Origin: Gautieria morchelliformis
Lineage: Eukaryota > Basidiomycota > Agaricomycetes > Gomphales > Gomphaceae
Reading direction: 5' to 3'
DNA: 64,000 nt
Assembly: GCA_015179125.1 (NCBI GenBank)
Contig: WHVA01000358.1
Span: 55,833-119,832 of the forward strand
Shown: positions 1-64,000 of the stretch, in pieces
How the letters are laid out: every line of letters starts with the position of its first letter
Numbering within the stretch: the first letter of the stretch is position 1
Made by a program: the position numbers and the translations under genes
The notes under the pieces: model-generated
What the model saw: the letters and a program-made list of their open reading frames with translations, nothing else
The model's database searches: none
Told to the model about the DNA's origin: nothing

Positions 1-956
1 GAAGTATGGGAACTCACCAGTGATGCCTAAATCCTCTTCTGGTCGAAGGTATAAATCTCCAGGAGAAGGTTCAAGACGATGATCACAGCAAGGTCAAGTT
101 TGCACAAGATGGACGACATATGATAATTGAACTGGAGAATATACATGCGAATGTAAACTACTTATATCGAATGCTCGTAAGGTATCAGCGAATAGGAAAG
201 AGGCTGTCGTGAGTCAGGGTTGGATTAGGGGTGTGCAGTTATGATACTAAGTAGATGGAATAAACATACAATAGAGTGAGGGAAGAGTGCGAACATGAAA
301 CGACGGAGAGTAAAGGTGGCGAAGGCACTTATGGACAAAACCATGTCTTGGGACCCGCATAGATGTTACCCTGCACGGATTCTTCATCTACTGGGTTGAT
401 CCCGCATGACCTATGGAAGGGACGTCCTGTGAACACACTTTGGCCATACGAACACCCAAAGGGGTTGGATTAAGAAGATGATGGGGTTAGTGATGAACCA
501 TCATGCCGGGTAAATGGTGTCGATCATATTTGATGGCGTGCCTGCTGGAGAAATGCGTGAGCAGCGAATAGCGGTTCGGAGAAATGCGAGGAAAGGCGAA
601 CGGAGATGACATAGGGGATAAGTGGTTGAAGTGGAGGGCGAAGCCAAGGGAACATGGGGGAGGAGTGGCGAAAGGGGAAATGGGGATAACAAGGTCCAGG
701 AAATACACAAGTTATGACAGTCCGATCATAGGCACACCATCAAAAGAGGGCTGAGCAGAGGAGGTGATAGGCCCAGCGATGACTGCCAAGACAGTCCAAG
801 ACGTCGATCGTGCTTCGACGGCGTGGTTATGGTAAATGGCACGAACAGTGAGGATCGGTTGCCGAACATGATAAGGGCAATCAGAACGAACACGAAGGTG
901 GAGTGAGAGATGGGAGAACAGAGCATCTGAGTATGGGAAATAAATGCATCATGACA
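1..956 (+). repeat. 5'-truncated gypsy LTR of the TGTCA...TGACA family
   Basis: The window opens inside a long terminal repeat that recurs, in either orientation, at 3468, 15347, 33227, 34928, 38617, 42053, 53352 and 56481. Bases 1-719 match the 3' two thirds of the family and end in TTATGACA. A further segment, 720-956, ends again in TAAATGCATCATGACA. So this copy carries two successive family-type 3' ends, like the compound LTRs at 38617 and 56481, although its second segment has a different sequence. The left end lies outside the window, so no target duplication can be read. No protein-coding signal; the short ORFs on both strands are chance. Confidence 0.8.
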
Positions 957-1370
957 GGTATGCCTGGGTTTAGGAGGTCATGTGTGGGCTGGTATGGATC
1001 AGGCGGCTGGTACGGGTGTGTGTATGCGGTGTGGGTCAAAATGTGAGTAGAAATGGCATCAGTGGATGGTGTTTTGTGTGTGATAGGGGTGGATTTGTGA
1101 CAACTATTGTGTTGTATGGTCTTGTTGTCACATTTCTCTTTTAGCACACAAAGAGACCATATAGTATGTGCTTGTACAATGACCTCTCAGCTTTCTCTGA
1201 AGTCATCTTAGCCAGAGTATCTGCCTCAGACGTCTGTTCCAACAGGCTATGGACCCTGCATTCTAAATTGCCTGAACTGACACTGTTTTTAAACAAGCAC
1301 ACTCTGGCTACCCCGACAAACAGTTGACCATGTATCAAATTCCCTCCACCTGCTGTTCCACACCCACACC
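957..1370. other. Non-coding leader between LTR and copia remnant
   Basis: No gene is visible. GT-rich sequence (957-1100) is followed by an 8-bp inverted repeat (TGTGACAA at 1096-1103, TTGTCACA at 1135-1142). It then runs as ordinary sequence into the ATG of the copia gag remnant. It may be the 5' leader of that remnant, but no LTR boundary or primer-binding site could be recognised. Confidence 0.4.
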
Positions 1371-2771
1371 ATGGCAGACACAACCACCTTGAAGCTGTTG
1401 TCCACCATCAAGGAGTTTGACAGGACAAACTGGGACAGCTGGGTCTTCTCCCTGAAATCCGCACTCATGTTCATTGATGCTTTACATATTGTAAGGAGGA
1501 AAGTATCATTGAGGTGACAAACTGTGCAGAACTACTGATGCAGCTGATAGTTAGAGGGAAAGAGGAGTCTGTATTACTAATCTAAGTGGACCCACTATGT
1601 ACTCTGAGAACAATGGGGGTGGCACAAGGTGACATCATACCTCTAATCTCCAACTAGCGCACGTAGCTCTCTTACAGCATCACTGAAGAGACTGAATCAA
1701 CTCCCTCCTTGAGCACTCCGCTGACTGACAATGAGTGCAAGCAACTCAACGACTGGGTACTGGTCTCAGTCAAGCCTTCTGTCCACCAGTCCCTCAACAT
1801 GACAAAAACCCTAGAGCAAAACTGGGGCAATCTCAAGACAACTTATGGAACAAGGACCAGCCTAAACATCTGGGTCAACTATCGGAGATACACAACCATG
1901 ACCTTCTTACACAACACCCAGCTCACTCAGCACATTGATGAAATGTCTGAGTCGAAGAACCACATTGTCACAGCTGGTCTAGCCATCAGCGATCCCCTCC
2001 ACACTCTCAATGTCCTTGAGGCCCTACCTACATTGTATGAAATTGTGCAGCAGACAAGCCTTGCCACCATCACTGATTTTTCCAAAAGCGACTGGGCAAA
2101 TACCTGGGGCCACATCCTGTCTGAAGAGCTTTGACAGGGCTTACAACCAAGCGTAAATGCCATCCATGCGAAGTCAAATGGCTGGAAAGCACAAGTGCAA
2201 TTACTGCAACAGCACCGGACATTGGGAAAAAGATTGCCAACACAAGGCTTGTGGCCTCTCACACGAAGAGGCCCAGTCTGAAGCACAAAAAGGAAAGGCA
2301 AAGAGAAGGGAGAAAAAGGAAAAGGGAACGATGCCCTCAGTGAGCGCCATTATATCACACAATTCTGACTCAGTTGCTTCAACAGCACCTGTATCTACCA
2401 CTGTGACCCCAACGATGCTGTCTGCTTCTATATTATGTGAACACAAGATGCAAGTGGATGAAGGGTTCAGGCTGCACTGACCACATAATGATGTTTCTGA
2501 CTTCTCAGAATACTGTCCACTTCCCACACCCAGACGTGCCTACTTTGATAAAACAACCTTTGTGCCCTACATTGGCATAGGCGTGGTCACTGGATTATCA
2601 AGAGTCAATGGCCAAGAACAGATGATCACCATCCATGATGTGCTGCACACACCTGAGATTGGAGGAAGGTTCTTTAGCATGCTAAAACTCGATTTAAAAG
2701 GCTTTGCAACAGCTTTTTTGAGCTCTAAAGCTACAATATTGAAGAATAGAACAGTCTTTGCAGAAGGATGA
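1371..2771 (+). pseudogene. Degenerate Ty1/copia gag and protease remnant
   Basis: An ATG at 1371 opens a copia-type Gag start (MADTTTLKLLSTIKEFDRTN, then W-x2-W), which soon loses frame. It continues as a UBN2-like Gag segment at 1709-2134. A CCHC zinc knuckle (C-N-Y-C, G-H-W, D-C) lies at about 2185-2235, followed by a lysine-rich linker. A piece resembling the protease C-terminal part (VLHTPEIGG-like) is at 2562-2771. The knuckle and order Gag-knuckle-protease are diagnostic of Ty1/copia. The frame changes at least three times and there are stops, so it cannot make a polyprotein. No integrase or reverse transcriptase follows. Confidence 0.75.
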
Positions 2772-3130
2772 GTAAACGGACAGCACTACTGGCTCTCACT
2801 GTGAACCAACACTCATCCACTGGTTTCAACCCTTTTGAGGGACTTGGAGTCAACCAGAACAACCCCAACATGGTCTGTTACTCTTGTGATAGAGCAATGT
2901 TGTGCTCCGACCTGATGGCATGGTCCCACACCTTCCGCAGAGGCAGGGTCACTGGAGGCATAGTAAAGTTTAGTGCCTTGGGAAATCCACTAGAAATTTT
3001 AAAGGTATTCCATATTTCCTCAAGATTTCCCAATGCAGGAAATTGGTGGAAAATTTACTGTTCTTTCAGAGTCTTTTGGATTCAGGAAATCCTTCAAAAT
3101 TTCAAAATTAGCACCTGAAGATTTTCCAGA
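2772..3130 (+). other. Degenerate sequence downstream of the copia remnant
   Basis: An open frame (2768-3118) has no recognised domain. It may be the decayed pre-integrase region of the preceding copia fragment, but nothing in it is diagnostic. The last 120 bases are AT-rich. Confidence 0.3.
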
Positions 3131-3467
3131 AACTATACCTATCAAACAAGTCTACAGGTACTTCAGGGGGTAAAACAGTATTTTCTGGATAGATTTATCA
3201 TACATTGGATAGTATCTATTTATACTATAATGTCCATGCTCTGTTAAGGTTGTGTGTCATACTGCAGTTCGGCTTTACCAAAGCCAAACTAACATGCTCA
3301 TTGGAATTTGGAATATTAGGTAGATGGGTCAAAAACCTGTATGCAGCCATATGAAACGTAACATAGATGGGGATTCTTGTGCTGATGATAACTATCCTAA
3401 CAGGGATCTATAGTTACTATACAAAGCCCCTGGCTGCATGAAGTAGAGATGGTAGTCAGTGGAGCAT
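3131..3467 (+). repeat. Diverged fragment of the 1.06-kb TGTTG...AAAA element family
   Basis: Blocks such as TATCAAACAAG, GATGGGTC, CTATTTATACTAT and ATACAAAGCCCCTG occur here in the same order as in the near-full copy at 47597-48658, in the same orientation. The match is patchy, so this is an old or related copy. It is cut on the right by the reversed gypsy LTR that starts at 3468. Confidence 0.65.
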
Positions 3468-4313
3468 TGTCATGACCCATTTATTCTAGTATCAAGTTAC
3501 CCCCAGTTTCCCTTTCACCCCTCCATCTTTATATTCACTCCATTCGCCATTCACTGGATTCACCAAGTGACCATTCGCTACTCGCATCATTTGCCCACCA
3601 TCACACCATCAAACATGATCGACATCCCCTAGCCGGTGTGATGGTTCATCACTATCCCCATCACCTACCCGGTTTAAGCCCCTCTAGGTGTTTCTATGGT
3701 CAATATGTATTCACAGGCCTTCCTGCCCCAGATCATGCAGGATCAACCCTTTAAAACCAGGACCCGGTGCAGGGTAAGATATATCCAGGTCTCAAGGCCT
3801 GTTTTCTTACCTAGGTACCTTCATCCACTCTCCTCCCCCCTGTTTCATGTTTGTATGACTTAGTTCTACTGTATATGTGTTTCACCTATTTGTATCCTAA
3901 CTACACATTCACCGTCTAACCACAACTTGCAACGGCCTCTTTCCCATTCACTGATAGCATATGAGCATTCAGTATAAGTAGTTTACATTTGCATGTATGT
4001 TCTGCAGTTCAATTATCATATGTCTATCTTGTACAAAAACCCACTACACTGTGATCATTATCCTAAACCCACTGACGAAAGGATTGTCGCTGCCAGACAA
4101 CCTTTCCATGACCTTACACGTTATATCATCAAGCACCATGAGCTATTTGCTTCAACTGTAGATCAGGGTGAACCCCATTCAAGTAACCCTTTACTTCATA
4201 ATCCTTACTGGCTCCACCTTATTCACTGAACAACATATTTTGTCACACAAGCTGTTTGGGCATTTGCCATGTTCGCTAATTTGCGATATTAACTCCCAAA
4301 TTCAGTCTTGAGA
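3468..4313 (-). repeat. Solo gypsy LTR, reverse orientation
   Basis: The plus strand begins TGTCATGACCCATTTATT and ends AGTCTTGAGA, the reverse complement of the family ends TGTCAAGATTGG and TGACA with one change at the final CA. It is about 846 bp long. The flanks do not show a matching 5-bp duplication, so one side has been altered since insertion. ORFs inside it are shadows. Confidence 0.85.
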
Positions 4314-5083
4314 CTTCCAACACTGTTCCAAGAGTGGAAGTCAGAAAGGAGGTTAATCAAAAAGGTCATGTGATACAGTATATATGAGTATATAATAACA
4401 ACATATAGGAATATATAGTAGTATTTATAAGGAGAATAATAGATGTTATTAGAAGATTCTGTATATATTTAAACATCTTGGAGATATATATACATATGAG
4501 AGATTATTAGACTGCAAGATAGAGTAATAGATACTTGGACAGATACTTCTAACAGATATGAGTAGGAGTATTAGTATGAATAGTTATAATGAGAGAGTAT
4601 TAGAGTACAGTATGAGGTAATAGTAGTTGGATAGATATTTGTAATATATATGAAAAGGAGTATTAATATGAATAGTTATAACAATATAGCGTATATTAAA
4701 AGTTGGTAGAAAAAAATAAGAAGAGGCGTAAAAATAAAAAGAGGCGTTCTAGAGCCATGTGGGATCAGATCCACGTCAAACCCAACTGTAGTCCCTATGG
4801 GCTGTGAGTGTGGGGCGGCGAACCTCGAAAGCCGGGCCAGTGACAAGGGAGCCCAGCCAACGAGGAGGGGGGGGGTTTTAGTGGGTAAAAGCCCCACACT
4901 GTCTCCCAAAAGGGAGTTCATCTGCTAGCAGATTTCCCCTCCCTGGCAAAAATTTAAAAAAAAGGGGGTGTTCTCGTCAGCGGAGCCGCCGCTCAGGGAG
5001 GGACAAAAGTAGATTTATTTATATCCCAACAATAAAATTACCATATACTTTTACCCTCTTCTTTTCGATAATCTGAGAATAAA
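4314..5083. other. Gene-free stretch: AT-rich direct repeat and a GC-rich island
   Basis: No gene is seen. Two related blocks of about 60 bp (4535-4595 and 4625-4685; shared core GAATAGTTATAA) form a diverged direct repeat in very AT-rich sequence. From about 4735 to 4995 composition changes abruptly to GC-rich, with a run of nine G and one of eight A. That island could be an insertion, but no terminal repeats or target duplication were found. Confidence 0.45.
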
Positions 5084-5400
5084 ATGGGTGAAGCTACATG
5101 TAATAAAAGGTTGCAAGCATCTGCCAGAGTGGAGTGGAATCGACAAGGCAAATGGAACTGGTGGAAGTTCTCCCAGAAGTGGAACTGGAAGTGGAGCCGG
5201 AAATGGAGTCAGAACTTGGGGTGGTGTTGGAACTGGAAAACAGGGTGTCCCCTGACAGTCCAGGAATATGAGAATCAGAGCTGAGGTGATCAACTGCTTG
5301 AGCTTGTTGAAGGCAGTTTGCTATTCAGGTCAAATCTGGACCTCAGGTCAGGACTGAAGCTGAGACTGGAAATGTCCTCATGAGGGGGTTCCCCTGACAG
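5084..5400 (+). repeat. Gypsy-type internal fragment with GGAACTGG-rich simple sequence
   Basis: A run of degenerate GGAA(C/A)(T/C)GG units (5130-5245) ends at CAGGGTGTCCCCTGACA. The same landmarks, in the opposite orientation, occur at 15616-15905, so both are pieces of one dispersed element. The open frames across it are an effect of the simple repeat and are not called as a gene. Confidence 0.6.
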
Positions 5401-5486
5401 GGGGCATGTATTATAATTGCAGTTATGATGTATTAACTTGGATGCTGTCATCAAACTGTGCTGTTCTTCCAGACTCTACTGAACCA

Positions 5487-8400
5487 TTAACCAGTGTCTG
5501 AAGACTCACTGGGGACAATAGGCCCCACCATTTCTACATCTCCAGGAGATCCTCCGGTTGCCCAAGGAAACTCATCCAACTCTATCCCAGCAGGCCCAGT
5601 CTCTTCATGCTGGCTTTCCTGAACAACCGCATTGTCCTCCAAGGCTTCAGCACTAAAAGCCTCATTCAGTTGTGGGTTCCCAAACTCAGCCACTATGGCA
5701 TTGTGAACACTTGGTCTGGCAGCTTGGAAGGTGGAGAATGAAAGAGTAGGTGATGAGGGCCTATGAATTTGACTGTGTCTCTCTTGGAGAGTTAGATGGA
5801 AGCGACAGATAATAATTGTTGACAAGCTGTATGTGCACTGTTAGTATTATCATATCTTTCTTATTAACTTGATGGGAATATACCAGTTCTGAAAAAAGCT
5901 TAAGATACCAGCAATGGTTGACTTTAGAGGCACTGAGATTAGCCATTTTCTTATAATGATCAATACCTTACATACCCTTAACACCTAAATTGAGAGAGAA
6001 CACCAAGTAAACTCTGAAGCTGAACAGGTTTATAAGTAACCGTACCTTTGTTGCAATAGTATCAGCCAAAGTAATTGTAAGCACAAATCTGAAGATGAAT
6101 CAGATATGTGAAATATCATAGAGAACAATATTCTATACCCATATCTGACAAAGCCTTACCTGTAGATTAATGATATGTCCACACATATAAGCAATATGTT
6201 GTATACTCACCTTGGTAAATCACTAGCCTAATGAGTGATGTCTTATCCCAAATTTCACCTTTCTGCCTAAGCTTCCAGGTTTCAAATGAGCTCAGGATGG
6301 TTATCATCACAACTCCAGTGTCAAAAAGGATTACAGCAACACCACTGATGCTCGTCACTGTCAAAGGTTTCAGAGACAAATTGGGCAAATGCAGGCCCCT
6401 ATATCTTACACCTGAAGAATTTGTTAGTATTAATCTAGGCCAAAAATCTTACTCAGTACTTACAAAAGCGATGTATTAAATTGTGAACTAGTGGAATTGC
6501 AGTTGTCAAGAGCAGACCTGTACTATATCCAGTGAAATGAACTTATGTGATTTATACAAAGCCTGCACAGGGACATACCACTTCAATGATTATAGTACCA
6601 AGAATAAGTGGCCCAAGGACACCCAAAACTCTATGACTCTGGAAGGAGATAGCATAGGTGCGAGCCAGCAGAAGGCCTAGACAAGTAAATTGTGTTTATA
6701 ATTCTGATTGAAAAGTATATGGGTATTATCACTCACCCTGTACCCCAATCAGAGGAGGGATACCAAAAACAACAGCCATATGAGCTATATTATTACATTG
6801 CCTTCAAACATTTGAGTCATTGTGTTGCTTCTTCATAAGGAATGAAAGTCGTACTAGATCCTCGTTCAAATCAGTAGGGCTGTTACACATGAGAACCTTG
6901 GCAATCACCTCAAGGGATGGGTTAAATATATTGAGATATATAGGAATAAGAAAGCAAACCAGAGGCGGGTAACGAGCGAATAAATTGAGAATGGTGCCGA
7001 TTTTGACGTTCTTGCACCAAATATGTCTGATCTCAGATGGCAGTGTGAGAAGAGTGTCGAAGATGAGCAGCGCTGTGGAACAAGTTATGGACATCGTGAA
7101 ATTAGGCAGGGGACATGGACGCATACCGAGCGCTGCGAAATTGACACAGTTGAACGCAAAGCTAGTTCAGGTAAGTTCTTCTGCGTCTCGCTCAATAGAG
7201 AGTATATGTTGGGTAATAATTATTAAGTCGATAGAAATTATTATCGGACTGTTAAAATAAGCGCCAGAAGAGCTGGTAATTTTTACATTAATTAAGGTGA
7301 CTGTCACGTGACTGACGCGTGTGGTGGGGCTCCTCTCTGCCACCATGCCACTCAACCGCTCCAAGAAATGGCTACTCCTCGCCACTCTGATTCCCATCGC
7401 TATAACCTCCCCACGGTTGCCTGACATCCCATCTGATTCCGAGGATACTGCAAGCCACACGCACAGTCACCTCATGCACACGGCAGGCGCCCTTTGCAAG
7501 CCAAAGGAGAAACCACGACCAAAGATCGGAGGCCATCGGATCACGGAGGAATATCTCCAGAGCCTCAGTGAGGCTGAGTGTATCTGGAGGTTCCGGTAAG
7601 CAACACCATGTGTCTGCCATGCCATTATAACTAAAATATTCAACTTTGCACTAAAGGTTTACCCTAGATGAGCTGAGAAACCTCAGTCAGGTTATGGAGC
7701 TGCCAGGTCCTCTCATAACAAAGTGCGGTTTCCGCTCCCTCCCCCTCGAATCTCTCAGCCTTCTGTGCGCACGGCTTCGCAGCCCAGAGGATTTATGGTC
7801 CCTGGCCACCAAGTACGCACGCCCCCAGTCTGCGATCTCAGAGATCGTGAATGAGACGGCGTCTTTTATAAACACAAGATGGGGAGGGCTTCTGGCCTGG
7901 GATCATGCAGGGATCCTGAGCCAGAAAAATTTGAATGTATACGCAGCGGCACTACATGATTTCGGGGCTCCAACCAGCACAATCATCGGCTTCATCGATT
8001 GCACCATACAACGGACATGCAGGCCTGTGGATAATCAAGAGCTTGCTTACACAGGTTATAAAAAATTTCATGGCATGAAATTTCAGGCGGTCGTCACACC
8101 TAACGGACTAATCGCCCACTTGGCTGGCCCATATCGCGCACCTCAAAACGACAATGGTGTCCTGAGGGAGAGTGGACTCGTGGGTCTCATGGAGAGGTAT
8201 GCGATTCAGGAGCACTCACAGGAGGGGGATCCAGCCGAGCGGCGATTTTATCAAGTGTATGGGGATTCAGCCTATGGAGTCAGCCCGTGGGTTTTGAGTC
8301 CCTATGCTCACGTTGGAGAACTCACAAATGATGAGCGAGCCTGGAACTCGGCCATGGGTGGGGTTCGCATCTCGGTGGAACACGGCTTTGGGCTGGTCAC

Positions 8401-10121
8401 GCAGGACTGGCCATATCTGCAATGCTTCTGGAAACACAAAATCCTTGGCAACCCCTGCGGTCTTCTCTACCGGGTGGCCGTGCTACTGACAAATGCTCAT
8501 GCATGTGTCATGCCGAATCAGACTGCCCAGCGTTACTCCTGCCCGCCGCCCTCATTGGAAGAGTATTTTCACGCGTAAATACTGGTATATGCGAGCTTCT
8601 TTTGGTGATTAAAGGATTTTTTTCTCTACTGTTTTACTTTGTAAACCAAGAAAAGAATTTTTGATTTTCTTCTATACTGTTTTACTTTGTTAACCAAGAA
8701 ATGAATTTTTTTGGGTGATTAAAGGATTTTTTCTATACTGTTTTACTTTATAAACCAAGAAATAATTTTTTTGGAGCTATAACAACGAAAACATAGCTAA
8801 TTAATTGCTAAGGAAGATAGTTAATTGAGCAGACCCTGGCGCAAGATGTCAAGAAGCGCATTCGAGGTGCGCTCCTGCATATCAATGACCCGGTCTTGAC
8901 GAGCTATGAGCATCGTGCGGAATTCCCTCATTTCTTCGTCCTTCTTGGCCTCCCTTTCCTCCTTCCTTGCCTCTCGCTCATCACTCTTCTCCATAAGGTG
9001 CACCATCCTCGAGGTCTCCTTGGACAAATTCGTGCGGCTCGTGCTCGTCAGACGTGTCCGTTTCGACGCGGTCAACCAGGAATCGGGAGGGGTGCTGCTA
9101 GGCCCACTGTCATTCTCCTTCCCACTCTCTGAATCGGAAGATGAGGACGGGCGTGACCGTTTATTGCGGTCTTGGTGACCAGTCATCATCCCGAGTCGCA
9201 TGGTCTCCCCGGCCTCTCGGGAGGCATTCTGGACCTGGAACATGTGAGTCCTATAATATATTGATCACCATCACACTTACCTCTTTAGTCTGCTCCTTCT
9301 CCTCCTCACGGGTCTCCTTCGCATGTCTTTTGAGGTGCTGGATCGCATCGAGTTTGCCGGACAGGGATGCAAATGCAAGAGGATCACGCTCCAGCTCCTT
9401 GGAAAGTGGTGAGCGAGCTGAGGTTTTTTTTCCCCCCTACCAAAGGCATATGGGTCAGTTCGCATGCAATCATAGAATATTTACACGGCAGCTTACCTCT
9501 ACCCATCCCAGGAGTGATGTCACCTTATTCTTCAAGGTCTCTGCTTCTCGGTTCAAGCAGAGCCCCTCTTCCTGGACCATTGTGGCGACTGCCTTCCACC
9601 GTTCACCTACCTTGTTGCGCGGAGCCATGTAGGGATTGACATCGATCACCGCGCGAAGGAGATGCTCCAGATCCTTCGTAGAAAACTCCTCCCTTGGTTT
9701 CCGCACTTTGGAACGTGTGGAGCCTAAGGGGGGTCCTGAAGGGAGAGCAACTGGCTGAGAAGATGGTGCCGTGCTGGGTGGACGCGACGCGTTGGTTGAG
9801 TCACCAAGGAGCACAGGGTCGATCTGAGGCTCGTAGTGCATGTCTGAGGCTGTAGACGAGACGGTTGTCATACCGTAGAATGAAGCCGGAGGGATGGGGT
9901 CCATGGGGAGACTTGTCGGCCCTGGAGCGTTGGGAGCGCGGCAGTGGTGGACGTCAGTGGATGCGTTCTGAGATAGAAAATTCTCACGCTGAGTCAGTAA
10001 TTTTTAGCTACGCCGGAATATTCCGACCTAATAATTATTGGTAACATATACTCTCTAATGTAATAAGCACGTACATGTCTGATAGGGTCCGGATAATAGC
10101 CGAGGCGTCCGTCTGAGCCAT
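5487..10121 (-). CDS. DUF6533-type seven-helix membrane protein, split by a transposon in intron 1
   Basis: A multi-exon membrane protein of the fungal DUF6533 family (function unknown). Exon 1 starts at ATG 10121-10119 (MAQTDASAIIRTL) and ends at 10075. Exon 2 is 7161-7127 and exon 3 begins at 7072. Joined across GT-AG introns they read F-A-F-N-C-V-N-F-A-A-L-A-L-L-I-F-D-T-L-L-T in phase, the family's signature N-terminus, followed by LPSEIRHIW. Further exons supply LLARTYAISFQSHRVLGVLG (about 6700-6580), VVMITILSSFETWKLRQK (about 6330-6270) and the last helix plus acidic tail (IIICRFHLTLQ at about 5815, stop at 5487). Middle exon borders were not all fixed. Intron 1 contains the whole Harbinger element 7197-10056; without it the intron would be 50 nt. 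The coding exons look intact, but correct splicing over a 2.9-kb intron is uncertain. Confidence 0.75.
7345..8578 (+). CDS. Harbinger DDE transposase
   Basis: The nuclease that would cut and paste the surrounding element. Two exons, 7345-7595 and 7657-8578, join across a GTAAGC...AAAG intron to give about 390 residues. The DDE_Tnp_4-type core shows GFIDCTIQRTCRP (first Asp), YTGYKKFHGMKFQ, a GP-x-ND loop, YGDSAYG (second Asp) and VEHGFG (catalytic Glu), so all three acidic residues are present. The start at 7345 has a good context (ccaccATG) and is the first ATG of the frame. The N-terminal 130 residues are poorly conserved, as usual. It converges with the SANT-like gene; a short tandem repeat fills the gap between the two stops. 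Confidence 0.9.
8604..8774. repeat. Three tandem repeats between the two Harbinger genes
   Basis: Three copies of an AT-rich unit of about 50-60 bp follow each other (starting near 8604, 8663 and 8714). They share TACTGTTTTACTTT and AACCAAGAAA blocks; units 1 and 3 also share GGTGATTAAAGGATTTTT. The array separates the stop codons of two convergent genes, so it probably forms both 3' ends. Confidence 0.8.
8821..9904 (-). CDS. Harbinger-associated Myb/SANT-like DNA-binding protein
   Basis: The accessory protein that in Harbinger elements helps bring the transposase to the element ends. The ATG is at 9904-9902 (MDPIPPASFYGMTT). Exon 1 ends at 9497 with GTAAGC, then two more exons run to the stop at 8823-8821. 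The Myb/SANT-like domain is in exon 1: RKPREEFSTKDLEHLLRAV, then a Trp-containing helix with K-V-G-E-R-W and L-K-N-K-V at its end. The middle exon encodes a basic/acidic helix (KELERDPLAFA, RHAKETREEEKEQ). The C-terminus is Ser-rich then strongly helical (E-R-E-A-R-K-E-E-R-E-A). The exact acceptor of exon 2 (near 9420) was not settled. Confidence 0.8.
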
Positions 10122-12130
10122 GGTACAAGAAAAAAATGGGATGTAGGCGAGTGACCAAGGTTTGCGTAGCTATGTGGGGTTGGAGTAGCAGACCGCGGAA
10201 GGTGTCTTATAGATATAAGATTCTGGCCATGGGCGCTGCCAGGTCAATAGATATTGACACCCAGTGCCGAGGCATCACACAATATGCAAGGGGATGTGTC
10301 GATAGAAAACCATAAGATGTAGAAGAATGGAAGTTAGTGATACAACATAGAAGCGTCAGATATAGTTAGCCGTTCGAGCGAGTAATTGAGGCTGGGCCTC
10401 TCGTCAGGAGTTGGTTATTTCATCCGATTTGCCTGGGCGCAATGGTCTCCAAGCATATAAACCTGTCATGTAGGCACACTTTGCACTCATTGACGACCCA
10501 CAGTGTCGTGTCAGCGTAACACCACATGGAAACCATCGGCGACAAGCTCGTATATTAAGATGACGCTTCTCCATTGTGTTACCTTTGGAGGGAATTGAGA
10601 TGAGATGATCTAAGATATCTAGCCAACTCAACGTCATGCATGTGGCTGTAACTCTATAGCGATGCTGGATGATCTCGGCAGAGGTATCAGCTCGTGTCAA
10701 TGTTGCTGGATACTGTATGGGGCCACCCGTCGATCCTCATTTGGCGGCATGTCCTGTGCGACGTGAGAAGAGGTCGTATGAAGAGACCATCGAATTTCAA
10801 ATGGAGCACCATGTATCACTCGGGGTATCATTTGTGGTGGTGATATAGAGCTGTGCCCGGTGGCCCAGGAAGTTACTGAGGTGATCTGCGACGTGTTTGC
10901 AGTTCTAACTTGGTATGATACTATCAGTATGGCATGCTTCTGCATGCAGTCATCCGCTGTCGTGAATCATAATATCAGCTCCTTTGTAACAAGCTAAACC
11001 TGGTTAGATCCACAGTCAAATATAAGCAACATTATCCAGATACACAGCACATTTCCATCAAATTTCATGATAGTTCCTTGCATAGCGTCATCGACCGGAT
11101 ACTGGTGATTCTGAGCGAATAGAGGTTTTGTCGTGTGTGCTCACATCAGAATGTTGGCAAGGGCGAGCGCTACCAAACCAAGACAACATGCAACACCGAC
11201 GCCTGACTCTATAGCTACAACGAGCAGCATGAGCATGACACAGAGACAACATGTGGACGGCACTGGTTTCTTTGGGGAGCTCGCAGTGTCGGACCACACG
11301 AGTGCACCGCACCGCATGATACACCCGTCACGCGCGACGCGGAGGCGGAGGCACGTACGGTCGGTAATGCTGGATCGTGATTTAAGTGTGGGTTAGTGGG
11401 CGATGGGGCTGTATATGGCAGGACAGAAAGACAGACCGAGACGGACAATACCATGGAGCAGGACGGCAAACTAGCGCGCACGGCACGATAGAAACGCGAG
11501 GCCACATACGACACGATATTGTAGCGTAGCCGAATACGAATGTAGTTGGTGCTTTTGTCCTGATTCCATATGCCCTGGCCAGGATCCTGATCTTGATCCT
11601 GATGTCGGTGGGTGGGTCGTCTTGTATGGATGTCTCCTTTCCACGGCAGCGGGCTCCCACCGCGCTTGATGGTATTACAGTAAACGTGCGGCACCACCAT
11701 CATCATCCAGTTCGTGCGCATGCCCGCGCTAATGGCCTCCCAGGCATCTTGATCATGCCTGGAACTCCGCTAATAAGAGCCTGCACAACACATGCCTACC
11801 CCAGAACTTGTGTAGCCGGCGACGACGGCGCCGGTGCTGTGATGGATCCGGGTGTATTTGGGTATGGGGTGCGCGTGGAGGAGGCGGAGGCGGAGGGAGC
11901 GTATGTCCATCCATGGCGTGCACGAGAGGATGGGGTGGGAGGGACGGGAGGTATTCGTGGTGGGATACACTCTCCATGTGCTCGTGCGCCCGCTGTTCTG
12001 TTGCTGGTTTCTGAGCTATGAGGAGCACCCTTGGCCGGAGGGAGGAACAGAAACGAACTCTTGCCTAGCCGCCCACCCACAAACACTGCAATTCAAGGTC
12101 CCCGTCGCGACCCCAATGTGGAGGTTATGC
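10122..12130. other. Long stretch without a recognisable gene
   Basis: About 2 kb with only short overlapping ORFs on both strands. Two adjacent minus-strand frames (10945-10697 and 10700-10404) could be a decayed exon pair, but no domain was recognised. From 11100 to 12130 the DNA is GC-rich, which by itself produces the long open frames; Pro/Arg/His-rich translations in all frames argue against coding. Nothing else is supported. Confidence 0.5.
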
Positions 12131-12310
12131 GCAGTAGTCTAGATATAGAAGCTCAGTGAACGAGGTAGTTCACTGAGTATGTATTAGTACTCTACCTAGA
12201 TATAGAAGCTATCAACAGAGTGAGTGGCTTTATATCTAGACGTCGATAGAAAAGGATACGCACCTCAGTGAACAAGGTAGTTCACTGAGGTGCCGCTAAC
12301 TATGGTTCTG
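12131..12310 (-). repeat. Fragment of a copia-type LTR, reverse orientation
   Basis: Read on the minus strand, this piece has the same layout as the 3' half of the copia 1 LTR: hairpin, spacer, CTAG-containing repeat, second hairpin, repeat again, then TCTAGACTACTGC. The hairpin stems and repeats differ in sequence from copia 1, so it is a separate family. No upstream LTR part or target duplication was found. Confidence 0.7.
12139..12293 (-). promoter_or_regulatory. Twin-hairpin module, copy 1 (diverged family)
   Basis: On the plus strand the order is reversed. CTAGATATAGAAGCT occurs at 12139-12153 and again exactly at 12196-12210. Hairpin B is 12152-12177 (10-bp stem CTCAGTGAAC/GTTCACTGAG) and hairpin A is 12260-12293 (14-bp stem, GCACCTCAGTGAAC side). 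Compared with copia 1 the inner stem pair is C-G instead of T-A and an outer pair is C-G instead of T-A, so pairing is kept while bases change. Function unknown. Confidence 0.65.
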
Positions 12311-12321
12311 CACTATATACG

Positions 12322-12343
12322 GCCTCGGGCATATGCCCGAGGC
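12322..12343. repeat. 22-bp perfect palindrome
   Basis: GCCTCGGGCAT followed immediately by its exact reverse complement, with no spacer. It lies just beyond the twin-hairpin fragment and before sequence without genes. It could be a binding site for a dimeric protein or part of the neighbouring repeat. Confidence 0.8.
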
Positions 12344-13512
12344 TACTGACATGAGACAACATCCTGACCGATCTCCCCTCCACCCTGACTGCGTTCTAGC
12401 TTATCCCCGATAACCCCAACACCCAATCCTCGCGCAGCGCTCATCCCCCAATAACACATCCCTTCTCAAACCCCTTTCCCCAAATATGCCCCCTCCCCCC
12501 CCTCTCGTGCGCTGTTTCGCTGTGCGGTATTCGTGCGTAGACGCGCATGTGCTACTACGTACGTGGCGGCCCGCCGGCCCAGCACGAATCGCGCTGGTCG
12601 AAGGAGACGCGGAGGCAGAGAAGGACAGCGAAGGATTAAAATTAGATATTTATTGACGATCTGATGGCCAACGGTACGAGGGGTGGGGAGAGCCATGTCG
12701 GCATTACATATTTTCGGAGATACTTACGTCACTAGGTGTAGGGCCGGTGCCGGCAGTCTAGTACTTGCTCGCAATAGCATGTAAGTGCGAGCATGGCCTC
12801 AAGCTGGCGCCGCCATTTTGTACTGTATAGACATGTCCAATCGGTGGTATAGGCTGGTGTTATAATATCGCTACTTCGGTGCAGTAGACAAGCCCGCCTT
12901 CTTCGATGTCGTAGACGAGGCTGCCATTATGTAAACTCCTTTTTGTTGGACTCTGGGGCAGTCCCCGGCCGAGGCAGAACTATCATTTCCCCGAGATCTG
13001 CTACTAATGTAGCCCAATGAGGTAATGAAGCGGCTGGCAATCGAATGGTGACATATGGCTACCCTAGCGGCTGGTGGGCAGCTGAGCTGAGGCCAGAGTG
13101 GCAGTGCAACGGTCCTGAGTCGGTCAGGGAATCATATGGATCGAGGTTACAACTTTAAGCTGCTTTGCCGGCATAAGGAATTTGTAAATTTGTACTGAAT
13201 ACTTTATATCACTGCAAGATTCGCCGTTGACTGGTCTATCGATCTCAGTTCTGATGATGCTACTTCCGCGGCACCATTTGTGGATTAAAGTCATGCCATC
13301 TTCTTCTTTCCTGGCATCTCCTTAAGCTATTACTATTATTAGTCAATGGCAGCCTTTTCATTCGCTCATTCAGATATATACAGGTCCTTATCGGCTGGAG
13401 GAACTTATAAAGCTCAGGACGATATAACTAACTTAACTAGTACTGCGCACGTTACTGGTGTGCTCCAAAAGGTCCCGGCTGTCGCCAGAGAACGTAGCCG
13501 CTTTTCTGAACT
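12344..13512. other. Intergenic region upstream of the DUF6534 gene
   Basis: No gene is recognised. It includes a GC-rich patch (12480-12620), a few hundred bases of mixed sequence, and the region just before ATG 13513. A short frame at 13346-13585 overlaps the DUF6534 start in another frame and has no recognisable domain. Confidence 0.5.
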
Positions 13513-14760
13513 ATGTCGGTGTTGGGTCTCACCCTTGGAGCCCTTGAAGTGGGTGTACTTTGTTCTTCCGTCCTTTATGGTGTAGCGACTACGCAAGCGT
13601 TCTTGTATGCTCGAGGAAGGTTCAAAGATCCGATTTGGTTGCAGATTTTCGTGAGTACCGCAACTTCTCACTTGAACTATCTCTCAATATTCTTTGACCT
13701 AGGTTGGATTCGTCTGGTTGGAATGGTTGCTTTAACATATTCTCAAGATTGACTGTAGTCTTCCACAGGATCCTCGAGACAGCACATACGGTCTTTATCT
13801 GGTCGGACATCTATTCATTGACAGTAATTAATTACGGCAACCCCGAAACGATCAATGGAACATCTTGGTCACCCTTTGCATCTATCTTATTCACCTCACT
13901 TCTTGGAACCACTGTACAAGCAAGCGTCATCTCATTCCATTCCATCGCTACCGGGTGACTAACCAGTTGTGCAGTCATTTTTTGGTTACCGAGTGTGGAT
14001 GTTATCAGAGCGGCTTATAATTCCCCTCATTATTTGGCTCGGGTCGATTTTTCGACTGGGTTTCGGCAGTGCAGCCGCCATTAGGTTTTTACAGGCCAAG
14101 TCCCTCACGGCTTACCTCGAAAGAGATCAATGGATGGTGACGACAGCATTGGTCATCAGCACGGTCATTGACATTATTAACACATCTGCCTTATGCGTCT
14201 ACCTCCGACGCCGGCGGTCAACCTTCAAGTCGTGAGTTTCATTTAGTAGAGCTATCACACCTGGACGCTCAGCGATACCCTTTTGAAGGACTCAAAGAAT
14301 CGTAGACAAGCTCATGATGTATTCCATTGGTATGATAATCCCTTTAAAATATAATGGCTGGCCCTTCGATACTCATTCATGCGTTTTAGAGACGGGATTG
14401 ATCTGCAGGTTGTGCTCTATCGTATCACCTAGAGAAGCCTAACGGTGTCCACAGTGCCTGCACGTTGACTACGGTGATATGTGTGCGTCACATCCTATGA
14501 CTTGACCTTGCATACGTCACTGACTTTCCTCTAGTCTCTAGCAATGCCGGATAACCGTTCGTGCCTTATGATATTCGCGCTTACCAATAAAGTGACTCTG
14601 CCATGTTCATTTCTTTCCAGTGGTTTACTTCGGGATGCTCATGATATACGCGAAATGTACGTTTCAGATATTTTCTGTTTGCTTAACTCAAGTTCCTACA
14701 GTATTTTCCAACTCATTATTGACATCGTATGTTTTTTATACACCATACCAGCATATGTAA
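13513..14760 (+). CDS. DUF6534-type multi-helix membrane protein
   Basis: A fungal-specific integral membrane protein of unknown function. The ATG at 13513 gives MSVLGLTLGALEVGVLCSSV, the usual G-x-L-E-x-G first helix, followed by LYGVATTQAFLYARGRFKD. Exon 1 ends before GTGAGT (about 13650). Later exons give LETAHTVFIWSDIYSLT and YGNPETINGTSWS, then FFGYRVWMLSERLIIPLII, two helices, and a cytosolic basic stretch CVYLRRRRSTFKS, all in family order. TQRIVDKLMMYSI and ETGLICR follow as small exons, then MPDN and YFGMLMIYAK. The last exon reads LFSNSLLTS, matching the family's closing S-N-S-L-L-A-S, and stops at 14758-14760. Several short exons near 14400-14560 were not fully resolved, so a mild defect there cannot be excluded. 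Confidence 0.72.
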
Positions 14761-15346
14761 CAGTGCCAACAGACTGAATGCTCGCCGAGTTTTTCGTCAC
14801 GGCGGGCCCAATGGGGAGGGACATGTTTTGAGCAGCGAACAAGCATCTTCTCACGAGGTATATCATAACAATAACATCGCCTTCACTGGCAATAATATTC
14901 CTGAATGATCCAGGACAGTGCAGTAGCTTTAGAGGTATCATTTGGGCGTTCCAATCATTCTAATACGGTTGGTTTCTTCGTACCTGGCCTCACTTGAACC
15001 AAAGTATAATTTGATTTGGCGTAGATTCATCCTGACCTGTCGTTGTCACAGTCTTTTGACATAGGTACCACAAAGGTCCTGTCTCTTGCCTGATGATCCT
15101 CTGGAAACGCGGATCAATTTAGCGCTTCACCATCCAAGTCGCTATGGGCACGCATAATTGCGACACACAAGACTTGGTGGGCTTGGTTCATTATTATGGT
15201 ATATATAACAATGTATATTAGGCGTGGATCAATAACCTTAGTTGATATTGTTGTTCCTTCTACTTCCAAACCATCTGCCCCACCTTGCACTACTATTCGC
15301 GCCAGAGTCCCTGCAGCACCCAATCGCGGTGAACAGAAAGATCTGT
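14761..15346. other. Intergenic region, no gene seen
   Basis: About 590 bases without a convincing open frame or repeat. Minus-strand ORFs here lack any recognisable domain or intron structure. Confidence 0.5.
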
Positions 15347-15615
15347 CATGACTCATTTATTTTGGCATAATCATTCTCTGTTTGACCTGTCACACTTCAA
15401 TATGCCTGTTCACTTCAATTCACCATCCAATCGGTTCACCAAACTCCATTGCCATATCCGCTTGCCATTCAATTGGTTCACCAAATTCCATTGCCATTTC
15501 ACATCATTCACCCTTGCCCCCGCCATCAGCCATGACCAAATGTCACTGATAAACACCATAATGCATCACTATCCCACAGGGTTCAGCTTTAAGCCAAGGC
15601 TTTGGGACTGGACTC
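15347..15615 (-). repeat. Diverged, truncated gypsy LTR, reverse orientation
   Basis: It begins TGTCATGACTCATTTATT, the reversed family end. It follows the family order (TTCACC-rich block, then CATCACTATCCC and GCTTTAAGCC) with many differences. It breaks off near 15615, where another gypsy fragment begins. Confidence 0.65.
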
Positions 15616-16490
15616 AGGAATGGATTGTAACAGTACCTCCCCCTTATGGCCGAACCCATGAGGCCATAAGCAAGATCCCAGAGATCACCAGGTTGGGAGG
15701 ATTGTCAGGGGACACCCTGGTTTCCATTTCCAGTTCCGATACCACACCCAGTTCCGACTCCATTTCCGACTCCGGTTCCGGTTCCGATTCCATCTCCGCC
15801 TCTGCTTTCGGAAATGATTCTGCTTCTGGGAGAACTTCCACCAGTTCTGTTCGCTTTGCCAGTTCCACTCCAATTTCCGACCTCCGCTCTCGGAACAGTG
15901 TCGGAAATCAAGCGACTTGCGTAATGGGTGGCATCAAGGGTCGATCAAGGGTCAGGGAGGTCAGGGGGATGCAGGGTTGATGGTGGGTGCCAAGTGTTGT
16001 CCCTGGCTGCGCAGCATAGTATAATACGGGCTCACTGACATTGGGGGTCCTTAGACTTTTCTCTTTGGATTTCCCCTTGTCAGGTGAGAATCCCCTCTCT
16101 TGTATACTCTGTTCATTTATACATACTTTGGATTTCCCCTTGTCAGCTGTGTGGTAGTGTGATCTCCACAACCAGCCAGGGTTGCCCTTACAAGGATTAT
16201 ATAAGCTTTGTTTTGCATCTCCATCTCTTGTCTTCTCCCATCATCATCAGACTTTTCAAAAAAACATACAAGAACACGTTAATGGAAAAGCAAAGGCTTG
16301 CGCAGGAGCGCAAGGAAGCTTTAGAAAAGAAATGGCAGGAGGATGCCTGAAAAGCCGAGGAAGAATGGAAGGAGCGGGAAGCGCAGGCCAAGGCTGAGAA
16401 GAAAGCCGAGGACAAATGGAAGGCATGGGAGGCCCAAGCTGAGGCGTCCTACTGGCTACATCGTGGCCAGCATTGCTTGACCATCTTTCC
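15616..16490 (+). pseudogene. Gypsy internal fragment: Ser-rich repeat and coiled-coil Gag piece
   Basis: Bases 15616-15905 hold a TTCCGA/TTCCGG simple repeat that reads as a Ser/Asp-rich peptide, homologous in inverse orientation to 5084-5400. At 16060-16150 the phrase GGATTTCCCCTTGTCAG occurs twice about 70 bases apart. At 16282-16460 a highly charged helix (EKQRLAQERKEALEKKWQE, then after a TGA, K-A-E-E-E-W-K-E-R-E) looks like a retroelement Gag coiled coil. The fragment runs to within about 10-40 bases of the start codon of the next gene, so that gene's near-upstream DNA is retroelement-derived. Confidence 0.55.
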
Positions 16491-16498
16491 TCCACAAT

Positions 16499-19400
16499 AT
16501 GGCCGGCCCGAACTTCAAGGCTTACAGTCTACTTGACAAGCCATTCCCCGACCTCTTCACCCTCACTGCAAAGGCAAACCCAGATCGTGACCTCGTACAG
16601 ATCATCCAAGAGCAACCAGATGCGCCTGTCGACGCCATCCGGTACACATGGGGGCAGACTTTGCAGCATGCCCAGAATTCAGCCGTCGACATCAGGGCGC
16701 GATGGGTATCTTGCCTCAAAGACGCAGGTGCAGAGCAGAGCGCCCCGCCGCTTAGAGAACCCGGTTCAGCACCCATAGTCGTTGGCATTCTGGCTAATAC
16801 TAGCGGGTATGAGCTGTATATCAACATCTTAGCTTGCACATTGAATCGGTGGACCGTGAGTGTGTTACCTACACGCGGAGTGATATTCTGATGTTTGGCA
16901 TTGGCAGGCGCTGCTTCTCTCGCCCAGAAACAGCCCAGCCGCGATAGAGCGCCTGTTAGCAACATCCGGCTCATTGCTACTTCTCGTAGATGCCTGGCTG
17001 TTTCCCCAACATCGCCATCGGCAGCGAAATGGAACGGAATATATCTTGTCTCACGGCCATACGTATGGCCGCTCTCGATACGCTGGGGAGTGATGCTTTT
17101 GCATCTCCTCTCACCCCTCTCTCCCCTGAACAGCTCAAGGCGGAGATGGACTCGCCCGCCCTTCTCTTGCACACGTCTGGGTCTACTGGTCTGTGACTCA
17201 ACAGTCTCTGCCTTTCAGCATATGGCTCAGCTGCATTCAGGTCATCCTAAGATAATCCCTTGGACACACGATTTCATGCTTGGTCCTGCTAGGGTTCATC
17301 ATAAAATGGGACAGCATTTAGTCGGACTTCCATTCTACTGCGTTGCGCCACTCAGCCACGCTCTAACCCTATTCCCTTGCGTTCAGATTGTTCTAGTTGA
17401 TGGCTACCTCATCACCTTCGTCGCCTCTCCCACCCCGAAGCCTCCCACTGCCCAGGCTCTTCTCCGACACCTTCCTTTCATCAAGGGCGGTGTCGTCAAT
17501 GTTCCACCTTCAATCCTTGAGGACTTGCATGGCTTAGGCCCTGCGGCTGTCAAGGCGGCAGCAGACGCTCTGAAATACGTAGGGTATGCCGGGGCCCCGC
17601 TGAAGAAAGAAATTGGCGACTCGTTGGTTGCGGCTGGGATAAAACTCCACATTGGGGCCGGGGCGTACGTATTTAACGATAGGCAGACCCTATGCATTCT
17701 CACAGGCTGGTTACAGCACAGAAACCAGTGCGGTGTCTAAGTTTATTCCGCGGGAACACTGCAGAGATTGGCAATATGCCGATTGCAGTGACTTATATAA
17801 CATCATATGGCTTCCTGTTGATGGTGACACAAATCTGAAACATATGCTCGTTGCGGTCAGTCTTTTCCTCTCATTTGACCCCATTAATCTCCTACACGCT
17901 CCGACAGCCTAGCTCCATAGGTAGTCCTGCCGTGATCAATCATGAAAATCCCAGGGGTTATGCTACAAACGATCTCTGGGAGCCTCATCCAAGTGTTCCA
18001 AATTTGTGGAGATTCCATTCTCGTATGGGTAATGTCGTGCGTGGGGTATTTTTTTCCAATTTGGTGGCAGTTGAAGAACTTACGAGGGGTTCAGACTGTG
18101 CTCAGTAATGGTGAAAAAACGGATAATAAGCAAATAGGCACGTATACCGTTTCCACAGGGAAAGCATCTGTTGACCAGTGAGGTATGACATATAGAGGAG
18201 CTTCTCCTGGCGGACAAACGAATTCTTTACGTCCAAATTTTTGGCGCAGGTCGCCCTATGAATGGCATTGTTTTGCAGCCGAGAGACAACTCCATATCTG
18301 CCTCAGATTTTCTTTCGCAGATCCAACCCACCATCGAGCATACTAACACCATCATTCCGAAGCATTCGCGGCTCGTACGTGAACTTATCATTGTCGCACC
18401 ATCAGATAAGCCGTTTGCATTAACTGATAAATCGACTGTCAGGAAGAAGGAGACTCTCGACAGGTTCCAGGTAGAGATTGAAGCTGCCTACAAGATTCTG
18501 GATGAGGGAGGGAACGGTGATGACTGGGCATTTGAAGGCAGTGTAACAGATGAAAACGATCTGAAGAAGTTTGTGCGAAGCGCCATAAATCAAGTGCTTG
18601 GAGAGGGTGTCGCTGACGATGAAGATTTGTTTGAGCATGGTAATCTTGACCCGACAAGCCTTTGTTCGAAGCAATCTCACCCATCGTTGATAGGTTTCGA
18701 CTCTTTACTGTCTATCAAGAAGACGGTGACCACCACAAAACCGACGCCAAGGAACGTGGTCTATACCAGCCCAAGCGTGAATGCTCTCACAGCATACCTC
18801 CTCTCGCGATCTGTGCCAGACACCTCTGATGTTTTGAGTGCCACTTCAGAACGTATTCGCTCCACAATTGCCAAGTATTCAAGTAATTTCTCCCGTCACC
18901 AACCTGGCTCGACATTGGTCGAAGGCAAGGTGATCGCACTGACTGGCTCGACCGGGAGCGCAGGTAGTTCGATCCTGGCGTTGCTTTTGGATAGGAGCGA
19001 CGTAAAGAAGATTTATTTATTGAATCGCAAGGGGAACGAACGCCAAGACCTTCGCCAGGCGAAAGGATTCGAAGAACGAGGACTGAATCCAACTAAACTG
19101 GAGGCGAAGAAAGGGAGCCTAATCTATCTGGACATTGACCTGGCTAGGTCAGACCTTGGGCTCGAGGGTGCGGATCACACAGATGTGAGCTTCCAACCAT
19201 TACTCGCAGAAAATTCTGATCGCGTGTCCACCAGCTACGGGACAACGTAACGCATATCATCCACGCCGCTTGGCACCTCAATTTCAACCTCATCCTTGAA
19301 AGCTACGAACGCGTACATATCGCGGGCGTCCGACACCTGATCGACCTCGCCCTGGCCTCTCCGCACGCACGTCCTCCCCGGCTCACGTTCCTCTCCACAG

Positions 19401-20156
19401 TCGCAGCAGCCGCGAGGTATCAAGGCCCGTCACGAGAGCCCTCGGTGGGCGAGTCGGCAGGCCATGTACTTGTCCCTGAAGAACCAATCGACGACCCCTC
19501 GATTCCTCTGCACCAGGGGTATGGACAGGGAAAGTACGTCATCGAGCGCATACTCGTGAACGGAGTCGATGCAGGGCTGAGGACGACCATCGTGAGGGTC
19601 GGCCAGCTGAGCGGTATGACCACCAATGGCGCATGGTCATCTAGCGAGCATGTGCCGATCTTGTTCAAGTCAAGCGTTGCTTTAGGCATGGTTCCCGTGG
19701 ATCTCCCGGTAGAGTCTACTTCTGCCCTCACCGCGCGTGACCTTGCATATCGACGCTGAGTTATTCCAGCCTGTTAGATGGGTTCCTACCGATATTGCAG
19801 CATCCGTGATCATCAAAGAGGCCTTCCAAGACGACACGCCCCTCCAATACTTTGCCGTCGAGAACCCGACGCCTACGCCTTGGTCCACCATAGTCTCCGC
19901 CCTCTCTTCAGAATCTCCCAAGCCCTTGCAGCACGTCTCAATGGCAGCATGGGTCGAGTACATCCAAAAGAGCAACCCAGATCCAGAAACTGTGCCAGCC
20001 GTTCGGCTGCTGGAGTTTTATCAAGGAATGACAGGTGGCGAGCATTCCCCCTCGATTCTCGGATGGGAGAAGAGTATACGTGTTGCCCCAGAGTTGGCGG
20101 TGGGGAAACTTGATGCGGACCTGGTCGCCAAATACGTGAAGTGGCAACTTAATTGA
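16499..20156 (+). CDS. NRPS-like adenylate-forming reductase (A-T-R)
   Basis: It would activate a carboxylic acid as its adenylate, load it on a carrier domain, and release it reductively as an aldehyde or alcohol. The start at 16499 (MAGPNFKAYSLLDKPFPDLF) matches the family. The A domain shows the P-loop TSGSTGHPK, rebuilt across intron 17189-17240, then IIPWTH, YAGAPLKKEIGDSL, YSTETSAVS and VLSNGEKT. The T domain reads LFEHGFDSL with the phosphopantetheine Ser, rebuilt across intron 18640-18693. The reductase domain has a Rossmann loop (TGSTGSAGS), then THIIHAAWHLNF after intron 19185-19234, and catalytic Y-G-Q-G-K. The last exon follows intron 19709-19769 and stops at 20154-20156. Introns I could place are 50-61 nt and keep phase, so the gene is probably intact. 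Two joins (near 17000 and 18150) were not resolved. Substrate cannot be predicted. Confidence 0.85.
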
Positions 20157-20602
20157 GTAGCGGGCAGCTCTTATGTATCAACGTAGAAATTCACTGCATG
20201 TTGAAGATGCCTACTAGGCGAAAACCAGTAAATATCACTCTAGCTTGATCAATTGGTTGCCACTCAGACAGAAAAACCCAGCAAACAAGCAGTATAACGC
20301 TGTAAGCGCTTCGAAGATTTTCTTTGTATAACGTACGTTGTCATTTTCTGTGTCTCTCTTCATTGCTCTCTCGCATTCGATCCCTTCTTGAATGCTGCTT
20401 GACCCATGTCATATTCATCCTTAAATTCAGGCAAGCTTAAGAACGTTTTGGCACGATTCAACGGCAGAGTACGTTCCAAGACAAGGGGTAATTGTACAAC
20501 TAGGGACGGCAGAAAGGGGTTATCCCATCTTTCGACAGACTGCTCTGGGACGATGCGCCGTGTATCAAGAAGACAAGAAGTCAGAGGCCGTGATTAGGCA
20601 CC
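20157..20602. other. Short convergent intergenic gap
   Basis: About 450 bases between the stop of the reductase gene (plus) and the stop of the amine oxidase gene (minus). Both 3' ends and their polyadenylation sites must lie here. A 63-codon frame at 20406-20597 has no recognisable feature. Confidence 0.55.
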
Positions 20603-22770
20603 TTATTTGGTGGAGGCGGACTCAGCCATCACGCGACCGACCAGGAGCTGTTTGAGCGTGAGATCTACCCGCAGTTCCTGCACTTGTTTTCCCCAGTTCT
20701 CCTTCAGCTTGATAATAAGCGCGACGATAGGATGCGTCGGCTCCAGACCGAGACTCCAATCTTGTCCGTCTCGACGTTTGTTAGCTTCCCTGACAAGGTG
20801 GCGCGTATCGACGAATAGCTCATGCAGGAGCTGAAGTAAAATTGACTCAGTTAAACGGAAATAATTTCAAACGAGTGGGGGTGCCCTACTATTTCCATCA
20901 CACATCTGAATGCGCTGTCCAAAGCACCCGCAACCCAGCTGTGCCGATCATCCGATTAGATTGCATCATTCCAGTAGATGAGAGAACTCACGCATGATTG
21001 ACGCTGGTCGCCTCACCGGCAATATGGAGTAGTCCCCTAGCGGCCGGCTGGGTCACCTCCGGATACAGAGTGCTGAATTGTCCAGGACCAAAATGCGCGA
21101 AAGCACCTATAGGAAGAATGGAAAGTAAGAGGAAGAAACAATGGGTAGGACGAGTAGCAATAAGCTCACCAATGGAGAATGAGTCTCCGTACCAGTTCCA
21201 TTCGTGGAAGGCCTTCACTTTCTTAGCAAGCGTGTCGTAGGGGATTTCATGCATTTCCGCAAGGTCCTCGAGAATTAATTTGCGCAGGATGCTTTCGGCA
21301 GAGTGATGTCCCTGCACGAATGCGCCTTGCCGGAGGGCATCCTGTCCCCAGGTGTAGCTGACAAGCATGGTCGTTCCTGAAGCGCCGTTCTCGATACCAT
21401 ACGACGGATAAACGACGATCCTGGTCTGGCGATCCGTTCTGGACACGCCCCCTTTGTGCCTTGGTTCCCACCACCTATCAGTAAATTGAATACCAACCTT
21501 CACACTTCCTCCATAGTGCAGCATACGCATAGCAGTTTTCAGTGCGTATGACAGCTGGCAGCTTTCCGTGTCCATCATGCGAAGAGCACCAAGTGTGACG
21601 GTAGAGACGATGTGATTAAAGCTGCGAGGGGTTTGTTCACCGTGTACGGAGGCCAGGATTTTCGGCGGCATCACGGTAAGACGAGACGGCATAATACGGG
21701 TGACGCGTTTGTTCAACAAAGGCTGTCCATCGGGACGGAGGGTCCTGGCCATGTCGAATGCTATCTTCTGTGCCCCTCCTCTGAAGGGCAGGTTTCAGCG
21801 ACGTATTCATGACACTAGATGTTGATGCTCACTGGATGCAGTACCAATTTACCTGCTCCTGCGGAAAATCGAAGTCAAGAGACTCCATGACGGCTTCTGT
21901 TAGTGCACCATCGAATAGACTAGTCCCTGAATCCATTGTCTCGCACCAGTCAACGACCTACAAAAAGGGCGCATGAAAAAGTAGAATGACAATGAAGGGA
22001 CAAGACCCACCGAGCTGGGATATTTGGGGTCTTGCATGGTCATGTACGTGCGGAAGGAGTGCGCGTCATACTGCATGAGAAACTCCCACCCCTTGTCAAA
22101 ATCATCTACCAGAGGCTTCCTGAAACGTTCAAGCTTTTCGTCAAGCCAATGTTGATAGCCTCGCTGGGCGAAGTTGTCGGGAACAAGACCACCTTTCGAC
22201 TCGCTGACATGGAATGGGTCTGCTTCGTTCTCGACAGGACCAGTTACTAAAAACCCATTGAATAGTCGAACATCCTGTGGCGTTGACAGGTGGTACGGGA
22301 TCTTCGTTTCCGGGCCGTAGTTGAGACGGCGGAATAGCGCGAAAGTAGTTTCCATAAGTGGAATATCAGGGAAACGCATGGCTCCTACGTCCTGTCATTG
22401 GGAAAAGAAATGGTGAGCGAGAGTATGGGGTTTTCGAAGGCAGCATTCGGCTCACATAGTAGTCGTTCGGTTTTTCCCCAAAGTGGTGCGTGAAAAGCCT
22501 TCCGCCGACCGTATTATTTGCCTCGAGTAATTGATACGGTATACCCAAATCCTGAAGGATCATTGCGGTATATAGACCAGCAGCACCCGCCCCCACGATT
22601 CCGACTTTGAAGTCGGGTGGCGGCCAGAGGGAAAGTTTAGGCGGATACGCTGGAGCGTCCGCGGCTTGAGGGTCGACAGGACCAGGGAGTGAGACTGGAA
22701 GGTTCAAGTGATAGCGTTCAAGAATAGCATGACCATGGCGCTCATGGATAGATGGGTTCCGTGCTGTCAT
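20603..22770 (-). CDS. Flavin-dependent amine oxidase (L-amino-acid/monoamine oxidase type)
   Basis: It would oxidise an amine or amino acid with FAD and release hydrogen peroxide. The ATG is at 22770-22768. After about 55 residues comes the FAD dinucleotide motif VGIVGAGAAGLY with LLEANNTVGGRLFT. Later exons give MRFPDIPLM, the substrate-side DPFHVSESKGGL, NWYCIQ/GGAQKIAFDMARTL joined over an intron, LSYALKTAMRMLHYGGSVKVG, and VSYTWGQDA. The C-terminal FAD-contact region is LLHIAGEATSVNHAWVAGAL, the family's G-E-x-x-S-x-x-H-x-W-x-x-G-A motif. A helical tail (LKQLLVGRVMAESASTK) ends at TAA 20605-20603. Frames are open through all exons seen. It converges with the reductase gene, which may point to a shared pathway; this is inference. 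Confidence 0.83.
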
Positions 22771-23124
22771 GGTTGTGGTCGTTGGGGATGTACGTTGAGA
22801 AGAGGCGTTCTGGTCAAGAACACAGTATCATGAACACATAGCAGCGTGCTCTTATAGTGAAATCCTTCCTCGGAGACGACCTCTGTTTTGGACATGTGAA
22901 CAGGGCACGCAGGTGGCTTCCCCGCCGATTTGACCCTCCAGACACATACTGTATGGACTGTGCCACAATGTCATGAAGCCAGCCTCATTGTTGATATACC
23001 TTCACATAGCCGTCCCGACTTGAATACCTGTCGAGGTAAGTTAGGCACTGTTACAATGGACGAGAAGGGCGATCAATAAGTATTGCAGTCAAGGGTTCGC
23101 GCCCTCGGCAGAATCTGAATAGCT
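22771..23124. other. Upstream region of the amine oxidase gene
   Basis: Presumed promoter region of the minus-strand oxidase gene. No gene and no clear regulatory motif was recognised. Confidence 0.45.
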
Positions 23125-23700
23125 TCAGGAACCTCCCGTGACCTGGAGGGTCATGAGGTTGTAGCATCTCTGCAACTCGTGGCGAACCACGGGTTTGAAA
23201 TTATTGTGTGGGGATGCGTCTTTGAATCGAGAAGACCGAGGGTGTAATGTACATATACAAAAGATCTGCGAAGTTGCGGGTATAAGCTCACCGAATGACG
23301 GAAATTGACCGGTAAGGCCTGGGAGAAGCCGGCGAGATGTCAACAATGCGGGCCACGAAACCACCGGAAAATGAAATGCTGTCTGCTTCCTACGTGTTAG
23401 TTGTACGCTGTATATAAATCACGTGATGGATGTGACGGAGGGCTCCCCGGCACCGACGCCTGTGTAGACCGCCTCCACTGCTCCCGGCATGCTTGAAATC
23501 GATACTGCAAATGATCCTTGGTAAGACTTCGTAGTTCTGAATCGCGGTTTCAAGTCTGTGGCTTCTCGAAGACTCGGAAACGGGGTAGTACTCCTTGAAT
23601 ACTCGGTTCTCAAGGTCTCCATGACATCTCAGCTGCACCATCACCCTTGATCATAACGTGAAGTTTCTTCTCGGAGCGACCCCATATATTGGAGATCCGC
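23125..23700 (-). pseudogene. Fragment of an unknown gene family, copy 1
   Basis: Minus-strand sequence encoding pieces such as IQNYEV, QGSFAVSIS and PGAVEAVYTGVG in shifting frames. The same peptide pieces recur on the minus strand at 24886-25115 and 32508-32705. All three copies lie next to an ATAAATCACGTGAT segment (here about 23413-23426). Frame shifts and in-frame stops show this copy is broken. I do not recognise the family. Confidence 0.5.
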
Positions 23701-24885
23701 AGCAAATGGAACTATATCGTCCTTTCTAGGCTTTACCCCAACACATCACATCTCAGAATGGCCAAACCGCCCTGGCCGGTTCTTGCCTGACAGTCGGACC
23801 GAATAGTTACCGAGCACCCACGGCCGCGTACCATGAGATCACGTGCGAGTCACAGAATGTATCCAGACAAGTTTTATCTGTAAACATTGACATAGTGGTT
23901 TTCAACATAATAATCCACATATTTCCGTACTATAGGACATTTGGCATGGAAACCGCGCGATATGGAACGAACGACGTACAAATCATACATCAAACGTGAC
24001 CGCGAGTTTTATCTAATAGACAGCTTCGCCAACACAAGGCGTGCCGTAGGTAGAAAACGAAGGCGTAGGATATGGTTATCGTGTGAGATGTGAATGTGAC
24101 AGGCGGACGACGCGAAGCTAAACGAAAAAGGACAATCAAGACGCATTGGAGACTGAAATCGCTTAGGTATCGTACCACCTAAGGGCCCCTTCCATTGTTA
24201 CGCATTTTCTGTAAACCATGTCAGGATTTTTCAAAATAGCCCCAGGCCATCAAATTCGAGGTCCCTATCCAAGCTACAGCTTCGCCGACACAAGGCATGG
24301 TGTAGGTAAGGAACAACGCCTGAGGAAAAAAACGACGTATCGCGCATGATGCAAAGGGGCTAGGTGGAAGACGTGACCCTTAACGAAACATGGACAAGTA
24401 AGATGCCTTCGTAGCCGAATTCGACAAGACATCATACCACGTCAGGGCCCCTACGTTGCCGCTCGACTACCAGAATATGTCGCATATCACATTTGATTTT
24501 CCGTAGACACTCAGAGGCGGCGTACTCTCTTCATGGATACTAATCATATGCGAAGTTTTCGGCGCACAAAACAGGCGTCCAAAAGGTGAAGAAAGTCGTC
24601 ATACGTGTGTGATGACGAACGTCGCTATGCAGAAGACGAGGGTCAAGGAAGCTGTCACAGTGGGTCATCCAAGGCGGTCGCGGAGGTTGTCAGCATGGAG
24701 TCCTCAACGGAGCTTCAGGAGGTGTTGCAAAGTGTGACATAAAGTACTATTTAGTCATGGGGAACGTCTAGCAGCTCTGAGAATACACGACAGGAGTTAT
24801 AGATGTGTGCTAGAGACGTCTAGGACTAGGATGGACGCTATGTTTAGGAGCATTAGCTAATAGACCTACAATGGAATGCCTGCGG
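23701..24885. other. Gene-free region with diverged internal repeats
   Basis: No gene is supported. A block around CAGCTTCGCC(A/G)ACACAAGGC(G/A)TG followed by GTAGGTA occurs at about 24021 and again at 24280, each followed by similar spacing to TACCAC and GGGCCCCT phrases (24174 and 24437). It is therefore a decayed duplication of roughly 260 bp. The rest is unremarkable. Confidence 0.5.
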
Positions 24886-25115
24886 TATAAATCACGTGAT
24901 AGATGTGACCCGGAACCGTGTAGACCGCCTCCACTGCTCCTGGCGTGCCATGCTTGGAAATCGACACTGCAAATGATCCTTGGGTGGCATTAATTATGAC
25001 TTCGTAGTTCTGAATCGTACCGACCAACTGTCTGTGGCTTGTCTCGAGGACTCGGAAACGGGGCTATTCTTAGACTCCTTGTTCTCAAGACTGTCTCGAT
25101 GACATCTCATCCATC
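24886..25115 (-). pseudogene. Fragment of the same unknown gene family, copy 2
   Basis: The minus strand reads GTIQNYEVIINATQGSFAVS, then K-H-G-T-P-G-A-V-E-A-V-Y-T, with ATAAATCACGTGAT at about 24888. The copy resembles 23417-23640 over most of its length. It lies just upstream of the second DUF6533 gene, and the adjoining 25131-25310 region carries a short direct repeat (TTGGAGA-CGCCAGCGA, TTTCTAGGCTTT) also seen at 23690-23745. So the duplication includes flanking DNA. Confidence 0.5.
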
Positions 25116-25328
25116 ACCCTTGGTTATAACGTGAAGTTTCTTCTTGGATGGAAGCTTGGGCAGCCTGATACCCCATATGTTGGAGACACGCCAGCGAATG
25201 GGACCACATTTTCCCTTTCTAGGCTTTGTGCCAACAGACCTCATATATTGGAGATCCGCCAGCGAGTGGGATCCCTTTCTAGGCTTTACCCCAACACATT
25301 GAGCTCAACCTCAGATAAGTGCTTGACA

Positions 25329-26965
25329 ATGGAATTCAGCCTCGCGACACTGGTTTCCTCAGGTGGCCGAGCTGGGTACTAATGTTTGAATGATGTAACT
25401 AATGGCCATCTACACGCAGCACGGATTGTCGACTCTTTCGCTTTTGCCTCTCTTGCCTTTCTTTTGTATGACCATGGTGAAATTCTTTGCAGCTAATCCC
25501 GAGCAAGACGACTAACTATGATACAAGTTCTCACCTTTGGCGCCGAGGTACGTCAGTCACGACGAGAAGACGGTCATCGAACTCATACGGAATTATACGC
25601 AGGTAGAACTTGTATGGAATCACCCAGGTTGGATATTTGGAAAAGTGTTATTCCTTTCGGTAGAAATTCACACTTTCTCAGCTGGTCCAGGGAGAGACTG
25701 ATGGCTCCTTTCCTAGAACCGTTATTTTGGACCGTTTACCCTTATCCTGAATACATTAGGTGCAATCGCTTTTTCTCAAAACTGTCAGATTTTTAACCTT
25801 TTCCAAAAGTGTACACAAATCCTTCTGTTTCGTTGAAGGTGCGCTCGTATCGACATATTACACAAGTAGGCCACTGATGTCTTCGCAGTTGTATGTCACC
25901 ACTGCTGCCGTACCACGACTCTTTACTCACGGATCCTCGTTCGGCAGCTGCAGCGTTTTTCACTGGGTGGACACGACATCGTAAGTCCAGGGTGCAAATT
26001 TTGATCATCAGTTGCCTCTCCTTATTTGTCTACAGAGAAGCTGTCGCTATACTTAGCGTGCAGTGTAAGTACAAGTCTCGTATGATGTTGCAATGTTGAT
26101 AATTAATGAGCAGTTATTCTGATGACCCGCGTACATATCTTCCCTATGCTTCATTTATCGGGCACTCTCTTACTACGATACACCCCACACAGATATACGC
26201 TGTTTATGAGTGCAATAGAAGGTTGCTAGTATTGTTTGGCATACTCTTTGTTGCCGAATTTGCTGGCACCCTTGCTGTTGTAGATATGGGCTTGCCACGA
26301 AGTATATTGCGCCTAGTATTGTGACCCTTCTACGGCAGTGTTTTTCTGATTGACCCCTCCAGGTATTCCTAGGCCTAAGGGGATATCGACGGGTTGCTAC
26401 GTTGGTGCCCAGCCACCACTATACTTCCTTACCTGGATCCCGGCAATCATCTGTGAAAATATTCTGTGTCTTTTGATGCTGCACAAGGCTTGGACAACGT
26501 ATAAGAACAGCCGGAACTCATCGCTGCTACGCCTGATTATACGTGATAAGTGTGTTCCGACCCTCCATTCGTGTAGGTAGAGAGACTAACATAGCCCAGT
26601 GTACTCTATTTTTTAACGTAAGTACTAGATTGCCTTGAAAGATATGAGGTTATCCTGAACCAGGTCTGCAGCGTGTTTGCCAGTTTGCTCCTAAATTGCC
26701 TGGTTTTGGCCTTGGCCCCTCAAAATTTCCTCGAGGTTACTATCAGGTGTGTCAGGACTCGACATAGTACTGGTTGCGTATACGAACACCTTATTTGCAG
26801 ATGGGCAGTTGCTCTCCCATGCTCATTGGGTAGTCGACTTATGCTCAACATGCGTGAACGTATCTATCTTCCAGAAACTGAGAGAGTCCCGGACTCGGGA
26901 ATAGGAAGTTTCAGAGTGGCGGTGCCATCTGGACTAACTGTGGAATCGGCACAAGGTTCTGTATA
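25329..26965 (+). CDS. DUF6533-type seven-helix membrane protein
   Basis: Second gene of this fungal membrane family (role unknown). The ATG at 25329 starts exon 1, 25329-25362; intron 25363-25419 has a CTAAT branch site. Exon 2 (ARIVDSFAFASLAFLLYDH) joins, over introns ending at ACAAG and ACGCAG, into DHVLTFGAEVELVWNHPG, the DUF6533 signature. Downstream come LYVTTAAV, a Cys-containing F-x-W segment, IYAVYECNRRLLVLFGILFV, the Pro-rich extracellular turn (PPGIPRPKG), LTWIPAIICENILCLLMLH, SVLYFLT/VCSVFASLLLNC across another intron, and finally WAVALPCSLGSRLMLNMRER before a polar tail with stop at 26963-26965. Order and spacing fit the family, and the joins tested keep phase, so it is probably intact. 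Confidence 0.77.
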
Positions 26966-27297
26966 GGCAACACTAGATACTGTGAGTGAATCCGTGTGGA
27001 CGATGTCGTGGCTCAACTCTAACCACTGACCTGTTCCTCAAGTGACAAGTTGCGGGTTACGGGTCGTGGGTCGTACTGGGAATAATTAGCTGGACTCAGA
27101 CAATGCCCCCCCCCCCCCCCCCCACCGTTTAAACAATGATCTTTAGAAAATGTATTGCGTGCAAATCGTAAGTCACACTCTGGATAGATCCGATATTCCA
27201 CTGCGGATGCCTGTCATCATCAAGCCCTCGTGGCTTCTATCGGAATATACTGTCCGAATGCGACCTCAGAGTGATGATCATGAATTCCCGTCCCAAA
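26966..27297. other. Intergenic region with an 18-base C tract
   Basis: Non-coding DNA between the DUF6533 stop and copia 1. It contains an uninterrupted run of 18 C (27106-27123). The left target duplication of copia 1 is TCAGC at 27298-27302. Confidence 0.7.
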
Positions 27298-27302
27298 TCA
27301 GC

Positions 27303-27606
27303 TGTAGGGATTAGAGGGCTGAGGCCGGTAAGCGGGGAACGCAGGGTCGCGTCCGACGCACGGACGCATAGTTAGGTAGCCACGGTCATGCTTGATCGTG
27401 GCAGTATATTAGTTGAATGATAGCTAGTTGTACCTCAGTGAATTGTCCATTCACTGAGGTACGTACCGTTTCTGTGTACTGAGACATGCGATAGCTTACA
27501 CTTTGTCTATAGCTCCTTCGTCTCTAGGTACAGTAGTAATACATGCTCAGTGAATTGTCCATTCACTGAGCTCCTTCGTCTCTAGACTACTGCACCCATA
27601 CCAATA
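27303..27606 (+). repeat. Copia 1 left LTR
   Basis: 304 bp, TGTAGG...CCAATA. It keeps CpG at most sites where the right LTR has TpG or CpA. It contains the twin-hairpin module 27430-27585. Confidence 0.93.
27430..27585 (+). promoter_or_regulatory. Twin-hairpin module, copia 1 left LTR
   Basis: Hairpin A (27430-27462) has a perfect 14-bp stem, GTACCTCAGTGAAT side, with loop TGTCC. Hairpin B (27545-27571) has an 11-bp stem, GCTCAGTGAAT side, with the same loop. AGCTCCTTCGTCTCTAG occurs exactly twice, at 27511-27527 and 27569-27585, bracketing hairpin B. The module ends 21 bases before the LTR end, so it should be in the R/U5 part of the transcript (inference). Role unknown. Confidence 0.75.
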
Positions 27607-27619
27607 GGTTATGGGCCCC
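27607..27619 (+). promoter_or_regulatory. Primer-binding site, initiator-tRNA half-molecule type
   Basis: GGTTATGGGCCCC begins at the base after the LTR. It is complementary to the anticodon stem-loop of initiator methionine tRNA, as known for Drosophila copia, which primes from a tRNA half-molecule. The ATG inside this site also starts the gag frame. Confidence 0.75.
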
Positions 27620-28507
27620 GCAGAGCCCACAATGTCTACCTCCACCTCTAAGTCATTCGTCGTCCCGAAGCTGGCCAGCAGGGATGGCACGAACTGGGTC
27701 ACCTGGAAAAGCCAGACGTTAGCTACGCTGGCGGCGACGCACGGTGCGAAGCGTCACCTCGAAGGGACCGCTCGGATCCCCCACACGATCCTGACGTACC
27801 CTATACTTACAGACAAGGAGGAAGAGGACCTGGAGGAACTCGAGAAACGCTGGGATGACTACAATCAGTGTGAGGCAGCGATAATGGCACAGATATTCAC
27901 CACTGTCCCTGATAGCGTCCTCATCAAAGTCCGCAACCTAGCCATGGCAAAGGAGGTCTGGGAGGCCGTATGTGCAAGGCATGAGACAAGGGCACTCACG
28001 GTCAAGGTCAACATGCGACGCCGCATGTACGAGCTGAAGTGTGAGGACGAATCGAACGTCCGCATTCACCTGGAGTCCCTCATGAGGATGTAGGAGCAAC
28101 TCGCAGGGATGAACACGGGACTCACCGATGATGACCTGGTCACCATCATCCTTGGCTCGCTCCTGAAGTTGTATCGCTTGCTCATTAACGCGATAATGAT
28201 GTCCGCAGCACATGCAAAGGCCAAGCTAGAGCTGGATCAGGTGGTCAGCACATTAGTCGATGAATTCGAGCGACTCACCATTGAGGAACGGCAACTAAAG
28301 GCGAGCGAAAATGCGCTCGCAGCAGCAAAGGGCCAAGGGAAGACACCAGCATGCAGTGGCACCTCCAGCACCACGAAAACCGACAAAGCCGACATGGAAT
28401 GTTGGAAATGCGGGAAGAAGGGCCATATGAAGCCGATTGCCAGTCCAAGGCCAAAAAGAAGGACAAAAAAGATGAGGACAAGAAGGGGAAGGGGTCAGCG
28501 AATGTAG
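27611..28507 (+). pseudogene. Copia 1 gag
   Basis: The frame starts MGPAEPTMSTSTSKSFVVPK, with W-V-T-W-K and a UBN2-type helical domain (VWEAVCARHETRAL). It meets a TAG at 28091-28093, probably from CAG, and reopens as EQLAGMNTGLTDDDLVTIIL. A zinc knuckle C-W-K-C-G-K-K-G-H-M-K starts at about 28401, but the frame shifts inside it, so its final Cys is found in the next frame (A-D-C-Q-S-K). It formed the nucleocapsid of virus-like particles in the ancestor. Confidence 0.85.
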
Positions 28508-29739
28508 CGGCAGAGGGCGAGGAATTTGCGTTCACCACGATGTTTGCTGGGACAATGCTTGCGCTGGGAACAAGTCCAGTGACAGGACAGGAAGTCAATG
28601 TCTACGACTTGGGCGTGTCAGGCCACATGTCACCCAATAGGAACCGATTCCTCACCTTCAGAGAGATCACACTGCGTGCTATCAATGCCGCAGATAAAAC
28701 GGTATTCCAGGCTATTGGGATAGGCAACATGAGGGTTGGGATCCCTAATGGGAAGACTACGACACACGTCACCTTAAAGGATGTGTTATACTGTCCTGAC
28801 CTCGTGTTCACCCTGATTTCCCTGATGCGCTGCGATGCAGCAGGCTACTCGGTCATGTTGAAGGACAGAAAATGTATAATCCATGACGCGCGAGGGACAC
28901 TGCTAGGGAAGATCCCACTCTTGAATGGACTCTATAAAGTAGAGCACCAGGGGTTAGCAGCGTCAGCGAACGCCACACGGAGATGGATAAGCTACACCGC
29001 CGGATGGGGCATATCTCCCCCCACGCCGCACGGAAACTTGTCCAGGATGGCGCAATCATGGGGATTGACGTCGTCGGGAAGGTTCAGCGAAAAGGTCCAT
29101 TCGGATGTGTGGGGGCCTGCGAACCCCCAGAGCTACAATGGAAGGGAATATTTCATCAGTTTCACCAACGATCACACTAGGTGGATGTACCTGGTACCCA
29201 TGGCAAGGAAAAGCGAGGCATTCAGCTGCTATAAGCAGTACAAAGTCTGGGTCGAGACTCAACATGGCGCGAAACTCAAACGCCTGCAGACAGATCGTGG
29301 GGGTGAATACTTGTCCCAGGAGTTCACGGCGCACCTCAAGTCGAAAGGAATGGTACAGAGCCTCACCGTACACGACACGCCAGAGGAAAACGGCATGTTG
29401 GAACGTCTGAACAGGACACTGTTGGAGCATGCACGGGCCATGCTCCTCACAGCGAACCTACCCAAGTTCCTGCGGACAGAGTCAGTACAACATGCGGTCT
29501 GGCTGAAGAACAGGACTTCGACGCATGCACTTGACGGCAAAACACCGTATGAGATGGTGTACGGCATGAAGCCCAATCTGACAGACTTCCCTGAGTGGGG
29601 CACAAGGATATTTGTGCTAAAAGAACAGGCTGGCAAGTTGGAGTCGATATCCGACGAGGGGAGGTGGATGGGTATAGTGATGAGAGTAAGGGCACAGGGC
29701 TTACTGGCCCAGGAAGTGCCGTGTCACGGTCAAATGTAA
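28420..29739 (+). pseudogene. Copia 1 protease-integrase region
   Basis: The protease active site reads V-Y-D-L-G-V-S-G-H-M where D-S-G-A-S-G-H-M is usual, so the Asp is kept but the triad is altered. The pre-integrase zinc region (MDKLHRRMGHISPHAARKL) is in another frame at about 28983. The integrase core follows: HSDVWGPANPQSYNGREYF, TDRGGEY and PEENGMLERLNRTLLEHARA, so the D, D and E positions are present. The frame ends at 29739. The linker 29740-30063 towards the reverse transcriptase is Pro/Gln-rich and interrupted by stops. Confidence 0.85.
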
Positions 29740-30802
29740 AGTCACATTTGACGCCCCATCCTCATCACTCCTGCTGACACGCTGGCTGAGGGGGAGTCTG
29801 ACACCCAAGGCAGCCAGGGCGCCAGCAGCAGCACCCCTCAGGACCAAGGACCACCACCACAGGCAACCACCGGTCCCACGTGAATTGACCTGCTCGAAGG
29901 GTTCGAGGACGCGGATCCACCAGCCGACCCGCCGCAGGGCAGGGGCCACCATACACGGAAACCCTCCACGTATGTGCGAGGGATTGCCGACAGCGCAGGC
30001 AGCAGCATGGGTTGCGCAAACACACCCATGTACCCGCGAGGACTGCCATGACCCACGGATGGCATGGCGCTAGCTGCCCTGACGGAGCTAGGCGAGTCCA
30101 CCACCGCTGAGACCAAGGGGGAGACACGTCGTCCCCTCGAGTACTTGATGGCAGCGGGGAAACGTGATACGGGAGACGACCTGGTCAGTGTTGCTGATGT
30201 GCAGTCCCGCAATGACTGGCCGCTGTGGGATGCGTCGATCAAGCGGGAGCTGGCCCAGCATGAGACGCTAGGGACCTGGGACCTGGTCGAACCCCCGGAC
30301 AATGCGAACATTGTCGGCAGCAAACTAGTCTTTCACTACAAACATGACACTAGCGGTGAGGTTATAGCCCACAAGACCAGGCTCATCACGCAAGGGTTCT
30401 CACAGATAGAAGGGATTGACTATTATGAATCATTTTCCCCCACTGCTAAGCTCTCAGCCATCCGCATCATCACCGCAATCTCTGCCCAAAATGACTGGGA
30501 ACTGGAACAGACCGATGTAGATAGAGCCTACCTCAATGCCCCAATCACGGAGACGATATACATGTGCCAACCAAAAGGGTATGAAGCGCCCAGGAGGGAG
30601 CACTACATGTGCCACCTGAACCGCGCAATATATGGGTTGAAACAGTCAGGGAGGGAATGGTATGATATGCTATGCGGTATTATGTACAGGTTTGGGTTCA
30701 CGCGATGCGAGACTGAGCACGCTGTGTTCCACAGGTACGCCAGCCACCATGCCCTCATCATCACTGTCGACGTAGATGACCTTACCATGGCCGGCAACAT
30801 GA

Positions 30803-31181
30803 TGTTAGCAACTCGGGGTTATGGCAGGGAAGGTTCAGTAGAGCTCTTAGAAAGCTAGAATCAAATTCACTCTCTCAGTGAATTTATTGTCACTGTTATA
30901 TTAATACAATACCTAGAATCAAATTCACTACATGACTTTCAGTCAACATGCTATGAAAATATAAAGAATACTACTCGCCTCTCTCAGTGAATTTATTGTC
31001 ACTGAGAGAGGAGCACTATCCTGTCTCAGAAGGCATATACGTGCACCTGGCCCTAAATTTCGAAAATAATCAGAGAAGTGATGCATGGTACAAGAACAAT
31101 GTGAGAAGAGATTGAAACACCATACAATAAATCGAATATATTATGCTTGATTTTGGTGCAGGAGCATAAATGCACCCAAAA
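30803..31181 (-). repeat. Solo LTR of a copia 2-related family, inserted in copia 1
   Basis: The minus strand begins TTTTGGGTGCATTTATGCTC and follows the copia 2 LTR closely for about 120 bases, then diverges but keeps the twin hairpins. It ends GTTGCTAACA. The flanks share CATGA (30798-30802 and 31182-31186), extendable to AACATGA, so the exact ends are ambiguous by two bases. Length is about 379 bp against 497 in copia 2. Confidence 0.85.
30855..31011 (-). promoter_or_regulatory. Twin-hairpin module in the solo LTR
   Basis: Hairpin A is 30978-31011 (13-bp stem CCTCTCTCAGTGA/TCACTGAGAGAGG). Hairpin B core is 30876-30895 (CAGTGA/TCACTG). CTAGAATCAAATTCAC is repeated exactly at 30855-30870 and 30913-30928 around hairpin B. 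The repeat differs from that of copia 1 and copia 2 while the layout is the same. Confidence 0.7.
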
Positions 31182-32122
31182 CATGAAGGGTGCAATATGC
31201 AAGTGCAAGGACGAGCTGCGCACTGTCCTTAAGATTAAGGATATGGGTGACCTGCACTGGCTGCTAGGGATAGAGGTGAAGAGGGATCGCGGGTTACACA
31301 CAATCTTGCTATTGCAGCGTGCGTATGTCCAGAAGATACTCGAAAGGTTTAATTTACAGGATGCTAACCCGCTCAGCACTCCACTCGACCCCCACCACAA
31401 GCTTTCCCTATCCCAATGTCCCTCCACCCCTTGCCAGTTTGAAGATATGCGGAGTGTACCTTACAGGGAAGCCATCAGCCCCTCATGTACGCAGCACTGG
31501 GCACCCGACCAGACATCTCATTCGCCATCTCATTCCTGTCACAGTTCATGCAAAACCCTGGGAGGCTGCACTGGGAGGCGGTCAAACGGGCCTTCCATTA
31601 CCTCAAAGGGACGAAAGACTTGAACCTTGTCATCGGGGGAACTGGGAAAGGACTTGAGGCATTCTCGGATGCGGATTGGGCATCACAAGAACACCGTCAC
31701 TCCATCTCTGGATATGTCTTCACGATGGGTGGCGGTGCCGTTTCATGGAGCTTGAAAAACTAGCGATCATCGCACTTTCAATGACAGAGGCCGAGTACAT
31801 CGCGGCAACACATGCTGCAAAGGAGGCCCTCTGGATATGCATGTTCCTCATGGAGAGAGTGCGCCCCCCAACTAAACCCATCACCATACTCCTAGGCAAC
31901 GCCTCCGCCATCTCCATCACCAAGAACGACGAGTATCATCCGCACACGAAGCACATCAATATTGGTACCACTTCATATGCCAGTCGGTACAGGAGAATCT
32001 CCTACATGTTGACTATGTACCTACGGTGGACATGGCAGCTGACATGTTCACTAAAGGGCTCCCCCGGCACAAGGTACTGCACATGAATGCGCTGGTGGGA
32101 CTGTGTTCTGCTTAAGGGGGAG

Positions 32123-32426
32123 TGTAGGAATTAGAGGGCTGAGGCCGGTAAGCAGAGAACGCAGGGTTGCGTCCAATGCATGGATGCATAGTTAGGTAGC
32201 CATGGCCATGCTTGACTGTGACAGTATATTAGTTGAATGATAGCTAGTTGTACCTCAGTGAATTGTCCATTCACTGAGGTATGTACCATTTCTGTGTACC
32301 GAGACATGTGATAGCTTACACTTTGTCTATAGCTCCTTCGTCTCTAGGTACAGTAGTAATACATGCTCAGTAAATTGTCCATTCACTGAGCTCCTTCATC
32401 TCTAGACTACTGCACCCATACCAACA
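32123..32426 (+). repeat. Copia 1 right LTR
   Basis: 304 bp, TGTAGG...CCAACA, followed by target duplication TCAGC. It differs from the left LTR at 20 sites, all transitions. The twin-hairpin module is at 32250-32405, with one change (G to A) in the left arm of hairpin B. Confidence 0.93.
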
Positions 32427-32431
32427 TCAGC

Positions 32432-33226
32432 ACCATGGTGGCATTAGCGAACCCGAGATGTGCCAAACAATTCAGCAAACCACAGGGTGAGCTTCGTGCA
32501 CGGGATAAATCACGTGATGGCAGTGACACAAAGACCATGACGCAGGACTAAAGGTGATCATGATATATATGCAAGCTCCCAGGACCGACCCCTTGGTAGA
32601 CCACTTCTACTGCTCCCGGCGTGCCATGCTTGCAAATCAATACTGCGAATGACCCCTGGGTGGCACTAATTGTGACTTCATAGTTCTGAATCGTACCCTG
32701 GAATACTGGTATGAGTGGCTCAGGACAGCACTGGAAAGTATGGGATTCATGCACCTCCAATCGGAGCGTAGCATCTATGTGTGGACAAGCAATGAGACCA
32801 AGATCATCACACCCATAGTTGTCAACGACTTGGTAACCACACTAATTCCCAAGTGCCATTGTTCAGGAGCGCCGGGATCTCTGTGTTGGTTGAGTCTCTC
32901 CATAATGGTGCATCAGAATGCCACATCACTTCAGTGAATGTCTTTGGGACATGGTCATCTTTGATTGTGGCATTGAATGTTAGTTCAACTTTGTCTCGCG
33001 ATATTAGGTATGCTCTAGTGGTATCTGACTCAGCGTATATGTACTCCAGGGCCTGAATGATTGATGCTCTGGCTGCTGCACCCCCTCAGGGCCAGGATCA
33101 TCATGATCAGATGGTGGCCTCAGTCTTAGGAAAGGATCATTGAAGTGCCGGTAGTCTAGCCACAAGGTGGTTCTGCTTGAGTGGTGGGGTTGATCAATGG
33201 GTGTTGGTACTGGTGGTGGAGGCAGG
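32432..33226. pseudogene. Mosaic of broken copia and unknown-family fragments
   Basis: Three pieces can be named. 32508-32705 (minus) is copy 3 of the unknown family (GTIQNYEVTISATQGSFAV), again beside ATAAATCACGTGAT (about 32505). 32728-32845 (plus) reads M-G-F-M-H-L-Q-S-E-R-S-I-Y-V-W then I-I-T-P-I-V-V-N-D-L, a copia reverse transcriptase piece with the catalytic pair changed to N-D. 32840-33060 (minus) reads IPALLNNGTWELV with upstream TRAYLISRDKV, the N-terminal end of a copia reverse transcriptase. Opposite orientations show rearrangement. The remainder to 33226 is not recognised. Confidence 0.6.
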
Positions 33227-34200
33227 TGTCAAGATTGGATTTTAGGCATTAATATCGTGTATTAGTGAACACAGCAAATGCCCGAATGGCTTGTGCAATG
33301 AAGTGTGTAGTTTGGCAAATAAGATGCACGAATAAATGTTTAGAAGGTAAGCGGGCTGCCCGAACGGGGTTCACCCTATCTACAGTCATAGTGAAATAGC
33401 CCGTGACACTTGACGATGTAATGTTCAAGGTCTCACGGAAAGGTTGTCTATTGGTAACAATCCTTTTGCTGCTGAAGGTGCTCCTTCAGAGCCCTTCGTC
33501 GAAAGCACCGATAATAGTATGAAGGCTAAGGTAATGAAGGTGAAGTATGAAAACTCACCAGTGGCGCTTAAGTCCTCCTCTGGTCTAAGATAGGAGTCTA
33601 TAGAAGAGGGCTCAAGATGACGGTCACAGTGAGGTCAAGCTTTTGCACAAGATAGACGTATGATAATTGAACTGGGGAATATACATGCGAATGTAAACTA
33701 CGTATACCGAATGCTCATATGATGTTAGTGAATAGGAAAGAGACCGTCTTGAGTGAGGGTTGGATAGGGGTGCACAGTCAGGATACAAATAGGTGAAACA
33801 CATATACAATGGAAGAAGGGAGGAGTGCGAACATGAAACAATGGAGGGAGAGAGGATGAAGGTACCTATGTAGGAAAACATGCATACATGTTACCCTGCA
33901 CGGACTCTTGGTCTGCTGGGTTGATCCCACATGATCTACGGGTAGGACGTCCCACGAATGCATCCCGGCCATAGGAACACCCAAAGGGGGTTGAGTCAGG
34001 AAGATGATGGGACCAGTGATGAACCATCATGCCAGGTAAAGGACATCGATCATGTTTGATGGTGTGCCTACTGGTGAATGATGCGAGTAGCAAATAACCG
34101 TTTGGTGAATTTGGCGAAGAGCGAATGGAGCGAACATAGAGGTGGAGTGATGAAAGGGAAAATGGAGGTAACTGGATACAGGAATAAATGGGTCATGGCA
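33227..34200 (+). repeat. Gypsy LTR of the TGTCA family
   Basis: It begins TGTCAAGATTGGATTTTAGG and ends GGTCATGGCA (terminal TGACA changed to TGGCA), 974 bp. It is followed by what looks like the internal leader and gag start of a gypsy element (34201-34927), so it is probably a true 5' LTR rather than a solo one. Confidence 0.85.
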
Positions 34201-34927
34201 GTATCCCCCTCCTAGCTTTGGAGTCCAATGACACAGTGTTCAAGTGTGGGGGAAAGGCATAAGGATGTAATGGGTCCCCCGATGAGATCTCTGAGGCCTG
34301 GGCCCTATCTCGCCATGTGGTTGGTACACGGCTCTTCCCTCTGCTTAAAAGGTGTTGCAGTGTTGCAGTGTGGAGCAACGGGGTTATCTTAACCATTCAA
34401 CTCCTAATGGCAACTAATGGGTCTTCCCTCTCCTCACTCATTGAGCGAACGTAGACATTGGTGAAGGTTAGTCCTGACCTTCGGACAAATTTACATGAGG
34501 AGGTGGAGCAATGGGTAGTCAAGGCTAAGGGGATCCAGGTAAGATAGCTCCCATGTAGAATGTTCACTGACCTCTCTGTCATAGGCTGAGCTTTGGACTG
34601 CATTATGGGTGGAGGCAATTGTGGACCCTGAGTTTGAATGACCATCAGATGTGGATGACTTGGTGAAGGAGGTGAAGGAAGCGAAGGAGTGGCTCAGAAA
34701 TTTGGTTTTTATGGTCAACACAGTGTTCCTTGATATCAAGATGAACTCGGTCCATGGTCGCTGCGCATGCCCCCCGGCTCCTGCTCCGCAAACAGGAACA
34801 GGAACGGCCCTGCACCCACGCCCGCACCCAATGCATACCCCTGAGCGCATGCACATATGCTCTCCCTGCCCCCACCTAACCCCACAGCCCATGCAGCACA
34901 CCTACCCATCTGCAGGTTCACCGCCTC
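34201..34927 (+). pseudogene. Gypsy leader and gag start, truncated
   Basis: A 200-base leader follows the LTR. An ATG at about 34408 opens MATNGSSLSSLIERT, which meets a TGA at once and continues as LVKVSPDLRTNLHEEVEQWV. A later piece (34651-34830) reads VDDLVKEVKEAKEWLRNLVF, a Gag-like helix, then Pro-rich. It is cut by the reversed LTR at about 34928. No other gypsy protein domain remains. Confidence 0.5.
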
Positions 34928-35925
34928 CACACTGTTTTCCCTTTCACCACTCCTCCTCCATGTTCGCTTGGCTTCACCCCTCCCTTCGACCATGCCTCCT
35001 CTATGTTCTCTCCATTCGCCCTTCGCTGCATTCGCCAAATGACCATTCGCTGCTTGCATCATTCGCCAGCAGGCATGCCATCAAACACGATTGAATCCTC
35101 TACCCGGCGTGATGGTTCATCACTGGCCCCATCATCTTCCCCTCAACCCCTTTAGGTGTTCATTTGACTGGAATGCATTTCGCGGGACGTCATACCCATA
35201 GATCGTGTGGGATCAACCCAGAAGACGCAGAGTCCGTGCAGGGTAACGTGTATGCAGGTCTTAAGGCATGTTTTCGTACATAGGTACCTTTGCCCTCCTC
35301 TCCCCCCCCGTCGTTTCACATTCACACTCCTCCTTCTTTCTATTGCATATGTGTTTCACCTATTTTGTATCCTAACTGCGCACCCCTATCCAACCCTGAC
35401 TCATGATGGCCTCTTTCCTATTCTTTGCCATCATACAAGCATTCGATATAAGTAGTTTACAGTTGCATGTATATTCCCCAGTTCAATTATCATACATCTA
35501 TCTTGTGCAAAACCTGACCTCACTGTGACCATCATCTTGAGCCCTCTTCTATAGACTTCTATCTTCGACCAGAGGAGGACCTAAGCACCACTGGTGAGTT
35601 TTCGTACTTTACCTTCGTTACCTTAGTCTTCATATTGTTATCTGCGCTGTTGGCAAAGGACTCCAAAGGAGTGCCTTCACCGGTGAAAGGATTGTAGCTG
35701 CTGAACAACCTTTCCATGACACCTTGCACATTAGGTTGTCAAGTGTCATGGGCTACTTCGCTACGACTGTAGATAGGGCGATCCCTGTCCAGGCAGCCCT
35801 CTTATCTTTTGAACATTTAATGGTTCACCCTATTCGCCGAATGGCATGGCTCTTTTCACAAGCTATTCGGGCATTCGCTGTGTTCACTAATACATATTAT
35901 TAACACCTGAAAACCAATCTTGACA
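34928..35925 (-). repeat. Gypsy LTR, reverse orientation, one end missing
   Basis: It matches the reversed family from the TTTTCCCTTTCACCACTCC block to the end AACCAATCTTGACA at 35925. The first 60 or so bases (the LTR's 3' end) are missing where it meets the gag fragment, so part was deleted or the junction is a recombination point. Confidence 0.8.
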
Positions 35926-36639
35926 GGATGCAGAGCAGTGAGGTGTTATGTAAAGCAAGGGGTATGTGCGCCGGGGAATCCACCGAGTCATATGTATTTG
36001 TTCAAGCAGGGGAGGGGAGGGAAGTGCTGCTGATGCCAACGCTGTGACCTGCACTGTCATGGTGGCTTTTGAGTAGACTATAGATATAATGGGGTGGAGC
36101 TGGGGCTGGGAATGTGGGGTGGGGATCAGGATCGTGTATTGTGTACCGTGTATCGTGCCCCGACTCAGAGTGCAGCATGCTGCTAGACCCAGAGCATGTA
36201 TTGTGTTGTATTCCTGTACTGGTATCTAAGTATCTCTCTCAGCTCTCTTATGCTGTCAAGCTTCATAGTACAGTCTACGCAATGTCGATATCTCTGCATT
36301 CATATACCCAATACACTAATACACCAATGCACCAGTGGACTAGTGCACCAATTCACAAATTCACCTTAACACCCAACTTTGAAACAGCGCATATGTGGGT
36401 CCTGCCGCTACCTGAGCCCATTCCAGGCACTATAGGGTGTACGATGGATGAAGCCCACGTCTACAGTTGAAGTGAACCCTTGACAACACTCAGTGAAATC
36501 GTCCAAGTGATGAGGGAGGGTTATCTGAGATAGATGACCCCCTCATCGACAAAGGCACTCCTTGAGAGGCATTCGCCAACAGGCTCAGAGGAATTCCAAG
36601 GGTTTGGAGTAATGAGAATTGATGGTGTCAACTCACAAG
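35926..36639. other. Gene-free sequence between LTR copies
   Basis: No recognised domain. The 118-codon frame at 36114-36470 is rich in His, Thr and Ser, from CACCAAT-type simple sequence (36300-36370), and is not supported as a gene. Confidence 0.4.
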
Positions 36640-36910
36640 TGATGTTCCTAGCCTTGATAAAGGCAGAGGCACAATGGGAGGGTTGAATTCAAGAGTTGGT
36701 TCACAAGCGAGCAAGGTGAAGCACAAGGAAGACATATGATAATTGAACTGGGGAACATACATGCTGGAGGAGTCCTTTTTATAGAGAATACATGTATGCT
36801 ACTGGTGAATGAGAAAGAGGCCGGGTGGTTCGGAATATTACAAAGGATGCACAGTTGCGTTACAAATAAAAAGGGGAGACATACTGTATAGAGTGAAAAC
36901 TTCAGCAAAG
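36640..36910 (+). repeat. Fragment of a diverged gypsy LTR
   Basis: ATATGATAATTGAACTGGGGAA, GAGAAAGAGGCCG and AGTGAAAACTTCAGC blocks occur in family order, but spacing differs. The last block is shared with the extra 3' segments of the compound LTRs at 38617 and 56481, so this may be the donor family of those segments. Confidence 0.55.
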
Positions 36911-37735
36911 CTAATTCTAATAAGAAAGAGGGGTTTCCAAAAACTAATAGAGATTCTGCGCCTTGGCAGTTCCTACCATTGGTCCCACAGCGTCGCAACA
37001 TCCATTGAAGGAGCCCAAGGTGGGGAGTGCTGTGAAGGAGCCCAAAGGTATGTGACCAGTTTTCTCCTGCTAACCCATCTAACTTGACTTTTCAGCGAAG
37101 ATCTTGCCCCTGTGATTGAGCCTATCGCTGTGTCGTGCATGTTGTAAGTCACAGCGCGCAAGCTACTGCGTATGTATATGATGAGGGGGAAGGGAACTAA
37201 GGAGAAATAGATTCAAGAACCAATTAAGGGCTGAAGCGAGTCTGGGGCCAATACGACGAGAACTGTGGCTTCAATACAGCCAGCTACAATAGCACAAGTG
37301 GAGTTTCTTACTGCCTAATGTTCTATACATGTTTCCTAGCTATTTAACTAACTTGGAACGAAGCTATGCTATGAAATATGCTTGTGGAGCAAGCAGGTGC
37401 CGCCCGTGCATGATATGTGCACCAGTGCTGGGCTATGTACCTATCTGATCATTTAGGTACTAGTGCCTTGGAGCTTTCTATACTATTGTGGAGCGACTAC
37501 ATATATTCAGGAACGATGGAGCGCCTCCTCCACTCCATCTCGGATCAGTGCCTTAAGCCGCCCCGGAACCCGGCTCAGGGTTAAAGGGGCCGGCAAGATG
37601 CACGTGTGAGTGATGTCATGCGCATCTAATAGATCCTGTGTCGGTAATGCATATGTGTGCGAGTATCAGCGCAAGAGTACTAGGATAGAACTTGATCTCC
37701 CATCCATAATATAACAGTGCAAATCGCCTCAACCA
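36911..37735. other. Gene-free stretch
   Basis: No gene is supported. Minus-strand frames (for example 38002-37616) run antisense to the Cys-rich fragment that follows and have no domain. Confidence 0.4.
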
Positions 37736-38188
37736 TTGGCCACAGTACAGCCTATGCACACGAAACGGCAACCAATGTTCCTCTTGCCAGAAGAGGAAGG
37801 GGAGGAGGCTCCGACACTGAAGAAGGCTAGGATAGAGCAAGGTCCATGGCAACCTCGTTTGGAGTTGGCTCAGAGTCCCTTGGCTGAAATTGTAGCAGTT
37901 GAGCAGACTCCTGCACCGTGTTGCAAAAGCCAAGTGAAAGTGCAAGTTGCTGAAGCTGACAAGATTCTGCAATCGGTGGTGAAGCAGGGTTACCCCGAGC
38001 ACATCTTCCCCCTAGGATGGAAGATCTGCATTGGGGTAAGTGTTCCATTGCTCTCACAGATGTTCGCAAAGCTGACAATGATGGTCCTATACGCAGCCTG
38101 AGGTTGTTATGAAGCCAGCGAAGTGCGGGCAATGCCTCTGCTACAACCACGCATGTAGCAGCCAGGCCAGGAAGATGTGTGGGTGATG
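37736..38188 (+). pseudogene. Small Cys-rich protein fragment with one intron
   Basis: The frame begins MATVQPMHTKRQPMFLLPEE and is acidic, then basic. It reads W-K-I-C-I-G up to a GTAAGT donor at about 38035. The intron ends CGCAG at about 38097. The next exon continues in phase as PEVVMKPAKCGQCLCYNHAC, then R-K-M-C-G and a stop. In another frame the spaced Cys pattern goes on (C-I-C-N-C-Q-A-C). The spaced cysteines suggest a zinc-binding protein. Possibly a broken host gene or part of a retroelement; the family is not recognised. Confidence 0.45.
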
Positions 38189-38616
38189 TATTTGCAATTG
38201 CCAGGCTTGCATGTTGCCAGAGGGTAAGTAACCGACTCCTTGATCCTCCTCTTCATCCTCTGAACTCATGTCTAATCATGAAACTCGGTGAAGAAGAAAC
38301 ATTCATCTTGAGAATGCACCCTACTACCTCCAAACCCACTTTGCCGTATGCTGTAGGCAATGCACCAGCTCCGACTACCCTCCTTCATGAAAACCCCCTA
38401 CCGAGAGATGAATTAGAGATGTTCAAAATGGTGGTACCAGAGGAGTACCATGAATTCTTTGATATCTTCTCATGTGGTAAAGCCAAAACCTTGCCCCCAC
38501 ATCACCCTTACGACCACACCATCGAAATTGAGAACGATGGCACACCACCTCATGGCCCCATATACCCACTCTCAAACACTGAATTAGAAGCTCTTCACGA
38601 CTACCTTGAGGATATG

Positions 38617-40083
38617 TGTCAAGATTGGATTTTGGGCATTAATATCGCATGTTAGTGGCGAATTCCCGAATAGCATGTGCGATCTAGCGAATTGCCCAGC
38701 GAATAGTACCAAAGAGGTAAGGGTTAATAAGAAGGTTACCTGAAAAGAGTTCGCCCTGATCTACAGTCGAGGCGAAATAGCCCGTGACACTTGACGATGC
38801 AATATGCAAGGTGTCTTGGAAAGGTTGTCTAAGCATTGACAATCCTTTCGCCGGCGAAGGCGCTCCTTCGGAGCCCTTCGCCGACAGCACAGAAAATAGT
38901 TCGAAGGCTAAGGTAACGAAGATGAAGTATGAGAACTCACCAGTGATGCCTAAGTCCTCTCCTGGTCGAAGATAGAAATCTACAGGAGAAGGCTCAAGAC
39001 GATAGTCACAGTGAGGTCAAGTTTGAACAAGATGGACGTATGATAATTGAACTGCAGAATATACATGCGGATGTAGACTACTTATACCGAATGCTCATAT
39101 GGTGCTAGCGAATAGGAAAGAGGCCGTCTGGAGTCAGGGTTGGATAGGGGTGCATGGTCAGGATACATAATAGATGAAATAGACATACAATAGAATGGAA
39201 GAGGAGTGTGAACATTAAACAATGGAGAGGAAAGAGGGCGAAGGCCCCTATGTACGAAAACACGCCTTGGGACCTGCATATACACCACCCTGCACGGACT
39301 CTTTGTCTTCTGGGTGATCCCACATGACCTACGGGTAGGACACCCCATGAATGCATTCTGGCCATAGGAACACCCAAAGGGGTTGAGTTGAGAAGATGGT
39401 GGGACCAGTGATGAACCATCAACCCGGGTAAAGGATGTCGATCGTGTTTGATGGCGTGCCTGGCGAATGATGCAAGTAGAAGGGGAAAACAGGGATAGCT
39501 GGGTAAAAGAAATAAACGAGTCATGACATCCTGCACCTCCTTGCAATTCATGATAGGACCAATGATGAACCATCAATCCAGGTAAAGGATGTCGATTGTG
39601 TTTGATGGCATGGCTACTGGCAAATGATGCGAGTAGCGAATGGTCATTTGGTGAATGTGGCGAATAGTGAATGGAGCACGGAGTGAATGGAGCGAAGCTG
39701 AGCGAACATGGAAGAGTGGTGAAAGGGAAAACAGGGATAGCTGGATACAAGAAATGAATGGGTCATGACAACTGTGTAGTGAAAACTTCAGTGAAGCTAA
39801 TTCGTCTTGCCCTGCAGTGGTACGAGTCCCATTGAGTTCAACCTGCACGGAGGCTGCAACTGACACTATCTGAATGCATCCTGAGCATGTGGGTCTGTCA
39901 TGGAGTGGGAGTTTAACAGATGATGGGTTCTATGATGGATGATGGCCCCAACACCTGGCGTCCTGCGAGGAATGATGCGAATAGTGAATGTGAAAGCAGT
40001 ATGGCAACGAATATTTCGGCAAGATATTCGCTGGTTCGGGAAGTTGTTCGCTGGTTCAGGAGCAGAATAAATGAATCATGACA
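38617..40083 (+). repeat. Compound solo LTR (1467 bp) inside gypsy A
   Basis: It begins TGTCAAGATTGG and ends AATCATGACA, flanked by ATATG on both sides (38612-38616 and 40084-40088). It has the normal family body to 39528 (internal TCATGACA), then a second, related 3' segment with another TCATGACA near 39770, and a third segment to the end. The copy at 56481 has the same construction, so the compound form transposed as a unit. Confidence 0.92.
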
Positions 40084-42052
40084 ATATGCTAGGCAAGGGA
40101 TTCATCTGCTCCTCCCAATCGCCCGGCGGTGCCCCTGTGGTATTCGCAAAGAAGAAGGACGTTACACTGAGAATGTGTGTGGACTACTGAGGGCTGAACC
40201 GTATCATGCGAAAGAACAAGTACTCTATCCCACTGATTGCAAGCCTTATTGACCAACTCAAAAGTGCAAACATCTATACCAAGTTTGACCTTTGCGCCAG
40301 GTTTAACAATGTTCGGATCGCCTCTGGTCAAGAGTGGAAAACAGCCTTCTGAACTTGATATGGGTCCTTCAAACATCTTGTCATGCCGTTCGGGTTGACG
40401 AATGCCCCAGCTACCTTCCAGCACTTCGTGAATGATATATTCCAAGACATGGCTGACATGTTCATTGTAGTCTACCTTGACGACATCCTTATCTTCTCCA
40501 AGAACAGGAAGGATCACTTGGAGCATGTCCGAATGGTCCTCGCCCATCTTCGCAAGCACAGCCTCTTCATAAATCCAGAGAAGTGCCTCTTCCATTCAGA
40601 CTGGGTCGAGTTCCTTGGATTCATCATCTCTCCTGCTGGCGTGTCCATGGACATTGAGAAAACCGCTGCCATCACCAAGTGGCCTGTACCGATGAACCTC
40701 CATGAAGTCCAATTGTTCCTGGGCTTTGTGAACTTCTACAGAAGATTCATCATTTCCTCCTCTCTGACCACAAGAACCTCGAGTACTTCATGACCACAAA
40801 GCAGCTGACCTGACACCAGGTTTGATGGTCCAAACACCTGTTAGGATTCAACTACATCATTTGCTACCGAGCTGGGTGACTCAGCACGAAGGCTGATGCA
40901 TTGACCCATCAGGGCAACATGTACCCTAAAGGGGGGGATGGTGCTTACGCATTGGCAAATCCTCACAACTTCCAGTCAAGGTTTAAGACAGGGCAGCTCA
41001 TTCGTGCCATCATCCTTGACTTTGCATCACTGTTGACATCCATCCAACAGGGCCAGTTGACCGATCCCTTGTCCTCAGCCCCCATCACTTGTCTTCAGTC
41101 TCAGTTGATGGTGATCATTCCTCCGAATGTGAAGCCTGACCCCTGGTCACTTGGAGAGGACCCAAAAACGCTGTGATACAAACAGCAAACGTATATTCCT
41201 GATCACAATGATATTCGCTTGGACATCCTTTGCTCACTGCATGATCATCAGTTAGCATGACACCCAGGGATCAGCAAGACGATGAAGAATATTTGGAGAC
41301 AGTACCATTGGCCAAACATGTCCACCTTCATCACCAACTACATCGGTTCCTGGCCCAAGTGTCGCCCTGCTAAGTCCATTCATCACAAACCCTTCCGCCC
41401 TCTTTGCTTTCTACCCATCAGCCAACAGCCCTGGGACTCGATCTCCATGGACTTCATCGAAGGACTCCCACCCTCAGATGGGCATGACATGATCCTTGTC
41501 ATTGTCAACTGGCTCATGAAGATGGCGCTGTTCATTCCAACATTTTCAGACATTGATTCAGGAGACGTCACCATGCTCTTCCTTTGCCACGTATTCACCA
41601 AACATGGTAGCCCCACTGATATCATTTCCAATTGAGGGAAGCACTTCACATCATGATTCTGGACCTCGCTCTGCGAAATCCTCGGTATCAAAGACAATCT
41701 TTCTACAGCTTACCACCCCCAAACTGATGGACAGACAGAATGAGTAAACCAGATCCTAGATCAGTACCTCCACGTCTACATCAACTACCAGCAGGATAAC
41801 TGGGTCAACCTCCTCCCCCTCGCCCAATTTGCCTACAACAACACTGCCCATTCAGCGACACAGGTCACACCATTCTTGGCCAACAAGGGCTTCTATCCAA
41901 AGCTCAAAGTATCTCTCACTTCAGTCACCTCTGATGATGCTTATTGCCAGTTGGCAGATCTCCTCCATCAGTGCCTTCAAGATCAAATAAAGAAATCAAT
42001 TACCCAGTGCACTTTGGCCACCACCAGTCGCCACAATCCAATTCCTGAGTTT

Positions 42053-43110
42053 TGTCAAGATTGGTTTTTAGGCATTAATATCGTGTATTAGTGAACACAG
42101 CGAATGCCCAAATAACTTGTGCGAATAGGTATGCCGTTTGGTGAAAAGGATGAACCAATAAATGTTCAGAAGATAAGAGGGCTGCCTGATCGGGGCTCGC
42201 CCTATCTACAGTCGTAGCAAAATAGCCTGTGGCACTTGGCGATGTAACGTGCAAGGTGTCACAGAAAGGTTGTCTAAGTAGCGACAATCCTTTCGCTGGC
42301 GAAGGCGCCCCTTCGGAGCCCTTCACCGACAGCACAGAAAATAGTTCGAAGGCTAAGGTAATGAAGATGAAGTATGAAAACTCACCAGTGATGCCTGAGT
42401 CTTCCTCTGGTCAAAGATAGAAATCTACAGGAGAAGGCTCAGGACGATAGTCACAGCGAGGTCAAGTTTTGCACAAGATGGATGTATGATAATTGAACTG
42501 GGGAATATACATGCGGATGTAAACTACTTATATCGAATGCCCGTATGGTAACAGTGAATGGGAAAGAGGCCGTCATGAGTCAGGGTTGGATAGGTGTGCG
42601 CAGTCGTGAGTCAGGGTTGGATAGGGGTGCGCAGTCGTGATACAAATAGATGAAATAGACATACAATAGAATGGAAGGGGTGTGTGAACATGAAACGACA
42701 GAGAAAGAGGGCGAAGGCACCTATGTACGAAAACATGCCTTGGGACCTGCATGTACACCACCCTGCACAGACTCTTCATCTGCTGGGTTGATCCCACACA
42801 ACCTACGGGTAGGACGTCCCGCAAATGCATCCTGGCCATATGAACGCCTAAAGGGGCTGGATTGAGCAGATGATGGGGCCAGTGATGAACCATCACACCC
42901 GGTAAAGGGTGTTGATCGTGTTTGATGGCATGCCTGCTGGCAAAGGATGTGAGTAGCATATGGTTGTTCGGTGAATGTGGCGAAGAGCGAATGGAACGAA
43001 CATAGGGGAGGTGTGGTCGGAAGGTATGGCGAACTCAGGCGAAGATGCAGGAGGAACGATGGGAGGTGGCAGAGAGACAGCAGGGTAAGGGAAATAGACA
43101 GGTCATGACA
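42053..43110 (+). repeat. Solo gypsy LTR (1058 bp) inside gypsy A
   Basis: TGTCAAGATTGG...GGTCATGACA, flanked by AGTTT (42048-42052 and 43111-43115). Removing it rejoins E-F with Q-V-G-D-K-V-W of the integrase C-terminal region. A 30-base segment around GTGAGTCAGGGTTGGATAGG is tandemly duplicated at about 42573-42635. A simple, non-compound member of the family. Confidence 0.93.
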
Positions 43111-43557
43111 AGTTTCAGGTCGGAGACAAAGTATGGCCTGACTCACAAAATATTCGCACAAAATGGCCTTCGAAGAAACCCGACCACCGAAGACTTGGCC
43201 CATATCTCATCATGGCTAAAATATCTTCTCATGCGTTTCACTTAGGCTTACCATTGTATCTTCACCAGATTCACCCCGTGTTTCATCTATCCCTTCTTGA
43301 ACCAGCCACGACATCTACTATTCCAGGTCAACACACAGATCCTCCACCTCCCATCAAAATTGACTCCACCGATGAATACAAAATCTCGCAAATCCTTGAT
43401 AGTCATGTTCGCTGAAGGAGGCTTGAGTACTTAGTAGAATTGAAGGGCTACGAACACACCCCTGAGGCTACGTCTTGGGAACCCTCTTCGAATGTGACTA
43501 ACTCCACTCACAGACTTTCCAAATTTCACACAAATTACCTGAAGAAACCTAGGACTT

Positions 43558-44026
43558 AGGACCTTCTAGAGCTCCAAGAAATGCTTCTATGTTCACAATA
43601 ATTATGGAGAGACTCTACTTCATTAATAATTTCCTAATCATCGCCTGGACTGCCTCTAGTTCTAAGACAGTCCCATTCAACTTGTTCAACTTCACCGACA
43701 CATTCCTCATTAACTCCTCCGACTTCTCCACCAGCTCCTCCACCCTTTCCTCGGAGAACAGCATGGATGTTCGAGTACCTTTGGATGTATCTGGGAATCA
43801 GCTAATAAGGAACATAGAAAGGACATACCAAGAATACCCTTTGAAGAGATTGACGATTGACCAGCAGTTGACCCCCTATCCTTTGCCTTTGCCTTCACCT
43901 TTGCCTTTGTTCCCAGATCCTTCGCCTCAGCCTCCCTGGCATCCTTCTCCTCCTTCACCTCATAATCTAGAGAAGGGACCAAAGCTCCACGCCTGTGCCG
44001 ATTAGGCTTATATGCGGTGTTGTCCT
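43558..44026 (-). pseudogene. Probable 3' remnant of gypsy B
   Basis: After the gypsy A stop the DNA reads, on the minus strand, a charged linker (REAEAKDLGTKAKVKAKAKD) and a helical piece (ELVEKSEELMRNVSVKLNKL) in changing frames. This probably belongs to the decayed gypsy B, whose protease lies just upstream on the same strand, but no reverse transcriptase motif was found. A plus-strand Pro-rich frame (43589-44005) overlaps and is judged a shadow. Confidence 0.35.
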
Positions 44027-44902
44027 TCATGTAGGGGGTGGATCTGGAGGTGAAGAATAGAATGGGAGGTGGTCATCGCTCAGAAATTCTATACATGGTG
44101 TACAGGGGTGAGGATGACTTGGAATGGGCTCAGACATTTTTTTTGGTCGAATAGGTTTGGTTTCTATTATGCTTTCTTCTTTGGCTGAAAATGGATGGAT
44201 GAGAGTATTGGGAAGCGATATGGAGGACTCAGAGGAGAGATTCTTGATAGGCTTGGCTGAGAGGAGTAATGGTTTGCCATCCATGTCAAATGTCTGTTCA
44301 TAACCAGCAAGATTCGGAATGGGAGTGGGAAAAAAGTGACATCTGGTGGAAGGACTGGGATGTAAGAGAGTGGTCCAATCGCCGTGTTTGGGAGGTAACC
44401 CAAGGATGGCGGGGATGAGGTTGAACCAGGAACTGATGGTGGCGAAAACATTGAGGCAGTGTGGAGTTCAGGAATGCTGTCGAAGATAGCTGGAGTGCAG
44501 GCCATAGCGACCATCATCCATGGTAGTATAGATTTGGTGCCGGAGGGAAAGGTAATTGAGAGAGAGCCCCAATCGATGGTGGGTTTCGTAGAGTAAAGCC
44601 ACGGAAGCCTGAGAATGATTGTGGCCAAAGGATGTAACTTTGTGACAAGTAGTGAAATGTCCTGCGAAGAGGAGTCACTGAATGTGAGTCTAGTATCTAG
44701 ATATTCGTGAATGAAACCAGCAGTAGCTGGTTTCCCAACAAAAAGGGAGAGAGCGATCGACGAACAGAGAAATGTACATATGAAACCAGGATGAGAGGAG
44801 AATGAGCTATAAATGAAATTCAAAGTGGCACCAGAGTCAATGAGAGTAGGAACAGAGTTAGAGAGACTGGGAAGGTGGATGATGAAGGACAAATCAGAAT
44901 GG

Positions 44903-45399
44903 TGTTGGGTGCATTTATGCTCCTGCACCAAAATCAAGCATAATATATTCGATTTATTGTATGGTGTTTCAATCTCTTCTCACATTGTTCTTGTACCATG
45001 CATACATTTCTCTGATTATGTTCGAAATTTTCCAGTCACTCCCTACCTCTCCATTTTATTTTGTTATTTCTATTTTCACAGGCGGCTGCACCCAGCGGAG
45101 TCTGAAATGACTCGACGCGTGAGCTCTTGGGTGCTAAAGAGCCGGGTGGTAGTACATGCACAGTGAGACAGATTTCCCCCTCTCTCAGTGACAACTAAAT
45201 TCACTGAGAGAGGCAAGTAAATTAGTCTAGTGTTCTTTCGATTTATTGACCTAGAAATCCTCTGTAGTGAATTAATTTCTAGGTAGTGTATAATATATTT
45301 ACAGTGACAACTAAATTCACTGAGAGAGTGAATTAATTTCTAGGCTATTCTTTTGAGCAACAAGTCCATACCTACTGCCTATAATTCCTGTCCTCTACA
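44903..45399 (+). repeat. Copia 2 left LTR
   Basis: 497 bp, carrying the twin-hairpin module 45179-45344 in its 3' half. One base separates its CA end from the primer-binding site. Confidence 0.94.
45179..45344 (+). promoter_or_regulatory. Twin-hairpin module, copia 2 left LTR
   Basis: Hairpin A (45179-45213) has a 13-bp stem CCTCTCTCAGTGA/TCACTGAGAGAGG with loop CAACTAAAT. Hairpin B core (45302-45322) is CAGTGA/TCACTG with the same loop. GTGAATTAATTTCTAGG is repeated exactly at 45267-45283 and 45328-45344. A competing 8-bp hairpin (45314-45334, AATTCACT/AGTGAATT, loop GAGAG) uses the right arm of hairpin B together with the start of the second repeat. So two folds are mutually exclusive. 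The same module is in the right LTR at 50990-51155. Confidence 0.72.
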
Positions 45400-45400
45400 G

Positions 45401-45413
45401 GGTTATGGGCCCC
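45401..45413 (+). promoter_or_regulatory. Primer-binding site of copia 2
   Basis: GGTTATGGGCCCC, identical to the copia 1 site and complementary to the anticodon region of initiator tRNA. One G lies between it and the LTR end. Confidence 0.75.
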
Positions 45414-46472
45414 GGAGACACTTCTGAGAAGCTATTGGGTGTTGAGAAGCTTGCTACTGATGGAAGTAATTGGCCATTGTGGCGAGCCACTCTCATCAGC
45501 TATTTCGAGTCCAAAAATCTACTCAAGCATGTAGAAGGGAGAGTCACTCGACCTCCTGATCCTCCAGTTATGCCCCCAGGCCATATTCTTACAGAAGCTG
45601 AGGAAACTCAGATGGATAAGGCTGAGGAGAAGCTGGAGAGATATCTTGCTAGAGAAGGACAAGCCAAGACCCAAATCATCGTCTCAGTGTCAGAGTCACT
45701 AGCTCTGATGCTACAGAAACAAAAGACAGCAAAAGAGACTTGGGATGCATTGGTCAATGAAATAACCAAAAAGCCCAAGATGGTCCTCACCAGCCTGCAG
45801 AGACAACTCCGCAGTATGAGATGTCCTGAGGATGGAGACTTGAGAGATCATTTGGACAAGGCCCAAGACCTATATGCTCGTCTTAATGAGATGGGAGCCA
45901 GAGTTTCTGAAGAAGAATTCATGGACATTATCCTTGCGTCACTTCCACCATCCTATGAGGCAGTCATGAACGCCCTTACCCCTTCGCTTGAAGAATGCGG
46001 GAGGCCATTAGTCCCTGATGATATTATTAGGGTACTAAAGGCTCAGTATGACAGGAAGAAAACACTCCCGCAAGAAGAGCAGGTGTTTATTGGTTCATCT
46101 ACTAAGAAGGACCAGAAGGGGCAGAAGGCGCATATATGCACCAACTGCAAAAAGCCTGGACATTCCATCGAAAATTGCTGGGCTAAAGGTGGTGGTAAAG
46201 AAGGTCAAGGACCACGTCAGAAGAAAAAAGCCAAAGGCAAGAAGAAGAAGAAGGGTAAAGCAAAAGTGAATGTTGCTGAAGAAGAGTCCTCTTCTGAGGA
46301 AAGTGATGATGGGCATCTTTCCTTCACCAATTTCGACGAGTGCTCTAATTTCAATCTGAGCACATCCTCAGGAGTTATAGTCATACTCGACACCGGAACG
46401 GCATCGCATATGACTCCTCACAAAAATTTATTGAGGAACTACTGTCAATTCTCACAGCCGAGGACTATCTGA
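45405..46472 (+). CDS. Copia 2 Gag-protease frame, 3' truncated by a stop
   Basis: An open frame of 355 codons begins MGPGDTSEKLLGVEKLATDG, with N-W-P-L-W-R and a UBN2-type Gag domain (TAKETWDALVNEITKK, LPPSYEAVMNAL). The zinc knuckle is C-T-N-C-K-K-P-G-H-S-I-E-N-C at about 46137-46178, followed by a Lys-rich stretch and an acidic Ser patch. The protease active site I-L-D-T-G-T-A-S-H-M follows. A TGA at 46470-46472 stops the frame where A-A-N-K-G-T-F continues, consistent with a lost Arg codon (CGA). The Gag part itself is complete and could be translated. Confidence 0.85.
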   Translation: MGPGDTSEKLLGVEKLATDGSNWPLWRATLISYFESKNLLKHVEGRVTRPPDPPVMPPGHILTEAEETQMDKAEEKLERYLAREGQAKTQIIVSVSESLALMLQKQKTAKETWDALVNEITKKPKMVLTSLQRQLRSMRCPEDGDLRDHLDKAQDLYARLNEMGARVSEEEFMDIILASLPPSYEAVMNALTPSLEECGRPLVPDDIIRVLKAQYDRKKTLPQEEQVFIGSSTKKDQKGQKAHICTNCKKPGHSIENCWAKGGGKEGQGPRQKKKAKGKKKKKGKAKVNVAEEESSSEESDDGHLSFTNFDECSNFNLSTSSGVIVILDTGTASHMTPHKNLLRNYCQFSQPRTI

Positions 46473-47596
46473 GCAGCCAACAAAGGCACCTTTGATGCCT
46501 TCGGCTCAGGACTGCTCGTATTATCCAATAAGGTTGGAGATAAAACAGTAGAAGTCACTTTGCAAGATACATACTAATGCACCAAAAATTGCTGCTACCC
46601 TCATCTCGATCGGTCGGTGCGATGATGCTGGCTACGATATTCGACTCGGTGGCCAGAAATGCACAATATCTAATGCTGCTGGAAAGGTATTGATGCAAGC
46701 ACCGAAGGTCAATGGCTTATATCGACTAGACCTCCAGTCACCAAGTGCTCAAGCCCATATGTGTTTGTCTGCCATGGAAATTCATCAAAAAATGGGGCAT
46801 ATCTCACAGAAGTCCCTACAACACCTATTAAATCGTGGCATGATATTGGGCATTGAACTGAGCTCCACAGGCGATAGAATTGTCTATGATGCGTGTATTC
46901 AAGCCATGATTGCACGCAAACCTCTTCCTTGAGAACCCAGAGACCGAACATCACGGTGACAGAATTTATTCTGATGTCTGGGGACCTGCACGACACCTCA
47001 CGATCGATAAAAAGTCATATTATGTCTCCTTTATCGATGACTACTCAAGAGAATCGGTGATCTATCTCATGGTGAACAAATCAGAAGCATTGTCAAAGTA
47101 CAAGCTCTATGAGGCTTTAATGCTTTGACAGAGAAATGTGCACATCAAGGCACTTGTTTCTGATCGAGGGGGCGAGTATACGAGCTCTGAATTCGAACAG
47201 CATCTAGCCAAACAAGGCACGAAGCATCAGTTGACGGTACACGACACACCAGAGTCTAATGGTGTTGCCGAACGTTTGAACCGAACTCTCACTGAGAGAA
47301 CTCGTGCCATGCTGTCAGAATCAGGCCTTCCTAAGATATTATGGGGCTATGCGATACAGCATGCCAATTATCTTAGGAATAGGATGCATACAAGAGCTCT
47401 ACCGGATAAAACACCCTACGAGATGATAACCGAATCTCAAAGACATTCACGCATGGGGAACTGAAATCTATGTTAAAGTCACTCAGGGAGATAAATTGGC
47501 AGCTCGTTCCAAGAGAGCTCGGTGGATAGGAATTTCTGTGCAGAGTCATGGTCATTATGTTTATTGGCCTGACTCGCACAAAGTTTCTGTCGAGCG
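46473..47596 (+). pseudogene. Copia 2 integrase region
   Basis: After the TGA the pre-integrase region continues in other frames (VLMQAPKVNGLYRLDLQ, then MEIHQKMGHISQKSLQHLL). The integrase core shows IYSDVWGPARHLTID, VSDRGGEYTSSEFEQH and VHDTPESNGVAERLNRTLTE, so D, D and E are present. Frameshifts lie near 46575, 46930 and 47128. The C-terminal part reaches K-V-S-V-E-R and is cut by the inserted element; removal rejoins R-N-V-V-F-D. Confidence 0.85.
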
Positions 47597-48658
47597 TTTT
47601 AGATTAAGGTGTCAATTAGTGCCTTTTAACAAGTAGAATCTATTGCTCAGTGATTGAAACCACTGCGTTCGTCCCTCTTCTATGTGCTGGCTAAGCCTTT
47701 CGAGGCGCGTCCAGCACTGATGAATGAGAGTCACGTGACCATGTCGACAGAAGAACGGTGTCGATCCAAGGGATAGTCAAATCAAAAGTGTTCGCTTTTA
47801 AGGTAGTATAGAGTAAACAGTGATAGTAGACCCTCGACGAAGATTTGGAATAAACTATCAAGATCTGAGCTCTGTAGCTATCAAACAAGACTACAGTAAT
47901 TTCAGGAGGCAGAATAATCGATTCTGGATGATTTCGTTCATACATGTGTACTAGCTATTTATACTATGTTGATAGTAACTACTAGTGTTCAAGATATTGG
48001 ATGGATGGGTCGAAAAGCTGTTTGTAACTAAGGGGTGACTAATTTATAGTCATAAAGTCATGGGGTGATGGGGATGGTGTTAGGATTGTCTGGGCTTTGG
48101 AATAGAGATCTGTACCTAGTATACAAAGCCCCTGTCCACATGATGTTAAGATAGTAATCAGTCAGACATGTCATGGGGTTCAAATAGGAAAATGAATCTG
48201 AGTTTACCCTGCCCAGAATATATGCTGGGCTTGGAGATGGGGCCGCTGTCTCTGTGCCCTTTCTGTGGGGCAGCTGATTGAGTCTGTATACTGCAGGTGA
48301 CATTCTCAGGTCGCTCCACAGCATCCTATACTCCTGCGCAGTCTATTGTTCTCTGCGGCGTTTGGTGCCTGCACCCCTCGGTGCCTATGGCCTGGCGCCT
48401 GTCGACGTCATGGCCGATGCCATCACTCGATAGGCGTGCCGTCCCTGATCGACCGCACGTGGTCGACGCTCGAACTCCTGTATATTACCCGATCTATGGG
48501 TAATATAGCGTGTCATAAAATTCGTGTGATCGTCGTCTGCGTCGACATCTATTATAAATGTCATTTTGTTTCTTTTTAATCTTTTTCTTTTCTTTTCTTT
48601 ATTAGTTTCTTTTTATATATAGATGATTAAAAATAGGGTAGTTGCGTTTATCACAACA
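47597..48658 (-). mobile_element. 1062-bp TGTTG...AAAA element, copy in copia 2
   Basis: On the minus strand it begins TGTTGTGATAAACGCAACTA and ends CACCTTAATCTAAAA. It is flanked by GAGCG (47592-47596 and 48659-48663). The copy at 61165-62227 has the same two ends and its own 5-bp duplication, so the ends are well defined. Inside, in element orientation, are a purine-rich tract near the start, a TATA-like AGTATAAATAGCTAG at about two thirds, and a weak CAGTG/CACTG hairpin near the end. That layout resembles a solo LTR, but the 3' end is not CA. The 84-codon frame (47945-47691) is shared with the other copy but has no recognised domain. Confidence 0.85.
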
Positions 48659-50700
48659 GAGCGGAACGTTGTGTTTGATTCAGAGATGAAGAAGGGAAAG
48701 ATCCCAATCATTTCTATTGAGGAATCCAAACTACCTACGTCTAGAGAAGAGAAGAAGGCCATTCCGGCATCAGTGCCTGTGCCCGGTCGCTTAGTCAGCT
48801 AAGAGGCAAATATCGAAGAAATTGATGAAAGTGCACCAGAGGAATATCTTGAAGAGCTGCAACCTATTCAGGCAGTTGATGACAGACCTAGAGAAGCTGA
48901 ACCGATAAGGAGAAGCGAAAGGATCCATCAACAACAAGTGCAGCCGGCCCCAACAGGTCCCGTAACAAGATCTCAGACTCAGAGACAAGCTGGCGCACAT
49001 ATGACTACGCTAGCTTACGAGGATGTTGAGGACCATAAAGAAAATTTAGTCAACCAAGAATTATCCTCCGAGATTGATGGCATCAGTAGCTATGAGTGTG
49101 CCATCAGTGCGTTTCCAACCGACGGTCAAAACAATAACAAGGCTCCGGATTTGAGTCAAATTGAACCTAGCAATGCAGACGAATCTCTGAACAATCCTAT
49201 GTGGAAGAAATCAATGGACAAAGAGTATGAGGCCCTAATCGACAAGGGAGTGTGGGAACGAGCTAAACCACCTCCTGGAGCCAATATTGTCGGTAATAAA
49301 TGGGTCTACCTTTGGAAGCGTAATCCTGAAGGGAAACCAATAATGCCTAAATCGAGAATGGTCGCCCAAGGCTTCACACAGAAGTTTGGAGTCGACTATG
49401 ATGAGACATACTCACCTGTTGCTCGGTTATCCTCCCTGCGGATCATATGCGCCATTGCTGCTAGGAATGACTGGCCTATTCATCAAATGGACGTGGACTA
49501 TGCATACCTCAATGCTACGTTGCCTGAACCTATTTACATGAAGCAGCCATATGGATATGAGTCCGGAGACAAAGACAAAGTGCTACTTTTGAAGAAAGCA
49601 CTCTACGGCCTCAAACAGTCTGGAAGGGAATGGTACAAACATCTAAGTGGTGAATTCCACAAGTTAGGATTCACTACGTCAGCCACAGATGGGGCTGTAT
49701 TTTATAGATGTGGCAGAAAGGGGCATGTGATCATTGCAACAGCTGTGGATGACCTCACCATCACAGCTGAGAATCAGTCAGTCCTGGATGAAGGCAAACG
49801 AGATCTTGCTCAGGTCTTCAGTATGAAAGATCTAGGTGAGATTCATTGGCTATTGAACCTCAAAATCGAAAGAGACTGGCAGAAGAAAACCATTGCAATT
49901 TCACAACCCACATACATCGAGAAGATCATCAAAAAATTCAATCTCGAAGATGCGAAGATTTATGCTACGCCTCTTGATCCAGCCGTTAAATTATCTAAAG
50001 ACCAATGTCCTTCTACAGAGAGAGGAAAGAAAGCCATGTCGAAGTTTCCATACAGGCAAGCCATAGGATCACTGATGTGGGCAGCTGTAGCCACTCGACC
50101 TGACATTGCATTTGCGGTGTCATTGCTCTCGCAATTCCTCGAAAATCCAGGTGGCACACATTGGAATGCAGTTAAACGTGTCTTCAAATATTTGAAAGGC
50201 ACGAAGCATTACAAACTGACACTTGGAAGAAATCGAGACGGCTTGATGGGGTATTCAGATGCGGAGTGGGGTTCACAGAGTCATAGGTGTTTGTATTCGG
50301 CATACTTATTTCAGATTGATGGGGGCACTGTTTCATGGAGTTGCCAGAAACAGTCAATAGTAGCCCTCTCATCAACTGAAGCCGAATTCGTCGCCCTGAC
50401 CCATGCGGGCAAAGAGGCTCTCTGGATGCGCCATTTATTTCTGAAATATTCCAACCACTGAACAGACCCATCCAAGTTTATTCAGACAATCAATCAGCCA
50501 TTACAATCACATATGGCACTGAACAACACACGAGAACCAAACATTTCGACATCAGATTATATTTCCTTCGAGATATAATCAAAAATCAAGAAGCCAAGCT
50601 CGTTTATTTGCCAACCGAACAAATGTTGGCAGATATCCTCACTAAAGGACTTCCTAGTCCTAGAGTGAAGATCCTCAACGAGAGAATCGGAATATATTAA
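48659..50700 (+). pseudogene. Copia 2 reverse transcriptase-RNase H region
   Basis: A linker with TAA near 48800 leads to a long open frame (48938-50461). RVT_2 motifs: NPMWKKSMDKEYEALIDKGV, GANIVGNKWVYLWKRN, GVDYDETYSPVARLSSLRII, QMDVDYAYLNATL, ALYGLKQSGREWY and catalytic A-V-D-D-L-T-I. RNase H: YSDAEWGSQSHR, VALSSTEAEFVAL. The frame then shifts once near 50455 and continues (IQVYSDNQSAITITYG, TEQMLADILTKGLPSP) to TAA at 50698-50700. The RT domain alone looks intact. A purine tract (TTGAGGGGGTG) precedes the right LTR. Confidence 0.88.
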
Positions 50701-50713
50701 GCTTGAGGGGGTG

Positions 50714-51210
50714 TGTTGGGTGCATTTATGCTCCTGCACCAAAATCAAGCATAATATATTCGATTTATTGTATGGTGTTTCAATCTCTTCTCACATTGTT
50801 CTTGTACCATGCATACATTTCTCTGATTATGTTCGAAATTTTCCAGTCACTCCCTACCTCTCCATTTTATTTTGTTATTTCTATTTTCACAGGCGGCTGC
50901 ACCCAGCGGAGTCTGAAATGACTCGATGCGTGAGCTCTTGGGTGCTAAAGAGCCGGGTGGTAGTACATGCACAGTGAGACAGATTTCCCCCTCTCTCAGT
51001 GACAACTAAATTCACTGAGAGAGGCAAGTAAATTAGTCTAGTGTTCTTTCGATTTATTGACCTAGAAATCCTCTGTAGTGAATTAATTTCTAGGTAGTGT
51101 ATAATATATTTACAGTGACAACTAAATTCACTGAGAGAGTGAATTAATTTCTAGTCTATTCTTTTGAGCAACATGTCCATACCTACTGCCTATAATTCCT
51201 GTCCTCTACA
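50714..51210 (+). repeat. Copia 2 right LTR
   Basis: 497 bp, three differences from the left LTR, ending CCTCTACA before target duplication AATGG. Twin-hairpin module at 50990-51155. Confidence 0.94.
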
Positions 51211-53351
51211 AATGGGAACTAATAGAAGCGGACATATACACAGATGGTACAGAGTAGATAAGATTGGTGTTCAAAGAAATAGAGCGACCCATCATTAACA
51301 CCGCAGAGGGATCACGAACTAGTTTTCCATGGGAGAGTCTTTGCTATCATCAGAGGCCTCTTCGAGAGTGGCCACCTGAGGATTGCCTTCAAGGGTGCAG
51401 ATAGCCCTGCCAGTGGTTGAGGCAGGGTCCTGGTAGTGGCACCCCTTCAGGTGATGTATGGAGGATTCGCTGCAATACAGACAAAGGCCTTTGGATTTTC
51501 GTTGCTCTTTCTTGGCTTCAGTAAGACATCCGGTAGCGTCGAGGATACCAGAAAGGTCTTTCTGTTCGCTGGGCTTAGCCACTGCAGAGGGTCTGGAGCA
51601 AGCGTTAGCATGAGGTGTGGAGGATGGTTCAGAAGAGGAAGGGGGACTAATGGAAGTTGTAATCTGCTTTTCGCCTTGGCACTCCGAGTAGCGATTGTCA
51701 ATGCGAAGAGCCTGATGCTTGAGATTGTTGAGGCTTTTGGGACAATCATAAGAGAGCATGTGGTCTTTGATATGCTTGATGAGGCTATTATGGAAAGCGT
51801 CATAAAGGGTGGCATCATTCCACTCAACATAAGAGGACAACTCAGCAAAAATGGTCATGTGGCAATTGACACGATGGGTGTTGAGCATCTTGAGCTTGTG
51901 AATGGCTCACTCAGAAACCTGGATGATGTCGGCCTGACCGAAAAGATGATTAAGTTCGTCAACAAAGGTACGCCAGTCGCTCTGAATGGGAGGTTCTGGG
52001 ACCTGAATGAGAAAGGGTTGCCACCAGATCAAGGCAATGTCGCTGGATCTGCATAGGAGACTCGCTGTCGCTCCTGCTGGAACTTTCGGGGCTTGTTGTC
52101 AAAGACCATAACACAACTAGCAATGAAAGTTCAGAGAAGGCGAGGTTCCTTTCCTGTGAATTTGTCAGGTTTTGCAGCATCAGAACCATGGTCAGGGGCA
52201 GCCTGAGGGTAGGCGAATGGAAAGGGATAATAATGGTTCCAGGGGAATCCTGGTTGCGGCCAAGGCCCTCCACCTCCTGTGGGCCAGGAGGTCCAGGGGG
52301 CCCAGGAGGTCCAGAAGGCCCAATTGGAGGTACTCCAAAATGGGGCAAGGGTGGCCCGAAAGGTGGTGGAGGAGGAGGTGCAGGCCCGCCAGGTAGGGCA
52401 GGAATCTGTGCTAAAGGTTGTTGCAGGGGAGGTTGTCCCACGAAGAGAGGTGGGGCACCCCTGAATGGTGCAGCATTCGGATCATAATAGGGCATGCCAC
52501 CGAAAGCATAGCCAAGGTATTGTCTGAGTGCAGGGTCAGGGTGATGTCCCTGATCCGCTAAAGGCGCCTGGGGAGGAAGACCTTGTTGGGAATCAACTCG
52601 AGTGTGGTTGCTGTGTACCGAATGATGAGCACTGCGAAGAGCCTGCAAGTAGTGCAAAGACGCATGTGAGTGATGTGAATGAGATGAAGATTCCTGCGAA
52701 ACAGGCATATGAGCCCAAAATCCTGCTTGTACAGGGGTGGTGTGCCCAGTATTGAGAGGTGGTGTAGGATGCATATAAGGAGGATGTTGGGCATAGTGTA
52801 CATCGAGAAATGGATTTGGAGTATGACTAGGTGAAGCCGGTGGCAAGTGAGGTTGTGCGAAGGCCGATTGTAATCAGGACCCTGAGGCACTGACAATCCA
52901 AGGAAGCCTAGAAGGGTAAGGTGCTTGAAAGCTGCTGGGGTTCTGTGGATGATCACCAGGCGAATTAGGGGCCATTAGGTGGCATAAAGGATGGGCACTG
53001 GGCTTGTGGCTGGATATGGGAGTACTGGCTGAAAGTGGGTGCAAGGTGAGAAGTGCTGTTTGCCTGGAGTTAGTTGGTGTTGGAAATTGAAATGGGGTGG
53101 TGACATGTGTTCGGGGACCAGATGATATGGTGTCCAAGATGCAGACAGAGCAACTAAGCAGGAGAAAGGGATGATGTCTCCACTGGTGTCTTGCAAAGGA
53201 AATGAGGCAGAAGCTGTTTGCCTCAGAAGTGGTGCTGGAGTAGGAACTGGGCCCGTTGAGCGAGTTCTATGAACAACTGGTTGTTCTTGTTGTGTAGATG
53301 ACATGAGAAGCAGATAGAAGAATGCTTTGATTGCTGTTAGTTCAATTATAC

Positions 53352-54191
53352 TGTCAAGAGTGGATTTTAGGCATTAATATCACGTATTAGTGAACACAGC
53401 GAATGCCCGAATGGCTTGTACAACGAAGTGTGTAGTTCGGTGAATAAGATGCGTGAATAAATGTTTAGAAGGTAAGATGGCTGCCCGAACAGGGCTCGCC
53501 CTATCTACAGTTGTAGCATAATAACCCATGACACTTGACGATGTAACATTGAAGATCTCACAGAAAGGTTGTCTATTGGTAACAATCCTTTCGCTGGCGA
53601 AGGTGCTCCTTCGGAACCCTTCGCCGACAGCACCGATAATAGTATGAAGGCTAAGGTAATGAAGGTGAAGTACAAAAACTCGCCAGTGGTGCTTAAGTCC
53701 TCCTCTGGTCTAAGATAGGAGTCTATAGAAGAGGGCTCAAGATGATGGTCACAGTGAGGTCAGGTTTTGCACAAGATAGACATATGATAATTGAACTGGG
53801 GGATATACATGTGAATATAAACTACTTATACTGAATGCTCATATGATGTTAGCGAATAGGAAAGAGGCTGTCTTGAGTCAGGGTTGGATAGGGGTGTGCA
53901 GTCAGGATACAAATAGGTGAAACACATATACATTGGAAGAAGGGAGGAGTGCAAACATGAAACAATGGAGGGAGAGAGGATGAAGGTACCTATATAGGAA
54001 AACACGCATACATGTTCCCCTGCACGGACTCTTGGTCTGCTGGGTTGATCCCACATGATCTACAGGTCAGATGTCCCACGAATGCATCCCGGCCATAGGA
54101 ACACCCAAAGGGGGTTGAGTCGGGAAGATGATGGGACAAGTGATGAACCATCATGCTGGGTAAAGGATGTCGATCATGTTTGATGGCATGC
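53352..54191 (+). repeat. Gypsy LTR cut by the insertion of gypsy C
   Basis: It begins TGTCAAGAGTGG and follows the family to GTTTGATGGCATGC at 54191, then stops abruptly. In other copies the next bases are CTGCTGG, so the missing 3' part (about 130 bases) should lie beyond the far end of gypsy C. It inserted into the 5' leader of gypsy B. Confidence 0.85.
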
Positions 54192-54437
54192 TGTAAATAA
54201 CCTATGTACTCATGTATGTACACTAGTTATTACCTAATCCCAGTGGGCCCCTTAGGGACCCACTGTATAGTTTATGTGTGGGAACCGGTCAGCAGTCCCC
54301 ATCGCATCTTACCTTTACCTGTCACTACGTAGCATCCAGAATACCACTCATTGGTCAAGTTCTGTCTGCCCTTGTGATATACAGGGTTTAAGATCGTCAT
54401 CTTTACACCTTTTTGAACTATCCTGCGGTTGATCCCC
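54192..54437 (+). repeat. Probable gypsy C 5' LTR/leader
   Basis: Sequence from TGTAAATAACC to the gag ATG. It includes an imperfect hairpin at 54241-54265 (CAGTGGG and CCCACTG arms, one mismatch). The LTR end was not fixed; a CA at about 54390 (GATATACA) is possible. The right LTR, outside the window, would settle it. Confidence 0.5.
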
Positions 54438-56480
54438 ATGTCACCAACTGAAGCAATCTTGAAAAAGATCGCTGCGTCAACGACTAAACATCGTTGATAC
54501 CCTCCAGTAGACTCTCTACTGTTGGCTGTGAGCGTGATTATTCCACGCAGTCGAAGACGGACACGAGCGTCGAGCTCGCAGTCCACGCCACAGGTGCAGC
54601 CCAGTGACACAACGGCTGATGCGACCCTGGACCAAGAATCCAGGATGCCAGAAGACGGAGAGATCATACACCTCACCGCCCTCGTCCCCCCAATAGAGGA
54701 CGAGGAAAACCCCGACCATGTCTTGCCAAGCGTGGTCGAGGACGAGATACGAGATGTCACCAGGCAACAAGCCAGCGCTGCCCCCCCAATCCCCTCTGCC
54801 CAGAGACAAAGGAAAAGGCAAAGAGGTCTCACCATCATCAGATGGAAGAGCATCAACATCGAGGCAGGCACAAAGCCATGACTCGAACCGCCGCTCACGA
54901 AGCAGAGCGACGATGATCATCCCCAAAGGAGGACGAAGGCAAAAAGCGCAAGCCCCAGATGATGGTCAGGGCTCAGAATATTTGAGCTCAAGTCACAAGA
55001 GCTCGAGAACTCACGCTGTCGACAACTAGATGGCGGAGGCAATGAACAAGCAGGTGCAGGGTGCGCTGCACCAGAGTGCCCTCACGGGCCACAAGCACGA
55101 TCAACTAGCATCGCAGCTTGACAACATTGCCGCCGCCATCATGGAGATCGGCAAGGAACTCCACCAAGCTGAGGAGATCAGGCTGCAAGACATGGCCACG
55201 CTGGAGAATGTCCAGATGGCCCTCCATTCACGTGGGGAACATGAAGTACCATGTCAAAGCTCGTGACAGTCCGCAGCTAGTGAACGCGGTCACGACACGG
55301 AAGACCCGTGACAAAAGGAACTGGACAGGCAGTGAATGCCGCCGCCAGCCATCCCGGTCAAACAGGACATGCAGTTCAGAAATGAACCCCAAGAGAAACC
55401 GGCTGCCCCAATGGACAGCCCCAAGATGATCCAACAGATCGTCAGAGAGCAGGTCGCCTCAGAGCCTGACTCTGAAGCGACGACAGAGAGCCTAGAGCTC
55501 AAAGTCGCACACTGGCAGCAAAAAGAGGCCGCAGCCATGCACCGCCATATGCGGGCCCTCAAGCTGCTGGTGAAGAACGCTGAGGAAGCAGTAGCCCAGA
55601 GCCACACCGCTCAGCAGCCCAACAAACAGCTCACATGAGCCGTGCAGGACGCACGACAAGCACGTGCAGCCTACAACAGCAGGCTGTGGATCCGCAACAT
55701 GTGACTGATGGGGGACACCAGGCACAAGAGGCCCCCGGACTCGAGAGCACAAAATGCTCCCGATCCCAAGCCCGACCCGGGCCTGGGGCCCGTCAGGGCA
55801 TACAACAGCCTGCCCGCCGTGCAGAAAGCGCAGCGGCAACAGCAAGCGCAGCCCAGCTTACAGGGAGCAAGACGGTGACACAGACGGGCCTGACCAGGCC
55901 TAGCCTGTTCTCGAGAAGTGGAGCGTCGCAGTGACCGCCACCCCCACGCCCAGCGCAAGCTGGATGCCTGCCTGAAGCTAAACAGCCTCAAGCGTCAGGG
56001 TCATCTCCACGACCTGCTCCACCAACAAAGTGTTGGGCTGGCCTAACGATCAGCCCAGCGGCAGCCAAAGCAGCACTACATGCTTTGAATGTGGCCAACC
56101 TGGCCACAAGAAGGGGGAGTGCCCCAGGCTTAGGTCTGGTATAAGGACAGCGGCCATGAGGCACAATGATGATACTGAGGACCCAGAGGCGGACCTCGGT
56201 CAAAATTCTCTTCATCAGATTGATGAAGAGGGGGAGGGTGATCCCCAACCCAATGAATCTCCGGACAACGGAGACACGCCTGCTGAAGAGTGGGATCCGG
56301 AGCCGTCCCAGTACTATGAATGGGACGAAGAGGCAGAAGACACTGCCTACAGGTCTAGCGTGATCAGAATCGCACCGGAAGACAATGCCGCCACAAAAGT
56401 CATGGCGGCACGCATGTTGGTCATGCCAGACAAGGCGGCCGAGCTGGTGTATCACCACCGAAGCAAGCATAGGACGCGGC
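54438..56480 (+). pseudogene. Gypsy C gag
   Basis: The ATG at 54438 opens MSPTEAILKKIAASTTKH, then TGA, then LLLAVSVIIPRSRRRTRASS. The acidic and Ser/Pro-rich N-terminal part (54522-55029), a helical part (55030-55266, HKHDQLASQLDNIAAAIMEI) and a second coil (55336-55638) follow in different frames. The zinc knuckle C-F-E-C-G-Q-P-G-H-K-K-G-E-C starts at about 56076, followed by an acidic linker up to the compound LTR. A degenerate Gag precursor. Confidence 0.78.
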
Positions 56481-58037
56481 TGTCAAGATTGGATTTTGGG
56501 CATTAATATCGCATGTTAGTGGCGAATGCCCGAATAGCGTGTGCGATCTAGTGAATCGCCCAGCAAACAGTACCGAAGAGGTAAGGGTTAAGAAGTAAGA
56601 GGGTTACTCGAAAGGAATTCGCCCTGATCTACAGCCATAGCAAAATAGCCCATGGCACTTGACGATGTAACGTGCAAGGTGTCACGGAAAGGTTGTCTAA
56701 GTAGCGACAATCCCTTCGCCGGCGAAGGTGCTCCTTTGGAGCCCTTTGCTGACAGCACAGAAAATAACTCGAAGGCTAAGGTAACAAAGATGAAGTATGA
56801 GAAATCACCAGTGATGCCTAAGTCCTCTTCTGGTCGAAGATAGAAATCTACAGGAGAAGGCTCAAGACGATGATCACAGTGAGGTCAAGTTTGCACAAGA
56901 TGGACGTATGATAATTGAACTGCAGAATATACATGCAAATGTAGACTACTTATACCGAATGCTCATATGGTGCTAGCGAATAGGAAAGAGGCCGTCTGGA
57001 GTCAGGGTTGGATAGGGGTGCACAGTCAGGATACATAATAGATGAAATAGACATACAATAGAATGGAAGAGGGGTGCGAACATGAAACGACGGAGAGGAA
57101 AGAGGGCGAAGGCCCCTATGTACGAAAACACGCCTTGGGACCTGCATATACACAACCCTGCACAGACTCTTTGTCTGCTGGGTTGATCCCACATGACCTA
57201 CGGGTAGGATGCCCCGCGAATGCATTCTGGCCATAGGAACACCCAAAGGGGGTTGAGTTGAGAAGATGTTGGGACCAGTGATGAACCATCAATCTGGGTA
57301 AAGGATGTCGATCGTGTTTGATGGTGTGCCTGCTGGCGAATGATACGAGTAGTGAATGGTCATATGGCGAATGTGGCGAATAGCGAATGGAGTGAGGAGC
57401 GAATGGAGCGAGGGGTGAATGGAGTGAAGACGAGCGAACATGGAAGAGTGGTGAAAGGGAAAACAGGGATAGCTGGGTACAAGAAATAAATGAGTCATGA
57501 CAGCCTGCACCTCCTTGCAATTCATGATAGGACCAGTGATGAACCATCAATCCAGGTAAAGGATGTCGATTGTGTTTGATGGCATGGCTACTGGCGAATG
57601 ATGCGAGTAGCGAATGGTCATTTGGCGAATGTGGCGAATAGTGAATGGAGCACAGGGTGAATGGAGCGAATCCGAGCAAACATGGAAGAGTGGTGGTGAA
57701 AGGGAAAACAGGGATAGCTGGATACAAGAAATGAATGGGTTGTGACAACTGTGTAGTGAAAACTTCAGCGAAGCTAATTCATCCTGCCACTATCCGAATG
57801 CATCCTGAGCAGGTGGGTCTGTCATGGAGTGGGAGTTTAACAGATGATGGGTTCTATGATGGATGAGGGCCCCAACACCTGGCGTCCTGGCAGGAATGAT
57901 GCAAATAGCGAATGCGAAAGCAGCATGGCGACAAATATTTTGGCAAGATATTTGCTGGTTTGGGAAGCCATTCGGTGGTTCAGGAGGTCATTTGCTGTGT
58001 GCTGAGGGATGATTCGCAGAATAAACGATTCATGACA
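56481..58037 (+). repeat. Compound solo LTR (1557 bp) inside gypsy C
   Basis: TGTCAAGATTGG...GATTCATGACA, flanked by GCGGC (56476-56480 and 58038-58042). It has the same three-part structure as 38617-40083: family body to about 57500, second 3' segment to about 57747, third segment to the end. Removing it restores a continuous frame from the gag-protease linker (H-R-T-R) into P-T-C-P-F-S. Confidence 0.93.
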
Positions 58038-59439
58038 GCGGCCAACGTGCCCGTTCAGTGAAAACTGTACCCTCTCGGGGTACTGGGAAATAAATGGCGT
58101 AAAAGCCCACTGCCTGCTGGATAGCAGGAGCAAAGGGGTACTACTATCCTCTTAATTCACACGAGCTACAGGGATGAAGACATTTGCCCTGGAGCAGCCA
58201 ATTGCGCTGCAGCTAGCCTGCATAGGCAGCCATTCCACAATCAATTATGGAACGAACTCGACCATTAAATTTGGTCGTGAAACATACGACAAATATTTCG
58301 ACGTAGCGAACATCGAATATTACAACGTGATCTTAGGGACACCATTCCTAAGGAGATTTGGTATCACCCTGGACTTCTCAAGCCCAGGGATGATCCATAA
58401 GGGAAACAAAATAATCCCCATGGGCAAAGTCTTGTTCGACGATGATGAATCGACAAACGAGGGCAAGGGGCCAAGGGTGAGCAGAGTCACCCCAGTGCCG
58501 AAGCCAAACCCAGCTCATTGAAGGCAGGAGGACGAGTCGCATAACAACTCATCCTTGAGCTCGCCCTACACCTGATGGTGAAAGCAATGGGAAAAGGAAA
58601 AGCGGTCCTGCGCACTGCGGGACCTAATAGATGCATACAGCGCCTAATGGCTTCTAAGCCAACCACCACTGTCATCCTCACGGATGACAACATCCCTCGC
58701 CTCTGTGAGGAATGGATGGAAAGGATCACTGACCTAGTCAGTGGGATTCCATTAGAACTCCCGCCACTGCGGGAGATCAACCACGATATCAGTCTCATCG
58801 ATCCCAACAAACACATGCGGTATCGACTACTGAAGTGCCCCGAACATTTCCGAGAGGAACTGTCTGCAAAAATAGAACACTACACCACTGCAAAGTGGTG
58901 GATCCCGGCAGTCGCACAGCAAGCTGTACCCATGCTGTGCATGCCGAAGAAGAACGGTACACTACGTACCGTTTTCAATCTGCGCCAGCAGAACGAGAGC
59001 ACGGTGAAGGACATTACGCCCTTCCCAGATCAGGATATCATCCACAGCGACATGGCTTGCTGTCGATATTGCACGAAACTCGATATGTCCAAAGCATACG
59101 AGCAGATCCGGATTCATCCGGATCACATAGCAAAGACTGCCTTTGCCATGATCCTTGGCACATTTAGGAGCCAAGTGATACAGATGGGAGACTGTAACAC
59201 CCCATCGACATTCCAATGGCTGATGACAGCCATTTTCCACAACTGCATAGGTCGCTTCGTCCATGTCTACATGGACGACATATTCATTTTCTCGCTCTCG
59301 ACATGAGAGCACGAGGAGCACCTCTATCTTGTCTTTGACAGACTGAGGAAGAGCCACCTTTTTCTGAGCAAGAAGAAGGTTGATCTCTATTCCATCCAAA
59401 TGGAGTGCCTCGGCCACATCATCGATGGCCAGTACATGC
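58038..59439 (+). pseudogene. Gypsy C protease and reverse transcriptase, first part
   Basis: The protease active site is C-L-L-D-S-R-S at about 58113, where D-S-G is normal, so the Gly is lost. The C-terminal protease part (YNVILGTPFLRRFGITLDFS) is at 58174-58521 after a stop. The reverse transcriptase frame (58575-59306) shows MLCMPKKNGTLRTVFNLRQQ, TKLDMSKAYEQIRI and catalytic Y-M-D-D-I-F at 59268-59279. After a TGA it continues HEEHLYLVFDRLRKSHLFL and M-E-C-L-G-H-I-I-D-G, where the hAT-type element interrupts it. Confidence 0.87.
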
Positions 59440-60213
59440 CAGGGCTGTCCATGAGTCCAGGTTCCTGCAGGTGACTCGCAGTTCAACCTGTGATTTTAAC
59501 CTGCAGATCCAACTCCCACAAGTCCAGGTGACCCGGCGCCTAAAAACCTGCCAAGTCCAGGTTTGGCCTTTGGAATTCCGCAGGTGACTCGCAGACCTGC
59601 AAGCCTTAAATGCCAAGAATTCATGTCATTTACATGACATTCAACTACTATTATCTCCTTCTGGAGTAGAGAAGTCAGTCATCTCAGGTATTTGCAAGTA
59701 TGCCAGTTCCTCCGCAATGGATTACAGGGTTGACTTCCTTGACTACTAGACAATTGAATAGAGACCTGAAACACAGAAAAAAAAACATGAACCATTAGAG
59801 AACTTGCAGCTCTCAGGTGATCTGTGAGTATGCCCGTTCCTCCACACCGATGTGGCAGCATTTCTACCCACTGATTGACCTATGTAGGGCCATCGGTTGT
59901 GCAGACTTGCAAGTCTGAACAGACCATGTGACCCGGTGTCTGTTCATATGATCTGCACCTGGCCAGGGACCTGGGTGGTGTCTTTCCATGGAGGAGGGCT
60001 GTCCCCACAGGAGGAGACGCATCATGCACTCGCCTGGGGTGAGTCAGCTCAGAATAATCCAGCAAGTCACCACAAGTCACCCGCAGGTTTAACCTGCGGG
60101 TCCAAGTCAACCTGCAGAAAAACTCAGGTCAAGTCCAGGTTCCAGTTCTGGAAGCTGGCAAACCTGCGAGTCCAAGTCCAGGTAACCTGCAGGTTGATTC
60201 GTGGACAGCCCTG
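59440..60213. mobile_element. Non-autonomous hAT-type element (774 bp)
   Basis: Terminal inverted repeats CAGGGCTGTCCA/TGGACAGCCCTG (12 bp) and an 8-bp target duplication GTACATGC (59432-59439 and 60214-60221). The CAGGG start and 8-bp duplication are typical of the hAT superfamily. There is no transposase frame. Both ends (about 170 bp each) are packed with short CCTGC/GCAGG motifs in both orientations, at least ten in total, like the subterminal sites bound by hAT transposases. Mobilised in trans, presumably. Confidence 0.9.
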
Positions 60214-60319
60214 GTACATGCTGATGAGGATGCATCTGCGAGTGGCACAGGCTGTGGACGTTCAACAACGTCCAGTGTTTCCTCGGGTTAGTATAGTACC
60301 TGGCACATTACATGCCAGA
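60214..60319 (+). pseudogene. Gypsy C reverse transcriptase thumb fragment
   Basis: Short stretch between two insertions. It reads W-T-F-N-N-V-Q-C-F-L-G-L-V, a TAG (probably from CAG), then Y-L-A-H-Y-M-P-D, the usual end of the gypsy RT connection region. One frameshift near 60240. Confidence 0.75.
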
Positions 60320-60941
60320 TGTTAGTAATATAAATCAGATTAAGGGGTTGGGGTCGAGTAGTCAATGGTGTGATAGAGAGCTCAAGCAGTGTTCTGGTGA
60401 GAGATAAAAGCAATGTTCTAGAGTTCTAGAATTAAGCAATGTTCTTGGTGCAATAAGAGTTGAGGAGGAAACAATAATAGTCCAAAGAAGCTTATAACTC
60501 GAAGCTCTAGGGAAAAAGATTGTTAAGTCGCTTTGTTTATTCGTATCTAGAGTCCAAGTATTTAAGCAGTGTAGGATAGGAGGAAATAATCATGTGTGAA
60601 TGTAATAATCATGTGAAATATGATGCTACTTAGGGGATGGGAGCATAATGATGTCAACAGTGATGCAACAGCTCCTATGTGGCTAATCTCTTCATAAATG
60701 ATGGAGATGATGCAATGAATGATGTCAGACCAGTAGAATGACGACTTGACTCGATGATAGGCATGAAAATGAACTCTTAACTCAATGGTACGCATGTCTG
60801 CGCCTCGACTTGATGTTTGACTCATGGTACGCATGTATGCGCCTCGACTCGACTTGGAATGATGGGAAAATAAGGTGAGTGATAACAGAAATGAGAAGTG
60901 AGATTGTCCTGATTGAAACTGTCCTTCCTCATCCAATAACA
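60320..60941. repeat. Solo LTR, copia type, inside gypsy C
   Basis: On the plus strand it runs TGTTAGTAATATAAATC...CCAATAACA, with matching TGTTA/TAACA ends. GTTAG stands at 60321-60325 and again at 60942-60946, and the host frame rejoins (D-V-S-A-Y-T-T-P-L-S-G-C) only if GTTAG is the target duplication. The left GTTAG therefore seems to be shared by target and LTR end, as if a TGTTAG repeat had collapsed. About 620 bp, AT-rich, no coding. Confidence 0.75.
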
Positions 60942-61164
60942 GTTAGCGCATACACGACACCGTTATCGGGCTGCGCGCGTAACAACCATCCATTCGAATG
61001 GACCCCACTACTAGACAAATGCTGGCAAAGTATTAAGGTGTTGGCCTGTAAGGCCCCGATCCTGCATCCAATAGACGCACGGTGCCCAGAGCCAATCTGG
61101 GTGATCACCGACGTGTCAAAGGCCAGCGTCAGTGCCGTCTACTGCCAAGGCCCCGACTGGAAAA
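60942..61164 (+). pseudogene. Gypsy C RNase H, first part
   Basis: The frame reads SAYTTPLSGCARNNHPFEWT, then LDKCWQSIKVLACKAPILHP, and ends W-V-I-T-D-V-S-K-A-S-V-S-A-V-Y-C-Q-G-P-D-W-K at the next insertion. The first catalytic Asp of RNase H (I-T-D-V-S) is present. Confidence 0.85.
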
Positions 61165-62227
61165 TGTTGTGATAAACGCAACTATCCCATTTCAAATCAT
61201 TTATATATAAAAGAAACTAATAAAGAAAGAAAAAAGAAAAAGATCAAAAAGAAACAGAAATGACATTTATGATAGACGTCGGCACAGACGACGATCATAT
61301 GAATTTACGACATGCTATATTACCCATAGATCGGGTAATGTACAGGAGTTCGGGCATCGACCACGTGCGGTCGATCAGGGACGGCGCGCCTATCGAGTGA
61401 TGGCATCGGCCATGATGTCGACAGGCGCCAGGTCGTAGGCACCGATGGGTGCGGGCACCAAACACCGCAGAGGACAATAGACTGCACAGGAATATAGGGT
61501 GCTGTGGAGCGACCTGAGAATGTCATCCGCAGTACACATACTCAATTAGCTGCCCCACAGAAAGGGCACAGAGACAGTGGCCCCATCTCCAAGCCCAGCA
61601 TATATGCTGGGCAGGGTAAACTCAGCTCCATTTTTTTATTTGAACCCCATGACATGTCTGACTGACTACTATCTTAACATCATGTGGACAGGGGCTTTGT
61701 ATACTAGGTACAGATCTCTATTCCAAAGCCCAGACAATCCTAACACCATCCCCATCACCCCATGACTTTATGACTATAAATTAGTCACCCCTTAGTTACA
61801 AACAGCTTTTCGACCCATCTGTCCAATATCTTGAGTACTGGTAGTTACTACTAATATAGTATAAATAGCTAGTACGAATGTATGAACGAAATCACCCAGA
61901 ATCGATTATTTCTGCCTCCTGAAATTCCTGTAGTCTTGTTTGATAGATACAGAGCTCAGATCTTGATAGTTTATTCCAAATCTTCGTTGAGGGTCTACTA
62001 TCACTGTTTACTCTATACTACCTTAAAAGCGAACGCTTTTGATTTGGTTATCCCTTGGATCGACACCATTCTTCTGTCGACACGGTCACATGACTCTCAT
62101 TCATCAGTGCTGGACGCGCCTCGAAAGGCTTAGTCAGCACATAGAAGAGGGGCGAACACAGTGGCTCCAGTCACTGAGCAATATATTCTATTCGTTGAAA
62201 GGCACTAATTAACATCTTAATCCAAAA
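61165..62227 (+). mobile_element. 1063-bp TGTTG...AAAA element, copy in gypsy C
   Basis: TGTTGTGATAAACGCAACTA...CATCTTAATCCAAAA, flanked by GAAAA (61160-61164 and 62228-62232). It is the same element as 47597-48658, in opposite orientation, with high similarity along its length. It contains a TATA-like AGTATAAATAGCTAG at about 61859 and, near its end, CAGTG-GCTCCAGT-CACTG (62160-62178). Shared 83-codon frame at 61882-62133. Class not settled; a solo LTR with unusual 3' end is the leading guess. Confidence 0.85.
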
Positions 62228-62880
62228 GAAAACCTGTCGGCCAGCCGGCTTCTTGTCAAAGAAGTTCAGTGTTGCTCAGCAACACTACCGGACTCACGAG
62301 CACGAGACAATTGCCGTGCTTGAGGCTCTCATGAAATGGGAGGATAAACTACTGGGATGAAGGTTCACCCTTGTCACAGACCAGAAGGGACTTGAATACT
62401 TCGAGACCCAGAAGAGCCTATCTGACCACCAGGTCAGATGGTGGGAGTTCCTGTCCCGTTTCAACTTCAACACCGTACATGTTGACGGTGTAGAGAACAA
62501 GGTAGCAGACTGCCTGTCGCACTACTATGAGAGTGACATGAGTGATGACAATCACCCGGACCATGTCTTTGTAAATGCAGATGCGCGTTTTAGACCTGGA
62601 AGGTGAACCACTGCCCACCGACCGGTATATCGAGCTGTGAACAGCAGCAACGAGACGGTCTAACCACCTTGCAGAGAAGACAGAGGCGCAGATAATGGAA
62701 TCTGCTGCATTAAATGAGGGCTCACAAAAGCCCATGAAAGGCGCCGCATCACGCGAGGATGATGACGATGATGTCAGAGTCATTGCTGCAGGTAACAATG
62801 GCGCGCTCCTGCGCCGGAGCATTGAACAAGGTGTAGACCTGTCCAAGGTTCTTATGAGATGCATACCATAGGGACACCAT
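62228..62880 (+). pseudogene. Gypsy C RNase H, second part, and linker
   Basis: Continues T-C-R-P-A-G-F-L-S-K-K-F, then HETIAVLEALMKWEDKLLG, a TGA, RFTLVTDQKGLEYFETQ and F-N-T-V-H-V-D-G-V-E-N-K-V-A-D. These are the standard gypsy RNase H C-terminal motifs. The acidic linker to the integrase follows with several stops. Confidence 0.85.
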
Positions 62881-64000
62881 GTTCTCAAAGATCATGGAGC
62901 ACTCGGATATGCACCCGAGATTCGGAATCCAGGACGGGCTGATTTGGACAAAGAATCAGCTCAAACAAGACGTCATCGCTGTCCCCCGATCTGTTCCTCA
63001 GGGGGGAAGGATGCTGATTGAAATAATCATTGATCGAGCACACCAGATAGTCAGTCACTACGGCCATCTGAAGACATTGAACTACATTCAAAGGTCATAT
63101 TGGTGGCCAGGCATGAGCCCGGACATTGAGTCATTCTGCACATCATGCGTGAAGTGCTAGATGATGAAAACCAGGCCACAACGGCCCAAAGGCTTACTAC
63201 ACAGCCTACCCATTCCGGATAGGCTGGCAGTCGATTGGCATCAACTTCATGGGGCCCCTGCCCAAATCTAACGACTGTGACTACCTGATGGTAGTCGTCG
63301 ACCACTAACATTGCACGTCCACCTCGTCCCAACCATGACGACGTGTCAGCAAGGGAAGTAGCCTGGCTGTTTCTGAAAGAAATCGTTTGACTCCATGGAG
63401 TCCCTGACTCCATCGTCTCAGGTAGAGACTCGAAGTTCATGTTGATTTCTTGCGTGAACTACAGCGACTCATGGGGACTAAGCTCTCATGTCGATGCCTT
63501 CCATCACCAAACGGATGGAGCCACTGAGCAGGCAAACCGCTCGATCGGCAGATATTACGCGCGGTCATCAGAGACGATCAGAAGGATTGGGCATTGAAAT
63601 TCCCAATGGTTGAGGTCGCCCTCAACAGCAACATCAGCGCAACCACAGGGTTCGCCCCTTTGAGCTGAATCACGGCTATATGCCGCAGATGATCTCCCCA
63701 TAGCCGCAGACACCCCGTTTAAGGGGGTAGCCCGGTTCACACATCAGGCCAGATGGAACATGATGGCGGCACACGATGCAATCATTGAGCATCGAGTGAC
63801 GCAAACGTTTCATGCAAACAAGAACGTACAGCGAGCTCCAGGTACGCGGCCAACGACCACGTCTACCTCTCGACCAAAACCTGACTCTACCGAAAGGAAG
63901 AGCCAGAAAACTCATCCGCGGTACATCGGACCATACTGCGTCATCGAGGCGCATAACGACGCCTTGACGGTAACCCTTGAGCTTCCCGACAAGCTGAAAA
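62881..64000 (+). pseudogene. Gypsy C integrase, cut by the window end
   Basis: The zinc region is A-H-Q-I-V-S-H-Y-G-H ... S-F-C-T-S-C-V-K-C (about 63037-63160), then a TAG. The core begins S-I-G-I-N-F-M-G-P-L-P at about 63233, where the first catalytic Asp would be expected at the Asn. YLMVVVDH follows, then stops. Later pieces: HHQTDGATEQANRSIG (catalytic Glu kept), EVALNSNISATTGFAPFEL and, near the end, ARKLIRGTSDH. At least four frameshifts or stops. Inactive. Confidence 0.82.

Follow-up and report, generated by a model that had tools for sequence, protein, structure and literature searches.

Candidate leader introns and an apparently pre-spliced exon copy inside the LTRs of fungal copia retrotransposons

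The long terminal repeats (LTRs) of copia-type retrotransposons in Gautieria morchelliformis carry a duplicated module whose probable explanation is that two leader introns lie within the LTR beside a copy of the exons that is already spliced, and that strong-stop DNA made from spliced RNA lands on this copy (B-R2 below). What can be read from the DNA is the duplicated layout, the identity of the repeats within a copy, the content of splice signals and the structural variants; we infer that the leader is spliced, where transcription starts, that strong-stop DNA lands as proposed and that a splice site is masked. A fuller version, to which we give slightly better than even chances, has the leader spliced in every cycle, the introns restored on the pre-spliced copy, and the whole hairpin silencing the splice site only at the 3' end.

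Results

Ordinary copia elements carry a duplicated module in their LTRs

The window, that is, the whole stretch of 64,000 nucleotides under analysis, holds the module at six places, which resolve into two LTR pairs (27430/32250 and 45179/50990) and two single LTRs. All six LTRs are of copia-type retrotransposons: the elements el1 and el2, and single LTRs of the families so4 and so3. A sequence-only reading of this DNA had described one layout shared by the six. The sequences are as it described at 6/6 places, and the order hairpin A, x, R1, y, hairpin B, R2, followed by u5, is common to all six in the LTR sense, although two of the copies (12139-12293 and 30855-31011) actually lie on the minus strand.

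Self-alignment delimits a 304-bp 5' LTR (27303-27606) and a 3' LTR with the same module (32123-32426) in el1, both on the plus strand, and direct reading places the 5-bp target-site duplication (TSD) TCAGC at 27298-27302 and 32427-32431. The LTR ends read AATA in the 5' LTR and AACA in the 3' LTR. Directly after the 5' LTR, direct reading identifies a primer binding site on the plus strand (27607-27619, GGTTATGGGCCCC); we take it to resemble the anticodon arm of initiator tRNA-Met and presume it to be akin to the half-tRNA type of copia elements. An ATG within it is, again by direct reading, in frame with gag. The ORF with Pol_BBD and rve (integrase) domains (28351-29739, plus strand; rve match 28351-29736) lies upstream of the ORF with the RVT_2 copia reverse transcriptase domain (30064-30858, plus strand; match 30064-30855), which is the copia order. 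The el1 reverse transcriptase region also holds one inserted so3-family LTR (30855-31183) in reverse orientation.

The second element, el2, has a 497-bp 5' LTR (44903-45399, TSD AATGG), a 3' LTR (50714-51210), a gag ORF (Retrotran_gag_2, 45405-46472; domain match 45405-46469) and an RVT_2 ORF (48938-50461; domain match 48938-50458), all on the plus strand. The two LTR pairs are 93.7% and 99.4% identical and are bounded by the 5-bp TSDs TCAGC (el1) and AATGG (el2). By domain order, gag_2, LTR pairs and TSDs, the host elements are ordinary Ty1/copia LTR retrotransposons.

Elsewhere in the window, the internal part of el2 at 47597-48658 has an inverted copy, 92.6% identical, at 61165-62227 near the right end. 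A dispersed repeat of ~0.6-0.9 kb, ~69-92% identical between copies, occurs in both orientations (1-720, 3468-4073, 33227-34159, 34981-35925, 38617-39479, 42053-42995, 53352-54186 and 56481-57391). A DDE_Tnp_4 transposase ORF lies at 7694-8578, reductase-like ORFs with AMP-binding (one below cut-off) and NAD_binding_4 matches at 16895-19250, and an amine oxidase fragment at 20988-21752.

The module is abundant and hairpin A covaries

All genome scans covered one genome (122 Mb, 1,113 contigs), within which the window lies. The two-hairpin core pattern gave 1,665 + 1,700 strand matches against 1 + 2 for a reversed control, far above chance and equivalent to ~1,700 module places, because one module usually matches both strands. 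The core CAGTGA/TCACTG, said to be present in all hairpins of the window, is complete in 11/12, hairpin B of the 32250 copy reading CAGTAA. The repeat called exact within each copy is so in 5/6, with one difference at 32250; the 17-mer reported at 50990 differs only at its last base, beyond the repeat proper. The statement that the repeat sequence differs between families holds, R being nearly arbitrary from one family to the next.

Paired changes of stem bases, also reported earlier, are borne out for hairpin A but almost wholly absent from hairpin B. In an alignment of 18 rows (17 distinct) from four families, tested against shuffles and slid partners with kinship ignored, 96.2% of hairpin A cells are paired and both sides have changed in 5/14 pairs, a number reached by 4/500 shuffles; its covariation score was reached by 0/500 and lies above that of slid partners too. 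The number of further pair types in hairpin A is not above shuffles (468/500 reach it). Hairpin B, which barely varies, covaries at 1/11 pairs, with a score reached by 12/500 shuffles. Four of the five doubly changed hairpin A pairs join positions +1 to +4 of the candidate intron 1 (in el1 and so4) to partners in U3. Folding z-scores were -6.0, -8.7, -3.3 and -4.2.

Several structural identities were considered and rejected. A hammerhead or other known RNA is set aside on 0 Rfam matches at gathering score within the window, a kissing-loop dimer because direct reading finds the loops not to be self-complementary, and a dimeric DNA-binding site because the spacer varies from 8 to 10 nt and the outer arms covary. 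Nor does R1 pair with x throughout: in so3 no such pairing holds, and in el1 it does so only in part.

The sequence-only reading had taken the module for a conserved twin-hairpin RNA serving packaging, dimerisation or strand transfer, with no introns involved. Its placement of a conserved structure in R/U5 is supported by the TATA box spacing in el1 and so4 given below, and the covariation of hairpin A and the low folding energy speak for it. As a full account we nevertheless find it very improbable: hairpin B hardly covaries, the A and B loops are kept identical with no structural need, and the intron signals of x go unexplained. Structure alone is insufficient because the loops and R stay identical within copies yet change between families, and because the module edges look intron-like. 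The suggested role in assisting strand transfer comes close to our preferred reading, in which strong-stop DNA lands on B-R2.

The module edges resemble fungal introns

Full hairpin A of el1 spans 27430-27462. We parse the module, all of it on the plus strand, as follows: the presumably transcribed part of hairpin A (AGTGA...CTGAG, 27437-27458) as exon 1; x (GTACGT...CTTAC...TAG, 54 nt, 27459-27512) as candidate intron 1; R1 (CTCCTTCGTCTCTAG, 27513-27527), followed by GTA, as candidate exon 2; and y, hairpin B and R2 together (27528-27585) as candidate intron 2, whose 3' splice site at the end of R2 is placed partly from the tandem-R LTRs described below. B (27549-27570) would then be the second copy of exon 1, and R2 (27571-27585), which abuts it, the second copy of exon 2, the two forming the pre-spliced landing copy. 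A spliced leader A|R1|u5 would have the same sequence as the LTR string B-R2-u5.

The same parse applies to the other copies. In the el1 3' LTR, exon 1 falls at 32257-32278, intron 1 at 32279-32332, R1 at 32333-32347, B at 32369-32390 and R2 at 32391-32405. The el2 5' LTR has exon 1 at 45187-45212, intron 1 at 45213-45267 (GCAAGT...TTGAC...TAG), R1 at 45268-45282, B at 45303-45328 and R2 at 45329-45343, and its 3' LTR has them at 50998-51023, 51024-51078, 51079-51093, 51114-51139 and 51140-51154. The so4 single-LTR module (12139-12286, minus strand) comprises exon 1 (12264-12286), intron 1 (12209-12263, GTGCGT...CTCAC...TAG), R1 (12196-12208), B (12152-12174) and R2 (12139-12151), and that of so3, nested in el1 (30855-31003, minus strand), comprises exon 1 (30979-31003), intron 1 (30928-30978, GCGAGT...TTGAC...TAG), R1 (30913-30927), B (30870-30894) and R2 (30855-30869).

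Ten families were compared through one representative each: el1, so4, el2, so3 and six more from the genome scans. In 10/10, x is 51-55 nt long, starts with GT[A/G]NG or GC[A/G]AG and hence has G at +5, ends in TAG (T at -3), and contains a YTNAY branch motif whose A lies 11-18 nt before the end, the motif nearest that range being taken where a family has several. With the A allowed 8-30 nt from the end of x, YTNAC occurs in 9/10 families against a shuffled mean of 2.8 (0/10,000 shuffles), CTNAY in 8/10 against 2.8 (12/10,000) and YTNAY in 10/10 against 5.5 (25/10,000). Among 56 parsed copies, x starts with G[T/C]RNG in 53 and ends with TAG in all 56. The edges of x are set mainly by the duplication, x running from where A ends to where R1 begins. 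Passages of a study of Fusarium report introns with a median of 57 nt, G at +5 in 93%, YAG in about 93-94% and CTRAY in 91%, the minor forms being TTRAY and CTHAH (PMC5677156); x matches these introns in length, +5 G, YAG and branch motif. Its sequence thus points to x being intron 1, of the fungal spliceosomal type.

For intron 2 the signals are less complete. R1, 12-16 nt long, ends in YAG followed by GTA in 54/56 parsed copies, and at the 3' splice site of the candidate intron 2 (y+B+R2) the YAG recurs, R2 agreeing with R1 at the last base in 51/54. Direct reading shows that its GTA donor lacks G at +5 in 10/10 families. The branch site can only be guessed at, as TTCAC in hairpin B; one in y was rejected, lying ~12 nt from the donor and thus too close. 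On these features y+B+R2 may be a second intron with a weak donor. The y segment (window 27528-27548 and 45283-45302) is well conserved between families (GTAnnGTAnnAATAnA) and possibly serves in splicing or as a poly(A) signal; the latter may lie in its conserved motif GTAnnGTAnnAATA.

LTR variants correspond to predicted splice isoforms and landings

Landing of strong-stop DNA on A would turn fully spliced RNA into an A-R-u5 LTR, and RNA from which only intron 2 had been removed into A-x-R-u5. Both classes occur. The A-R-u5 scan gave at most 123 matches (several antisense), with 24 read among 100 listed; both introns are absent from 20/20 of those read that end in T, and L168-L171, which end in A or C, retain x with an altered first base and fall outside the class. 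A separate scan returned 40 matches at 30 loci, 16 of which are A-R-u5 with seven or eight R types, the other 14 being so3 hairpin B (7), hairpin B of another family (1), antisense (5) and an x with altered first base (1). For A-x-R-u5, at most 188 matches were found and 20 read among 100 listed; intron 2 is absent from 20/20 of those read that end in C or T, one of them with tandem R, and at least two of the listed matches, C25:84070 and C354:66457, fall on full modules and represent ordinary copies in which a base has changed.

RNA lacking only intron 1 would, on landing on A, yield A-R1-y-B-R2, and two LTRs (L080 and L085) precisely lack intron 1 alone. Landing on B would give a third hairpin from unspliced RNA and A-x-R1-y-B-R-y-B-R2 from RNA lacking intron 1 only; the former A expansion is seen in L032 (so4), L168 (el2) and L167 (so3), the latter R expansion in five LTRs (L079 and L081-L084). 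Exon 2 skipping would leave A-u5, to which one match corresponds (L166). If the AG that closes B served as acceptor, A|R1|R2 would result, and landing on B would then give B-R-R. Such tandem R occurs in 15 matches against 0 in the control; 11/15 were read, in short stretches that take in the beginning of x but no more of hairpin A than its end, and 10/10 are x-R1-y-B-R-R-u5, while L155 is A-x-R-R-u5. The ten represent five haplotypes, and their independent origins are uncertain. Some tandem-R matches lie ~4.8 kb apart on the same strand, like LTR pairs (C586:56485 and 61261; L155-L165).

These variants bear on a reading without splicing, in which ordinary direct repeats in R/U5 are homogenised by template switching or unequal exchange and kept in two copies by selection. 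Expansions and contractions do occur in repeat units, repeat length is 12-26 nt, and the variants met most often have simply lost what lies between two repeats. Losses of intron 2 or of both introns, as well as the A and R expansions, could arise by recombination or template switching between direct repeats, and the common loss of intron 2 despite its weak donor fits repeat recombination at least as well. Tandem R, the loss of intron 1 alone (2 LTRs) and exon 2 skipping (1 LTR) appear hard to obtain by such means, although a 15-nt slippage duplication could be an alternative for tandem R: B-R-R is not reached in one step and intron-1-only loss takes two. Nor do ordinary repeats predict that x in 10/10 families should have +5 G, a terminal TAG and, 11-18 nt before its end, a branch motif, or an R that ends in YAG and is followed by GTA in 54/56 copies. 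We therefore regard the absence of splicing as unlikely.

A related possibility, rated lower still and in our view doubtful, is that only intron 1 is spliced and that y-B-R2 is removed by a reverse transcriptase jump from R2 to R1 during strong-stop synthesis. The contrast between the strong signals of intron 1 and the weak intron 2 donor, without +5 G, would be expected, and R1 and R2 are identical, as the jump needs. However, the tandem-R LTRs (15 matches, 10 read) and the one exon-2-skip LTR fit GTA/TAG splice sites, and R expansions, expected whenever the jump fails, are rare (5 read).

The paired repeats are linked by copying

Hairpin B repeats hairpin A in direct orientation, in the loop as well as the stem, and R2 likewise repeats R1. 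The sequence-only reading had passed over the A/B repeat, as it had the intron-like ends of x. Across 45 copies from four families (the triple-hairpin L032 being left out of 46), R1 equals R2 exactly in 30, the remainder having 1-2 differences, and A equals B in 20, the remainder having one; four of the non-exact R pairs (L044-L047) count a base past a shorter R. Subfamilies of el1, so4, so3 and el2 have R variants and loops of their own, with both copies altered together. Because these paired changes are family-specific, A and B, like R1 and R2, are linked by copying and not just by structural selection. TSDs flanking an inserted y-B were rejected as the source of the repeats, which change together after subfamily splits.

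Homogenisation is not absolute, one A/B loop difference being common to some copies (L016, L017). Among the el1-family copies L009-L028, several R1/R2 or A/B differences are C/T or G/A (for example TTCGTC/TTCATC), the pattern that CpG or RIP-like mutation would leave once an element had inserted.

At the downstream edge of R, the last base is identical between R1 and R2 in 51/54 copies, the base after it in 5/54. Upstream of the hairpins, A and B agree in 46/56 copies at -1, 44/56 at -2, 40/56 at -3 and 15/56 at -4, in a table that required exact AGTGA...TCACTGA and a near match to the first 12 bases of R, which makes identity a matter of construction at +1 to +5, where exon 1 ends and where R starts. 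Several loci share a B that has G or T at -1 in an otherwise equal hairpin. This upstream edge fits, but does not prove, a copied tract that begins at the 5' end of the RNA.

In the mechanism that we prefer, such copying would follow from reverse transcription. Synthesis primed by a tRNA and reaching the 5' terminus of the spliced RNA would produce minus-strand strong-stop DNA (u5'-R1'-A'), which would land on B-R2 of the unspliced 3' LTR RNA, matching it over its whole 3' end. Copying would continue through y, R1, x, A and U3 and so regenerate a full-length LTR with both introns kept. Each cycle would rewrite B and R2 from A and R1, and the repeats would therefore be exact yet family-specific and the loops common to both hairpins.

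A start site within hairpin A could unmask the leader splice site

The position of the TATA box suggests that transcription starts at the A of CTC|AGTGA, inside hairpin A. The box starts 31-34 nt upstream of this A in almost every el1 and so4 copy examined; it is TATATT at 27405-27410 (plus strand) in el1, starting 32 nt before the proposed +1, and lies at 12314-12319 (minus strand) in so4. The exception among el1 copies is L016, with a spacing of 22 nt; L048, whose hairpin A was missed, was left out of this scoring. In so3, TATATG lies 36 nt upstream of the putative start, and the el2 copies examined have no clear TATA box. A start between the repeats was rejected by reasoning only: every scheme drawn loses part of the LTR.

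With such a start, the 3' LTR RNA would contain hairpin A whole, its outer stem covering the 5' splice site of intron 1, and the 5' leader, which would begin inside the 5' arm of hairpin A, would be without the U3 partners and thus without that cover. In folding predictions, adding U3 lowered the openness of the 5' splice site (-3 to +2) from 0.40 to 0.00 in el1 and from 0.48 to 0.01 in so4 (16/16 each). Single copies of further families went from 0.23 to 0.01 (el5), 0.23 to 0.00 (el6), 0.50 to 0.16 (el8) and 0.30 to 0.22 (f10), and one f9 copy, at 0.00 with and without U3, is uninformative. The predicted drop in so3 is weak (0.30 to 0.24, lower in 8/13), and in el2 masking is not supported (0.14 to 0.17, lower in 2/6). 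With a -2 to +6 window and more U3, predicted openness was lower in 22/22 el1, 18/20 so4 and 1/1 so3 copies; with that window el2 went from 0.38 to 0.52, lower in 0/2. Masking as modelled would thus fit el1, so4 and some others; it would not fit el2, which has a GC donor.

Exons 1 and 2 contain no ATG in 56/56 copies; ATGs occur in intron 1 of 36 and in intron 2 of 15. In el2 it is an ATG within the primer binding site that opens the gag ORF. Since the upstream ATGs lie in the putative introns and gag starts in the primer binding site, splicing would remove these ATGs where they are present.

Discussion

If the proposal is right, a pre-spliced leader within the LTR would allow an element to be spliced and still keep its introns. 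The LTR variants, each standing for one isoform and one landing choice, would then document in the genome which isoforms were made and where first-strand transfer landed, and one could estimate from genomes how accurate that transfer is. A search of the open-licence PMC literature found no introns inside an LTR together with a spliced duplicate. The leader arrangement therefore looks new, splicing of LTR elements and their introns being already known.

Drosophila copia and Ty1 are Ty1/copia LTR retrotransposons. The elements described here are like them in having gag_2, integrase before RVT_2, a 5-bp TSD and, in el1 and el2, LTRs; unlike them, they appear to carry introns and a pre-spliced exon copy inside these LTRs.

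The R region of HIV carries the TAR and poly(A) hairpins. More generally, retroviral long R regions contain stem-loops, and R homology drives the first strand transfer, according to passages of PMC3601003. Set against the R regions outlined there, the LTRs of G. morchelliformis differ in that the 5' copy would be interrupted by introns and in that the 3' landing site would be a separate, contiguous copy (PMC3601003).

Ogre, EVADE, BARE1 and Cer1 appear in sections of PMC12786077 as intron-bearing LTR elements with spliced RNA, and they share with the LTRs studied here the splicing of LTR-retrotransposon RNA, which in our case is proposed from the genome (PMC12786077). Splicing in those elements, as these sections have it, yields subgenomic or protein-specific RNAs, whereas here it is the leader part of the LTR that would hold the introns, and the template itself would be spliced RNA (PMC12786077). 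Intron loss through spliced RNA is named there as the classic proof of retrotransposition (PMC12786077). Penelope-like elements, in an extract that cites Arkhipova et al. 2003, keep introns through retrotransposition, an antisense template having been suggested (PMC3846280). The retention of introns is alike in the two cases; in the copia LTRs of G. morchelliformis it would come about through landing on the pre-spliced copy (PMC3846280).
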